Assembly: GCF_000091045.1 (NCBI RefSeq)
Contig: NC_006682.1
Coordinates: 148,501 to 212,500, forward strand
Reading direction: 5' to 3'
Source: Cryptococcus deneoformans JEC21
Lineage: Eukaryota; Basidiomycota; Tremellomycetes; Tremellales; Cryptococcaceae
Length of the DNA stretch: 64,000 bases
The number at the start of each line of letters is the position of its first letter. The stretch's first letter is position 1. Shown here in pieces: positions 1 through 64,000 of this stretch. The position numbers and the translations under genes were made by a program. Under the pieces are notes generated by a model. It was given only the letters and a program-made list of their open reading frames with translations. It searched no databases and had not been told where the DNA came from.

Positions 1-3000
1 CCAAAAGCGAGAGGTGAAGAGAGCGTCACGATCCGAGGTGATGGAGAGCGGTAAGCCATAGCGAGAGACCCAACAGTTCCAGAAGAGAAGGGCGAGGTCG
101 CGAGCGTTGAGGGTGGTGGAGCATGGGACGAGTTCGATGAAGCCAGTTAACCGGTCGGTGATGGTGAGGAGATAGTCGTGGCCGCCAGCGCTGGGTAGAG
201 GACCAACAAAATCCATAGCGATATCGTCGAATTTGTCGCGAGGGACCGGCAGCGGATGCAAGGGACCGACAGGTTTTTTGGTGGATGCATTTGCCTGTTG
301 ACATGAGTGACAAGCACGGACGAACTCACGGACATCTCCAACCAAGCCTTCCCAGAAGTAGCCTTCACGTAATACCTCCACTGTTTTCTCTATGCCCAAG
401 TGTGCTGCAGTGCCTTCATGTGCTTGACGCATAAGGGCCTCACGAAGAGTGCCAACGTCGGGGATGCAGAGGCGGTTATCGAGAAGGAGGAGAGTATGAG
501 TGTCATGGGGGATGGTAGAGACGCCAGGAGCTGTGGTAGGATCAGCGAGCCAGTCCTTGAACAGATTCTCACGGTCATAACCCTGGGCAATGGTACGAAT
601 AATCTCCGGTGCTAATGTGGGAGCGAAGGTGACCACGGGGGCGAGAATACAATTGTCGGGCTCGGGCAGGGCGGGATCGGTGGGCGGAAGAGTGTCGGAG
701 CCAATGTGTCGTGAAAGATGGTCGGCTAAGACGTTATGTTCACCCTTGATATACTCTATACGAACGTCGAAGTCTTTGAGGATGTCCAGCCAGCGGATTT
801 GTCGAGAGGACAAGTTGCGTTGACCTAAGAACCATTTGAGCGTAAAATGATCTGTGAAAGCATACACGGGAATACCATAAAGGAAAGGGCGCCAATGATC
901 AAGAGAATGGACGATGGCCAGGAGTTCGCGCTCGTGTGTGGAGTAGTTGCGTTGTGCAGAGTTGAACGAGCGGGAATCGTAGGCGACAGGTTGAGCGTTT
1001 TCCTTGGTAGTACCGACGCCTATCCAGGCGCCCATGCCGACTTTGGATGCATCTGTGGTGAGGAAAACCTTGAGAGTACCAGCCTTGACAGCATCATAGT
1101 CGATTGTAGTCAAGCAGGGAACAGTACTCACGGCGCGACGCAAAGCGTCAAAGGCTACCCGTTCCTTAGGCCCATAGTTCCACCTCCAACCCTGCCATGA
1201 CTCTTGCAAACGGCCCTTATGCTCCTTCAAGTGCCTGTAGTAGGCTTTCTCGGCGGCGGTGTTGGGAGGGAGACATGCGTGCAAGACCGAAGCGTGAGTA
1301 GCAAGGCTGGGTATGAACTCACGGAGATAGTTCAATAAACCAAGAAACGAGTGTAAAGCCTTGGGAGTCGTGGGGTGAGGGAACTGTTCAATGCGTGCGA
1401 TTTTCGTGGGGTCGGGGAGTATCTGACCAGGACGGATGACATGGCCGAGGAAAGAGGTTTCGGTGAGGTAGAACTGTGATTTCTCACGAGAACAGCGCAA
1501 ACCACTCCGACGCAGAGCTGCGAGAACACTCACACAATTTCGACGAAGATCCTCGCTGTCCGTTCCCCAGATGATGATATCGTCCACGTATGCCTCGCAA
1601 CATTCTCCAGCGAGACCTTGCAGTGCTTCATTGATGCGGCGTTGTTGGGCAGCAGGTGCATTCCGAATGCCCTGCGGCATGACGACCCATTCCAGCAACC
1701 CAAGCGGTGTTGTAATCGCCGTCTTGTGAATGTCGTCGTCCTTCATCAACGTCTGAAAGAAGGCATCCTTACAGTCGAGCTTGGCGAAAAGATTGCCGCG
1801 TCGAGCAGCACGGTGCAAGATGTCCTGGATGTTTCCCATAGGATACATGTCGGGCACGGTCTGGTTATTGAGTGCGCGAAAATCGCAGACGAGACGGTGT
1901 TGGCCATTGGGTTTCTTGACGAGAAAAGCAGGTGACGCCCAAGGAGAACTAGAGTAGCGTAGACGACCTGCATTCAGATGTTCAGCAATCATCTCACGGA
2001 AACGGGGCAAAAGAGTTTCAGGAACCCGGTAGGGAGCTGCATGACTGGGCGTAGCGTTAGGTTTCAAGATGATTTCGAACCTAACACCACTCTTGGTCTT
2101 CGTAATGCTTGGGAAATCGGCTACATCACCCAGTTTGTCACAAAAAACTTCTGCAAAGTCGTTCTTGAGTTGTGCAATGATCTCGGCGTAGGAAGCAGTT
2201 TCGGCCGCACCGAGAGAGACAGAATTTGATGAAGGAATCGCCGAAAATTTGGTGGTTATCGCCGAAGGCTGAGGCGCGACAGGAGTTTGCGAAACTTTTG
2301 ACTTGTGAAAAATTTTGGAGTGAGGCGTGGGAACGGTGACGTCTTCGTTTGGCGCGGCAGCAGTTGTCGAAACTTCTGACTTGTGAAAAATTTTGGAGTG
2401 GCGCATGGGAACGGTGACGTCAGTCCCGGCGAGAGGAGAAATTTTCGCATCATGAGCAACTGGTGGGGGACTCGTGGGAACGGCGACGTCATTGCCGGTG
2501 AGAACTTTCCCAGAGTTGCTCAAGAGACGCCGAAAAAGAGGACTTTGATCAAGTAGATGATAGCGCTTGCAGAAATTGAGACCCAAGATCCCATCATATG
2601 TACCGTTCAACTCCATGACAACTCCTTCGCCTGAATATATTGCATGTCGAACCCTAAACGTTCCACTCGTCACATCTCTGACTACCGGCCCAGGTTTCCC
2701 ACCAGCCAACCGCACAGTACGCTCCACTGCGTCCTTTCGGACTTTCCAACCTAGTCTAGCTACCACTGACGGATCAAAGAAGGATGTACCAGCGCCCGTG
2801 TCGAGGAGAAATCGGAGAGGAGGGGGAGGGGCAATCGAGGTACGTCCGTCAGCGGCAGCAGAGGCTTGAATGACTAGAGGAGGATGAAACAGTGCGTACG
2901 AGGTCTCGTCTGAGTCAATAGACGTCTCAAGCTGGAGATGGTCGTCAAGCTGACTGGTAAGTTCTTGGATGAGGATCTCGTGGTTGTCGACGTGGCGAGA

Positions 3001-3990
3001 GTTGACACGCGTAGGACCACGGCGGTTGGGACAGGTTTTGAAGTTGTGGCCCACCTTGCGGCAGTCATTGCATCGGTTTTCTTTGGCGAAAAGTTCGCGA
3101 ATGTGTTTGCCCGCAGGCGAGAGGTAGTAGGGTAGGGGGTTGTGGGCTTGATAATAATGGCTGAGGGGGTGTGCCAGGTGCGGTTGGCTTTGCGGAGTGG
3201 CCGAAGCTTGCGGTTTGATACGAGTGTGAGTGGGTTGATCCCGGTTCTCCAAGTACTTGACAACTGTCAGTTCTAACAGGTTGCGTACCTCGTCCAAGCT
3301 TCCATTCCTGAACTCCGGCGTCGTCATCAAACGAATGAATAATGGCTCGGGACAAGCGCCGCGGTAAAGGGTGGCCATAGAGGTGTCACTGGGATAGAGG
3401 TCAGTGCCCATCAAATTGTGTCGGTGTTGTATGGCTTGGTTATCGAAGGTTTCCCAGTCGCTAACCTGATTGAACTGTAGGCGGAGGAGGGAACGAAGTT
3501 CTTTCTGATCCCAGGCGAGCGGCATCGCTGCCTTTTTGAAAGCCACTGTCCATGCGTCCCATCCCGACTCGCCATCTGCTTCCATCATCCGACCAGTAGT
3601 CCTCACCCATGCTTTCAGCGCGGTACATTCGATAGAGTTGTTCGCCACCTCCAGGATAATGACTCGCAGTTTCTCTGTCTGGGCATCGTCATCTTGAGGG
3701 GAAAAAAGCGAATTAGTCCGGAGAAGTTTCTCTAGACGATCAATGTGAAGAAGAACAGCTGGAGCATCACGAATGGGACCAGTAAAGTTCGGAATGCTGG
3801 AGGCTTGTGGGATAGTTACTTCTCGAGGTTTGTGATTCCCCTGAGTACCGAAGAGGCTTTGCTGACTGGTTAATTTCGACATGTGGAGGATAACAGCTGC
3901 CACCTGAGCATTGATGTCTCCTTCGACAGGAGATGCGTTTGCCTCCTCCGAGGGAGGAGTGTCTTTGAGCGTTTGACCCTTGGGGGGCAT
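1..3990 (-). CDS. E1 Gag-Pol polyprotein, partial (runs off left edge)
   Basis: This single reading frame stays open from an ATG at 3988-3990 to position 1 (1330 codons in view), so it has no stop inside the window. Residue positions are approximate. A Gag region is followed by a CCHC knuckle near residue 307 (CNDCRKVGHNFKTC), an aspartic protease with LLDTGAG near 395, reverse transcriptase with YVDDIIIWG near 801, RNase H with TTDAS near 977, an integrase zinc region ending CHSC near 1225, and the first two integrase acidic residues in MDFVGPLP near 1259 and SDRD near 1316. The third acidic residue and the C-terminus lie beyond the edge. The domain order PR-RT-RH-IN is that of Ty3/gypsy (Metaviridae). 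A later in-frame ATG at 3880-3882 is an alternative start. Confidence 0.9.
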   Translation of the reverse strand, partial: MPPKGQTLKDTPPSEEANASPVEGDINAQVAAVILHMSKLTSQQSLFGTQGNHKPREVTIPQASSIPNFTGPIRDAPAVLLHIDRLEKLLRTNSLFSPQDDDAQTEKLRVIILEVANNSIECTALKAWVRTTGRMMEADGESGWDAWTVAFKKAAMPLAWDQKELRSLLRLQFNQVSDWETFDNQAIQHRHNLMGTDLYPSDTSMATLYRGACPEPLFIRLMTTPEFRNGSLDEVRNLLELTVVKYLENRDQPTHTRIKPQASATPQSQPHLAHPLSHYYQAHNPLPYYLSPAGKHIRELFAKENRCNDCRKVGHNFKTCPNRRGPTRVNSRHVDNHEILIQELTSQLDDHLQLETSIDSDETSYALFHPPLVIQASAAADGRTSIAPPPPLRFLLDTGAGTSFFDPSVVARLGWKVRKDAVERTVRLAGGKPGPVVRDVTSGTFRVRHAIYSGEGVVMELNGTYDGILGLNFCKRYHLLDQSPLFRRLLSNSGKVLTGNDVAVPTSPPPVAHDAKISPLAGTDVTVPMRHSKIFHKSEVSTTAAAPNEDVTVPTPHSKIFHKSKVSQTPVAPQPSAITTKFSAIPSSNSVSLGAAETASYAEIIAQLKNDFAEVFCDKLGDVADFPSITKTKSGVRFEIILKPNATPSHAAPYRVPETLLPRFREMIAEHLNAGRLRYSSSPWASPAFLVKKPNGQHRLVCDFRALNNQTVPDMYPMGNIQDILHRAARRGNLFAKLDCKDAFFQTLMKDDDIHKTAITTPLGLLEWVVMPQGIRNAPAAQQRRINEALQGLAGECCEAYVDDIIIWGTDSEDLRRNCVSVLAALRRSGLRCSREKSQFYLTETSFLGHVIRPGQILPDPTKIARIEQFPHPTTPKALHSFLGLLNYLREFIPSLATHASVLHACLPPNTAAEKAYYRHLKEHKGRLQESWQGWRWNYGPKERVAFDALRRAVSTVPCLTTIDYDAVKAGTLKVFLTTDASKVGMGAWIGVGTTKENAQPVAYDSRSFNSAQRNYSTHERELLAIVHSLDHWRPFLYGIPVYAFTDHFTLKWFLGQRNLSSRQIRWLDILKDFDVRIEYIKGEHNVLADHLSRHIGSDTLPPTDPALPEPDNCILAPVVTFAPTLAPEIIRTIAQGYDRENLFKDWLADPTTAPGVSTIPHDTHTLLLLDNRLCIPDVGTLREALMRQAHEGTAAHLGIEKTVEVLREGYFWEGLVGDVREFVRACHSCQQANASTKKPVGPLHPLPVPRDKFDDIAMDFVGPLPSAGGHDYLLTITDRLTGFIELVPCSTTLNARDLALLFWNCWVSRYGLPLSITSDRDALFTSRFW

Positions 3991-4057
3991 GAGGGGCGTT
4001 TGAGCGTTTGGTGAGTGGGCGTTTGGCGTTATTTTGTGTGCGTTGTTTTGAAAAAAG

Positions 4058-4490
4058 TGTAGACACTGGGTGTCTCACTGAGTGTCGTAGTAGTATAGTG
4101 TGTAGTTGACTAGCAAAACATGCACTGGTTGTAATACATGTGGATTGAGTATTGAAGAACTACAACAATATGCGACTACTATTTTACTAAGTACCAACTG
4201 TGTGTCAGAAAGTAAAGTTACACACATCAAATGCCACGTCATTACTAAGTATTTCAAATGTAACATTATACACATGGAATGTTACATAATCTGGATGATT
4301 ACATACACAACAAATATCGCTGAATATTCATACAGCTTATACATGGGAATGCATGCATGTAAATGCACTGCATAAATTCCTGCATGTAAATGCGATGCAT
4401 AAATTCCTGCATATGCAATATGCATAGGAGGATGCATGCACAAAGACTGCATGCATGGAGAATAAATGAGTATAGTGCTCTGCACTTACA
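4058..4490 (-). repeat. 5' LTR of E1
   Basis: The LTR begins TGTAGACACTGG and ends CTCTGCACTTACA on the plus strand. It lies just upstream of the E1 start codon. Its two ends resemble those of the reverse complement of the D-type LTRs at 12083-12582 and 24658-25181, so E1 and E3 belong to related families. It holds AT-rich sequence with several ATGCAT-containing words. Confidence 0.8.
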
Positions 4491-4599
4491 CGCGCGCAAC
4501 TTGGTGGAAGAAGCGGAAGCAAATTGAAACGCGGCTCGAAATTAGAAGCTGGGGAAAGTGGTGACCGTGGGTCACTGGGTCGGAGGCTAGCCTCTTACA
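4491..4599 (-). repeat. 3' LTR of E2a, fragment (109 bp)
   Basis: This matches the right-hand end of the complete E2 LTR at 10118-10828 and ends in CTCTTACA. The rest of this LTR is separated by the E1 insertion and lies outside the window. Confidence 0.88.
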
Positions 4600-4615
4600 C
4601 CCTCCCCCTCCTGGA
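4600..4615 (-). other. Polypurine tract of E2a
   Basis: Read on the minus strand this is a purine run (AGGAGGGGGAGGG) directly before the TGTAAGAGG start of the 3' LTR, the expected site of plus-strand priming. Confidence 0.75.
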
Positions 4616-5096
4616 TGAGACGGAGTATGTGAGGGAGAAGAAGGAAATGAGACACACACACACTAGAAAACTGTAGAAGCTGGGCTTCAATGAGGGGCCA
4701 GGCTGAGAGACAATCCATGAAACATGTTGACTGAGGGAAACCCCCACCACGAAAAAACTCCCTGGCCTTTTGGCTTCTTTTCAGATTCTTTGTCTGGGGA
4801 TAAAAAAAATGGGGGGTGGGGGAACCTCTTGTCTGTCTTCAGGCCCGTGAGGAAGGGGGGGAGGAAACTGAAGGAGAAATAAACGGACGAGAAAAAAATG
4901 AGAAAACACGGCACGAAGGAAAAAAAAGGGGGGAACGGAATTGAAAACCTGGACAGGGGTGGGCTGGGGACTTGAGGGGGGGGTGGTTTGGCATCTGTGC
5001 GAAGGTGTCAGCCTGGTCTGAGGGGTAGATGAGGAAAAAAAGGGTGTTAGGGAGGGTGTATACAGCTCACGACGGAGTGTGGCCATGTCGGGACCG
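4616..5096 (-). other. E2a 3' untranslated region, no gene supported
   Basis: This lies between the pol stop at 5097 and the polypurine tract. It is rich in purine or pyrimidine runs. A long overlapping frame (4781-5572, minus) crosses it, but I see no recognisable domain in that frame. Confidence 0.6.
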
Positions 5097-8000
5097 TTAA
5101 CCCTGGGTGAACATCTGAGGAACATCAGTAGTAACGTCCAGTACGTCGAGATGTAGCTCATCTTCGCCAATAAAGTCTTCCCAAGCCTCCTGCCAACCTG
5201 CATAGTCCTGCGCCGTATCGCGACTGAGCCACCGAGCCTTGGGGCCTTCACCGGCGAGGCGGGCGCGCACTTGATAGACCTTTGGATGATTTCCCTTGGG
5301 GGTGAGGGTGCGGTCTTCAAGGATTTGGAGGATGCGTGGCGAGGAAACTGCCGGGCGGTCGAGTAGGCGAGGAACCGCGTGCTGGTGATACTGTTCGGAC
5401 TCCCGGTATGGCTTGAGGCGCGAAACATGGCGGCGAGGCGTCGACTGTGTTGAGGTGACGGGGACATCCAATTCATAGAGTGATTGCTCGGGAAATGCCT
5501 GGAGGATGGTGAAGGGGCCTTCCCAGCGGGGCATGAACTTCGCAGAACGGTTAGTGGCGGTCTTATATTCATGACGGAACTCAGCTGTGTTCAAGTAGAC
5601 TTTGTCTCCCGGGTGGTAAACAGGGTCCGGCCGACGATGTTTGTTGGCTTGAACACTTTGCCGATGCTTAGCGAGAAGCAGTTCGTCACGAGCGATGCCC
5701 TCTTCGAGGGCCATGCGTTGGGCAGCGAGATCCCATTCGGAAGCCGTAGGTTGAGCGAGGGACGGGTCCGTAGCTGATGTTGAGGGGAGGAGCGGCGGAG
5801 TGAGTGACAGGCGTTTCCCGAAAACGAGCTCGGCGGGGGTGTGGTGGGTTGAGCGTCGGATGGTGTTGTTCATTGCGAAGGCGACCCGCTGTAGGTTAGC
5901 TGCCCAATTTCGGCCTTGGTCGTCAGTCCAGGTGCGCAGGATCTGAATGACTGTCTTGTTAGATCGTTCTGATATACCATCGGTCTGGGGGTGGTATGCT
6001 GTGGACATCTTTAGCTTAGTGCCCAGGAGGGAATTCAACCGACGCCATGACGCAGCAGTGAATAACTTATCGCGGTCTGAGACGATGGATTGTGGTACCC
6101 CATATTTAGAAACCCAGTGGTCGTAGTAGAGTTGAGCAAAAGCGGAGGACGTGAGCGTCGTGACTGTTGGTATGAGAGCGACCCAGCCGGTGAGGCGATC
6201 GGTAATGACGATGAGATAGTCGAAGCTGTGTGATTGCGGTAGTGGCCCCACGAAGTCTATGCCTATGTCGGAGAATTTGGCGGGAGGAACTGGTAATGAG
6301 TGTAGTAGTCCGGGAGGTTTGGTGGTGGTAGCTTTGGATGTCTGACAGGCTGGGCAAGTGCTGACAAAGTCCTTTACGTCACTAGCCATACCATCCCAGA
6401 AGTACTTACAACGCAATAGTTCAAGTGTTTTCTCCACCCCGAAATGGCCCATCGCATCGTGGCATTCCTGTAGGCACTGTTCTCGTAAGGTCAGTACTTC
6501 GGGGATGCAGAGCCGGTCCTCATATGTCAGCACCGTCCTGACCCCCCGTGCTCCGTTGACTTCGGCTGTGCGGACACCCGGAGGGCAGCGGTCTACTTCC
6601 CTCCAAATGCTCATTACTGGGTCCTGCCCATACCCTTCAGCCACTGCATCCAGGAAAGCTGCGTTTGGTGAGAGAACCATCATGGTGAGGGCGTTGACGT
6701 GGGCGTCGGAGTTGCGGAGCCGGGAGAAAGCGTCGGCGATGACATTAGTGGCCCCTGGAATATGGGAAATCTGGAGGTCGTAATCGGCGAGTACTAGTAG
6801 CCATCGCTTCTGACGTTCGGACAGATTTGGTTGTTGAAAGAACCACTTGAGAGTCGCATGGTCCGTCATGACGTGCACCGGGACGCCGAGAAGTAGAGGC
6901 CGCCACTCTTTGAGGGCGTGGATGATGGCGCATAACTCTTTTTCGTGTACCGGATAATTTCGTTCAGCGGCGGTGAGAGAGCGGGAATCGTAGGCGATAG
7001 GTTGAGCGTTGTCGGGGGATAGACCCGTGCCCAACCAGGCACCGAGGCCGGTGTTGCTTGCGTCGGTGAAAAGGTAGAGATTGGTTTGACCTGCGAGGAT
7101 AGCTTCATGGGAAAGGGGGGACAGACCTGTGATACGTGCCACCATTTCCTTCAGCGCCTCAAACGCATCTTGCGCCGACGTTGTCCACTTCCATACCCAA
7201 CTCAGTGATTCTAATCGCTCGGCTGGGAGGCCCTTGGCTAGTTGACGTTTACGGGATTCATACGCTTTCTCTGCTGTCTTGTTCGGAGGGAGAAGAGCCG
7301 TGAGAACGGACGTCTTGGTGGCGATGTGTGGGATGAATTTGCGTAAATACTGGAGAAGGCCAAGAAAAGATCGGAGGTCTTTCACACAACCAGGAGATGG
7401 CCATGCGCGTAGTGCTTCGACTTTCTTCGGATCTGGCCCAATGTGATTGGGGGAGATTACGTGGCCCAGGAAGGATACTGAGTCGACGAAAAATTTCGAC
7501 TTGCTAGGCGAGCAAACAAACCCGCTGTTACGTAAAGCCGTGAGAACCGCGCGAATATTTTTCGCTAAGTCAGAGTCGGTCGCGCCCCAAATGATGATAT
7601 CATCGACATATGCTTCACAACAAACGCTGATGAGGTTACGTAAAGCCTCGTTGAGGCGGCGTTGTTGTGTTGCCGGCGAGTTGCACGCACCTTGCGGCAT
7701 CACAACCCATTCGTATAAACCCCAGGGAGTGCTGATTGCCGTTTTCTCGATATCAGGCTCATGCATGAGCGTCTGAAAAAATGCATCGGTAAGGTCGAGT
7801 TTGGCGAAAACCTTGCCACGAGCGGCGCGTTGAAGAATGTCGTCAATGTTGGGAACCGGGGTTCGATCTTTAACCGTAACACTATTGAGGCCGCGAAAAT
7901 CGCAGAGGAAACGGAATTTGCCATTTTCTTTCTTAATGAGGAAAGCAGGGGCGGCCCAAGGGGAACTGGATGGACGGAGGCGGCCTGCGGTACGGTGTTT

Positions 8001-10055
8001 CTCGATTTCTTGTCGAAGGGTGTCGCGCCACGCTAACGGTACTCGAAATCCAGCTCGAGCGACAGGCATCGCATCAGGAAGAATGTTTATTCGGTGGCGG
8101 ACTTGGGAGGTGGACGAACAAATGGGCGGGTAGTGGGAGACGTCAGAGATATTGGCTGGAAGGATGTCGGCAAATTCACGGAGGATGGCGTCGGAGTGGG
8201 AGTGGTGTTCAGTGCTGACAGTCGGGGATTCGACTGGTGTGATGGAGTTGAGTTGTAGTTGCACAAGCGATGTATAGGATGACCCCCCTGCATTGAGGAG
8301 GTGATTTAAACGCTCCGCCCCATCAAATAGGCGGTGTTGACGACAGAACTGTAATCCGAGGATAAGGCGGTATCGTGGACCAAGGGCCATGGCGTAGAAT
8401 GGGGTAGCGTTGTAGGTAGTGTCACCAATGATTACATCCACTACATACTCCTGGTCTACGACTGGACCCGCCCGATTGTCTGCCATTTTGGTCCCCACCG
8501 GTATAATCGGCCGTCCTTGCCATCCCTGTTGCTCTGCGTACGCCCGGTCAACGACGTTGATGCCAGCGCCGCAATCAACGAGTGCTGGGACAGTGTCTCC
8601 GTCAGCCTTGAAACGGCAATTGACCATGATGAGAGGTACTGACCCAGCGAGCGCAGACGAGGCATCCTGTACTAGAGTGTCTGTGACAGGGTCGACAGCG
8701 AAAACGCCGTGGTGGTCGGACTCGTCGTCGTCGGCAAGGGAGACGAGGTTAGCGACCGGCACGGACGCGGAGGCGTTGGGCGGGGTGGAGGGGGGGCGGG
8801 TTGGGCAGATAAGGCGGTGATGGCCGACAACGCGGCATGAGAAACACGCGTTGATGCTTTGAAGATAGGCGCGGGCAGATCGGCCGGCGTCACCGAGGGG
8901 GAGCCGTTTGGCGGGGTCGAGCCAGTCGAGCTGTTGTGCGGTGTAGCCCTTCGTGGTGGTGGAGGGGGCGGGGGCGAGTTTGGCAATGAGTGGAGGTGCG
9001 AGGGCGGGAGCGATGACGTTGGCGACGGTTGGTGGGTGGCGGGGGCGTGTCGGCACCTGAAGGAAACGCGCCTCAAGCATGGCGTCATCGATGACGTCCA
9101 TCATGATCTCGTATAGGTCGGCCGACGTTGCGGAGAGCACCGTTTTGCCACGTGCGCGGAGAGCAGCTTTGGTGCGGTGAGTAACCAAGGCATCGACACC
9201 GTCCAATAGTCGGCGGTTGACGTCCACGTCGCTGAGGGGGTCCTCGAAGTCATGAAGAATGCCTTGGTAACTGATAACAAGGTGAAAGAATGCATCGAAC
9301 GCGGCGGGTGTGGTGTCCAAGCAGCGGAGCTGCATGAATCGGTGGCGGAGTTTGGACTCCCAGCCGCGGGCGAGAATGTGAGACTTAAGGGAGACTTGCC
9401 ATGCATCCCAAGTTTCGGCGTGTTTGCCATGGAGCTCGAGCCACGTGGTGAACCGGCCGCCCGATTGGGAGATCGAGGTATTTGCCACCGAAATCTTCCA
9501 CGCGTGCTCAGCCGGGCCGGGGCTCCAGTGTAGGAGGGCGTCACGGAAATAGGTCTCCAAGGCGAGGAGATGTCGCTGGAGCGCGAACGGGTCGGCGGAG
9601 GAGTGAGTCCCAAGTCGCGGCGGGGAGATCTTGTCCGGGCGGGACCCGCGTGTGGAGGGGGGGACGTGACGATCGTGGCCTGTGGTGGCTTGATCGGCTA
9701 GCGCTTGGGTGGAACGAAGGAGTCCGGCAACAATAGATTTAAGCTCGTCGATCTCAGGAACGGCCGGGCCGGAAAAGGCAGTGGTGAGGCCCGGGGTCTT
9801 TCGGTAGATTGCACCCGTGGTATCGTGTACAGGGGTTGCGTAGTTTACCATCTTTTCGTCGGGTAGGTCAGGCACCGAAGGCACCGCGTTTGAAGTTGTG
9901 GGCGAAGCCAAATTTTCTCCGGAGCCCGCGGACGATAGGTGGTCGTCCGTGAATGTGCCGAAGATGGGAACGCCAGTGGGGTGATGCCCGATGATGGGAC
10001 GGGAAGTCACCTCGTCGTACGCAATGATGGGTTGGCCCTGAGAATCAAACGCCAT
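5097..10055 (-). CDS. E2a Gag-Pol polyprotein
   Basis: This frame of about 1652 codons starts at the ATG at 10053-10055. The frame is open upstream to 10133, but only through a TTG inside the LTR. Approximate residues: Gag with a CCHC knuckle near 403 (CFSCRVVGHHRLIC); protease near 492 with DCG in place of the usual DSG/DTG; reverse transcriptase with YVDDIIIWG near 816; RNase H with LFTDAS near 996; integrase zinc region near 1200-1240; integrase core with GIDFVGP near 1266, VSDRD near 1326 and ISERSN near 1359; a GPF module near 1512; and a C-terminal region resembling a degenerate chromodomain near 1560-1640. No internal stop is present, so the element may be active. It is most like a fungal chromovirus of the Tcn type described in Cryptococcus; the exact family name is not assigned. 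Confidence 0.95.
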   Translation of the reverse strand: MAFDSQGQPIIAYDEVTSRPIIGHHPTGVPIFGTFTDDHLSSAGSGENLASPTTSNAVPSVPDLPDEKMVNYATPVHDTTGAIYRKTPGLTTAFSGPAVPEIDELKSIVAGLLRSTQALADQATTGHDRHVPPSTRGSRPDKISPPRLGTHSSADPFALQRHLLALETYFRDALLHWSPGPAEHAWKISVANTSISQSGGRFTTWLELHGKHAETWDAWQVSLKSHILARGWESKLRHRFMQLRCLDTTPAAFDAFFHLVISYQGILHDFEDPLSDVDVNRRLLDGVDALVTHRTKAALRARGKTVLSATSADLYEIMMDVIDDAMLEARFLQVPTRPRHPPTVANVIAPALAPPLIAKLAPAPSTTTKGYTAQQLDWLDPAKRLPLGDAGRSARAYLQSINACFSCRVVGHHRLICPTRPPSTPPNASASVPVANLVSLADDDESDHHGVFAVDPVTDTLVQDASSALAGSVPLIMVNCRFKADGDTVPALVDCGAGINVVDRAYAEQQGWQGRPIIPVGTKMADNRAGPVVDQEYVVDVIIGDTTYNATPFYAMALGPRYRLILGLQFCRQHRLFDGAERLNHLLNAGGSSYTSLVQLQLNSITPVESPTVSTEHHSHSDAILREFADILPANISDVSHYPPICSSTSQVRHRINILPDAMPVARAGFRVPLAWRDTLRQEIEKHRTAGRLRPSSSPWAAPAFLIKKENGKFRFLCDFRGLNSVTVKDRTPVPNIDDILQRAARGKVFAKLDLTDAFFQTLMHEPDIEKTAISTPWGLYEWVVMPQGACNSPATQQRRLNEALRNLISVCCEAYVDDIIIWGATDSDLAKNIRAVLTALRNSGFVCSPSKSKFFVDSVSFLGHVISPNHIGPDPKKVEALRAWPSPGCVKDLRSFLGLLQYLRKFIPHIATKTSVLTALLPPNKTAEKAYESRKRQLAKGLPAERLESLSWVWKWTTSAQDAFEALKEMVARITGLSPLSHEAILAGQTNLYLFTDASNTGLGAWLGTGLSPDNAQPIAYDSRSLTAAERNYPVHEKELCAIIHALKEWRPLLLGVPVHVMTDHATLKWFFQQPNLSERQKRWLLVLADYDLQISHIPGATNVIADAFSRLRNSDAHVNALTMMVLSPNAAFLDAVAEGYGQDPVMSIWREVDRCPPGVRTAEVNGARGVRTVLTYEDRLCIPEVLTLREQCLQECHDAMGHFGVEKTLELLRCKYFWDGMASDVKDFVSTCPACQTSKATTTKPPGLLHSLPVPPAKFSDIGIDFVGPLPQSHSFDYLIVITDRLTGWVALIPTVTTLTSSAFAQLYYDHWVSKYGVPQSIVSDRDKLFTAASWRRLNSLLGTKLKMSTAYHPQTDGISERSNKTVIQILRTWTDDQGRNWAANLQRVAFAMNNTIRRSTHHTPAELVFGKRLSLTPPLLPSTSATDPSLAQPTASEWDLAAQRMALEEGIARDELLLAKHRQSVQANKHRRPDPVYHPGDKVYLNTAEFRHEYKTATNRSAKFMPRWEGPFTILQAFPEQSLYELDVPVTSTQSTPRRHVSRLKPYRESEQYHQHAVPRLLDRPAVSSPRILQILEDRTLTPKGNHPKVYQVRARLAGEGPKARWLSRDTAQDYAGWQEAWEDFIGEDELHLDVLDVTTDVPQMFTQG

Positions 10056-10117
10056 GATGTATGTTGGTGTGGTGGAGTGTGGTGTGAATTGATTTGGGTA
10101 ATGAGTTTGAAAAAAAG

Positions 10118-10828
10118 TGTAAGGTCCGGACAATAGACCTTCACTGTACTGTTGGGGCTAGCTCGGAGGGACAAGGCTCGGAGAGAACTGGTGGGCTCTT
10201 AGGGCTGGCAGGGCTCGAGGCTTAACTTCGGACTGGAGAGAAGCAAACAAGATCCCAAATGCATATGCTGATTATGTCCTATCAGCGACTAGTAAAGGAG
10301 ACAAGATGAAGAATTGATAGGAACAAGAGGAGAAGGCAAGGTACTTGTGACTGTAAAGTCGGAAGAAGGAAAGGTTGAACACAACAAGGATAAAAGAATA
10401 AAGGAATTTGTGTGTCAACCTTTCCATGCACTTTGCCTTCGCTCTCGAAACCAGTCGCGACCAAAGCCCGGTAAACACCGGGGCTTGTGGCATGAAAAAT
10501 CGGACAAGAAACTCGGACTTAGGACGAGAAATGGAAGAGAAAGCAAGAAGAGAAAAAGCGGAAGTAAAATGATGCACGTGACCTGGGAGGGAGAGTGCGG
10601 ATGCAATTTGACGCGCGCGACTTGGAGGAAAGGAGCGGAAGTAAATTGAGACGCGGCTCGGAGAAACAGGGGAAAAATAAAGCACGTGACCTGGGAAAGG
10701 GAGCGCGGATGCAATTTGACGCGCGCAACTTGGTGGAAGAAGCGGAAGCAAATTGAAACGCGGCTTGAAATTAGAAGCTGGGGAAAGTGGTGACCGTGGG
10801 TCACTGGGTCGGAGGCTAGCCTCTTACA
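10118..10828 (-). repeat. 5' LTR of E2a (711 bp)
   Basis: It begins TGTAAGGTCCGG and ends GCCTCTTACA on the plus strand. The Gag ATG lies 63 bp inside its left end. A longer reverse-oriented solo copy is at 22726-23668. Confidence 0.92.
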
Positions 10829-10829
10829 T

Positions 10830-11300
10830 CGCCATCGCCGTCCTGAAGTAGCCTACAAGGTTGGAGATTGGGTGTGGTTGGATACCCGAAATAGGTTGAA
10901 GGAATTTCGTGCTGGAGACGGGGAATATCGCGCTGCTAAGTTCTTCCCCCGCTTCCAGGGGCCTTACCAGGTACAAGAAGCTAACCCTGCCCTCTCAGTT
11001 TACCGTCTTCACATGAATGACCGGACATACCCAAAATTCCATGGTCATCTCCTTAAGCCTTATCTGTCGTCGCCTAGGTTCCATCAAACATCACCGGTAA
11101 CCCACCAATTTGACACTGGACGTCGCAGCATTCTTCAAATCCTGGATGATCGAGTGTATCGCGGTCATAGACAACTCCGAGTAGTACTCAGCGGCGACGG
11201 TCCTAATGGTCAATGGAGGAATCTCGACGACTTGCGTACATACGATGGTTTCCGGGCCTTATATGACGAATATATAGGCGACGACGAACTGGCCTTGTGA
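10830..11300 (+). pseudogene. E3 integrase C-terminus (remnant)
   Basis: This open frame begins abruptly at the E2a junction and encodes about 156 residues of integrase tail: a basic stretch, VGDWVWLDT, then FFPRFQGPYQV (GPY/F module), a linker, and a chromodomain-like end similar in layout to those of E2 and C (ILQILDDRV ... DELAL). The 5' part of E3 was displaced to the left by the E2a insertion and is outside the window. Confidence 0.85.
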
Positions 11301-12082
11301 GTCCCCTTCCTGTTTGCTCCTGTTTTCCTTTGTATACGTGTCTGGGGGGGCTGCTTGCGTTCCTCCGTGGGTTTTTTGGCCATTATTTGTAACAACCCAG
11401 GGGGGATGTTCACTGAAGAGTTCGGCTTGATTTTGATTGAAAGAGAGACGGCTGGAACACGACTGTTGTCTAGTCGGTGGCAAGGAAAGAGGTAGTTGGA
11501 TTGTCCGGGCGCAGAAGCGGTCTATGAGTTTGCATATGTTGTTGATCACTGGGCAGAGTGTCAACGAAGCTATAATTAAAGCACTCAAAAGAACTACAGC
11601 AGGTCGCGGACAACCAAAGGAAAAGGGCTCTCTTTCTAAAGATAAAGAAGAGAGGCTTTTCCTTGCTGCAAATTCCTTTGAGGCCTGTGAGGAGCGCGCA
11701 AAATAAACGGAATCAAAATAAGAGAAAAGCGGCAGCAAATCTATGTATGAAGTGAAACAGACCTTGGGATCATAATGACCGTGTTTGGCATGCATGCCTT
11801 ACATTATTGGTTTTTTTCCCTGGCTTGCGCTCAGCAAGACTAAATTAACAGGACTTTCTCACAGAGTGTTCTCCTGCCCAGTCCTTCCAACGTGGATGGA
11901 TTTGGAAAGTAACGTGTTGACAGGGGGGCGCTGGCAGTCCCCACGGCCTGGTGATCGTTCGTTCTTTTGCCCTTATTCTCTCCTTTTCAATTTTATGTTC
12001 CATTGCCTTATCTCTTAATTCTTTCTTTTATCTTTTTGATCCGGTCGAGTCTTCCCCTGGCTCTCATCTGGACGGGGGAGAG
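11301..12082 (+). other. E3 3' untranslated region with polypurine tract
   Basis: After the stop at 11300 this non-coding stretch is interrupted by a solo LTR (11388-11803) and ends with the purine run GACGGGGGAGAG at 12071-12082, directly before a TGTAAG LTR start. It therefore belongs to E3, with the D-type LTR as its 3' LTR. Confidence 0.75.
11388..11803 (-). repeat. Solo LTR of the C family, short form (416 bp)
   Basis: It starts TGTAACAACCCAGG and ends CATGCCTTACA. A perfect 5-bp target duplication TTATT flanks it (11383-11387 and 11804-11808). It lacks the internal duplicated segment of about 173 bp present in the 589-bp copies of this family. Confidence 0.93.
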
Positions 12083-12582
12083 TGTAAGTGCAGAGCCCTT
12101 ACCACCATTCATTCTCACCATATGGTAGGATTTATTCCTATGCATTGGTCGATGTTGGTAAGGTGAGATTTGATGCCGAAACGCGTCTTTCGGACTTCGC
12201 CGAAACGCGGCATCGGCTCTGTCCGGCCTTATCCTATGCATGATATTTTATTCTCATGCATAGGACCGGCAATTGCTGCCGAAACGCGGCGGCGGACTTC
12301 GCCGGATCTCTGCCCCTTTTTTTCGATGGACTTCTGTTTGTTTCTGCATACGTCCATACATATATATATATAGATCTCATACATAGTTATAGTTTTCTCT
12401 TTCTCCAAGCGAAACTCATGCATATCAACCATTGCTAGTTTCGCATCCAGTAGACCACTATAACTATAAACAAACACCGAACGCTTCCTCGAACGCATCC
12501 GAACGCCCTCTAGACCTATACCACGAACGCCCATCCTTCTCGAACGCCAACCGAACGCAGTGAGGCACCCCCAGTGCCTACA
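12083..12582 (+). repeat. D-type LTR, 3' LTR of E3
   Basis: It starts TGTAAGTGCAGAGCCC and ends CCCAGTGCCTACA. A polypurine tract precedes it, and sequence of the broken element E2b follows immediately. It carries a (TA)n run near 12360. Confidence 0.87.
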
Positions 12583-14086
12583 GTGACAGGCGTTTCCCGA
12601 AAACGAGCTCGGCGGGGGTGTGGTGGGTTGAGCGTCGGATGGTGTTGTTCATTGCGAAGGCGACCCGCTGTAGGTTGGCTGCCCAATTTCGGCCTTGGTC
12701 GTCAGTCCAGGTTCGCAGGATCTGGATGACTGTCTTGTTTGATCGTTCTGATATACCATCGGTCTGGGGGTGGTATGCTGTGGACATCTTTAGCTTAGTG
12801 CCCAGGAGTGAATTCAACCGACGCCATGACGCAGCAGTGAATAACTTATCGCGGTCTGAGACGATCGATTGTGGTACCCCATATTTAGAAACCCAGTGGT
12901 CGTAGTAGAGTTGAGCAAAAGCGGAGGACGTGAGCGTCGTGACTGTTGGTATGAGAGCGACCCAGCCGGTGAGGCGATCGGTAATGACGATGAGATAGTC
13001 GAAGCTGTGTGATTGCGGTAGTGGCCCCACGAAATCTATGCCTATGTCGGAGAATTTGGCGGGAGGAACTGGTAATGAGTGTAGTAGTCCGGGAGGCTTA
13101 GTGGTGGTAGCTTTGGATGTCTGACAGGCTGGGCAAGAGCTGACAAAGTCCTTTACGTCACTAGCCATACCATCCCAGAAGTACTTACAACGCAGTAGTT
13201 CAAGTGTTTTCTCCACCCCGAAATGGCCCATCGCATCGTGGCATTCCTGTAGGCACTGTTCTCGTAAGGTCAGTACTTCGGGGATGCAGAGCCGGTCCTC
13301 GTATGTCAGCACCGTCCTGACCCCCCGTGCTCCGTTGACTTCGGCTGTGCGGACACCCGGAGGGCAGCGGTCTACTTCCCTCCAAATGCTCATTACTGGG
13401 TCCTGCCCATACCCTTCAGCCACTGCATCCAGGAAAGCTGCGTTTGGTGAGAGAACCATCATGGTGAGGGCGTTGACGTGGGCGTCGGAGTTGCGGAGCC
13501 GGGAGAAAGCGTCGGCGATGACATTAGTGGCCCCTGGAATATGGGAAATCTGGAGGTCGTAATCGGCGAGTACTAGTAGCCATCGCTTCTGACGTTCGGA
13601 CAGATTTGGTTGTTGAAAGAACCACTTGAGAGTCGCATGGTCCGTCATGACGTGCACCGGGACGCCGAGAAGTAGAGGCCGCCACTCTTTGAGGGCGTGG
13701 ATGATGGCGCATAACTCTTTTTCGTGTACCGGATAATTTCGTTCAGCGGCGGTGAGAGAGCGGGAATCGTAGGCGATAGGTTGAGCGTTGTCGGGGGATA
13801 GACCCGTGCCCAACCAGGCACCGAGGCCGGTGTTGCTTGCGTCGGTGAAAAGGTAGAGATTGGTTTGACCTGCGAGGATAGCTTCATGGGAAAGGGGGGA
13901 CAGACCTGTGATACGTGCCACCATTTCCTTCAGCGCCTCAAACGCGTCTTGCGCCGACGTTGTCCACTTCCATACCCAACTCAGTGATTCTAATCGCTCA
14001 GCTGGGAGGCCCTTAGCCAGTTGACGTTTACGGGATTCATACGCTTTCTCTGCTGTCTTGTTCGGAGGGAGAAGAGCCATGAGAAC
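12583..14086 (-). pseudogene. E2b pol fragment 1 (integrase core and RNase H)
   Basis: Nearly identical to E2a 5798-7301. It encodes, in minus-strand order, the RNase H (LFTDASNTGLGAWLG) and the integrase zinc and core domains. It is truncated on the left by E3 and on the right by a solo LTR. The frame is open, so this copy was intact when it was broken. Confidence 0.92.
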
Positions 14087-14675
14087 TGTAACAACCCAGG
14101 GGGGATGTTCACTGAAAGAGTTCGGCTTGATTTGATTGAAAGAGAGACGGCTGGAACACGACTGTTGTCTAGTCGGTGGCAAGGAAAGAGGTAGTTGGAT
14201 TGTCCGGGCGCAGAAGCGGTCTATGAGTTTGCATATGTTTGTTGATCACTGGGCAGAGTGTCAACGAAGCTATAATTAAAGCACTCAAAAGAACTACAGC
14301 AGGTCGCGGACAACCAAAGGAAAAGGGCTCTCTTTCTAAAGATAAAGAAGGAGTTACAAGCATACCTGGGCAGAGTGTCAACGAAGCTATAATTACTAAA
14401 GTCCGCCCAGTTAGCATAAAACCACATTCCAAGTAGGAAGTGGGACTCACAAGCACTCAAAAGAACTACAGCAGGTCGCGGACAACCAAAGGAAAAGGGC
14501 TCTCTTTCTAAAGACAAAGAAGAGAGGCTTTTCCTTGCTGCAAATTCCTTTGAGGCCTGTGAGGAGCGCGCAAAATAAACGGAATCAAAATAAGAGAAAA
14601 GCGGCAGCAAATCTATGTATGAAGTGAAACAGACCTTGGGATCATAATGACCGTGTTTGGCATGCATGCCTTACA
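14087..14675 (-). repeat. Solo LTR of the C family, long form (589 bp)
   Basis: It starts TGTAACAACCC and ends GCCTTACA. The flanking target duplication is AGAAC (14082-14086 and 14676-14680). It sits in the pol frame of E2b and contains the internal tandem duplication typical of the long form. Confidence 0.95.
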
Positions 14676-16003
14676 AGAACGGACGTCTTGGTGGCGATGT
14701 GTGGGATGAATTTGCGTAAATATTGGAGAAGGCCAAGAAAAGATCGGAGGTCTTTCACACAACCAGGAGATGGCCATGCGCGTAGTGCTTCGACTTTCTT
14801 CGGATCTGGCCCAATGTGATTGGGGGAGATTACGTGGCCCAGGAAGGAGACTGAGTCGACGAAAAATTTTGACTTGCTAGGCGAGCAAACAAACCCGCTG
14901 TTATGTAAAGCCATGAGAACCGCGCGAATATTTTTCGCTAAGTCAGAGTCGGTCGCGCCCCAAATGATGATATCATCGACATAAGCTTCACAACAAACGC
15001 TGATGAGGTTACGTAAAGCCTCGTTGAGGCGGCGTTGTTGTGTTGCCGGCGAGTTGCACACGCCTTGCGGCATCACAACCCATTCGTATAAACCCCAGGG
15101 AGTGCTAATTGCCGTTTTCTCGATATCGGGCTCGTGCATGAGCGTCTGAAAAAATGCATCAGTAAGGTCGAGTTTGGCGAAAACCTTGCCACGGGCGGCG
15201 TGTTGGAGAATGTCGTCAATGTTGGGAACCGGGGTGCGATCTTTAACCGTGACACTGTTGAGGCCGCGAAAATCGCAGAGGAACCGGAATTTGCCATTTT
15301 CTTTCTTAATGAGGAAAGCAGGGGCGGCCCAAGGGGAACTGGATGGACGGAGGCGGCCTGCGGTACGGTGTTTCTCGATTTCTTGTCGAAGGGTGTCGCG
15401 CCACGCTAACGGTACTCGAAATCCAGCTCGAGCGACAGGCATCGCATCAGGAAGAATGTTTATTCGGTGGCGGACTTGGGAGGTGGACGAACAAATGGGC
15501 GGGTAGTGGGAGACGTCAGAGATATTGGCTGGAAGGATGTCGGCAAATTCACGGAGGATGGCGTCGGAGTGGGAGTGGTGTTCAGTGCTGACGGTCGGGG
15601 ATTCGACTGGTGTGATGGAGTTGAGTTGTAGTTGCACAAGCGATGTATAGGATGACCCCCCTGCATTGAGGAGGTGATTTAAACGCTCCGCCCCATCAAA
15701 TAGGCGGTGTTGACGACAGAACTGTAATCCGAGGATAAGGCGGTATCGTGGACCAAGGGCCATGGCGTAGAATGGGGTAGCATTGTAGGTAGTGTCACCA
15801 ATGATTACATCCACTACATACTCCTGGTCTACGACTGGACCCGCCCGATTGTCTGCCATTTTGGTCCCCACCGGTATAATCGGCCGTCCTTGCCATCCCT
15901 GTTGCTCTGCGTACGCCCGGTCGACGACGTTGATGCCAGCGCCGCAATCAACGAGTGCTGGGACAGTGTCTCCGTCAGCCTTGAAACGGCAATTGACCAT
16001 GAT
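14676..16003 (-). pseudogene. E2b pol fragment 2 (protease and reverse transcriptase)
   Basis: Continuous with fragment 1 once the solo LTR is ignored. It encodes the protease with the same DCG triad as E2a and most of the reverse transcriptase (YVDDIIIWG). It is interrupted at its right end by element C. Confidence 0.92.
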
Positions 16004-16592
16004 TGTAACAACCCAGGGGGGATGTTCACTGAAAGAGTTCGGCTTGATTTGATTGAAAGAGAGACGGCTGGAACACGACTGTTGTCTAGTCGGTGGCAAG
16101 GAAAGAGGTAGTTGGATTGTCCGGGCGCAGAAGCGGTCTATGAGTTTGCATATGTTTGTTGATCACTGGGCAGAGTGTCAACGAAGCTATAATTAAAGCA
16201 CTCAAAAGAACTACAGCAGGTCGCGGACAACCAAAGGAAAAGGGCTCTCTTTCTAAAGATAAAGAAGAAGTTACAAGCATACCTGGGCAGAGTGTCAACG
16301 AAGCTATAATTACTAAAGTCCGCCCAGTTAGCATAAAACCACAATCCAAGTAGGAAGTGGGACTCACAAGCACTCAAAAGAACTACAGCAGGTCGCGGAC
16401 AACCAAAGGAAAAGGGCTCTCTTTCTAAAGATAAAGAAGAGAGGCTTTTCCTTGCTGCAAATTCCTTTGAGGCCTGTGAGGAGCGCGCAAAATAAACGGA
16501 ATCAAAATAAGAGAAAAGCGGCAGCAAATCTATGTATGAAGTGAAACAGACCTTGGGATCATAATGACCGTGTTTGGCATGCATGCCTTACA
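16004..16592 (-). repeat. 3' LTR of element C
   Basis: 589 bp, TGTAACAACCC to CATGCCTTACA. The polypurine tract follows at 16593-16606 (minus strand AGGAAGGGGAGGG). Confidence 0.95.
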
Positions 16593-16748
16593 CCCTCCCC
16601 TTCCTGAAAAAGGCCATGGTCTTGGAAGAAAAGGCGAGAGCAGGAAAAACTAGGTAAAAAAATAAGTGGGGTCCATTGGTGAAACAACTAGGCTAAAGGG
16701 TAATAAGTGGGGTCCATGTTTGAAAGAAGAAAGAAAAAAACATCAAAA

Positions 16749-19700
16749 TTACTCCAACAACAACTCATCTGGGCCATCATACACCTCCCACGCGGCCTTG
16801 AAACCGTCCCATAACTCGACTTCAACTCGGGGTAGCCACTTGCCAAGGGCTGGCTCACCAACTAACTGGACTCGGACCTCCTCAGTGTTCTTCCTGGTGC
16901 GGATGTCAAGGACCTCGAGGACCTGGGGGCGAGGTGGAGCTGGGACTTGGGGTTGGAGGGGAAGTGACGAGGAATGATAACGTTCAGAGACCACGTAAGG
17001 CTTGAGGAGGGAGACATGGCGTCGAGCGGTGTCATTGGCGCGAGCAGGGACATCGAGTTCATAAAGGGATTGATTGGGAAAAGCTTTGACAATAGTGTAA
17101 GGACCATCATAATGTGGGATGAACTTAGCAGAATTTTTGAAGCCTGATGAGGACTTGTATTCATGCCTGACATGACGGGTGTTCACCAGCACTTGGTCAC
17201 CGACCTTGTAAATGGGATCAGGCCGGCGATGTTTGTTGGCTTGAACTGCTTGTCGATGTTTGGCCATGAGGAGATTGTCTCGTGCTTCCCCTTCGTCGAG
17301 CCGCATACGCCGAGCTGCTGCTTCCCATTCGTCTTCCGAAGGTACCATGAACTGCAAGGCTTCGGCAATTTTCGCTGGAGTGTCAGCCACCAAGGGAGGA
17401 ACATGAGAGAGACGCTTGCCAAAAACCAGCTCGGCAGGAGTGTGCTTGGTTGATGCGCGGACATGGTTGTTGAGAGCGAAAGCAATGCGCTGCAAATGGT
17501 CAGCCCATGTACGCCCACGGATGTCAGTGAGGGTTCGGAGCGACTCGATTACTGATTTGTTGGACCGTTCAGAGATACCATCAGTCTGGGGGTGATATGA
17601 TGTTGAAAGCATAGACTTGGTGTCGATATGCTTGGTGACATGACGCCAAACCCCAGACTGGAAGATGCTACCGCGGTCAGAGACGATGGAGCGAGGGCAG
17701 CCGAATTTGGAAAGCCAGTGGTCGTAAAAAAGTCGGGCAACCTCTCGCGCATTTGCTGTGATGGTGGTAGGAATGAGGACCACATAACCCGTGAGGCGGT
17801 CAGTGATGACAATGAGTTGGTCAAAACCTTGCGACGTGGGGAGAGGGCCCACGAAGTCAATGCCAATGTCGAGAAACTTCGCCTGTGGAACTGGTAGAGA
17901 GTGAAGGCGGCCTGCGGGCTTGACAGTAGTGCTCTTGGAAGTCTGACAGGGTGCACACGAGCTTACATAGTCCACAACATCCTGCCTCATGCCCTCCCAG
18001 TAATAGCTGCGGCGCACCATCTCCAATGTCTTCGCTACGCCGAAATGGCCCACATCATCATGACACTGGCGGATGAAACCTTCTCGGAGCTCACTGGTAT
18101 CGGGCACACATAGCCTGCCTTCCCATCGCAACACCTGATGTACTCCTTGACCATTCTCAACATTCTCCAACGTTACTCCAGGTGCCCTATCCTCCTCTTG
18201 CAACCATGCTCCCATGACCTGATCTTGAGCGTAGCCTTGCGCGACCTTGGTGATGGTGGATGTGTCTTGGCCGAGGAGACCGAGGACTGCTACACTGACT
18301 TCAGCTGTCTCCATACCATCCTGCTCATCGTCGACGCCGCCAAGCCGAGAGAGGGCATCTGCGATGAAGTTATTGACACCTGAGATGTGGTCAATACGCA
18401 AGTCGAACCGGGATAGGACACCCAGCCAGCGCTTTTGGCGTTCGGATAGGTCGCGCTGTTGGAGGAACCATTTGAGAGTGAAGTGGTCGGTCTGAACTTG
18501 AATGGGGACATCCAGAAGGAGAGGCCGCCAGAGTTTGAGGGCACGGACGATGGCCAAGAGTTCTTTCTCATGTGTTGGATAGTTGCGTTCGGCGGCTGAT
18601 AAACTGCGAGAGTCGTAAGCAACTGGAAATGCATGATCGGGGTCAGGGCCTTGACCAAGCCAGGCGCCAGTGCCGTGATTGCTTGCATCAGTGAAAAGGT
18701 AGATGGGGCACTCGCCGGATAACGCAGCTGCATAGTCCAATGGCCGGAGGCCAGAAATCTCCGCCACTTTCGCCTTCAGAATCTCAAACGCGGCGGTCGC
18801 TTCACTAGACCATGCCCAGACCCATGACAGGACATCCTTGGGGGACTGGCCCTTCCGGAGTGCACGCTGTTGCTTCTCCCAGGCTTTCTCGGCAGCTGGA
18901 GTCGGCGGGAGGAGGGCAGTGAGGGTTCGTGTGTGGGTAGCTAGGCTCGGTATGAATTTTCTGAGGTATTGAAGGAGGCCTAGAAAGGATCGCAGCTCTT
19001 TGACGGACTGAGGGAGCGGCCAGGAGGCGATGGTGCGGAGTTTGGCGGGGTCTGGGCCGATGTGGTTGGTGGATATCACGTGACCAAGAAATTTTACTTT
19101 GTGGCGAAAAAATTCAGACTTGGTGGGAGAGCACACAAGCCCCGATTTTCGTAAGGCAGCCAGCACTGCTCGCAACCGTTTGTCAAGATCCTCGGCATCA
19201 GCAGCCCAGACAATGATATCATCAACATAAGCCTCACAAGAATCCCCCAGCAACCCACGGAGGGCCTCATTTAGTCGGCGTTGTTGAGTAGCAGGTGAGT
19301 TGCAAGCACCTTGTGGCATAACTACCCATTCAAATAGGCCGAGTTCGGTAGTAATGGCTGTTTTTTCGATGTCTGGTTCATGCATAAGTGTTTGGAAGAA
19401 GGCATCAGACAGGTCAATTTTGGCAAAGATTTTACCACAAGCAGCTCGATGGAGGATGTCGTCGACATTGGGAACTGGTGTGGAGTCTGGAGTAGTGACT
19501 TTGTTAAGGCCCCGATAATCACAGATAAACCGAAATTTTCCATTCTCCTTCTTAACCAAGAACGCCGGTGCTGCCCACGGCGAACTGGAGGGTCGCAATC
19601 GGCCAGCCTCCCGATGTTTCTGGATCTCTTCAATTAACTGCTGTCGCCACATGTGAGGGGATCGATAACTCGCGGATTTGAAGGGTATCGCACCGGGGGT

Positions 19701-20453
19701 GAGGTTGATATGGTGGCGGACCTTTGAGTTGGCATCACAGATCGGTGGGTAATTTGCAACTTCACCAATATTGTCTGGGAAAATGTCGTGATACTCATGC
19801 AGGATTGCTAGGCGGAAGTCATCATACCCATCAGCGATCGTCACTGAGGCAACCACGGGGCCAAGGAGGTCAGGAGCGAGATTGCCTAGCCGAGAAGCAC
19901 CGCTGAGGAGCCCATGAGAGCGGATGAAATCCAGGCCTAGGATGACTTTATAGCAGGCATGTAGGGGCATGACATAACCATGTAGTGCGAAGACTTGATT
20001 CTGGATGCATACCTCTACTCCTACATGATGTTGTAAAGCTGGACCCCGTGCTCCTCCTGCTAACGATACCACCCGCCGTTGCTCTGAGGGATAAGTTTGG
20101 AGTTGGTGGGTGGTGATGAGGGACAGATCAACTAGAGTGACTGTTGCTCCTGTGTCGAAGAGGGCGAGGAAGGGTGACCCATTAGTGCCTATGCGACATT
20201 CGAGAAGGATGGGTGGGACTGACAGCTCCGGCGCAAGGTGTGTGGCTAATACCTCGGCAAACATCTCCCCCTCCTCCTGCTCAAATTCCGCTTCCTCATG
20301 GTCGAAGGTGCTTACAGCAGCGATTGCCGTGGGTTCCTTGCGCTTTGGGCAGTCGGGAGACTTGTGACCGGGTTGGCGGCAGAGGAAGCATCGCTGTTCA
20401 CTGGCAAGGTGAGCTCGAGCGCGGCGACCAGCACCACCCTTGGGGAGCGGAAG
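16749..20453 (-). CDS. Element C Pol region (in frame with Gag after a UGA)
   Basis: The frame continues directly from the Gag stop at 20454-20456 with no further stop until 16749. The first internal ATG is at 20262-20264, so either a readthrough or a separate start produces Pol. Order: CCHC knuckle just after the UGA (CFLCRQPGHKSPDC, about 20380), protease with ALFDTGA (about 20160), reverse transcriptase with YVDDIIVWA (about 19220), RNase H with LFTDASNHG (about 18680), integrase zinc region, core with GIDFVGPLP, VSDRG and ISERSN, a DGPYTIV module, and a chromodomain-like C-terminus ending in DELLLE. All catalytic motifs are present. Confidence 0.93.
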   Translation of the reverse strand, partial: LPLPKGGAGRRARAHLASEQRCFLCRQPGHKSPDCPKRKEPTAIAAVSTFDHEEAEFEQEEGEMFAEVLATHLAPELSVPPILLECRIGTNGSPFLALFDTGATVTLVDLSLITTHQLQTYPSEQRRVVSLAGGARGPALQHHVGVEVCIQNQVFALHGYVMPLHACYKVILGLDFIRSHGLLSGASRLGNLAPDLLGPVVASVTIADGYDDFRLAILHEYHDIFPDNIGEVANYPPICDANSKVRHHINLTPGAIPFKSASYRSPHMWRQQLIEEIQKHREAGRLRPSSSPWAAPAFLVKKENGKFRFICDYRGLNKVTTPDSTPVPNVDDILHRAACGKIFAKIDLSDAFFQTLMHEPDIEKTAITTELGLFEWVVMPQGACNSPATQQRRLNEALRGLLGDSCEAYVDDIIVWAADAEDLDKRLRAVLAALRKSGLVCSPTKSEFFRHKVKFLGHVISTNHIGPDPAKLRTIASWPLPQSVKELRSFLGLLQYLRKFIPSLATHTRTLTALLPPTPAAEKAWEKQQRALRKGQSPKDVLSWVWAWSSEATAAFEILKAKVAEISGLRPLDYAAALSGECPIYLFTDASNHGTGAWLGQGPDPDHAFPVAYDSRSLSAAERNYPTHEKELLAIVRALKLWRPLLLDVPIQVQTDHFTLKWFLQQRDLSERQKRWLGVLSRFDLRIDHISGVNNFIADALSRLGGVDDEQDGMETAEVSVAVLGLLGQDTSTITKVAQGYAQDQVMGAWLQEEDRAPGVTLENVENGQGVHQVLRWEGRLCVPDTSELREGFIRQCHDDVGHFGVAKTLEMVRRSYYWEGMRQDVVDYVSSCAPCQTSKSTTVKPAGRLHSLPVPQAKFLDIGIDFVGPLPTSQGFDQLIVITDRLTGYVVLIPTTITANAREVARLFYDHWLSKFGCPRSIVSDRGSIFQSGVWRHVTKHIDTKSMLSTSYHPQTDGISERSNKSVIESLRTLTDIRGRTWADHLQRIAFALNNHVRASTKHTPAELVFGKRLSHVPPLVADTPAKIAEALQFMVPSEDEWEAAARRMRLDEGEARDNLLMAKHRQAVQANKHRRPDPIYKVGDQVLVNTRHVRHEYKSSSGFKNSAKFIPHYDGPYTIVKAFPNQSLYELDVPARANDTARRHVSLLKPYVVSERYHSSSLPLQPQVPAPPRPQVLEVLDIRTRKNTEEVRVQLVGEPALGKWLPRVEVELWDGFKAAWEVYDGPDELLLE

Positions 20454-21350
20454 TCATGGGTTGAGCCATTGAGCAATGTCGATGGGCGAAGACGCTTCGG
20501 GCGAGACAGCAGCGATCGGCGTGCGGGTGGGCGTGATGGGGGCGAAAGCGGACTGGTAGCGAAGGAGTCTGGTGGCACAGATTTCCATATGCTTGAGAAG
20601 TTTAGCTAAACTGGCCTGACGAAGCTGATTCTCACCACCAAAGTCCCGTTCAAGCTCCGCCAAAAGACCAGGTGTCATGTGGTTTCGCAGCCAGTGTGTA
20701 GCAACGTCTTCGGACATGGGGCTGTCGGAATCCTTCAGGAGGGCGAACCACTGTTTGAAATCCATGATGGCCAATGGGATTTTGTCAAGTCGGAGGAGCT
20801 GGGGTTGAAGAGAATAGATTTTCTGTTCGGTCTCGGATACCCAGCCGAGCGGAAGCATTGCAGACTTGAAAGCTTTTGCCCAGTCATCAAAGGTGCGACA
20901 TTGGAGGCCATCACCTTCGAGAAATTGAAGATGGCGGATACCAGTAAGAGACTGGGCGGCGTGGGCGAGCTTGCGGGCCTCAAAAGCGGTGGGTTCATAG
21001 CGGTAACCAGCGGCCATGAGGGTAAAGATGCTGCGAAGCTTCGAGATGTGTTGGTGAATAGCCGCTGCGTCGGCATGTTCAGAGAGGACTGGAAAGGAAT
21101 ATTTGGGTTGGGGGAGAGAATCATACATAATAGGAGGATGAGGGGACTCTGATTTGGCAGGTAAGCTGGAAGTGGCAGGATTGTGCGGAGGGAGGTCGCG
21201 CTTCTCGGCCTCGCGTTTGAGAAGACCTCGCATTTGTGCTTGTAGCTCCGCCATTTCGCGCTTGTGCTCCTCTCTCTCCCGCTTTCTCTCGTCCTCTATC
21301 TGTTTGATCTTCCTCTGTAGGGATTCCTTGTCTGTAGGGGGTGTTGTCAT
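20454..21350 (-). CDS. Element C Gag (capsid part)
   Basis: 298 codons from an ATG at 21348-21350. The N-terminus is a charged coiled-coil-like stretch rich in Lys, Arg and Glu. The middle resembles a retrotransposon capsid (Trp- and Leu-rich helices; LATHWLRNHMTPGLLAEL-like region). The expected CCHC knuckle is not in this product; it lies after the TGA stop, in the same frame. The stop may be a programmed readthrough site or a C-to-T change of a CGA arginine codon. Confidence 0.88.
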   Translation of the reverse strand: MTTPPTDKESLQRKIKQIEDERKREREEHKREMAELQAQMRGLLKREAEKRDLPPHNPATSSLPAKSESPHPPIMYDSLPQPKYSFPVLSEHADAAAIHQHISKLRSIFTLMAAGYRYEPTAFEARKLAHAAQSLTGIRHLQFLEGDGLQCRTFDDWAKAFKSAMLPLGWVSETEQKIYSLQPQLLRLDKIPLAIMDFKQWFALLKDSDSPMSEDVATHWLRNHMTPGLLAELERDFGGENQLRQASLAKLLKHMEICATRLLRYQSAFAPITPTRTPIAAVSPEASSPIDIAQWLNP

Positions 21351-21475
21351 TTCGGGGAATGGTGTATCTTGCCGAAGTCGTGGTTTGGATTGATCTTCAA
21401 TAGGTGTAATGGTGTCAAAAAAAATTTTCTGGTGGCTCAGCAGAGCTCATGCAGTTGAGATTCGCTTAAAAAAAG

Positions 21476-22064
21476 TGTAACAACCCAGGGGGGATGTTCA
21501 CTGAAAGAGTTCGGCTTGATTTGATTGAAAGAGAGACGGCTGGAACACGACTGTTGTCTAGTCGGTGGCAAGGAAAGAGGTAGTTGGATTGTCCGGGCGC
21601 AGAAGCGGTCTATGAGTTTGCATATGTTTGTTGATCACTGGGCAGAGTGTCAACGAAGCTATAATTAAAGCACTCAAAAGAACTACAGCAGGTCGCGGAC
21701 AACCAAAGGAAAAGGGCTCTCTTTCTAAAGATAAAGAAGAAGTTACAAGCATACCTGGGCAGAGTGTCAACGAAGCTATAATTACTAAAGTCCGCCCAGT
21801 TAGCATAAAACCACAATCCAAGTAGGAAGTGGGACTCACAAGCACTCAAAAGAACTACAGCAGGTCGCGGACAACCAAAGGAAAAGGGCTCTCTTTCTAA
21901 AGATAAAGAAGAGAGGCTTTTCCTTGCTGCAAATTCCTTTGAGGCCTGTGAGGAGCGCGCAAAATAAACGGAATCAAAATAAGAGAAAAGCGGCAGCAAA
22001 TCTATGTATGAAGTGAAACAGACCTTGGGATCATAATGACCGTGTTTGGCATGCATGCCTTACA
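21476..22064 (-). repeat. 5' LTR of element C
   Basis: 589 bp; the same sequence as 16004-16592 as far as I compared. The Gag ATG is about 126 bp inside. Confidence 0.95.
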
Positions 22065-22725
22065 ATGATGAGAGGTACTGACCCAGCGAGCGCAGACGAG
22101 GCATCCTGTACTAGAGTGTCTGTGACAGGGTCGACAGCGAAAATGCCGTGGTGGTCGGACTCGTCGTCGTCGGCAAGGGAGACGAGGTTAGCGACCGGCA
22201 CGGACGCGGAGGCGTTGGGCGGGGTGGAGGGGGGGCGGGTTGGGCAGATAAGGCGGTGATGGCCGACAACGCGGCATGAGAAACACGCGTTGATGCTTTG
22301 AAGATAGGCGCGGGCGGATCAGCCGGCGTCACCGAGGGGGAGCCGTTTGGCGGGGTCGAGCCAGTCGAGCTGTTGCGTAGTGTGGCCCTTCGTGGTGGTG
22401 GAGGGGGCGGGGGCGAGTTTGGCAATGAGTGGAGGCGCGGGGACGGGAGCGATGACGTTGGCGACGGTTGGTGGGTGGCGGGGGCGTGTCGGCACCTGAA
22501 GGAAACGCGCCTCAAGCATGGCGTCATCGATGACGTCCATCATGATCTCATACAGGTCGGCCGACGTTGCGGAGAGCACTGTTTTGCCACGTGCGCGGAG
22601 AGCAGCTTTGGTGTGGTGAGTAACCAAGGCATCGACACCGTCCAATAGCCGGCGGTTGACGTCCACGTCGCTGAGGGGGTCCTCGAAGTCATGAAGAATG
22701 CCTTGGTAACTGATAACAAGGTGAA
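22065..22725 (-). pseudogene. E2b gag fragment 1
   Basis: Matches E2a near 8630-9286: the CCHC knuckle region and part of the capsid. It is cut on the left by element C and on the right by a solo E2 LTR. Confidence 0.9.
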
Positions 22726-23668
22726 TGTAAGAGGCTAGCCTCCGACCCAGTGACCCACGGTCACCACTTTTCCCAGCTTCTAATTTCGAGCCGCATTTCA
22801 ATTTGCTTCCGCTTCTTCCACCAAGTTGCGCGCGTCAAATTGCATCCGCGCTCCCTTTCCCAGGTCACGTGCTTTATTTTTCCCCTGTTTCTCCGAGCCG
22901 CGTCTCAATTTACTTCCGCTCCTTTCCTCCAAGTCGCGCGCGTCAAATTGCATCCGCACTCTCCCTCCCAGGTCACGTGCATCATTTTACTTCCGCTTTT
23001 TCTCTTCTTGCTTTCTCTTCCATTTCTCGTCCTAAGTCCGAGTTTCTTGTCCGATTTTTCATGCCACAAGCCCCGGTGTTTACCGGGCTTTGGTCGCGAC
23101 TGGTTTCGAGAGCGAAGGCAAAGTGCATGGAAAGGTTGACACACAAATTCCTTTATTCTTTTATCCTTGTTGTGTTCAACCTTTCCTTCTTCCGACTTTA
23201 CAGTCACAAGTACCTTGCCTTCTCCTCTGTAAGCAGAGCTCTCTACTAATCACCTTCTCCCCTCAGACCCCCTGGCTAATCCTGATCAGTGTTCCTATCA
23301 ATTCTTCATCTTGTCTCCTTTACTAGTCGCTGATAGGACATAATCAGGTAAGCTTCGGGCTCTTTGGGTTACACACAAATTCCTTTATTCTTTTATCCTT
23401 GTTGTGTTCAACCTTTCCTTCTTCCGACTTTACAGTCACAAGTACCTTGCCTTCTCCTCTTGTTCCTATCAATTCTTCATCTTGTCTCCTTTACTAGTCG
23501 CTGATAGGACATAATCAGCATATGCATTTGGGATCTTGTTTGCTTCTCTCCAGTCCGAAGTTAAGCCTCGAGCCCTGCCAGCCCTAAGAGCCCACCAGTT
23601 CTCTCCAAGCCTTGTCCCTCCGAGCTAGCCCCAACAGTACAGTGAAGGTCTATTGTCCGGACCTTACA
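22726..23668 (+). repeat. Solo E2-family LTR, plus orientation (943 bp)
   Basis: It starts TGTAAGAGGCTAGCC and ends GTCCGGACCTTACA, opposite in orientation to the LTR at 10118-10828. The target duplication is GTGAA (22721-22725 and 23669-23673). It is longer than the 711-bp form because a block around 23139-23346 is repeated around 23371-23519. Confidence 0.94.
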
Positions 23669-24092
23669 GTGAAAGAATGCATCGAACGCGGCGGGTGTGG
23701 TGTCCAAGCAGCGGAGCTGCATGAATCGGTGGCGGAGTTTGGACTCCCAGCCGAGGGCGAGAATGTGAGACTTAAGGGAGACTTGCCATGCATCCCAAGT
23801 CTCGGCGTGTTTGCCATGGAGCTCGAGCCATGTGGTAAAACGGCCGCCCGATTGGGAGATCGAGGTGTTTGCCACAGAAATCTTCCACGCGTGCTCAGCC
23901 GGGCCGGGGCTCCAGTGTAGGAGGGCGTCACGGAAATAGGTCTCCAAAGCGAGGAGGTGTCGCTGGAGTGCGAACGGGTCGGCAGGGGAGTGAGTCCCAA
24001 GTCGCGGCGGAGAGATCTTATCCGGGCGGGACCCACGTGTAGAGGGGGGGACGTGACGGTCGTGGCCGGTGGTGGCTTGATCGGCTAGCGCT
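23669..24092 (-). pseudogene. E2b gag fragment 2
   Basis: Matches E2a near 9287-9709 and encodes the capsid part of Gag with an open frame. It ends abruptly at an inverted D-type LTR fragment. The 5' end and 5' LTR of E2b are missing. Confidence 0.88.
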
Positions 24093-24343
24093 GTCCATCA
24101 AAAAAAAGGGGGCAGAGATCCGGCGAAGTCCGCTGCCGCGTTTCGGAAGCAATTGCCGGTCCTATGCATGGGAATAAAATATCATGCATAGGGCAGGGGC
24201 CGGACAGAGCTCGATGCCGCGTTCCAGCGTAGTCCGAAAGACGCGTTTCGGCATCAAATCTCACTTACCAACATCGACCAATGCATAGGAATAAATCCTA
24301 CCATATGGTGAGAACAAGTGGTGGTAAGGGCTCTGCACTTACA
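24093..24343 (-). repeat. Truncated D-type LTR, inverted (left arm of a hairpin)
   Basis: Reverse complement of the first 250 bp or so of the D LTR at 24658, with its TGTAAGTG end at 24343. It is truncated after GATGGAC. Together with 24658-24908 it forms long inverted arms. Confidence 0.9.
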
Positions 24344-24657
24344 CCCTTCGGCAAGAAATCGAGAAACACCGTACCGCAGGCCGCCTCCGTCCATCCAGTT
24401 CCCCTTGGGCCGCCCCTGCTTTCCTCATTAAGAAAGAAAATGGCAAATTCCGGTTCCTCTGCGATTTTTGCGGCCTCAATAGTGTTACGGTTAAAGATCG
24501 AACCCCGGTTCCCAACATTGACGACATTCTCCAACGCGCCGCCCGTGGCAAGGTTTTCGCCAAACTCGACCTTACCGATGCATTTTTTCAGATGCTCATG
24601 CACGAGCCTGATATCGAGAAAACGGCAATCAGCACTCCCTGGGGTTTATACGAATGG
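24344..24657 (+). pseudogene. E2-family reverse transcriptase fragment, inverted
   Basis: Encodes on the plus strand a piece of the E2 reverse transcriptase from EIEKHRTAGRL to STPWGLYEW (E2a near 7700-8010). It is opposite in orientation to every other E2 piece except the solo LTR at 22726, and lies exactly between two inverted D-type LTR ends. Confidence 0.9.
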
Positions 24658-25181
24658 TGTAAGTGCAGAGCCCTTACCACTACTTGTTCTCACCATATGG
24701 TAGGATTTATTCCTATGCATTGGTCGATGTTGGTAAGTGAGATTTGATGCCGAAACGCGTCTTTCGGACTACGCCGGAACGCGGCATCGAGCTCTGTCCG
24801 GCCCCTGCCCTATGCATGATATTTTATTCCCATGCATAGGACCGGCAATTGCTTCCGAAACGCGGCAGCGGACTTCGCCGGATCTCTGCCCCCTTTTTTT
24901 CGATGGACTTCTGTTTGTTTCCTCACACATTCATATATATATATATATTGGTACATAGTTATAGTTCTCCTTTTACTTAGCAAACTTAATGCATACTCCA
25001 GTGCTAGTTTGCATCCATTAGACCACTATAACTATAACCAAACCTCGAACGCATCCGAATGCCCTCGAACGCCCTCAAACGCCCTCAAACACCTCCTCGA
25101 ATGCAAACATCGAACCTCATTCCCTCTCGAACGCTCAATGAACGCCAATCGAACGCAGTGAGGCACACCCCAGTGCCTACA
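24658..25181 (+). repeat. D-type LTR (524 bp, right arm of a hairpin)
   Basis: TGTAAGTGCAGAGCCC to CCCAGTGCCTACA, close to the E3 3' LTR. The flanks (AATGG and AATAA) do not form a target duplication, so it is not a simple solo LTR insertion. Confidence 0.88.
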
Positions 25182-25731
25182 AATAATGCCATATGGGTCA
25201 TCGAGACACCAACTGTTACTCATCCGGCTAGGTTGAAACGTAGATGCAGGCATGAAGGAAGATCAAAGATAAATAGGCAGACGAGATTTTTTGGCGGATA
25301 GAGAAACTTCGGTGATCTTGCACCAAATCCCAATCCTTTTATATCTCGAAAATCCTCCTCCCCGTCTCCCCCTTAACAGCCAATCTTCCAGAGGACCCAC
25401 AGCGCATATCCCCAACCCAAAAAAGGGATCTTATCTTCACATATGACCGATACCACATGTTCTTGGTGATAACACATGTTCTTTGCGATCACAGACACCC
25501 CACTACTTGGAACTCAATCCTCTGTTCCGTTTTTTGCCAACTGTTCATAGATTTCTTACTCCCCAATCAATCTTATTTTTCATTCTAGATAGATCAAAGC
25601 ATAGCCACATTTTTCACGACCAGTTCATAGAAATATATTCCATAGCTCCAGCAAATTTTAGTTACAAAGTACACAACAGAACAAGCCACAGACGGCACGA
25701 CGGAGCGACCGTCTTCGAAGGGGGGGGCGAC
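25182..25731 (+). other. 3' tail of an unidentified LTR element, with a purine tract
   Basis: A short open frame ends at 25301, followed by non-coding sequence and the purine run GAAGGGGGGGGCGAC before the LTR at 25732. I see no recognisable domain, so assignment to a retroelement rests on the tract and the LTR. Confidence 0.45.
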
Positions 25732-26200
25732 TGTCATGAGCCTGCACAAAGAAGAAGAGATAAGATATCATAGGAGGGAGTTACGTAATAGGAAGGCAAG
25801 ATCTGATTCAGATAAGAAGGTCCAGTGGGACCTCCAGTTGGATCTCCAGCTGGACCTCGAAGGATATAAATAGATTTCTGTAGAAGTATATAAAGGGGAG
25901 CTTTGTCCTCGATCTTCATCTTCTTCCCCTCGAAGATCAATATTTCATAAGTTACTTTGCGAAAGGTCCTCGAGCTCCCATTGCTCACTCTCATCTTACC
26001 TTGCACCACCTTCGACATAAACTTACTCCACTAGTATATAAGCTTGCCTGATCTTCCCAAGCGAATATACCTCCACCCTATACCATACGCCAACAGACAA
26101 GTGTCAAGAGGTATATCATACATATATCTCATTGCTTAGTTAAACTACGGCTTTCTATCTCATCTCCAAGGCCGGACCTTGTTGGGGACGAGTCGTAACA
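25732..26200 (+). repeat. F-type LTR (469 bp)
   Basis: Starts TGTCATGAGCC and ends GAGTCGTAACA. It contains palindromic GGTCCAGCTGGACC-like words and a TATATAAAGG box near 25889. A decayed reverse copy lies at 33205-33587. The superfamily is not determined. Confidence 0.72.
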
Positions 26201-27585
26201 GGACATGATATGTGTGTAGCTTTCAGAGCTCTATAGTAGAAGTGAGAGTCGTGTTCTTTGTAATAGAGATAAAGAGACGTCCAAGTTGTACTTAGCTAAC
26301 GCAAGGCAAGTTTGCTTGTGCACTAGGCGCAGTGACTTGCCACTGGGGGGCACCAGATTTTCTCACCACTTGTTGGTATCAAGCAGTACCTGTGGTACTA
26401 ATGCAATAGTGACCTGCAGGATTTGTGTTGGTTGACTGATGTGTTTGCTAGAGTCTAGTGCTATTAAGCAGCAAGGCTCATAACCTGTCAGATGTAGAGT
26501 TGTCTAGAGAGAGCTTGAGCATGCTGTGTTGATTGCCAGAAATGTCTAAGTTGCATGGAAACTATTCTGCAATCCTTTTTTCTTTATTGTTTTGATATAG
26601 TACATTTCAAATATGGATTTTCTAGTTTTCTGTTGCTAATTCAGGTTGAAAATCAGACGTCGCCAATGCTTCTAATTTTCGCCTGAAACAGGAATTATAT
26701 TTGAACACATGATTTTGGGTGGCAGTTGCTAATTTTCGAGCTGCTAATTCCTCTGATTTGTGGTCATCACCGTTATCATTCATCATCATAATAATTAAGA
26801 TAATTAAGAATCTTGCACACCTTCATTGTGTTGCGTTGCAATGAACCAAGTCACGATAGTTCATCTTTCCTTGCTCACATATTTTACCATCCAATGGTAT
26901 CTTCAGCACCTCCAGCAGCCGCCATTCCCTGCAAATGCCCAGCAATATATCCCAACTCAATTTGAAACATCAGATCTTATTCAGCTGTGTCTGGCCTGGT
27001 CCTCGCCTGGTACAATGGGTCATGTTGCCTTCGCTTCCTGGATGTTGAAGTTGACTACATGCAAGAAGTTTCTCTCAGTACTTAGCAAGGTTTGATTGAC
27101 AGGGGTATGAGTGTGGAATGGGGTGGCAAGGGGTTCATATTTATCCATTTTGCGGACTTGCAAAGTTGTGCTTTTTGTGGAAAGAAATGATGTGTCCGTT
27201 GTCGATATCTTGTTGAACATGACATAAGATTTCAACATGCAGACATGAATATTTGAGGCATGAATTTATTTGCATTTTCCCCAAGAAACTAGGATTAGAA
27301 TAGGAAAGAAGAACTAGAACAGTGCAAATCGTGGGTTTCTTGTTTTTTGGTGCTTGCTAGTTTTTTCTCAGCCAAAACTAGGAAATGGAATCAAAATTGA
27401 AAAACAAATTGGAATTAGAATTAGCCATGAAAAATAAGAAATCCATATTTGAAACGTACTATTGCAAGTGTCCTAGCTTATGTAATTTAATCTCCCCTTC
27501 TTCCCATGCCTCCACCAACAATTCCCATGCCTCCAGATCCCTACTGATCCCTCCAGATCCAGGTTGGATCAATCATTCTGACACA
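26201..27585. other. Gene-free AT-rich stretch
   Basis: About 1.4 kb with no supported coding region or recognised repeat. Short frames here lack any domain or intron pattern. It may be very old element sequence. Confidence 0.5.
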
Positions 27586-28071
27586 GTGGCTGATAAACTG
27601 TGAGAGTCGTAAGCAACTGGAAATGCATGATCGGGGTCAGGGCCTTGACCAAGCCAGGCGCCAGTGCCATGATTGCTTGCATCAGTGAAAAGGTAGATGG
27701 GGCACTCGCCGGATAACACAGCTGCATAGTCCAATGGCCAGAGGCCAGAAATCTCCGCCACTTTCGCCTTCAGAATCTCAAACGCAGTGGTCGCTTCACT
27801 AGACCATGCCCAGACCCATGACAGGACATCCTTGGGGGACTGGCCCTTCTGGAGTGCACGCTGTTGCTTCTCCCAGGCTTTCTCGGCAGCTGGAGTCAGT
27901 GGGAGGAGGGCGGTAAGGGTTCGTGTGTGGGTAGCTAGGCTCAGTATGAATTTTCTGAGGTATTGAAGGAGGCCTAGGAAGGATCATAGCTCTTTGACGG
28001 ACTGAGGGAGTGGCCAGGAGGTGATGGTGCGGAGTTTGGTAGGGTCTGGGCTGATGTGATTGGCGGAGATT
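27586..28071 (-). pseudogene. Decayed C-like fragment (RNase H and end of RT)
   Basis: Matches element C 18593-19075. The frame is broken. Most visible differences are CG in element C against TG or CA here, for example GCCGG to GCCAG and TGCGAG to TGTGAG, which fits deamination of methylated cytosines. Confidence 0.88.
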
Positions 28072-28320
28072 GTCGAACTGGTCTTTACTTAGCACCTTCG
28101 TACAAACAGTCTCGTAGAACAGTGTACTAGATAGTGATACATACCTGGTCTTTACTTAGCACCTTCGTACAAACAGTCTCATAGAACAGTGTACTAGATA
28201 GTGATGAGAAAGACCAGAAAGTTACAAAAAAAGGAATATTAATAATGGTATAGAGTCTGACCGAAAATAGACCACGTAGTCATCTATCTAATTAAGGAAC
28301 TAGACTAGTGAACTCTGTCA
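28072..28320. repeat. Insertion in C-like RT with a 67-bp tandem repeat
   Basis: About 250 bp interrupt the C-like fragment. Within it, a unit starting CTGGTCTTTACTTAGC at 28078 is repeated at 28145, almost identical apart from one CG-to-CA change. No coding capacity is seen; origin unknown. Confidence 0.75.
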
Positions 28321-28499
28321 GAGATCACATGATTAAGAAATTTTACTTTGTGGCGAAAAAATTCGGACTTGGTGGGAGAGCACACTAGCCCCGATTTTTG
28401 TAAGGCAGCCAGCACTGCTCGCAACTGTTTGTCAAGATCCTCAGCATCAGCAGCCCAGACAATGATGTCATCAACATAAGCCTCACAAGAATCCCCCAG
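28321..28499 (-). pseudogene. Decayed C-like reverse transcriptase fragment
   Basis: Resumes the match to element C (19080-19245) and retains the YVDDIIVWA catalytic motif. It is joined directly to a fragment of a C-family LTR. Confidence 0.85.
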
Positions 28500-28657
28500 G
28501 TCACAGACAACCAAAGGAAAAAGGCTCTCTTTCTAAAGATAAAGAAGTTACAAGCATACCTGGGCAGAGTGTCAATGAAGCTCTAATTACTAAAGTCCAC
28601 CCAGTTAGCATAAAACCACAATCCAAGTAGGAAGTGGGACTCACAAGCACTCAAAAG
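28500..28657 (-). repeat. Decayed C-family LTR fragment
   Basis: Matches the internal part of the 589-bp LTR, including the segment unique to the long form (TAGCATAAAACCACAATCC). CG dinucleotides of the young copy are again CA or TG here. Confidence 0.82.
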
Positions 28658-29230
28658 TGTAAGACTCCCAGCAAGCCGGTGGAGCCCTTACACAGTCGGT
28701 TTGTTGATTTCAACCACATGCTGGTTTATTTTTTATTTTTTTTATTTTCTTCATTTTTTTGCCTTTTTGCTTCCATCTTGCATGCGTGCGCCCGATGCAA
28801 ATCCTTGCACGTGACTTCCAGCTGTGACCAAGTTATTTGCGTGGCACCCATGCTGGCCTCAGCTGCATGCATCAAGATTTTTCCTGTGCCTATTTTTTTT
28901 TCATTTTTTTCCTTTTCTCACGCCGTCCCAAACACCTGGGAGCTTGAGACCGTGGATTCTTCTGGAGGTTTCTCTTCTTCCCCATCCATTTGAAGAGAGC
29001 CTTATTTTATTGCCATGGTCTCCTGGAGTGTTTGTGCATTTGGGATTTATATTAACGCCCTGCCCAGCGTATTTGTACATGCACCCATTGACAGTTCGCT
29101 TGTTCTCGCTGCTTCCTGCCATTGCATTTCATTGCTGCTCTCTGCTCTCTCACATTTGATATTTTTTCTTCACTTCACAGATTTATTTCTTTCACTGACC
29201 CAGTGGACAACACCCGCTGGGCTTGTTACA
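28658..29230. repeat. G-type LTR-like repeat (573 bp)
   Basis: Begins TGTAAGACTCCCAGC and ends CGCTGGGCTTGTTACA, with TGTAA/TTACA ends like the other LTRs and a T-rich interior. No clear target duplication flanks it. Confidence 0.6.
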
Positions 29231-30475
29231 AGCAGCAGCAGAGGCTTGAATGACTAGAGGAGGATGGAACAGTGTGTACATGGTTTCATCCAAGTCAATA
29301 GTCATCTCCAGCTGGAGATGTTCATCAAGCTGACTGGTGAGTTCTTGGATGAGAACCTTGTGGTTGTCGACTGAGCGAGAGTTGACATGTGTAGGGCCAC
29401 AGCAGTTAGGACAGGTTTTGAAATTGTGCCCCACCTTGCGGCAATCATTGCAGCAGTTCTCCTTGGTGAAAAGCTCACGGATGTGTTTGCCCGCAGGCGA
29501 GAGGTAGTAAGGTCCAGGGGGTTTTGAGCTTGATAATAATGACTGATTGGGTGAGCCAGGTGCGGTTGAGTTTGCGGGGTGACCGAGGCTTGAGGTTTGA
29601 TGCGAGCGTGAGTGGGTTGATCCCTTGTCTCCTCCAAGTACTTGGTAACTGCCAACTCTAGCAGGTTGCATACCTCATGCAAACTTCCATTCCTAAACTC
29701 TGGTGTCATCATCAAATGAATGAACAATTTCTCAGGACAAGCACCACGGTATGCTGCACTGGGCAGCATGGTGCAGGATGTCTTGAATATTGCCCATAGG
29801 ATACATGTCGGGCATGGTCTGGTTATTGAGAGTGTGAAAGTCACAGACAAGATGATGTTGGCTGTTGGGTTTTTTGACAAGGAAGGTGGGTGATGCCCAA
29901 GGAGAACTAGAGTAGCATAGACAGCCCACGTTTAAATGTTCAAAAATCATCTCACGAAAACAGGGCAGAAGAGTTTTGGGCACCTGGTATGGTGCTGCAT
30001 GTCTGGGTGTGGCATTAGGCTTCAAGATGATCTTGAACCTGACACCACTCTTGGTCTTCATAACACTGGGGAAATTGGCTACATCACCCAGTTTGTCACA
30101 AAAGACTCCTGCAAATTCACTCTTGAGTTGTGAAATGATGTCAACATAAAAAGCAGTCTCGGCTGCACCAAGAGAGACAGAGTTTCATGGTGTAACTGCT
30201 GAAAGTTTGGTGGACTTCAGCACTGAAAGCTGAGGCACAGCAGGAGTTGGTGAAACTTTTGAGTCAGGAGAAATTTTGGAACGGCATGTGGGAACAGTGA
30301 TGTCATTCCCTGTGGGAAGATAAACTTTTGGGTCTTGAGAAACTGGGGGGTAACTTGTGGGATTGGCAATGTCATTGCCTGTGGGAACTTTCCCAGGACT
30401 GCCCAAGAGATGATGAAAAAGGGGACTTTGTAAGACCTCTGTGAATTCAGACTTGAGTTGTGCAATAACAAGCAA
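29231..30475 (-). pseudogene. Rearranged, decayed E1-like gag-pol fragments
   Basis: 29231-29745 matches the E1 Gag CCHC region (CNDCRKVGHNFKTC kept). 29750-30190 matches the E1 reverse transcriptase N-terminal part, and 30190-30440 the protease-RT linker. On the minus strand the RT piece therefore precedes the Gag piece, a permuted order. Many arginines of E1 are Cys, His or Gln here, as expected from CpG transitions. Confidence 0.88.
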
Positions 30476-32850
30476 TCATAGGTCATCACTAGAGTGATTG
30501 CCAAAATGAATTGCTATGGCTTGAATCACCTTATCGATGATGTTATGTGGGAGGGTATGGAGATTGCTGGACTGCAAAGATATTGTGTAGTGTGGGTCTA
30601 CAGGCCCTATTGCTCGGATGTAGTCAGAGATGTGGAGGAACATGTGTAGTTGGGAGCTGCAGAGGTGGAGACAGCTGGGGTTATCATTATAATATAACCT
30701 TTATAAGTCATTAGCTTAGCTGAGACCAGTGCAAGATAAACAGCTGAGCTACTCACCTCTCAAAGCCTCTCACCCACTTTGCCCAGTCCTTCTTCAGACC
30801 ATCCAGCCTGTTCCTTGGTAGCTCGAATTCTAAACATTCTTGCACCAGCTTGGAGACTTGTAATACTTTGTAAGGATGAGCTGTTTGAGTAGGACAGGAG
30901 CGAGATGCTGTATCCAAATGGCCAGCTGTAATCTTTGCAAGTTGTTAGCTTAGTTGAGACCAATGCAACATAAACAACTAAGCTACTCACTTCTTGAAGT
31001 CCCTCACCCACTTTGCCCAATCCTTTTTCAGACAGCCTGTTCCTTGGCAGCTCAAATTACAAACATTCTTGTACCAGCTTGGAGAACTGCACAAAGTGTT
31101 TGTGAAACTTTGTAAGGATGAGCTGTTCAAGAAGGACAAGAGTCAGATGTTGTATCCAGAACCAGCTGTCTGCCACGCAGGCTTGCTGACACTAACGCTC
31201 AACAAAGTTGGGTGGATTGGCAGCAAAGCATGATGGGATTGTACACCCTGAAGCAGTGATTGCCTGTCCTTCTTAGGCCCAGTCCTAATGTCAGGTGTGA
31301 GGTTGAGGTTGTGGGGGATGAGGGGCCAGCATGTGGCAGATCGCTTTTTGAAGGGACAGAAGCCATCTGACATGAAAGCTAGAGCAATGTCTCTTTCATC
31401 AGAGAAGTAATTGATGCCAATCTCCTCAGCCTCCACTTCCACCTCCTTCTCAAGCAGTGGCTTAATAGTGCTAACTGTCAAAAACGAAAAATGTCACCTA
31501 TCTTGTCAGACTGTGCATTATCTCTGGTATATTCAGCACAGTACATTACCTTATGTTTGCTTGAGGGGTGGTAGTAGAAAACTTGTAAACAGGGGATAAG
31601 GTGGATGTAGAGGTAGCGAGCCCAAGGTTTGCTTCACCCATCACACCTGTTTGCTTTGCAGAAGAGACAGATGAGATCATTTTTGTAGGGTCCAACAAAA
31701 GTATATGCAAGACTTCAGGCATCGGTCATAGTATGTTGAAGGGAGGTTGCTCAGCTCAGCAACTCACAACTTGACATGCTTGAAAGAGTAATGTGTGCCT
31801 CCCCAAACAGTATGTGTCATTTGAAACATGCTCGGTGGTTGATCGTACTGGATTTTATGGTGGTGCCTTTTGATCTTGACAATGTCTTCAGCATCTAGTT
31901 CATAGACTGTGACTTAATGTTAGTCCAAACTAATGGCAAGAGCAAGCAAGGTGCTTACGACAGGATGCCATTTGTTTATATGTGTTTGCTAGACTTCTCC
32001 CATTGTCAACTGACTTTCGCCTAGCAAATCCTCTTCCTGCCTTTCCGAGCTCTCAAGATAACTGTTGTCTTCATCAACTACCTCATTACTGCGGTCATCC
32101 CTGCAACAGGTGAAGGCTCCACTTCATCTCCTTCATCTTCAGAATCTGACACTTTCTCTGGGTTCTTGCCCTGGATGTTGGAGCGAAATCGGGCATTGAC
32201 AATGAGAGTTCGGTATCAGGGATTGGAAATCGAAACTCGGCGCTTGTAATACGAAGATTGGGATTGCTCTAAAAATAGGTGTTGAAAGAGTCAGTAATTA
32301 TCTCCTTAGATTCCACTATAGATCCCTTGACTTGCCTCCTGTGTTGTTGATTCACTTTCTCCAGCTACATTCTGTCTGGCAGCAGACAGTCTGGGATCTT
32401 CATTCTGTAATGAGTTACCAAGGTGAGTATATCTGATTTACTTCAATCTCAACAGAAAGTAACTTACCTCATCATTTGCCTCAGGCATTTCCATGTCACC
32501 GTCGTCACCGTCGCCACTGTCGCCACCATCAATTTCGTCAGAACAGTCCTCATTGATTGCTTCTGTGGTGCTAACTTGAGCTGCTGTATGGCACTCTAGC
32601 ATTTGCTTATCATGTCATCCCTGAGTTGCCCAGGGGATGTTCATCTTTGGACAGCGAGCTAAGTCGCAGTGACATGCAGTTTTGCGTGCATGATATTTCA
32701 GCGGCATTGTGGCTGATGCGGCTCTGTTGGTTGATGGTTGATAGAGATGACACACCAGGCAGGGAAATGGCGAGGATGTGAGGAGTCTCTGGTGGAGCTC
32801 AGTCTTGTCGATGAGTTCCTGCGTGCGTTCTCGGTTTCAGCTTGGTTGGG
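30476..32850 (-). mobile_element. Decayed CACTA (EnSpm)/Tnp2-like DNA transposon remnant
   Basis: A minus-strand segment (31250-31450) encodes DIALAFMSDGFCPF and TCWPLIPHNLNLTPDIR, which resembles the conserved block of Tnp2-type transposases (Transposase_21) as I know it. Further downstream (about 30500-30690) HISDYIRAIGPV resembles the DUF4218-type region common in the same proteins. Upstream are a Cys/His-rich exon (about 32630-32810), an acidic segment and intron-like stretches, such as 32412-32469 with GTAAG and CAG ends. The frames are broken by stops. The terminal inverted repeats were not found, so the borders are approximate. Confidence 0.55.
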
Positions 32851-33204
32851 TGGATAAATCAGTCAAATAATAATAAAAGAATTAACAAGTTATGTAAACC
32901 GAACCAAATAATCGTCCCAATAATCCTGAATCTATTATGCATTTCAAATGACCTTATTATTATTGCTTTTCTTCATTATGATTTTACAAATAAGAACCAT
33001 AAAAAAACAAAATCCACCAGCTAAAAGGCTCCTTCTCACTCCTAACAGCAAACCTCCGTCTTCTCCAATCTTCTAATCCTTTGCAGCACCAGAGACATCT
33101 TGTTGTCTTTTGGGGGGGCAGAGGGCATTGTTGACATGGGAGAGCTATTGAGACTTGAAATGAAACTCTCCTATTATGGCAGCAGGATGGTATTGATGGG
33201 TGGT
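32851..33204. other. No gene seen
   Basis: AT-rich sequence between the transposon remnant and a decayed LTR. Nothing in it can be supported. Confidence 0.5.
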
Positions 33205-33587
33205 GTCTCAGATCTTGGTATATGGTATAGGGCCAGAAGTATATATGCTTGGGAAGATCAGGCAAGCTTATATACTAGAGGTAAGTTTATGTCGAAGGTG
33301 GTGCCAGGTAAGACGAGAGTGAGCAGCAATGGGAGCTCATGGACCTTTGGCAAAGTAACTTATGAAATATTGATCTTTTAAGGGGAAGAAGATCAAGATC
33401 GAGGACAGAGCTCCCCTTTATATACTTCTACAGAAATCAATTTATATCCCTCGAGGTCCAGCTGGAGGTCCACCCAGTTAAGTTCTTTTTTTGGAGGTCC
33501 AGCTGGACCTTCTATCTGAAGCATGTCTTGCCTTCCTCTGTCCTGTAACTTCCTATGATCTCTTCTACTTCATGCAGGCTTGTGACA
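33205..33587 (-). repeat. Decayed F-type LTR, reverse orientation
   Basis: Reverse complement of much of 25732-26092, with its TGTCACAAGCC end at 33587. The other end is truncated. It shares the GGTCCAGCTGGACC-like palindromes. Confidence 0.75.
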
Positions 33588-33878
33588 GGGTCTGGCAAGG
33601 TAAATCTTATGCAAAATATTGACTTTATTTTTAAACCAGGCTTTATTAAGGAGGCTCTTACACCCAATTTGAATTCCCTCATTAGTGAACTTACAATAAT
33701 TCAGATAACAACTGTTGATGGACACTACTCAATTTCCCTTGCAGTTTTGGGCTTTGAAAAATTACATCACAATACATGTAGATGCCTAATGGCCTGAATC
33801 TTTATGTCAAGTCACTGATTGGATCATGCCCTATAACAGAAGTTCTATCTGTCAGTTCATGTTTGTGCTATTTTAAAC
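33588..33878. other. Intergenic, boundary between the element nest and host genes
   Basis: No gene recognised. A short open frame at 33555-33797 overlaps the LTR end and shows no domain. Confidence 0.5.
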
Positions 33879-34933
33879 TCACCCAAAGAAGAGAATCTTG
33901 ATCATGAAAGCCATGACTGCGTGCATCACAGCGACAGCAATAATGAGAAGGCGAGCAAACTTATTATCAGACTGTTTTGATGGCAACATTAGCTCTCCAA
34001 CGTTGATCATAGGTCGTCTGAACAGTTTATATCACTTACTGCAGCAAGCACAGGATATATATTTCCAGTTCTGACATTAGCTCTGAGTGTTGCACAAGAG
34101 AACTCACAAAAAGAACCCTGAAGTAATGCCACCTAACCCAATTAACACCCATCTCAAAATACCAACTGGTATCAAGCATAGGAGGCTCAGAGGGATAAAA
34201 ATACTCATTGCATATCCATAAATTCCCAAAGCTTCTGCAATGCCCCATTCTCCAACACCCAACCACTTCGTAGCGCTCCAGAGCAAGGAAGGCACAAGTA
34301 AACCATAGATATAAATTGCCGAAGTCGCGGTGGATAGCAAGGGAAGGTTTGAACTAGCATGTGAAGAGCTCATGTATTGGGCAATGGAGGTTGTCAGAGT
34401 GGAGGTGGTGTACAATGTGAGAATGAGGGTTGTCAAGGTCCAGAAAGAGCCTTTGACAGATGGGATTAGCTTGTGATTTTACTTACGACACGTTTCCACT
34501 TACCATACATGTCAATCTGTCCCTCACAGACTTCAATTATGAACCCAGGACGAGGGATCATAGCCATCCCTACACGTTTCAGGACTGTGTTTGTATCGAC
34601 ATCAAAATATGTCTACTCGATGTCTTAGTTTAGATAGTTACAGCAGTTGAATCCGCTCTCACTTGATAGTATGTCAAATTAAAAGGACTGAAAGGAACAT
34701 CTGGAGGTGATGGAGTAGAAGAAAGTCCTCCGTCGGTCTGGGATGGAAGAAAGGCTACCGAAACCATGAGTTTGCAGGTTCGATAAGGCATGACCTACTT
34801 TGGAATTCAAGATCAGAACCGTGGGATGGTCCTGGTTGCTGCGTAGAGTGGTGAGTGGTGCTGCAAGGGCTTAAAAGAGCCAATTACTTACATCCTCGTC
34901 AACTTCGACTATGGCGTATCCTTGTTGGGCCAT
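33879..34933 (-). CDS. Yip1-family Golgi membrane protein (YIPF1/2-like)
   Basis: A gene with about six exons on the minus strand; ATG at 34931-34933, stop TGA at 33879-33881, product about 250 residues. The N-terminal half is hydrophilic and contains TYYQ-like and YFDVDTNTVLKR, close to the YFDVDT block of YIPF1/YIPF2. IDMYGSFW leads into several membrane helices (VLTTLILTLYTTS; LLVPSLLWSATKWLG; IPLSLLCLIPVGILRW; FARLLIIAVAVMHAV). Family members sit in Golgi/ER membranes and bind prenylated Rab GTPases. It is divergent from a Rab6-type gene 326 bp away. Introns are short with GT...AG ends. YIPF1/2 is the best fit; a related Yip family member is the alternative. Confidence 0.85.
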
Positions 34934-36272
<1,339 letters not shown>

Positions 36273-36360
36273 GCGTTGTAGCGATCGTCACGTATACGTA
36301 GTTGTTTGGCTTACATTGTGTGTTTGATACAGTAATTGGGATTCATGATACCCCTCTTTC

Positions 36361-36920
36361 TTGCCTGTAGTTGACTTATATGCACAACTTGAAGAGCAGG
36401 CATATGTTGTTCTTGATCTCGACCATATTTTGGATTTGCATTCAGGTGGGTTGACCTTGCGTTTATCGCGTAACCGAGCTCGGGAAATATGTTCCAAAGC
36501 AATTGCAATCTTGCAAACTTGGGCCACTCAATCTATTGATTACGCACTCCGCGGCGTCTTGCAACCATCTCTCATCTATGCCACATAGCCTCTGCGGCCA
36601 GTGAAGATTCCGACGATGCCTTAGTTTCAGAGTATGCACTCTGGAGCTATTGTGAACAAGAAAAAGATGAGGTGCTTCAGGATCACTTTCACTGCCATTT
36701 TCTGCTGGGAATCATCCCTTCTTGGATGTTCCCGCTTTTAAGGGCCATGCCAGTCGTCTGTTTGGTCGGTAATGGTAAGCACGTAAGTCTTTTCGGTGCG
36801 GGATCCTCCAACGAAGACCTTAGATTTCTCCTTTGGCTTCGACTGGATTTTGGTCAACTCAGTCGTTTCTTCTTTATTGGCCATTGTGAACTCAGGCGCC
36901 TTCGTGAATTGGCACTCTGA
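36361..36920 (+). other. Possible small gene, unrecognised
   Basis: Two overlapping open stretches (36361-36588 and about 36530-36920) could be exons of one gene. The second contains an acidic segment (ASEDSDDALVSE) and a hydrophobic stretch (FLLGIIPSWMFPLL). I recognise no domain and no convincing splice join. It could also be the 3' UTR of YPT6 or chance. Confidence 0.25.
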
Positions 36921-37830
36921 TCTCTGAGAAAGTTGTAGCAGGGGTTCTTCGTCCCCATTAACTAATCTCTTTGACTATGTACGTGACTCATGACTGGTAA
37001 ATACTTCGCCAAAGTTGAGCAGTAAGGTCCAATGGACTACCTGTCATGCTAGCTTTGCTTTCATTTCCAATGACTGTAAGCAGGCGACGTATTTGGGGGA
37101 GCTACGGCCGATATGGCTTCAGCATCTTATGACCAATGGCAGGTCCTGAATTCAAATTATGGCCTAAAAAACGGCTTATGATCTCAGCGTCTTACGAGTG
37201 TGAACAACAACTGACCGGATTCGCGGACCATAATGTTGATGTATCTGTTCTCCGCCTTGGATTTAGAGAACGTTTCTAATGCGAAACCAGACCACAAGAA
37301 GTGAGTCTGATCGCTTTCAGTGGTCTCTGACATCGTGCTTACCGTTTCGCACAGCCAAGATCTCGGTTTCATGGGTAACCAGTGGAACCTGATGCTCAAT
37401 GTTTTTTATACCATGATGTTGCATGACATATCGAGGAACTTGCTTGAGCAAGGGATTTGGACTTGCAACATCTCCAGTTTCTCCAGCTGGAGATGTTGCA
37501 TGTTGCCATCTACATGACAGGATAAGTGCAAACGGAATTCTTCGAGATGCAAGGCTGACATTGGAGGTAAATCAGGCCTTATGGCTTGTATGATCAACGT
37601 TGTCGTTAAAGATTTTGCATCTGTCTCTCTGTTTGTCTTTTGCGCGGTTTTGTGAGCTGTTAACCATTTGTGATAAAGAAATCGTAATACAGTTTGAAAT
37701 GCTGCAACCATGGTCAGACTGGGACAAGAAGGTAGGTGACTGTATATCCATTGCGTCATTGAAAGGAACCTTGTCCATAAGCCTATAAATAAAGGCTCAA
37801 CGCCTATCAATGGGTATTTCTGCTACACCT
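36921..37830. other. Intergenic, contains one short hairpin
   Basis: No gene supported. An inverted repeat GCAACATCTCCAG / CTGGAGATGTTGC lies at 37465-37477 and 37487-37499. Confidence 0.5.
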
Positions 37831-39316
37831 TCAAGACGAATATCCGTTAACGTTGCTCGACTGGAATCGCCAAAGATCTTGACACATCTCCTGCAGACCT
37901 CTGCGCGCGATGAATCCAAGCTCTTCTTGCGCTAGTCGAGGGTCGGCTGTCAAGTCCGGAACATCACCGGATCTGGAACGCGCAATTTTAACTTCATTCG
38001 AAAAGGGTTGACTAACCTAACTTACCTTCGTTCCACGATTTCGAACTGGTACTCGTATCCTGTTGCAATTTTCATCTCGTTGATCATCTCAAGAACGGTG
38101 ATGCCCTTACCCCTTCCGAGGTTAAATGCGCGGAAATACCCTTCCTTTTTTGTATCAATCGATTGGAAGATACCTGAGCTTTGAGTTTTGATTTCCGACT
38201 TGGCGAGAGCGTCAAGCGCGAGGAGATGGCCCTCAGCAAGGTCCATGATGTGAAGATAATCCCGAAGGCATGTGCCGTCTCTGTGATTACACATCGTCAG
38301 AATCGATTAAGATCAAACAGCACGCATAACTCACCTGGTTGGGTAGTCGTTCCCGAAAACCTTGAGATCAGATGACAATCTCCCCACAGCGATCTGAGCT
38401 AGAATTGGGAGGAGGTTGCCTGGGCGGCCCTTGGGCTCTTCTCCTAGCTTGCCGGACGGATGAGCCCCAGCTGGGCTGGGCGTGACGTTAGCAAGGCTCA
38501 CAGCAGTGGCAAGGGACATTCTCTCACTTACTTGAAATACCTCACGCTTATCGCTTTGAGACCTTGATTGTCAGCCGTGGCTGCGCCAGCCCGGCAGACG
38601 TCCCGGATCACTTCCTCTGTGATCGCCTTGGTACGCCCGTACACGGATTCAGGTATGATCTCGGAGGTCTCGGGGATTGGAATCACTGCAGGGGTGCCGT
38701 AGACGGTAGCGGATGACGAGAAGACGAGGTTGTTGGTTTGGGATTGTTGCATAATCTGAAGCTGCCGATCAGCTTTGGCCAATAGTCTGGACAGTATGAA
38801 CATACCTTCAGTAGCGAGATTGAACCCCCAACGTTGACCTCGTAATAATCTAACGGAATCTCACTCGACTCTCCCACTGCTTTGAGTGCGGCTAGGTGGA
38901 TTACCGCCCATATTCCGCCTTTTGACTGATATTGCTTGAACACCTTGTTGATCTCTTCCGCGTTACGAATATCGCATTGGTGGTAAAGGGGTTTGGGAGC
39001 ATGTGGGCTATTGAGGATAGAAGATCAGCCACGCCAGTCCATGCTATGTATGTGAACTTACCCTACTTCGCTTTGGGCTATTTGATTGCAGCGCTCGAGA
39101 GCTTGAGGGTATGCGTTGTGCGCGTTGTCAATGACAATAGGCAGGTAGCGACCAGACATCAGAAGGGAGAGGACAACGTGAGATCCTATGTATCCGAGTC
39201 CACCGGTGACAAGGACATTCTGTACGACAATTAGCTTTGCCTTTGTCGTAATAGAACGACCTCACTTTTAGAGGCTCTCCAGGGACAGATACACTTGATG
39301 ATGATGTTTGGGTCAT
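37831..39316 (-). CDS. UGE2: UDP-glucose 4-epimerase (galactose cluster)
   Basis: Interconverts UDP-galactose and UDP-glucose, the last Leloir step. The gene has about seven exons on the minus strand; ATG at 39314-39316, stop TGA at 37831-37833, product near 375 residues. Motifs: NAD-binding GGLGYIGS in the second exon, [19 protein letters not shown], and the catalytic YGRTK (YxxxK), then [11 protein letters not shown] across an intron and [13 protein letters not shown]. It is an epimerase domain only, without the mutarotase domain fused in Saccharomyces Gal10. It is divergent from GAL1, with an array of eight GAACGGGAAT-type motifs and a TATAAAA box between them. The symbol follows the galactose-linked Cryptococcus paralogue; whether it is UGE1 or UGE2 cannot be proved here. 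Confidence 0.92.
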
Positions 39317-39426
39317 GGTAACTCGAGTTTGTTCAAAAATCACAGTGCGAATGAGCGGTTGAGTATGTTATTGTGGTTCAATGTTTGCTGTCATAGCTCA
39401 AAACTGCTGAAACTGCATTCTGCATC

Positions 39427-39433
39427 TTTTATA
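39427..39433 (-). promoter_or_regulatory. UGE2: TATA box of UGE2
   Basis: TATAAAA on the minus strand about 110 bp upstream of the start codon. Confidence 0.6.
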
Positions 39434-39493
39434 CTGGATGCTGAATATCCTCTTCCTAACACCTATTGGGGAAAGTCGATGCATCAGAAGTAT

Positions 39494-39727
39494 GAACGGG
39501 AATACCCAGAATTGGCCCCGAGCACGAACGGGAATCTTGCCCAAATAATGCTTTTCATCGAACGGGAATCTCGAGGATGGGCAATTCTGCGAATGGGAAT
39601 GTGTAGAAGAGGGAGCGATGAAGGGGCATTTTGCGAACGGGAATGTGTTGAAGGAGGGGAAGCGATGAACGGGAATTCAGCGACGAACGGGAATTCTGTT
39701 GCATCGATGATGAAATCAAACGGGAAT
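39494..39727. promoter_or_regulatory. GAL motif array 1 (UGE2/GAL1 promoter), 8 copies
   Basis: GAACGGGAAT at 39494, 39526, 39560, 39635, 39667 and 39685, with one-base variants GAATGGGAAT at 39591 and AAACGGGAAT at 39718 (first-base positions). All are in the same orientation, reading ATTCCCGTTC towards UGE2. Many neighbours are 31-34 bp apart. Confidence 0.85.
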
Positions 39728-39950
39728 AATTGACTATTTCTTGCCAGAAACGGGAGTCCGGAGTCCGGATCGTTTGTCGGGGGAGTGTCCGCGTGCATTT
39801 ATTCAGGGACAATTCACAGCGAACCACACAACCTTCATGTCGATTTGTAAATGTCTTTCGAAATGTAGATAGAAACTTTTGCAAGTATACGTTGGCACCG
39901 TTGCCAGCGGGGTCGGAAAGACTGCCCACCTAATCCAGACAATGAAGCCG

Positions 39951-39960
39951 CTATTTATAT
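39951..39960 (+). promoter_or_regulatory. GAL1: TATA-like box of GAL1
   Basis: CTATTTATAT about 50 bp upstream of the GAL1 start codon. Confidence 0.5.
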
Positions 39961-40005
39961 CACTCACAAAGCCGAGTCGACGGTCTTGTTTTCCGCCCGT
40001 TTATC

Positions 40006-42003
40006 ATGCTCAAAATGGGTTCGGAGGAGCTACGACCTATTCCTGCTTTCCACAATCTCAGCGAGATTTATAACACAGAGGAGACTCTTGAGCGGGAGAG
40101 GTACGCTGTTACGCAGATATAACAAAATCGACTGGGCTGACACTGTATTTGTTCATCACAGGCAAAGGTGGAGCGCCCTAGTTCAAAGTTTTGTAGAAGA
40201 GTTTGGCGGGCAACCGAACTATATTATTCGAGCACCGGGCAGAGTGAATGTGTTAGGAGAGCATATAGATTACTCTCTCTTTGTGAGCATCGTCAAGAAT
40301 CCCCGAACTACCACGCTGATGCATATACATACGCTTAGCCTGTACTGCCCGCGGCAATCGAACAGGATATTATCGTTGGGATTCGCCCGACTGCAACGTT
40401 TCCAAACAAGATCTCCGTTGACCTCGCCAATGCCGTCAAGTCGTATCCAAACGCTGAGCTCCAGCTTGCTCGTGATCAAGAATTGTGGTCATTAAAGGTA
40501 CCGCTTCCAAGCAAGGCGAAAGGGTGGGAGCGATACGTTGTCGCTGTTTTATTAGAGTGTTTGGAGAGGTTTGCGGAGCAATTGCAAGACGGAGCTGCGG
40601 GCATGGAAGTCATGGTCTCTGGTACGGTGCCTGAAGGAGCTGGGCTGAGTGTAGGTAACCCAATTCTCTCCAAGGGTCTTGCTGATAGTTTACAATTAGA
40701 GCTCGGCGGCTTTTGTTGTCGGCATCATCGTGGCATTCCTTGTCGCCAATGGTTTACAGGAAGGAGTGAGCAGGGTGCAAGTTGTGGATATCGCCATGGC
40801 CGCAGAACACCGCTTGGGGCTCAAAAGCGGTGGTATGGACGTAAGCACTTGCCATTGCTCTCTGCCGGACGTCAGCGTTTAATTTAAATAATATAGCAAG
40901 CCGCTTCTATCCTTTCTGTCCCCAACAGCTTGCTCCATCTTTCCTTTTATCCGTCTCTCAAACCCGCAATACTTCCTCTTCCTTCGTCACTCACATTAGT
41001 CATTACCAACTCGATGGCACCTCACTCTCTAGCCGATTCTGCTCCAGACCGCTACAATCTTCGAGTCGTTGAAAATCTTTGCGCTACCCGTATCCTGCTT
41101 CACACCTTTGGTGCGGATGCGGGTGTTCTCTCCACGACGCAGCGAGGATCTACCGGTCGACTTTGGCTCCGTGAGGCGCTTGAACATTGGGCAGAGGATG
41201 CTCACATGGATGAGGAAACTGTTTATCGGAATCTGCTCGCTCGTATTGTAGGAGTCCTTGGCAAAGAAGGTCGCGACAAGAATGGTTGGACCAAAAATCA
41301 GATGATTGAAGAAAGCGGTATGACAGCAGAAGACTTTGAGGCGACGTTCTTGGCGTTCATTCCTAGTGAGTACTCTGTTAAAAGACTTTGGCCGGATTTT
41401 GGCTGAACCTTGCATTCACAGTCCGTGCCACACGGTTCTACCTGTTGCAGCGGGTACAGCATACGCTCGAAGAGTCACTTCGGGTCTGCAGCTTCAAAAG
41501 GCTTTGCGAGGCGTCGGTGGCCACATCTGACAACAGAGTCAGCGAAACCGGTCTTGTCAAAGAATTAGGCGCGTTGATCACCGCTTCTCACGTATCAATG
41601 AGAGATCTTTACGAGGCCACCGTGCCAGAAGTGGACGACCTTCAAGCACTTTGCTTGCAATGCGGGTCGTTAGGATCGCGTCAGACAGGTGAGCAGATTT
41701 GCCGTTGATAAAGGGAAGGCTGATGAATGGGACTACACCATTAGGCGGTGGATGGGGAGGCGCCGTGATTTCTCTTCTCCCGTCGAATCGGGCTAGTGAT
41801 TTCCTCAGAGAAGTCAGGAAGATGTATAGCCTTTATAGGGGTCTTTCAGTAGATGAGTTAGACAAGGCTGCGTTTATAACCGTTCCAGGATCAGGCGCTG
41901 GCTGTGAGTTAATTTGCTGCTGTTCTGCCTTTCTCGCCACCCCGTACTGACGCTCTGATCCTGCACAGTCTATCCATTGATGGAAGGCTGCAAGATAGTG
42001 TAG
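40006..42003 (+). CDS. GAL1: Galactokinase
   Basis: Phosphorylates galactose to galactose-1-phosphate (GHMP kinase family). The first ATG is at 40006, with a second in-frame ATG at 40015; stop TAG at 42001-42003. Introns are GT...AG and short, for example 40283-40338. Motifs in order: [12 protein letters not shown] (galactokinase signature), [20 protein letters not shown] (ATP-binding motif, split by an intron), and [13 protein letters not shown] near the C-terminus. The C-terminus PGSGAG...GCKIV follows a final intron. It lies between UGE2 (divergent) and GAL7 (same strand). I see no sign of loss of catalytic motifs. No Gal3-like regulator or Gal4-type site is visible nearby. Confidence 0.97.
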
Positions 42004-42301
42004 TGAAGTCGTATTATCTCTGCAATGTAATTCTCAATGCCATGCATATGCTTGCACCTGTGCCTTCTCTTTAGTCGACAGCACTGACAGTCTCTCGGAA
42101 AGTGTCGTTGCGAGAGCCATGCATGTATGTTTCCATGGTTCGGGCGCATGTTTCTTACTTAAATATGATATGCAAGTAATCACACATTTGTCCGCCGGTG
42201 GAAAGAAGCAGGTCTTGTCGAACCCCGGGGATGCGACAGCAGAGGTTCGAACACGCAAAATCGTAATTTGATATTTATATGCGCGCCCACCTTCGCTGAC
42301 A

Positions 42302-42616
42302 ATTCCCGTTCATGAATCGTTTGTCAGTAATTGACGCGCCGGGGGTGCCTTGGGGGAGTGTTGTCAATTAACATACAAATATTCCCGTTCGTATCAATTT
42401 GCATATCCATCTCATCACATAGTAGTATTCCCGTTCGTATCCATTTGCATATCTCGTCACATAGTCTTCCCGTTCGTATCCATTTCATATCGTAACATCA
42501 TACAGTCTTCACAATCTTCCCGTTCGTCCTCTCATCGTCAAGCCATTGATTGTCAATACACGCCTACATATTCCCGTTCTCTTGTCTGCCACATCGCTCG
42601 TGCGTTCTTCCCGTTT
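42302..42616 (+). promoter_or_regulatory. GAL motif array 2 (GAL7 promoter), 7 copies
   Basis: ATTCCCGTTC at 42302, 42381, 42427 and 42570; CTTCCCGTTC at 42466 and 42516; CTTCCCGTTT at 42607. All read towards GAL7. The last copy is part of an inverted repeat CTTCCC...GGGAAG. A TATATAT box lies at 42670-42676. Confidence 0.85.
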
Positions 42617-42664
42617 TTATGGGAAGACTGGGGTCATGTCGTCAATACAGCAGCAGACATAATG
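42515..42664 (+). repeat. Promoter block shared with the alpha-galactosidase gene (copy at GAL7)
   Basis: About 150 bp from TCTTCCCGTTCG to AGCAGCAGACATAATG align, with few differences and near-equal length, to 48501-48653. Confidence 0.88.
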
Positions 42665-42761
42665 GGTGTTATATATGTCGAGTTTCACATCTGGCTGTAC
42701 TAAGATATCCGTGACCCACTTTCACAACGATCACTTATCAGCGCTCAATCCCCTCTTGAGA

Positions 42762-44386
<1,625 letters not shown>

Positions 44387-46066
44387 GCTCACAATACATA
44401 ACTCAGTTGTTGTCTCGAAGCATGTACTGTAGTTTCCAGTCTTCATTCAAGTTCAAAGATCCGTACTCTGTGCAGCTGGTTCCTGCTGGTATTGGCTTTC
44501 TTCTAAATATTTGTAATGGCGGCTGGCCGCTGTAACGACATTGTTTGACAGAGTTTCATAACAAGTTGATAGCTAACGGTGCCTCTCCTACGTAGAACAG
44601 ATTGCATCTTGGTTAAAAAAGAAACAGCGTTTTAATCCTGTGCATCTGCAAAGACGAAACAGGTCCATCTTTGTCTGCAGTACCAGGTTTGCACATCACA
44701 TGGTTGCTTGAGTAACTCTCATTCTCTCTTGTCTTCCCTTCTAGGGCGTCCATTCCATATTCTACGCGCCTCACAGCGAACCCGAGTAATTGTTCGCCTT
44801 TTAATCGACCCGTTGTAGTGCAATGAGCTTTCGGCCTCATAGACTAATGCCACATCACAGTCGGAAGCTACCGCCGGTGACAGTGTGAGAGAGAGAGAGA
44901 GAGCGAGAGGAGATGGATTAGGATACAAGAAAGGACTATAGAAGAAACTACGAGAGGCTGTGACAGCAACTACCTCTTCCATGGGTAGCTGCCAAACAGC
45001 TTACGGAGATTCTAAGTACATAGGTACATAACTGTTAGTTACGCCCATGGAGCCTATATTGCTATATTGTTTGATACACACACAACACACAACAACAACG
45101 AAACTCGACATGAGACCCGAGTTCAACTATACCACTACACAACCTAACGACCTATCGTCAGTATCACTACTAGGTAGATCGACCGCCAACAGCCAAACCT
45201 AGGACAGCTTTGTATTCCGTAGAATTGATACCAAGGAGTCGATATTCTGTTATCTGCTGTGGGTGGAAGCGGAACGGAACCAACAACTGGATCGTTTAAC
45301 CAATAGGAGACCCGGGTATTTCCCTACACCGTCCTGAAGATTCGGACTGACGGAACAAGACTCAAAACGGGATAAACACCCAGGCATTTACTGATCGTTC
45401 GGATCGTTGACTCCTCAGGGTGGATATCACTAGTAGGTTATATCGACTACAGGCAGTATTCGGCTAGGTCGGATCATCCCGACGACTTCGGGACAATTGG
45501 AGTTGAGGTAAAGTTTGGCTAGTCGGTATAAGGAAAACACAGACAATTTTGGTAGAGAGAATGTATCAAACTAAGATCATCGAGGAATCCTTTGTCGCAT
45601 TTCATCAGAGAGCACCATATTTATTAAGGAGAAAGCTGTTTTTAAATCGTTTGTGGATATTCCCATGTCAGCTTTTTCATAGGCTTTGGAGGCGATTATT
45701 ATTGATGGCGGCAGAAATCTTTTCGACACATTACATGGCCGTAATACTAAGGCAGGGCAAGTAAAGAGCGCCTTTCTGATGGGCCGCCTCGCCTCTCTTA
45801 GTGAATCCGGTCAGACCCTCATGGCCTCATTGCTGCGCGCCGTGATGCAATGCTCGCTCCTTTAGATTCATAATGCCAAATAGGTCCGTTGCCAACAAAA
45901 CCGTTCGGCATTCGAGCTGATGAGGGCTACAGTGTGACAAGCGGAACATACTTAATTTACATTCATACAATACTCGTACTACCGGACCGAACAATTCCGA
46001 TCGTCCGCACTCCGTTTCTGCTTTTATTGCGTTCCTTCCTACCTTGTTTGCACACATGTGATCATA
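44387..46066. other. Intergenic between convergent GAL7 and permease genes
   Basis: About 1.7 kb with no supported gene. It contains a short (GA)n run near 44888-44908 and an (ACA)-rich stretch near 45075. The GAL motif is absent, as expected between two 3' ends. Confidence 0.55.
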
Positions 46067-48033
46067 CTACGCATTCTCCTGATATTCTATCTCTCCCTTC
46101 TCAGTGTATTTCTCTTCAGTCACTGCGGAAAGCTCATCAACGATAGTGTGCTTGAATTGCCGAGCCGGTACTTCATTTGCTGTAACGGTGACGTGATCAG
46201 CCATATCCCAATATTTTGAAAAGGCCTCACTCACCAAACAGCACATCCAACTCGCTGAACATTCTACCTTTGGTCTCGGGAAGTCGGAACCATAGGTACA
46301 CCAAGGATATGAGACAACACCCCATCCAGAAGAAGCTGGACTTGGCACCCCAGTTCCACTCTGAGACGGAGAACATTCGAGGGGTGATCTGATTACAAAT
46401 GATTGATGAGATGAGGTAGACTCCTCTGCCGAGGACCATGGTCTTTGCTCTGACACGAGTAGCGGGAACCTCTGCCGCAATCGTGTAGGTCACGGGGAAG
46501 AAAGTTGCATTGGTGGAAAAGTTGATGATGACCATTACAATGCCAATTGCAAGGGTGGCTTTGGTCGAGTTGACAGTTCCAAGACTTCCAATGATGACGT
46601 GCCAGACTACCATCAGGGCGACTCCTGCGATGTAAATGGATCTTCGACCGAAGTGATGCATAGTGTACCAGCACGCAGCAGTGCCCACGATGTAGCAGCA
46701 TGTGATGCCGAGGAACATGTTGAAAGCGCCATCTTCAGTCATTCCGCCGGTCTGCAGGCTGTGTCATTGATCAGCAGGGTTTGCAAAATGCGCAGTATGA
46801 ATCACACTTACTACTGGGTGGCGTAGTTGATGATGTTTTGGCCGGACCAGTACTGGATAATCCATACCAGCATGACCTAGATTTGTGTAAGGGTTGATAC
46901 GCTCCTTTAATGTGATGTAATGGGACACTTACAATTTCAGTTCGACGCAGATTGGAACCTTTGAAACAGTCTAAGAAAGAAGCGCCTTGAGTTTCTGCTT
47001 TCTCCATTTCGATGGTATGTTTCATGAGGGCGATTTGTTGATCAACGAGCTGATCGGTGAGGTATTCAGATGGTGCAAGTCGCTTAGTAGTCGCTCGGGC
47101 GTCGTCTTCGCGGCCGACTTTGACAAGGTACCAAGGACCTGCAGTTCCATGAAACCTGTGAGCGATCGTATGGATCCAGGGGTGGCAATGCACTCACTTT
47201 CAGGAGCGAAACACGCAATGACGAACAATGGTACTGGCCACACCCATTGAATCATGAAAGGGATTCTCCAGCCCCATTGACTGTCTAGCTCGAGAGAGGC
47301 CCGAACCACCCCAGCAGAGAGCAAGAGTCCAAAGCCCCAGCACATGTTGACAAATGCGGTGAGGTAACCTCGCATGGCAAGAGGACAGATTTCGGCAGCG
47401 TAAGCGGTGGAGAGGGTTTCTATGGATGGTTAGATGAGCACATAATACCCCATGTCAGTGTATATACTTACGGAAGATACCCCATGGGATACCACACAGG
47501 ATTTCACCTCCAAAAAGCATGGGCAACGAAGTCGAAAACACTGGAAGGAAGATAGTCCCTACCATCACGGCCATGGCAGTCAAGTAAACTTTTTTGGAAC
47601 CAAACTTGGGTTGTGCCCATCCGTTGATAGCTAGACCGATCATTTGTCCGATCGAGGTCGCGTTGTTCAACGCAGCTTGCCAATTGGCAGGGATATACTT
47701 CGTTCCATCCGCAGCGGTACTGCCGAACTTGTTCAAGAAGGAAGCCTGACCCCAGAACGAGTTGATCTGAGTGAGGCTGTCAGTACAGTATACAATGGTC
47801 AAGCGATCATAACTCACGATGCCGACATCATAGCCCTCCATTACAAGAGCAAGGGAAAGAGCCATGGACCACAAAGCAGCTTTGTAGTAAAGTCGGAAGG
47901 TCTTTTTGAAGCCCAGTTCTTTCTCTGCAGCTGCCGCCGAGAGTGCACTCTGCACGAGCGTTGGATCAGCATAGAAAAGCTGCTCGGCATGTTTGCCGGC
48001 AATACGGGTTGTCTTGTCGCTGTGTGACAACAT
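46067..48033 (-). CDS. MFS sugar permease, maltose/alpha-glucoside type
   Basis: Proton-coupled sugar importer of the plasma membrane (inferred from family). ATG at 48031-48033, stop TAG at 46067-46069, about six introns, product near 540 residues. Motifs: ALVMEGYDVGIV at the first helix, NGWAQPKFGSKKVY (loop 2-3), MRGYLTAFVNMCWGFG, HHFGRRSIYIAG, EVPATRVRAKT and RLPETKGRMFSELDVLF at the end of the transmembrane core. The ELDVLF ending is typical of fungal alpha-glucoside permeases rather than hexose carriers. It shares a divergent, motif-rich promoter with the alpha-galactosidase, so the likely substrate is an alpha-galactoside such as melibiose or raffinose, or galactose itself; this is inference. 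Confidence 0.9.
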
Positions 48034-48083
48034 GAAGAAAATAAGGACTTTGATAGACCATAGACCATGTTGGAAAAGATCGG

Positions 48084-48090
48084 TTTTATA
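48084..48090 (-). promoter_or_regulatory. TATA box of the permease gene
   Basis: TATAAAA on the minus strand about 50 bp upstream of the start codon. Confidence 0.55.
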
Positions 48091-48353
48091 TGTTTCTGCC
48101 TCCAGGATAAGATAGGGCCGATCGGGGGCTCCAGCAGAACGAACTGATAGAAATCACTGATCATATGATGGTATTGTTCGGGATGTGATAAGGCAGATCA
48201 GGTACTGCAGAGGAACGAATTGATAAAATCACTGGTGTGGAACTGTCCCCGATTGGACGAGCGTCACATGGACGGTGTCGGCAACTTTTTTTAGAAAAAT
48301 AAACAGTCGGAATCGGGGGAAAAGTTGCCGACCAAGTCCCTGCGCTGCGCGAC

Positions 48354-48602
48354 ATTCCCGTTCATAAATCGGTGTTGTCAATATAACACACGGGTATTCC
48401 CGTTCGTATCTGACAATTCCCGTTCATAAATCGTTGTTGTCAATATAACACACGGATATTCCCGTTCGTATCCCGGCCATTTAATATCGCCTCATCACAG
48501 TCTTCCCGTTCGTCGTCTCATCATCAAGCTATTGATTGTCAATACACGCCTACATATTCCCGTTCTCCTGTCTATCACACCATTTGTGCATTCTTCCCGT
48601 TT
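48354..48602 (+). promoter_or_regulatory. GAL motif array 3 (permease/alpha-galactosidase promoter), 7 copies
   Basis: ATTCCCGTTC at 48354, 48396, 48416, 48458 and 48556; CTTCCCGTTC at 48502; CTTCCCGTTT at 48593. The first four lie in two tandem units of 62 bp (48354-48415 and 48416-48477). A TATATAT box at 48788-48794 serves the plus-strand gene. Confidence 0.87.
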
Positions 48603-48653
48603 TTATGGGAAGACTAATAGCGTCATGTGGCCACTTCAGCAGCAGACATAATG
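48501..48653 (+). repeat. Promoter block shared with GAL7 (copy at the alpha-galactosidase)
   Basis: Aligns to 42515-42664 through the sequence GATTGTCAATACACGCC and on to AGCAGCAGACATAATG, in the same orientation relative to the gene. Confidence 0.88.
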
Positions 48654-48853
48654 CGTAGTAGTGTCCAAGGCTAAGTCCAAGGCTAAGGAAGACAGCTGAT
48701 CGGCTGGAAAGACTCCGACGCGGATTGAACGATCGGGAGCTCTTTCATTTCCGCCGGAAGAGTAGGCCGGTAGAGAGTGATCAAGACTATATATGCCCGC
48801 ACTCCCCCCCCACCCTTGTGTACATTTGGCTTTCACAGCAGACTTGCAGCGAC

Positions 48854-51338
48854 ATGATTAGCGTGCGACTCAATGAGTACAACCTTCCTGAGGGAAAGGA
48901 CGAGGACAAGGTCAGCTTCGACCTTGCTGAACTTGACAACTTATCAGACTGGTCCGGCTGGGCGTTTTATCGCATTGCGTGAGTGTTTACGAATCATTCA
49001 GAAGGTTACCTGACTATAATGCACAGGCCCACTTGGATCGAAGCCCGACCGCTTGACAATGTCAGTCTGCTGTCTAATCAGCTGACAACTCATCTGCTGC
49101 TCGTGAAGCGTAAATCTCAGCCCGATCATATTGCTTGCGTTTATCCTATTTCATCCTCCTCCGCCCTCAGTAACATCGTAAACGATAATGGCGATATCAA
49201 AGTACAGCTCAGACGAGCAAAGGGAAATAGTGATGCGAAAGCAGCTGTTGTTATTGGGACGGCGTCAGACGCTAGCCAGTTGAACTGTTTGATTGGGGAT
49301 GTGGTGCGAACAGCAAGAGGTTGGCTCCTTGACGTACCAGCAAAAGAAGTTGTCGATTTCAAGTCTTTTCCTTCTGGCGGACCGCTCGATGGCGTAGGCT
49401 TCTGTACCTGGAGCAGTCTAGGAGAGGGTGAGTGACATAAGCCTGGCGTACAACTAACTCTTTGGATAGATATTCGTCCTGATAGAGAAAACATGTCAGG
49501 GTTATTTAATGCCCTTACGGATCACAATCTGCCTATCCAATCGTTCATCCTTGACGACGGCTGGCTCAACCAAAAAACGTATGAGAAAGGTGATTCCTCC
49601 CCTTTCGTATCCACGACAGGGCCCGAGGAGGAGCGAGGGACATGGCAGTTGAGAGGATTGTACGATTTTGACGCTTGGTCCGGGTTGGGTCATGATGGGA
49701 TCAAAATGATAGTGGACGAAGCGACAACTCGTCTCAGTAAGATTGACGGCGTTAAAGACACCATTCAAGTGGGAGTCTGGATGTCGTGAGTAATGGAACC
49801 TCAGATGTCGAACATATGTCTGATATATTTCTCTAGTCTTGTCGGAGGATATTGGGACGGTATCTCACCAGACTCTCCCCTCATTGCCAAGTACAAGTGT
49901 CGGCCATACCCGGCCTCGCGTGCTCGTCTCCCTGGTATATCTAACGAACCTTTCACCGTGGGCTTCTTACCCGGTGGTAAGGGAACCTACTGGCTTCCAC
50001 CTCCTTCCGAGTCACTCAGGTTTTGGCGCGATTGGTTCAACTACCTAAAGTCTCAAGGTGTGGATTTCCTCAAAGTGGACAACCAGGGCAGTATGAGTCT
50101 TGTGGACGGGACGGAAGGTGTCGAATGCCAGCATGCGATCTGGGAGAATATGGTCAAAGCTTCAGATGAGGTGTTCGGAAAGGGCAAAGTGATCCATTGC
50201 ATGTCGCACCATGAAAGTATCTGGGGTGGCATACAAGGCCTGGGAATTGTGACTGAAGGCGAAAAATTTGTCTGGCGGTGAGCACGAATACGTTATAGTC
50301 GCAATAGCATCTGTCGCTGACTAGCAAGTCGACCACAGAAATTCCGATGATTTCGGTCTGGGACACAAAAAGGCGAATGCGCACCAACAACACATCTTCA
50401 CCAATTTGTCAAACTCTCTTCTCACTTCACATCTCGCTATGATCCTAGACGCCGATATGTTCATGAGCGCAGAGCAAGATCCCGTCCCACACGCCTTTCT
50501 TCGAGCACTTTACCCGGGACCTTTGCTCCTGAGCGACCGACCTGGCATACATGACTCCCGTCTGTTAGGCAGAATGATTTCCAAGGACAAAACTGGCATC
50601 GCGCGGGTGATTAAGACGCAGCATCCTGCAGTTCCTTTGAGTCACCGAGCTCTCGATATCGATGTGATTGGTAAAGGCGAGGGTTCTGGTCTCTACGCAG
50701 CTGCTCCTACTGAGGCAGGAGTCATTCTGGGTGTTTGGAATGTTCGAGAGGATAACGACAATGGTCGAGTCGTCGACAAATTGACTTTTACAGATGTCAA
50801 ATACGCTTTAAACGGAAAGGATATGTCATCACCGTGGCTTATTGTGGAAAGTGACTTGGAAAAGGGGGGCATCAGCCGAACTGGACTCCTATCCTCGTCG
50901 GACGCAGTCATCACCGACATTGTCCTTGAACGAATGAAAGCGGCGAGTTTCTGGCTAACTCCCCTCAGGCCTGTAAACAAGGTAGGGGTTGCTGTGCTCG
51001 GCTTGACCAAACATTTCGCCGGTCTAATGGCGGTGACCGATGTCCAAAGTAACGACAGTGAGTTTGAAAATTACTCTTCGAGTGAAGAGTACCCGCTGAA
51101 AGATGTCTTAGCCCGAGTGACTGCTCAGGTCAACGGAGAAGGTACATTCGGATTTGTCGTCGTCTCGTCCCAGCGACCAATGTACACCATCCACGTGGAT
51201 GACCAAGTACAGGATGCCACACTCGCCTTAACTCCAAGTTTCCACGGCGTCGATAAGGTATGGTTGATAGAAACCGAAATACGGGCAAATGGAACCAGAG
51301 GAGACGGATGGACGGTTGCGATAGATATCTTAGGCTGA
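48854..51338 (+). CDS. GH36 alpha-galactosidase / raffinose-synthase-like enzyme
   Basis: Hydrolyses terminal alpha-galactose, probably in the cytosol. ATG at 48854; exon 1 is 48854-48978, intron 48979-49026; stop TGA at 51336-51338; product about 730 residues. Motifs: VGFCTWSSLGE, FILDDGWL, LKVDNQGSM (the Asp after Lys-Val is the expected nucleophile), CMSHHE, and a RNSDDFG join over an intron (expected acid/base Asp), followed by MILDADMFMS and LSDRPG. These are the blocks of the raffinose-synthase/alkaline alpha-galactosidase (Sip1-like) part of GH36. No signal peptide is seen, so it acts on sugar imported intact. It shares a promoter region with the permease. Raffinose synthase activity is a possible alternative to hydrolysis. 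Confidence 0.9.
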
Positions 51339-52783
51339 TCGTAGCACCAATAATGAATGCAAGAGTAATACATCGATTATAAACCTTTCCGAGGAAGCAA
51401 GGCCATGACACAATGGGCGATCGAAAATCGGGAATGGAAGGAGTCCCACTTATCCATGAGGAATTCATGAACAAACAACGGCAATTTTGGTTTTCATCAA
51501 CACGGTCCGGATAATCCTGTGATCCTTCTTTTTCCCAATTTTACGTAGTTGCTGTTTCTTCTGATACCAAACGAGCGCATATTACCGATCTGAGAGCTTG
51601 CATGAAGACGATTACAAAGCTTGAACTGGGCAGCTGAGATCCTCAGAGGTGATAGCATCCATTCTGATTATGTTAATAAGGTGGCTTTGCTGTACCTCTT
51701 CCTTGTTGCGATGGATGCCATACAGTTTCGCGATGCGTTGAACATGTGCGAACGATATCCGAACCAAGGCGCTATCGGCTAAACTCGCCCCAAAGAGTGC
51801 GACAAGACCAGGTGAACCGGCTTAACCGCATTTATATCTGTTAGGTCTCGAGGGCGCTCGGTATAGTTCCTCTCCAACGGTCGGACACAGTACAGGGCCA
51901 ACACGGCGAAGGATGGAAGGCCGCGAGAAGATATGATGAACTATACACCTCGATCGAAAAGCCACAGTTAACTTACCAGAAAAAAACAAAATCTCTTGCT
52001 TCTTTGCCGGGCCCAGCAATGCTATGGCGCTCTGAGACCACATAAAACCGAATCCATCTGTAGCGAGACAGAACGCAACAGAGATAACTGCAAGGACGGG
52101 AATCCCAACACCACCACAGACTCCCCGCCATACAGAGAACGAAAACGCACCCTAGCATTGAGGCGGAGCGGAGGGCCATCGTTGAAGCGGGTTTCATTCC
52201 TTAAGTAGCAGCAACATGAGCGATATAACGCAGCAACCGTACTTCAAGGAGTAAGAGAAGACTCGCCTGTCAGCGATCCCCAAAGCAGTTGCATTACGAT
52301 GCAGCTGACATTAAAAGCAGCGAGGAAATCTGCACCCGATGTCTTCACACATATTTTGACATCATATTGACCTCTAGATGAATGATTTACATGAGTCACT
52401 AATTGACCATTATGTGAGTCACACACGGTTTGGGCGTGCATGACCTGAACGTGATAATGCACCTATAACTGGCTATTACGACATGACCAGTTAAGTTCCA
52501 CGCGAAGTTGACAGATGATTCTTTCAAGGCCACACCTTGTATACTGCAAAACCTGTTGTGGTAAAGCTTCAAGTTTCCCACGTGTACAGGCCAAATGTAA
52601 CGATCGGATGTTATGGGTGAAAATATCACTCGGAAGTGATCTGGCCACGAGAGCGAATACCTACTATTTAGGTTTGAGATGTGACACATGCACAACATAT
52701 ATCTGTTTGCCCAAGTTCACCGGATACATGATTAAAACGATGAACCGCATGACAATCTTCGTCACAACACACAATATTATCCT
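51339..52783. other. Intergenic, no gene seen
   Basis: About 1.4 kb between the alpha-galactosidase stop and the stop of the AhpD-like gene. Short frames show no domain. No GAL motif is found. Confidence 0.5.
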
Positions 52784-53860
52784 CTATTGACCTGGTGGTC
52801 CAGCAAAAGTCACTTTCCCTCCCGTTACAGCTTCACTGACTTTATCTGTACTTTCCAACACCCAAGTTGCACCTTCATCACTACATAACCATTCTCCACC
52901 TTCCAATTCATCAGGTACTCCTTCTTCCAACCCAGCCTTTTTCAACCCGAAAACGTGGCTTGTAAGTTGAGGACCAACACCTCGTTGTGCTCGAAGACAT
53001 GTTATGGCGATGATGGAAGTTAAAATACGGCCGATTCTGGGAGAAGGAAGACTAGGAGGATCGGCGAGTAGAGCACCATAGTGTGAGTTGAGAATATGTA
53101 CGGGGAGATCAGGATGGGAAGCAGCGAGCTTGGCGAGAAGTTTTTCATGATGAGGTGTGTAGATAGCGTCCCATAATGATCGGCTGCGAGAGGTAATCTC
53201 GGCGATGTTGGATGCGTCAGGTTGGCTAAAAGATGCACTGGTCAGTGACCTGCCATCGATGGTGAAAGATGCGGTGGTTAGGTTGTCAAACGGCTTAGGA
53301 GCAAGCTGCAACGAGCTAAAGCCCAGCTCAACACAGAAGAAGAATGGAGCGCAGGTGTGCAACAACCACTATATGAAAGAACATGATGGATGGCTCACCG
53401 ATATGCCTGCGTAGTTAAAGCATGTTTTACATCATCTGGCAGATGAGCTCTCAAAGCCCCGAGTCCATTGATAGTACGTGGGATCTACAGTTAATCAGCT
53501 TAAAGTCATATCGCAAACTTTATCAATATTTACCCCGTTGAAAGAAATACATTTCAGTCCGACCTCCCTCATTACCTCAGCATTCTCCTTACTCCTCCCG
53601 GCGTAATCCCATAATTGACAGATAGCATCAGGCGAGTTGACAGTGAGCAAGGCAGCGGTACCAAGGGTTAACCAAGCATGTCGAGACAAGTTGGAAGGCG
53701 CTTTCGATCGGATTGTATCGAATAGTTTTGAAGTGATTGCCGGTGATGGAGCTGGAATTCCCGAGGGTAACGCGCTGGATAAGTTGAGAACGGATTTCAA
53801 AGAAGGCGATAGCTTGACAGAAGCCGCGGCCACCTTGTAGGCCTGTGACGATGGATACAT
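52784..53860 (-). CDS. AhpD-like / carboxymuconolactone decarboxylase-like protein
   Basis: ATG at 53858-53860, stop TAG at 52784-52786, with two introns; the second (about 53226-53398) is unusually long at about 170 nt. The product is about 290 residues and mostly helical. The block [25 protein letters not shown], split by intron 1, resembles the conserved helix pair of fungal AhpD-like proteins, although the CxxC redox pair of bacterial AhpD is not present. Function unknown; a mitochondrial or peroxisomal redox role is only a guess from the family. No link to the GAL genes is evident. Confidence 0.5.
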
Positions 53861-54158
53861 TGTGGATGATGTGGAGGAAGATTTATGTAGGAAAAGAGAA
53901 ATTACACTTATTCAAGTGATAAAACCATTTAAGCTATGCGATCACGTATTCACTTTAGCCGATATCGGCGTTCTATAACGTAACGAACTCACGCCGGATC
54001 CAATCCACCTGGACGATCAGTTGTGCAACTACAGTGCAATTGATATAAATGGATAATATATCATTTCAGTGCATGCCGTCGTTGAATGAATTCCTCGTCG
54101 GTTCGCGAGCGCCATGTTGGTTTATATTCTACTGCACGCAGATCCACCCTCCTAAAGG

Positions 54159-57100
54159 ATGTATGGCAAGTCGTTCAAACATCTACTTTTTCCCTCTTCT
54201 TCGGCTTTCTCGCTTACAACCTCAGTGCACCCCTCAATGGCTAATAGAGACAGCCTCCTGTCCACCTCCTCGTCCACCACCTACCCCTCCACCTTTTCAA
54301 GTCTGTCCATGTCCGCCCTAGGCCTCACAGACTCGCCTCTTCCTAGCAGATCCAAAGGTCCTTCCCCTGCTGGCTCTATGCCACCAAGTCCGAGTCGACG
54401 CCCAGCCATTCGAGCTTCAGCTTCGAAATCCTCTCTCAGACAGGAAGTTACTACCAACGCTGCCGCACGCGTAGCACAACAGCATTCTGCTGAGTTTGCT
54501 CGTATGCCTCGTCAGCGGGTTTCGCAAGTTAATTTGAGGGAGAATGTAGCTTCTGGTCAGACTCCCAAACCTCCTATACCGGCCAAATCACCGTCTACCC
54601 GGCCTCCAGCAGTTAAACCTGCATCTGCTCCCCAAACTGCTCAGCATCCAAACCAGAGAAAAAGTATCCAAGCCACGGCACGGGCGAATCTTGTCACGAG
54701 GAAAGCCGTGCCGTCACCGGCGCACAACGAGGTCACTATGGCTGATGAATGGGAAGCAGAGCTAGTCAAAGATGCTCAAAAACTTAATCTTGGCCCTTCA
54801 TCCCGAAAACCCGAGATTGCCAGAGAACTTGTTGAGCAAAGGCACAATGACGGTGAATGGGAGAGGTTTGGAGAGGAAAAGTCAACTGCTAGAGAGGAAG
54901 AGGATAGGCGCCGGCGAGAGCCAGGGAGGGAAGTTGGTAAGTGCTTGACTAGATTATTCCAAATATATCATTAAGCTGACAAGAGCAGCCTTTCCCCCTA
55001 GTATGCCCCGTACTCCAATCCGAGCTGTAACAGCTGGCGTTACGTCTGTTCATGTAGGTGTCCGTCCTCGACTTCACCCTTCACGTGCGTCGGAATCTAT
55101 GATGCGTAATCAGCCCGACGTCAACGTTCCAAACCCACTGTTTTCTCCAGCCATTTCCAATCCCGAACTATTCGGAGAAGAATCTCGCCCTTCTTCCACA
55201 GCCAACCATACCCCAGACTTGCTCAAAAAGGCACAAAAGGAATATGAGGATTGGCTTGCTAGGAAAGCAGAGAGAGAAGGAGATATGGAGTCAAGTGGAA
55301 TGAGGAATTGGGAGCCTAGAGAACGAGCTATTGCACGACCTTTTGGTTTCTCGCCTCAGTCTGCCAATAGTGTGCATACGGCGTCGTCTCTTGAATCCTC
55401 GCCAACCGAGGTGGCGTCTTGGGCTTCTGGATATCCCGCTGGGCAGTCTCAAACCGCCATGTCCGAACAGACTGCGCCACCTCAATCGGAAGACCAACAA
55501 GCGGCAATTGATGTTGCTCAGCGACAAGCAATGGTACCTTATGGCTATGAAGCGTACTATGCTCATCCGGCTTATTGGGACCCTTCTTATTGGTGGGGCA
55601 TGTACGAGGACCCGAATGTCATGGCAGTACATGCTGCGAACCCTTCAACGTGAGTGATTAATGGTTACAGGATGGCATTAAACAGATGCAGTCAGGATCC
55701 AAAGACTATGAACCAAGTGGATATGCCGAAGGAGGGAGAGATGACCTCTGAGGAGCAACAAGCATACGGGTTGTGAGTCAAAGTCCCTTTCGTCGGTCTC
55801 CTTTATACAAAGGATGTCTGTAGATTTCGATCTGCCTTTGCAGGACCTTGTGCCCCGCATTCATCCATTGTCCTACGGAATATGTGACACGAATATAGCT
55901 TGAAATTCGTACTCATTCGCTCCATTGAATTCCCATTTTCTGTATACCAAACCATCTGGTTCCTCTTTTCATCATGTTTGGAATGTCGCCTCCTCTTCAC
56001 CCGACGGCTTTGCAGTCCGCCGTGCAGTCAATCGGAGGGCAACAGCAGTACGACATGTCTGCTTACCAACAGCCTATGCCTCAACCTACCAGCTATGGTG
56101 GGATCGGCTTTGGTCTTGGCGGTGTAGGTCCCATGGGACCCTCATCTCAGAATGGCATGTCGATGATGGGTATGCCAATGGGTGATATAGCTCAACCTCG
56201 ACGAATGGGTGTCGGTATGCCGGGAAGCTTTGGGTCCCCACAGTTCGTCATTTACTTTTCGTCTTCTGGTGGTTCCCCTTTTGCTCCTTTTCATTCTTTG
56301 AATAATCAATGGAGCTCATTTTTATGACTCGCATGGATTACTGCTTCTTATTTTATTTTTTTGGCTGTGTGGCATCAACAAGGTATATAAGCTGACATTA
56401 TGTCTCCTTTTCCCAACCATGTCACGGCCTCACCACATCTTGCTTTCAAACCCACAACATCGCCGCCGTTCACGCTCTCCCGGCCGTTCTTCTACGTCAC
56501 CTACTCGCCGATACCATCGACAATGCCCTATTACTCCAATCACCTCATCGCTTCTCAACCCAAATCCATCCCCTAGGTCAAATATGATGATGTATAATCC
56601 TTATCAATGGGGCGGTGGTATGGGCGGTCAAGGAGCCGGGTATCCAGGGATGCAAAACCCGTATATGATGGGAAGGGACCCTTCAGTTATGGGATCGATG
56701 CCTGCTCTGAGCCAATCTTCCGGGACTGAAGATAAAAATCTCAGACCGTTCGATTCGACTAAAATGAAACAGGGCAGATTGGGACATTATGGGTATCTCG
56801 AGGGGAGGGGTGAGTGCGTTTGGAGGAATAAATTGCTGACAAGTATAAAACAGAACTCGCAGGTCCTCCTGTCGGCCATCTCCCTGCTGGTATGCAGTCT
56901 CAATACTCTCAAGCCGGTCACGGTACTACTACAGCCGGTCCTTCGAGCGCAAGTTATCAAGGCAACGGATCATGGGGTGACCTTGCCAGTATCCCTCGTG
57001 CGCGATATGACGGTGGTGTGTATTTTTATTTGGGTGGTGAGATCGATTAATTGATCTTTTTTTCCCGACTACCAACCACCTCTTCAGCCGCTTCCGCCAC

Positions 57101-57257
57101 AGGCCACGTCCAAGCTGATCTCGACTCTCCGTACCCCCGGGCTCCCAACGGCAGTGTGACTACAGCTTGGACGCGATACGGGGCAGACGGCTCGGTGATG
57201 GAGGGGATGAATGGGAACGGTGCGGGTCGTAGGAGGTTGAGAGAAGGCAGGGTGTGA
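54159..57257 (+). CDS. Long disordered protein, unrecognised
   Basis: A multi-exon gene. The ATG at 54159 has A at -3; an in-frame ATG at 54237 is an alternative. The frame ends at a TGA at 57255-57257. The N-terminal half is rich in Ser, Pro and Ala with basic patches, then TMADEWEAELVKDAQKLNL and a charged helix. The middle has KKAQKEYEDWLARKAER. The C-terminal half is low-complexity, rich in Gly, Met, Gln, Tyr and Pro (for example MGMPMGDIAQPRRMGVGMPG), and resembles RNA-binding or phase-separating proteins in composition only. Exon joins after 55650 are uncertain, particularly at 55650-55975 and 56245-56420. I do not recognise a domain. Confidence 0.6.
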
Positions 57258-57315
57258 TTGCATTTTATACTGTAAACATGCACGTGTTACATCTCGGGAT
57301 TAATACAATGGTTTC

Positions 57316-57392
57316 TATGATGGCCGTGGATTACCGTGGAGCTATGATGGTCGTGGATTACCGTGGAGCTATGACGGTCGTGGATACCGTGG
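57316..57392. repeat. 27-bp tandem repeat at the 3' end of ESS2
   Basis: A unit starting GTGGATTACCGTGGAGC occurs about three times. The last copy overlaps the ESS2 stop codon region. Confidence 0.7.
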
Positions 57393-59498
57393 AGTCGGTG
57401 TCCAACCTATATTCTTCTGCGGCCTACTTGATCCTGATCCCGATCCCGACGCAGTCCTGCTCGCACTCACAGGCGTCCTCCCCACCGTCTTTTCCAACAA
57501 TCTTTTCGCCGCCGGCGTCAAACTGTCCGCATGCCTCCTCGGCGTCGCCGGCGGACCCATACTGCCCGGTGCTTTTCCCAAAGCGGAAGACGAACTCTTC
57601 GCCGATCGGGACGTGAAACCCCTCGCTCTGTCGCTCATCGCCCTACTCGCCTTTTCGGCCAGCCGCCTTCCAAGCTCGTCCCGTCTTTTCGTCTCTGGCA
57701 ACCTGAACGCCGGCCGTTCCTCTAGCGGATCATCATCGCCTTTGCTGTCCTCCAAGGCGCGAGGGGTGGCGAGGAGGGTGCCCCAGGTGAGGAGGGATGG
57801 GAGGTCGTGTGGGGAGGGCGAGGCGTCGGGTCGGACGAGTGGGTAGTTGTTCACGCTTGGCAGTTGGTCTGTGTCTCGGTCTGTGCCATGTCAGATGGGT
57901 CAGTACAAAACAAAAAAAAAAACCTACACGGTGTACCACGCACAGCGGCATCGATCAAACTCCTCGAGGGACTACTCCCCCTCACACTCTTTGATTTTCC
58001 TCTTCCGTTTTCCCCAGTCATACCCCCCACACCCGCCGTCCATGTGGGATCATCTTCATGCAATCTCGTATTTGAATGCTTTACGCTCGGTCTTGCGTTG
58101 CTTATCGGGATGGACGGTGCCGAGGCGGAGAGGGAGGAAGCGTCGGGGTATGGGTTCGTGTTGGCGTCGGGGAGGAACATGAGACTGTTCCTTGCCTATA
58201 CCAGATTAGTTTTCCGGTGTACCCAGCCGTAAGAAGTGACCCACTTTATACTTCCACATATCCACACCGCTGCCTGCAGCAGACAACGTTTCCCCCTTGT
58301 CCTCCCCCAACACATCCCTCTCCCTCCTCTCTCTCTCTTTCCGCTCGTCCTCTCCTCGTCCCCTATCGCCCTGTGGCGCAGAGACGGTGAGTGCGCCCGA
58401 GGCGGTCTCGCGGTGCGGCACGATCATGCCGTCGGTGGAGGAGATGAGGGCGGTAGGGGGAAGACCGGCGTCGGCGAGTGCTTCGGCGAGGGGGTGTTTC
58501 GGTGGCAGAGGGATTTCGGAGAGGGGTTGGGGTGGGGGAGAGGAGGGTTGGGTGAGCGCGGTGGATGAGGGGTGGGTCGCGGTTGTCTCGGTCGTGTCGA
58601 CCGTCTCGACCGCTTCTACCGCTTCACCCCCCTGAATCATCTTATCCCTCCACGCCTCGCCCTCGGGCCTGTCCCTGCCGCCCTCGGCGAGCGCGCCAAT
58701 CAACCGCCTGCCGTCGCCATCGACTCTCCACCCACCGCCCTTTGCTCTATCGAGAATCATCCTCCGCCTCGTCTCGCCCTCAATCCGCCTCGCCTCCGCC
58801 TTGCGCTCCGCCTCAAACGCCCATCCATACTTTTCTTCCCGCCTGCGTCTGTTTTCCTCATCTAGGATGTGCACAAAGGAGGCGTTGTCTTCGGACGTAA
58901 AGTGGCGCTGGAATGCGTCGAGGGAGAGGTCGTCCCGCACGGGGGGCAGCCGCCGCTGTCTTTTGCGAGGCTGTCCAGAGGAGGGGGCGTCGGGTGAGCG
59001 CCGGGCGTGGGTGTCGATATCAAAATCATCTGTATCCCGCCGGCTGGTGCTCCCGAGGGGCGTGTCCCACCCCCGCGTCCCCACCGGCGTCCGCAGCGGC
59101 CTGCCACCAGACCCGGGCATGGCGATATACGGCGTGCGGGCCATGCTATACTCTGTGCGCCGCCGGAGCCGCTCGCCGTCCGAGTCGTCGATGCTGTGGG
59201 CGGCGCCATCGCGGTCGCGGGCGAGGGCGGCGAGGGCGCGGATGGAGGCGGCGAGGCGCTGGGGGTCGTTGGCGTGGAGGGCGGCGAGGTACTGGTTTGT
59301 GGCGTGGAGGTGGGGGAGGTGGGGGAAGAAGTCGCGGGCGATGATGTGGGAGAGGGCGGCGGTGTAGGCGTCTTCGTCGAGGACGTGCTGGTGGTACAGG
59401 CTGCGGGCGCCGGGGCGGGGGCCGTGCGCGATGCGGGGGGCGGCGTCGCGGGGGAGGAGCGCGTGCGCGTCGGCGCCGAAGAGTCTGTCTGCAGGCAT
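57369..59498 (-). CDS. ESS2: ESS2/DGCR14 (Es2) nuclear protein, splicing-associated
   Basis: Homologue of a conserved nuclear protein found with late spliceosomes. ATG at 59496-59498 (MPADRLFGADAHALLP); stop TAG at 57369-57371; two introns, one near 58200-58230 and one near 57850-57925. Features in order: VLDEDAYTAALSHIIARDFF with HLHATNQYL (N-terminal conserved block), SLDAFQRHFTSEDNASF, an EENRRRREEKYGWAFE helix, MWKYK joined to ARNSLMFLPDAN over an intron, NNYPLVRP with LLTWGTLLATP, and FRLPETKRRDELGRRLAEKA. These are the diagnostic ESS2 blocks. The coding sequence is very GC-rich, with Pro, Arg and Ala runs. It is divergent from the amidotransferase gene 146 bp away. Confidence 0.9.
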
Positions 59499-59644
59499 CG
59501 GGGGGGGGGGGGGAGTGACAACGGGGGGGAGGGGGAGTGAGTGACAACGGGAAGGCCAAGAGTCAAGTAACAGTGGCAACGCCTTACGTAACACTATATC
59601 ATGCAAAAGTCGACTACCCTTGATAACACTGTCTCTGCAGCACA

Positions 59645-60703
59645 ATGGCACGCACGGTGAGAGTCGCCCTCCTCCTCTGCGACACCCCCGTGAGTCCCCC
59701 CCCCGAGTCCCCCCCCCGCGCCTCCACCCCGCTCACACTGCCCAGAACGACGACGTGGTCAGAGAGTCCGGCAACTGTACGTCCCCCCGCCCCCGCCCCC
59801 GCTCACACCACAGACCATGCCATCTACTCCAAATGGCTCACAGACTCCCTCGCCACCTACCCCGACCCCGCCGTCGCCCGCAGCACCCGCCTCATCGTCG
59901 ACCCCTACGACGTCGTCCACAAGAAAGCGTACCCCCCGCCCGAGAGACTGCAGCACGCCGCACCCGACGCATATGACTGTGTCATGCTCACCGGCTCCAG
60001 TACGTCCCCCCCACTTGCCTCTGTTGACTCGCATTAGAACACACCGCATACGACACATCCAACCCCTTCATCCCCCCCCTCGTCCACTTTATCCGCTCCC
60101 TCGCCTCCTCGCCCGCGTACCAGCACCTCAAACTCATCGGCATCTGTTTCGGCCACCAGATCCTCTCCATCGCCCTGGGCGGCGAGTGCGTCCCCGGACA
60201 CAACGGCTGGGAAATTGGCGTCTACGGATGCCAGCTGACAGACCAAGGGAGGTACTGGTGGACAGGCGACGTAGAGGGCCAGGGCGGTGGGGATAAAGTG
60301 TACATCGAGCAAATGGTAATCTTCTCTCCAAACCAATCTCCAAACCAACCTCCATACTAACACCCCACAGCACAAAGACCACGTGCCCTCCCTCCCGCCG
60401 GGATGCACCCTCCTGCTCTCCACCCCGCGCTACCCCATCCACTCCTTTCTCAAACCCCACCCGCTCTCCACCCCGTCCCGCCCACTCGCCCACATCCTCA
60501 CCGTCCAGGGCCACCCCGAATTCACCCCCTCCATCGTCCACCACATCATCAACGCCCGCGCCGCAGCCGGCGTCTTTGACGACCAAACCGCACAAGAAGC
60601 GAGGAGAAGAGCGGGCGGCAAGGACGGTACGGGCGGAGAAGGGTTTGGAAGGATCGGGTGGGCCGTCTGGAGAGTGCTCTTGCAGGATCTTCCCCCGGCG
60701 TAG
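59645..60703 (+). CDS. Class I glutamine amidotransferase-like protein
   Basis: ATG at 59645, stop TAG at 60701-60703, four introns, three of them with C-rich interiors. Spliced product about 260 residues. Motifs of the triad GATase class I fold: nucleophile Cys in GICFGHQIL and QGHPEFTP carrying the catalytic His and Glu. The region between has GGECVPGHNGWEIGVY and a loop KDHVPSLPPG. No synthase domain is attached, as in stand-alone fungal GMP-synthase-like GATases. The substrate is not known. The GC content matches its neighbour ESS2. Confidence 0.88.
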
Positions 60704-60849
60704 CCCCGAATGAAGTGACTTGACTAAACATTGTACATCCAACATCGTACATCTTCTAACCTTTTTTACTAATCAACATGTGAAAACTCGTAAATCATCT
60801 AAATCCCAAACTCGCGGCGACCCGCACCTCTAACCCGATAAAAACAAAC

Positions 60850-63800
60850 CTAATAGCCCCCGTAATACCCCTGCGACCCTTGCCTCGACATGTAACCCCT
60901 CTCTTCCCTATCCCCCGTATCCCACCTCGTCCCGCCTGCGCCTGCACCTGCACCCGCGCCTGCAACCCCCACATCACTCTCCGACAGATCCGACGCCGTC
61001 CGCCTCATGGTCGGCGGGACGTACCCCAACGGAGGCTGGGTATACGCCGACGGCGGGTATGGCACATCTCCACCACCCCCACCATACGCATTGTCGTCCT
61101 CGTTCAGCCATGGATCCTGGGCCAACAGGGGAGAAGAAGCAGACAGGTCCACATCCGACATTTGCGCCGCATGCCTCGCGCCAGCCGGCATCGGCAGATG
61201 CGGCTGACGATACCCCCTCGCACTCGCATTCCCTCTCGCGCTCGGCTGCCTAGCTATAAACTGCTCGGACCGGTCGTTAGTCGATAACAGCCGGTCCGTC
61301 GACGGGTTATCCAAAGGCAACAATGGTAAACTCGCAGGCGCCAGGGAGGGAGAATCCGTAAGCGGCAACAATGGGTAATGCCTGTAGGCTTCTTCGTAAT
61401 TCGGCGCGGTGGAAGAAGCGTATTCCGATTTGGAGAGGATATCCGTCGATGCGATCGATTTCGCATCCCAGTCCGCTTGGTGCGCTTCGTCCGCCGGTCC
61501 ATCGCGCGAAGGATCGTACTCGAGGTTTTCCTGAAAAAATCAAAATCAAAATCAAAAACTGGACCACACAAAAGACCTCTCAAACTCACCTCGCGCACAG
61601 CCTTGATCTTCACCCCATCGCCCTCGTGTTTGCCCGCAAACCACGGATACGCACTCAACACCTCCCTCGCCAACGACTCTTGACTCTTGTGCACCATCAC
61701 GGTGAACAGCTTGTTATGCTGCAACGCGGGGTGTAAAAACCGGTTTTCCACCTCGGACTGCTTCGTCGGCTTCTCCGACATGCTATACATTTTTTCTTGC
61801 TCCAGTTCTTCCGGAGAGGCTTCATAGTACCGGAACTGACGCTCGGCAGTGCGCGAAATGTAGATTTTGAAGGCGATGATGAGCAATAGCGGAGGCGCGG
61901 CGGCCACACAGTCGATCCATCGGTCGCGAATAAGACCGGTGGCTATATATAAAAAGCAGTCAGCTCGGTACTATCACCCCGGAAGAGCGAAAACAACTCA
62001 CTCAGCACCATCAAGAGCTGCATCAATACACAGCATGCCAAAAGTCGATTGACATACACGTTCCACATCCTACCCCCACTCTCCGCTCGGGAAATGTACA
62101 CATACAGCAGCTGGTACTTGTACTGTCTCCATTGTCAGCCCTCACACCTTTTTTTCTTTTCGGAAAATGCACTTACGACGACGGAAGAGAACCAAAAGAC
62201 ACAACATGCACCCATAGCCACCAAAGGCGCAAGGGGAGCGTAAATCAATCCAACGGCGGTGATGAACAACAAGTTGACAATGACTAGAAAAGCCAACCCA
62301 TACGCAATCAGTCCAATCCCTTTTTTTTTTTCTTTCGTTCCACGACTCACCAATGGCATATTCAAAATACGGCGGCTTGGTCATCTCCCTGATATCGCGA
62401 GGGGTATGAGAAAACATGAATCTTCGGATAGATACCATGGCCAACTTGATCAACTGGATCAATTCGAAAATGACCAAGAAGCCTCGAAGCGGCAGCCACG
62501 TCAACCAATCTTTTTTTCATTATCCAAGTTTATCAGCTTTTTCTCAAATCATCCGAAAAAAAAAAAAGGTTTGGTTTTAAACATACAAGTACTCTGCTGG
62601 ACATATGTCCCCTGAATCTGATCCGGGATATCCTCAAACCCTTTCAAGATCGTGCCCACACTCTGGTGTCCACCGACTTGCACCACGATCCTCGCTATGG
62701 CGGTGTATACCACCCCAAGAAGAGAGAAAATGACCAAGTTGGAAATGATCATGAAGAAAAAATATCGAGCGGTCACCGCACGGTCCAGACGGGAACGTGT
62801 GGGCGCTCCTTGGTACTTGGAGATCTTGCGGATGATGATAGGGAGAAGGTAGCCAAAGAGGGCAGAGACAACGGATGGGAGGATACCAGAGACCATGGAG
62901 AACTGTTCATTGAGTAAATATATAATTACAACAAATTTTTTTTAAAAAAAAAAACTCACAGTCCACTGGCCCCAGCTACCAGCATCTTTCCAATCCGCAA
63001 GGAATGTAACATAGACCGTCAATGAACTCAAGTTTGCAAGCAACGAAACTACAAGCAACTACGTATCTGTCAGCGGGCCCTGGTCCGGAAAAAGCTAAAA
63101 TCTTTTCCATCACTTACAGGCAAGGTGTTGAAGAAGCAGACGATTCCAATGATGATAAATCCAAACGTATTTTTCGATCCCAACTCTGCGGGCTCCTTTG
63201 AGATATTCTCCCAAACAATATCATGGGGCATTGGCGCCAGCTGCAGCTCGGCCCCAAACAACTCCTTGAGCTTGCCCCTATGCGTCCTCGCAATCCTATG
63301 CGCTTCGGCAATCGTCTTGAATGTCACAAATCCATAATTCTCGCCCTCGACTCGGTTGACGACCTTGTTACCCTTTTTGCGAGCGTGACGTTCTTTGCGG
63401 AGAAGAGAGTCGATAGCCTGTCGCTTGGCGTCAATTCGGTCACGGAGAAACTTGATTTCCTTGGCGTGGTAGTCAATCGCGTCTTTTTTCACACCTCCGA
63501 ACAATCCAAGAAAACCGCCTTTTCTAATCATAGGTCTCTTCTTTGCCATCTCCCCACCTTTCAAATACTTTACAAGATGCTTCTCGAGCTCTTGAACAGC
63601 TTCATTATGATCGTCGACCATTTTTGGGAAATCCTCAAGTCTTCGACCAATGCAAGTACAATCGATAGAAGGACCGATCTTGATACCATCTACCTTGAGA
63701 AGACCCATAAGAGACAGTAAACCGGCGTCACTGCGGAAATCTTTGCGGACATGGGTGACCTGCAACAACGAGTTTAGAATTGTCACTGAACAAGTAATCT

Positions 63801-64000
63801 CAACGTACCATGAGTGTTCGAGAGTAGATCTTGGTCTGATATGCAGGAGATCTAAACCATCCTTTTCTCAATCGAACCTACGAGGCGGTCAGAAATGACA
63901 AGCGGCCGACAATTTATTTGACAGACCATTGCTTTCCAATTGAACCAGACTACAAACAAGCCGTAGTCAGCAACTGCAACATTTTCATTCTGCTCTTTTT
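60850..64000 (-). CDS. CSC1/RSN1-family stress-gated cation channel, C-terminal part
   Basis: Runs off the right edge; stop TAG at 60850-60852. Several introns. Visible in N-to-C order: cytosolic loop with IDCTCIGRRLEDFPKM, a charged helix and GFVTFKTIAEAHRIAR, then APMPHDIVWENI (the phosphate/RNA-recognition-like loop of the family), transmembrane segments (for example FFMIISNLVIFSLLGVVY and PLAPLVAMGACCVF), PRDIREMTKPPYFEY, and a cytosolic tail ending QGYYGGY. This fits the DUF221/OSCA-TMEM63 fold: calcium-permeable channels opened by osmotic or mechanical stress. The N-terminal helices are outside the window. The tail is Ser-, Pro- and Gly-rich. Confidence 0.88.

Follow-up and report, generated by a model that had tools for sequence, protein, structure and literature searches.

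Same-facing arrays of a 10-bp motif in the three promoters of the Cryptococcus GAL cluster as probable upstream activating sequences

The three promoters of the GAL cluster of Cryptococcus deneoformans contain arrays of one short motif, which are probably the upstream activating sequences of the cluster and would be read by one factor. In the window (the whole 64-kb stretch of DNA analyzed here), the exact word ATTCCCGTTC occurs 15 times and all 15 copies are located within the three arrays (6, 4, and 5, respectively), with no exact copy in the remainder of the window; the first-pass annotation had noticed none in the convergent gap, the Yip/YPT6 promoter, or the flanking housekeeping regions. 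When close variants are included, the arrays comprise 22 sites (8 + 7 + 7), which confirms the earlier claim of eight, seven, and seven copies in the three GAL promoters, provided that such variants are counted. The arrays, their confinement to the cluster, their strand bias, their placement relative to TATA boxes, and the duplication of a promoter block are all features read from the DNA itself.

Organization of the motif arrays

Array 1 (39494..39727, minus strand) lies between UGE2 (minus strand) and GAL1 (plus strand) and consists of eight sites, all facing UGE2: six exact copies of ATTCCCGTTC, ATTCCCATTC at 39591, and ATTCCCGTTT at 39718. A weaker extra site, CTCCCGTT (39749..39756, minus strand), is present at the GAL1 end of this array, and its CCCGTT belongs to a triple-CCCGTT match. 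Array 2 (42302..42616, plus strand) is found upstream of GAL7, with seven sites that all face this gene (at 42302, 42381, 42427, 42466, 42516, 42570, and 42607), including four exact copies, two CTTCCCGTTC, and one CTTCCCGTTT. Array 3 (48354..48602, plus strand), between the permease gene (minus strand) and the alpha-galactosidase gene (plus strand), also has seven sites, all facing the latter (at 48354, 48396, 48416, 48458, 48502, 48556, and 48593), of which five are exact, one is CTTCCCGTTC, and one is CTTCCCGTTT; CTTCCCGTTT has two mismatches to the 10-mer ATTCCCGTTC. An inverted element, TTCCC-N8-GGGAA (42608..42625, plus strand), ends array 2, and the same element ends array 3 (48594-48611). 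Within any one array all cores are on the same strand, and site spacings range from 18 to 79 bp across the arrays, with no common helical phase among the sites (p 0.30 for all spacings and 0.07 for array 1).

The consensus of the array sites is mTTCCCGTTCg (GAACGGGAAk on the other strand), and GAACGGGAAT contains a CGG half-site, the CGG being retained in 21 of the 22 sites. The highest-ranked 6- to 10-mers common to the three promoters overlap the motif word, which is present in all three. If one mismatch to ATTCCCGTTC is allowed, 27 sites are detected in the window versus 4.41 +/- 2.20 in shuffled sequences (maximum 10); 20 of these sites are in the arrays and seven are scattered over the window. 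The core TTCCCGTT occurs 22 times, 21 times in the arrays and once outside them at 59546. The convergent gap between GAL7 and the permease gene, in which the first-pass annotation had not noticed the motif, indeed contains no TTCCCGTT and only two isolated CCCGTT.

Core promoters and genes of the cluster

TATA or TATA-like boxes were identified at all five cluster genes, and the arrays lie upstream of each. UGE2 (37852..39316, minus strand; start codon at 39316, lower end approximate) is an intron-containing UDP-glucose 4-epimerase gene (Pfam Epimerase) with a TATA box (39428..39433, minus strand) at -117 from the ATG and approximately 60 bp from the closest array site; its paralogue on contig C1 is 65% identical over the tested exon. 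GAL1 (40006..42002, plus strand, with introns; ends approximate) has a TATA-like box, TATTTATA (39952..39959, plus strand), at -54 from the ATG. The GAL1 translation contains a peptide that we take to resemble the galactokinase signature, and no Pfam match was found in the two GAL1 exons tested. GAL7 (42762..44386, plus strand, with introns; end approximate) encodes galactose-1-phosphate uridylyltransferase (Pfam GalP_UDP_transf, 6.1e-23) and its TATA box (42670..42675, plus strand) is located at -92 from the ATG, approximately 60 bp from the last array site. The MFS sugar permease gene (46067..48033, minus strand; lower end approximate; Pfam Sugar_tr, 8.3e-17 and 2.6e-12) has a TATA box (48085..48090, minus strand) at -57 from the ATG, and the alpha-galactosidase-like gene of the Raffinose_syn/SIP1 family (48854..51338, plus strand; end approximate; Pfam Raffinose_syn, 2.9e-06 and 8.7e-08) has one (48788..48793, plus strand) at -66. 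The gene set, with GAL1 as galactokinase, is as given in an excerpt of a previous study (PMC8022950). The GAL7 promoter is in use as an inducible promoter in Cryptococcus laboratories. It was reported to be galactose-inducible and off in glucose (excerpt of PMC11302930), and no regulator of this promoter was found in the excerpts of the literature searched.

Genome-wide distribution of the motif

The C. deneoformans genome searched (19.05 Mb, 14 contigs) contains 52 exact copies of ATTCCCGTTC, 15 in the cluster and 37 elsewhere. Given the 50 copies of the reversed control word, there is no excess of the motif outside the cluster, where the 37 copies are scattered, one close pair excepted. At their rate, the arrays, 804 bp in all, would be expected to contain 0.0016 copies; 15 were seen, although this contrast overstates the evidence because the arrays are partly tandem-duplicated and two of them are homologous. 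Three closely spaced CCCGTT on the same strand were matched eight times in the whole genome, always in the GAL cluster (four matches for the reversed-word control). Of 19 TTCCCGTT pairs on the same strand and separated by 6-66 bp, 16 were also in the cluster (four for the control). The control matches indicate that a few word clusters of this sort do form without such a regulatory cause. No opposite-strand TTCCCGTT pairs with gaps of up to 60 bp were detected genome-wide. The three same-strand pairs outside the cluster (C4:446450, C6:567246, and C8:284238) are not above the four of the control; judged by eye from open frames, the C8 pair seemingly lies between gene ends, and the C4 pair is inside a 184-aa open frame. 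A search with the 9-mer counted 214 sites.

The stretches around the three paralogues outside the cluster, named by best match as UGE1, GAL101, and GAL701, showed no array: TTCCCGTT is absent from the 5.5-kb UGE1 and 6.0-kb GAL101 stretches, and the 7.0-kb GAL701 stretch has a single copy, located upstream of the matched exon at a distance of 3.95 kb. The genome-wide count, which the first-pass annotation had proposed as a test of its GAL operator, is in favor of such an operator, with arrays confined to the cluster and 37 outside copies that correspond to the control-level background. This confinement, the TATA layout, the array-free paralogues, and the retention of the word relative to its flanks (see below) are what stands of that claim as observation, and from them we infer the operator role itself.

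Possible mode of action

In the scheme that we infer, activation would depend on galactose and on binding by one factor. Each mTTCCCGTTCg site may be occupied by a single subunit of a factor specific for this sequence. The most plausible candidate is a Zn2Cys6 protein that acts as a monomer, with the CGG in the word as the only basis for assigning it to that family. With 7-9 same-facing sites, 18-79 bp apart, and TATA or TATA-like boxes approximately 60-270 bp downstream of them, several weakly held subunits would act jointly on each array, and galactose or an alpha-galactoside would switch on the five genes as one unit. Since two of the promoters are divergent and one is single, three arrays could serve all five genes.

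Alternatively, the arrays might bind a repressor or a chromatin organizer, involved in glucose repression or nucleosome exclusion, in which case induction would proceed via derepression or other sites. Activator and repressor sites are inseparable by sequence, a position upstream of TATA boxes fits either role, and the GAL7 promoter is inactive in glucose according to the excerpt of PMC11302930. However, arrays at many genes would be expected of a general factor, whereas those observed here are confined to the promoters of one pathway, and Mig1/CreA-like sites are separate from the arrays and form no common array of their own (SYGGRG, 9 versus 10.0 expected; stricter form, 5 versus 3.0, four of the five in the GAL7 promoter), which makes this explanation unlikely. 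For these and all other factors discussed below, counts refer to the three promoters, observed versus expected.

Duplication history of the arrays

Judged from sequence similarity, arrays 2 and 3 are of common descent via duplication of a promoter block. The block, approximately 200 bp in length, is located at 42467..42667 (plus strand) in the GAL7 promoter and is 81% identical to the copy upstream of alpha-galactosidase (48459..48656, plus strand), with no third copy in the genome at E <= 0.001. Within the block, 32 of 32 motif columns are identical versus 137 of 158 ungapped columns outside the motif (Fisher p 0.016), a statistically modest conservation. The arrays coincide in part with tandem repeats of 44-, 18-, 39-, and 62-bp period. 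Tandem duplication accounts for some of the copies, so that the counts are not independent and the strand uniformity partly follows from the same process. For array 1, a genome-wide search at E <= 0.001 yielded no other homologous sequence, and the best local alignments of this array with the other two promoters span no more than 32 bp and include the word. The flanks of its sites show a mean identity of 27% (median 25%; composition chance 26%), with one pair reaching 73%, and the core is retained in seven of the eight sites. This array either had a separate origin or diverged so far that hardly anything except the sites survives.

In view of the tandem repeats and the homologous block, the arrays might have arisen simply through local tandem duplication plus the duplication of one promoter, and have no function in regulation. 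We consider this quite improbable, given that array 1 is without a homologue of this kind and keeps the word among flanks that are on average at chance level, and that convergence of unlike sequence on the same 8-mer across the three promoters, with no comparable array found elsewhere in the genome, can hardly be accounted for by duplication alone.

Other binding sites and a candidate factor gene

The spacing CGG-N11-CCG was found three times in the promoters versus 0.5 expected, once between UGE2 and GAL1 (39751) and twice between the permease and alpha-galactosidase genes (48314 and 48701). The motif had been described as unlike this site, which holds for the word itself, but these three occurrences in two of the three promoters make the contrast with Gal4 slightly less clean than was stated. 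That a Gal4-type dimer at such sites is the real switch, with the arrays merely assisting, is nevertheless very improbable, as the window has 18 instances of the bare spacing and the GAL7 promoter, which is galactose-inducible (excerpt of PMC11302930), has none.

Several additional candidates were rejected as common arrays: Rgt1-type CGGANNA (3 versus 4.8, not enriched), XlnR GGCTAA (2 versus 0.5, both within one 12-bp tandem repeat), CACAAA of Ndt80 (2 versus 1.2), GTGRGAA of CSL (CBF; 0 versus 0.9), and GATA (10 versus 3.7, five of the ten being outside the array, towards the permease gene). TTGTCAAT, considered as a second shared motif, is present at five places in the GAL7 and alpha-galactosidase promoters and absent between UGE2 and GAL1, and thus follows the former two promoters only.

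The genome contains 37 Zn_clus matches, one of which is to a gene that follows the TTCCCGTT pair on contig C6 at approximately 1.56 kb and has the same orientation, a proximity that was noted post hoc and has a rough chance estimate of a few per cent. The Zn_clus match of this gene is above the Pfam cut-off, and its Fungal_trans match (20.5 bits) is below the cut-off of 23. The encoded protein shares 90% identity with one named C. gattii, and its relatives among the 8000 best candidates scored are spread over Tremellomycetes. The GAL cluster is reported as lost in the C. gattii clade in an excerpt of one study (PMC8022950), contrary to a review stating that C. gattii has it (PMC10218983). If the reported loss is accepted, C. 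gattii keeps the gene despite it, which means that the gene was not lost together with the cluster, and this persistence makes a role as a dedicated GAL regulator less likely.

Comparison with known systems

GAL regulation is a textbook genetic switch, and in the Gal4/UAS-GAL system several copies of one site lie between divergent genes, upstream of TATA, probably for cooperative induction. The Cryptococcus arrays resemble this system of S. cerevisiae in having multiple copies of one site, divergent genes, a location upstream of TATA boxes, and probably cooperative induction, but the Cryptococcus site is a non-palindromic 10-bp word on one strand, whereas the Gal4 site is the palindromic CGG-N11-CCG, which would be expected in every GAL promoter and does not occur in that of GAL7. 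As is typical of pathway-specific upstream activating sequences, every promoter of the cluster has the same word at a frequency far exceeding background, and the arrays lie upstream of the TATA-defined core promoters rather than in coding or 3′ regions.

To our knowledge, no factor is known to bind the motif word. Wickes and Edman (1995) named GAL7 in the title of a paper on a galactose-inducible Cryptococcus promoter, and the three galactose-inducible promoters of Ruff et al. (2009) are said to be those of GAL1, GAL7, and UGE2. If so, these promoters overlap arrays 1 and 2. Array 3, at the permease and alpha-galactosidase genes, extends the set to all five genes. The motif may already have been described, for example in these two papers; among the titles, abstract openings, and passages of the matches listed, there was no description of it.

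A more far-reaching proposal, which we put forward tentatively, is that of a Gal4-independent galactose switch in a basidiomycete, in which a dedicated factor would act on same-facing monomer sites, the array regulon would be exactly the five-gene cluster, and the arrays would have been built twice, by copying of the GAL7/alpha-galactosidase block and by separate build-up at UGE2-GAL1. An array restricted to the cluster could provide a handle on the basidiomycete wiring of the GAL pathway without a common Gal4-type site, as well as bait for the factor acting on the GAL7 promoter.

Among fungal Zn2Cys6 regulators, Rgt1 and AlcR bind multi-site promoters as monomers, and the Cryptococcus promoters are similar to theirs in carrying arrays of short CGG-containing half-sites, unlike those of Rgt1 in that CGGANNA is not enriched (3 versus 4.8). 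In Candida albicans, GAL genes are also under Rtg1-Rtg3. Independent origins of GAL clusters in several lineages of fungi have been reported (excerpt of PMC10218983). As with Rep1-Cga1 of C. albicans, the Cryptococcus GAL pathway would have a regulator other than Gal4, here a predicted factor, and the Rep1 motif, adenine-rich by ChIP-seq according to an excerpt of PMC9925049, is unlike the Cryptococcus word.

Distribution of the motif in the GAL promoters and the genome

The exact 10-bp word ATTCCCGTTC is present 15 times in the window, all within three stretches in the promoters of the GAL cluster. If close variants are included, a total of 22 sites are found, that is, eight in the UGE2/GAL1 promoter region (array 1, 39494-39727), seven upstream of GAL7 (array 2, 42302-42616), and seven between the permease and alpha-galactosidase genes (array 3, 48354-48602), which reproduces the copy numbers reported in the first-pass annotation. 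A position matrix based on these 22 sites gives the consensus mTTCCCGTTCg, in which TTCCC is invariant and is followed by G (21/22), two invariant T residues, and C (19/22). All cores are located on the minus strand in array 1 and on the plus strand in arrays 2 and 3; therefore, the sites face UGE2, GAL7, or alpha-galactosidase, with GAL1 and the permease behind them. In both array 2 and array 3, the end site forms half of an inverted TTCCC-N8-GGGAA.

When up to one mismatch was allowed, 27 sites were detected in the window compared to 4.41 in shuffled sequences. The whole-genome count previously proposed as a check was carried out on 19,051,922 bases in 14 contigs, with the window at C13:148501-212500 (genome repeat counts are lower bounds). 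It gave 52 exact copies of the word, including 37 that lie outside the cluster, and 50 copies of the word read backwards (reversed control); isolated copies elsewhere therefore resemble background. By comparison, 16 of the 19 same-strand pairs of the shorter core TTCCCGTT with gaps of 6-66 bp are in the cluster (reversed control, 4), as are all eight matches, some overlapping, to triplets of closely spaced CCCGTT (reversed control, 4), and the genome search found no opposite-strand TTCCCGTT pairs with gaps of up to 60 bp. It is the clustering of the word, rather than its single copies, that is special.

Array growth and conservation of the word

Tandem repeats overlap the arrays, with periods of 44 and 18 bp in array 1, 39 bp in array 2, and 62 bp in array 3, and array copies are therefore not independent. 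In addition, a block of approximately 200 bp is duplicated between the promoters of GAL7 and alpha-galactosidase, with 81% identity (42467-42667 and 48459-48656). When the genome was queried with the GAL7 promoter at E <= 0.001, this sole second copy at alpha-galactosidase and two short adjoining matches were returned, and array 1 as query matched nothing besides itself at that threshold. Among array 1 sites, flank identity averages 27% (the median over 28 pairs is 25%, versus 26% by composition), although one pair, 39592/39636, reaches 73%, and the core is constant in seven of the eight sites. Within the shared block, 32/32 motif columns are identical versus 137/158 columns outside (Fisher p 0.016). 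As judged from sequence comparison, the pattern seen is that of a selected word amid changing surroundings, the shared-block test being modest. One fully identical stretch of this block also contains TTGATTGTCAATACACGCCTACAT.

Gene content and chromosomal context

Pfam matches were obtained for UGE2 (minus strand; epimerase), GAL7 (plus; uridylyltransferase), the MFS sugar permease (minus; transporter), and the alpha-galactosidase-like gene (48854-51338, plus; Raffinose_syn/SIP1-type glycosidase). GAL1 (plus) gave no Pfam match in the two exons tested, and its identity is based on the published gene set and a translated 12-residue stretch that resembles the galactokinase signature. No obvious signal peptide was seen by eye at the start of the alpha-galactosidase-like protein; considering this and its Raffinose_syn/SIP1 match, the permease may take up alpha-galactosides that are then cleaved within the cell, and an alpha-galactoside might be the natural inducer of the cluster.

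A nest of Ty3/gypsy-type LTR retrotransposon copies, with direct and inverted repeats, occupies 4500-24500. Nests of this kind are a hallmark of Cryptococcus centromeres, so a centromere may be situated about 13 kb from the GAL cluster.

The same five-gene cluster has been described together with the unclustered paralogues UGE1, GAL101, and GAL701 (PMC8022950). TTCCCGTT is absent from the stretches fetched for UGE1 and GAL101, and the GAL701 stretch has a single copy, 3.95 kb upstream of the matched exon. An antisense transcript was reported at UGE2 in C. neoformans H99 (PMC3990503).

Promoter layout and candidate factor

A TATA or TATA-like box precedes the start codon of each of the five genes by 54-117 bp (TATAWA in the three promoters: 8 versus 2.7 expected). 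In every case the array is placed upstream of the boxes that it might act on, at coordinate distances of ~60 bp for UGE2 and GAL7 and ~190-265 bp for alpha-galactosidase, GAL1, and the permease. The sites are probably upstream of the transcription starts, and an upstream activating sequence is thus a better fit than an element of the 5' leader. Two GAL promoters each contain a single copy of the 10-mer GGGGGAGTGT (39779 and 42352), a possible Mig1/CreA-like site with no other copy in the window.

Probably, one factor would bind as a monomer at each site, several sites would be occupied at once, and the five genes would be switched together. On the other strand the word reads GAACGGGAAT and contains CGG, the usual Zn2Cys6 contact, which is only suggestive of a Zn2Cys6 factor. 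The only lead to the factor is a Zn2Cys6-type gene on contig C6 (L029:6569-9519) with relatives across Tremellomycetes, ~1.56 kb upstream of which lies a same-strand pair of CTTCCCGTTC (L029:4947-5011); this lead is weakened by retention of the gene in a species from which the GAL cluster is reportedly missing (PMC8022950). The GAL7 promoter is repressed by glucose and activated by galactose (PMC11302930), and the Mediator protein Ssn8 is required for normal growth on galactose (PMC3084776).

Comparison with known regulators

CGG-N11-CCG occurs once in UGE2-GAL1, twice in permease/alpha-galactosidase, and not in GAL7, so the Gal4 UAS was rejected as the identity of the array. The first-pass annotation had called the motif unlike CGG-N11-CCG, which holds for the array, but two of the three promoters do carry three such spacings (39751, 48314, and 48701; 0.5 expected). 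In the listed titles, abstract openings, and passages of the open-licence papers searched, no description of the word was found. The array word also differs from the Rep1 motif of Candida albicans, which is described as adenine-rich.
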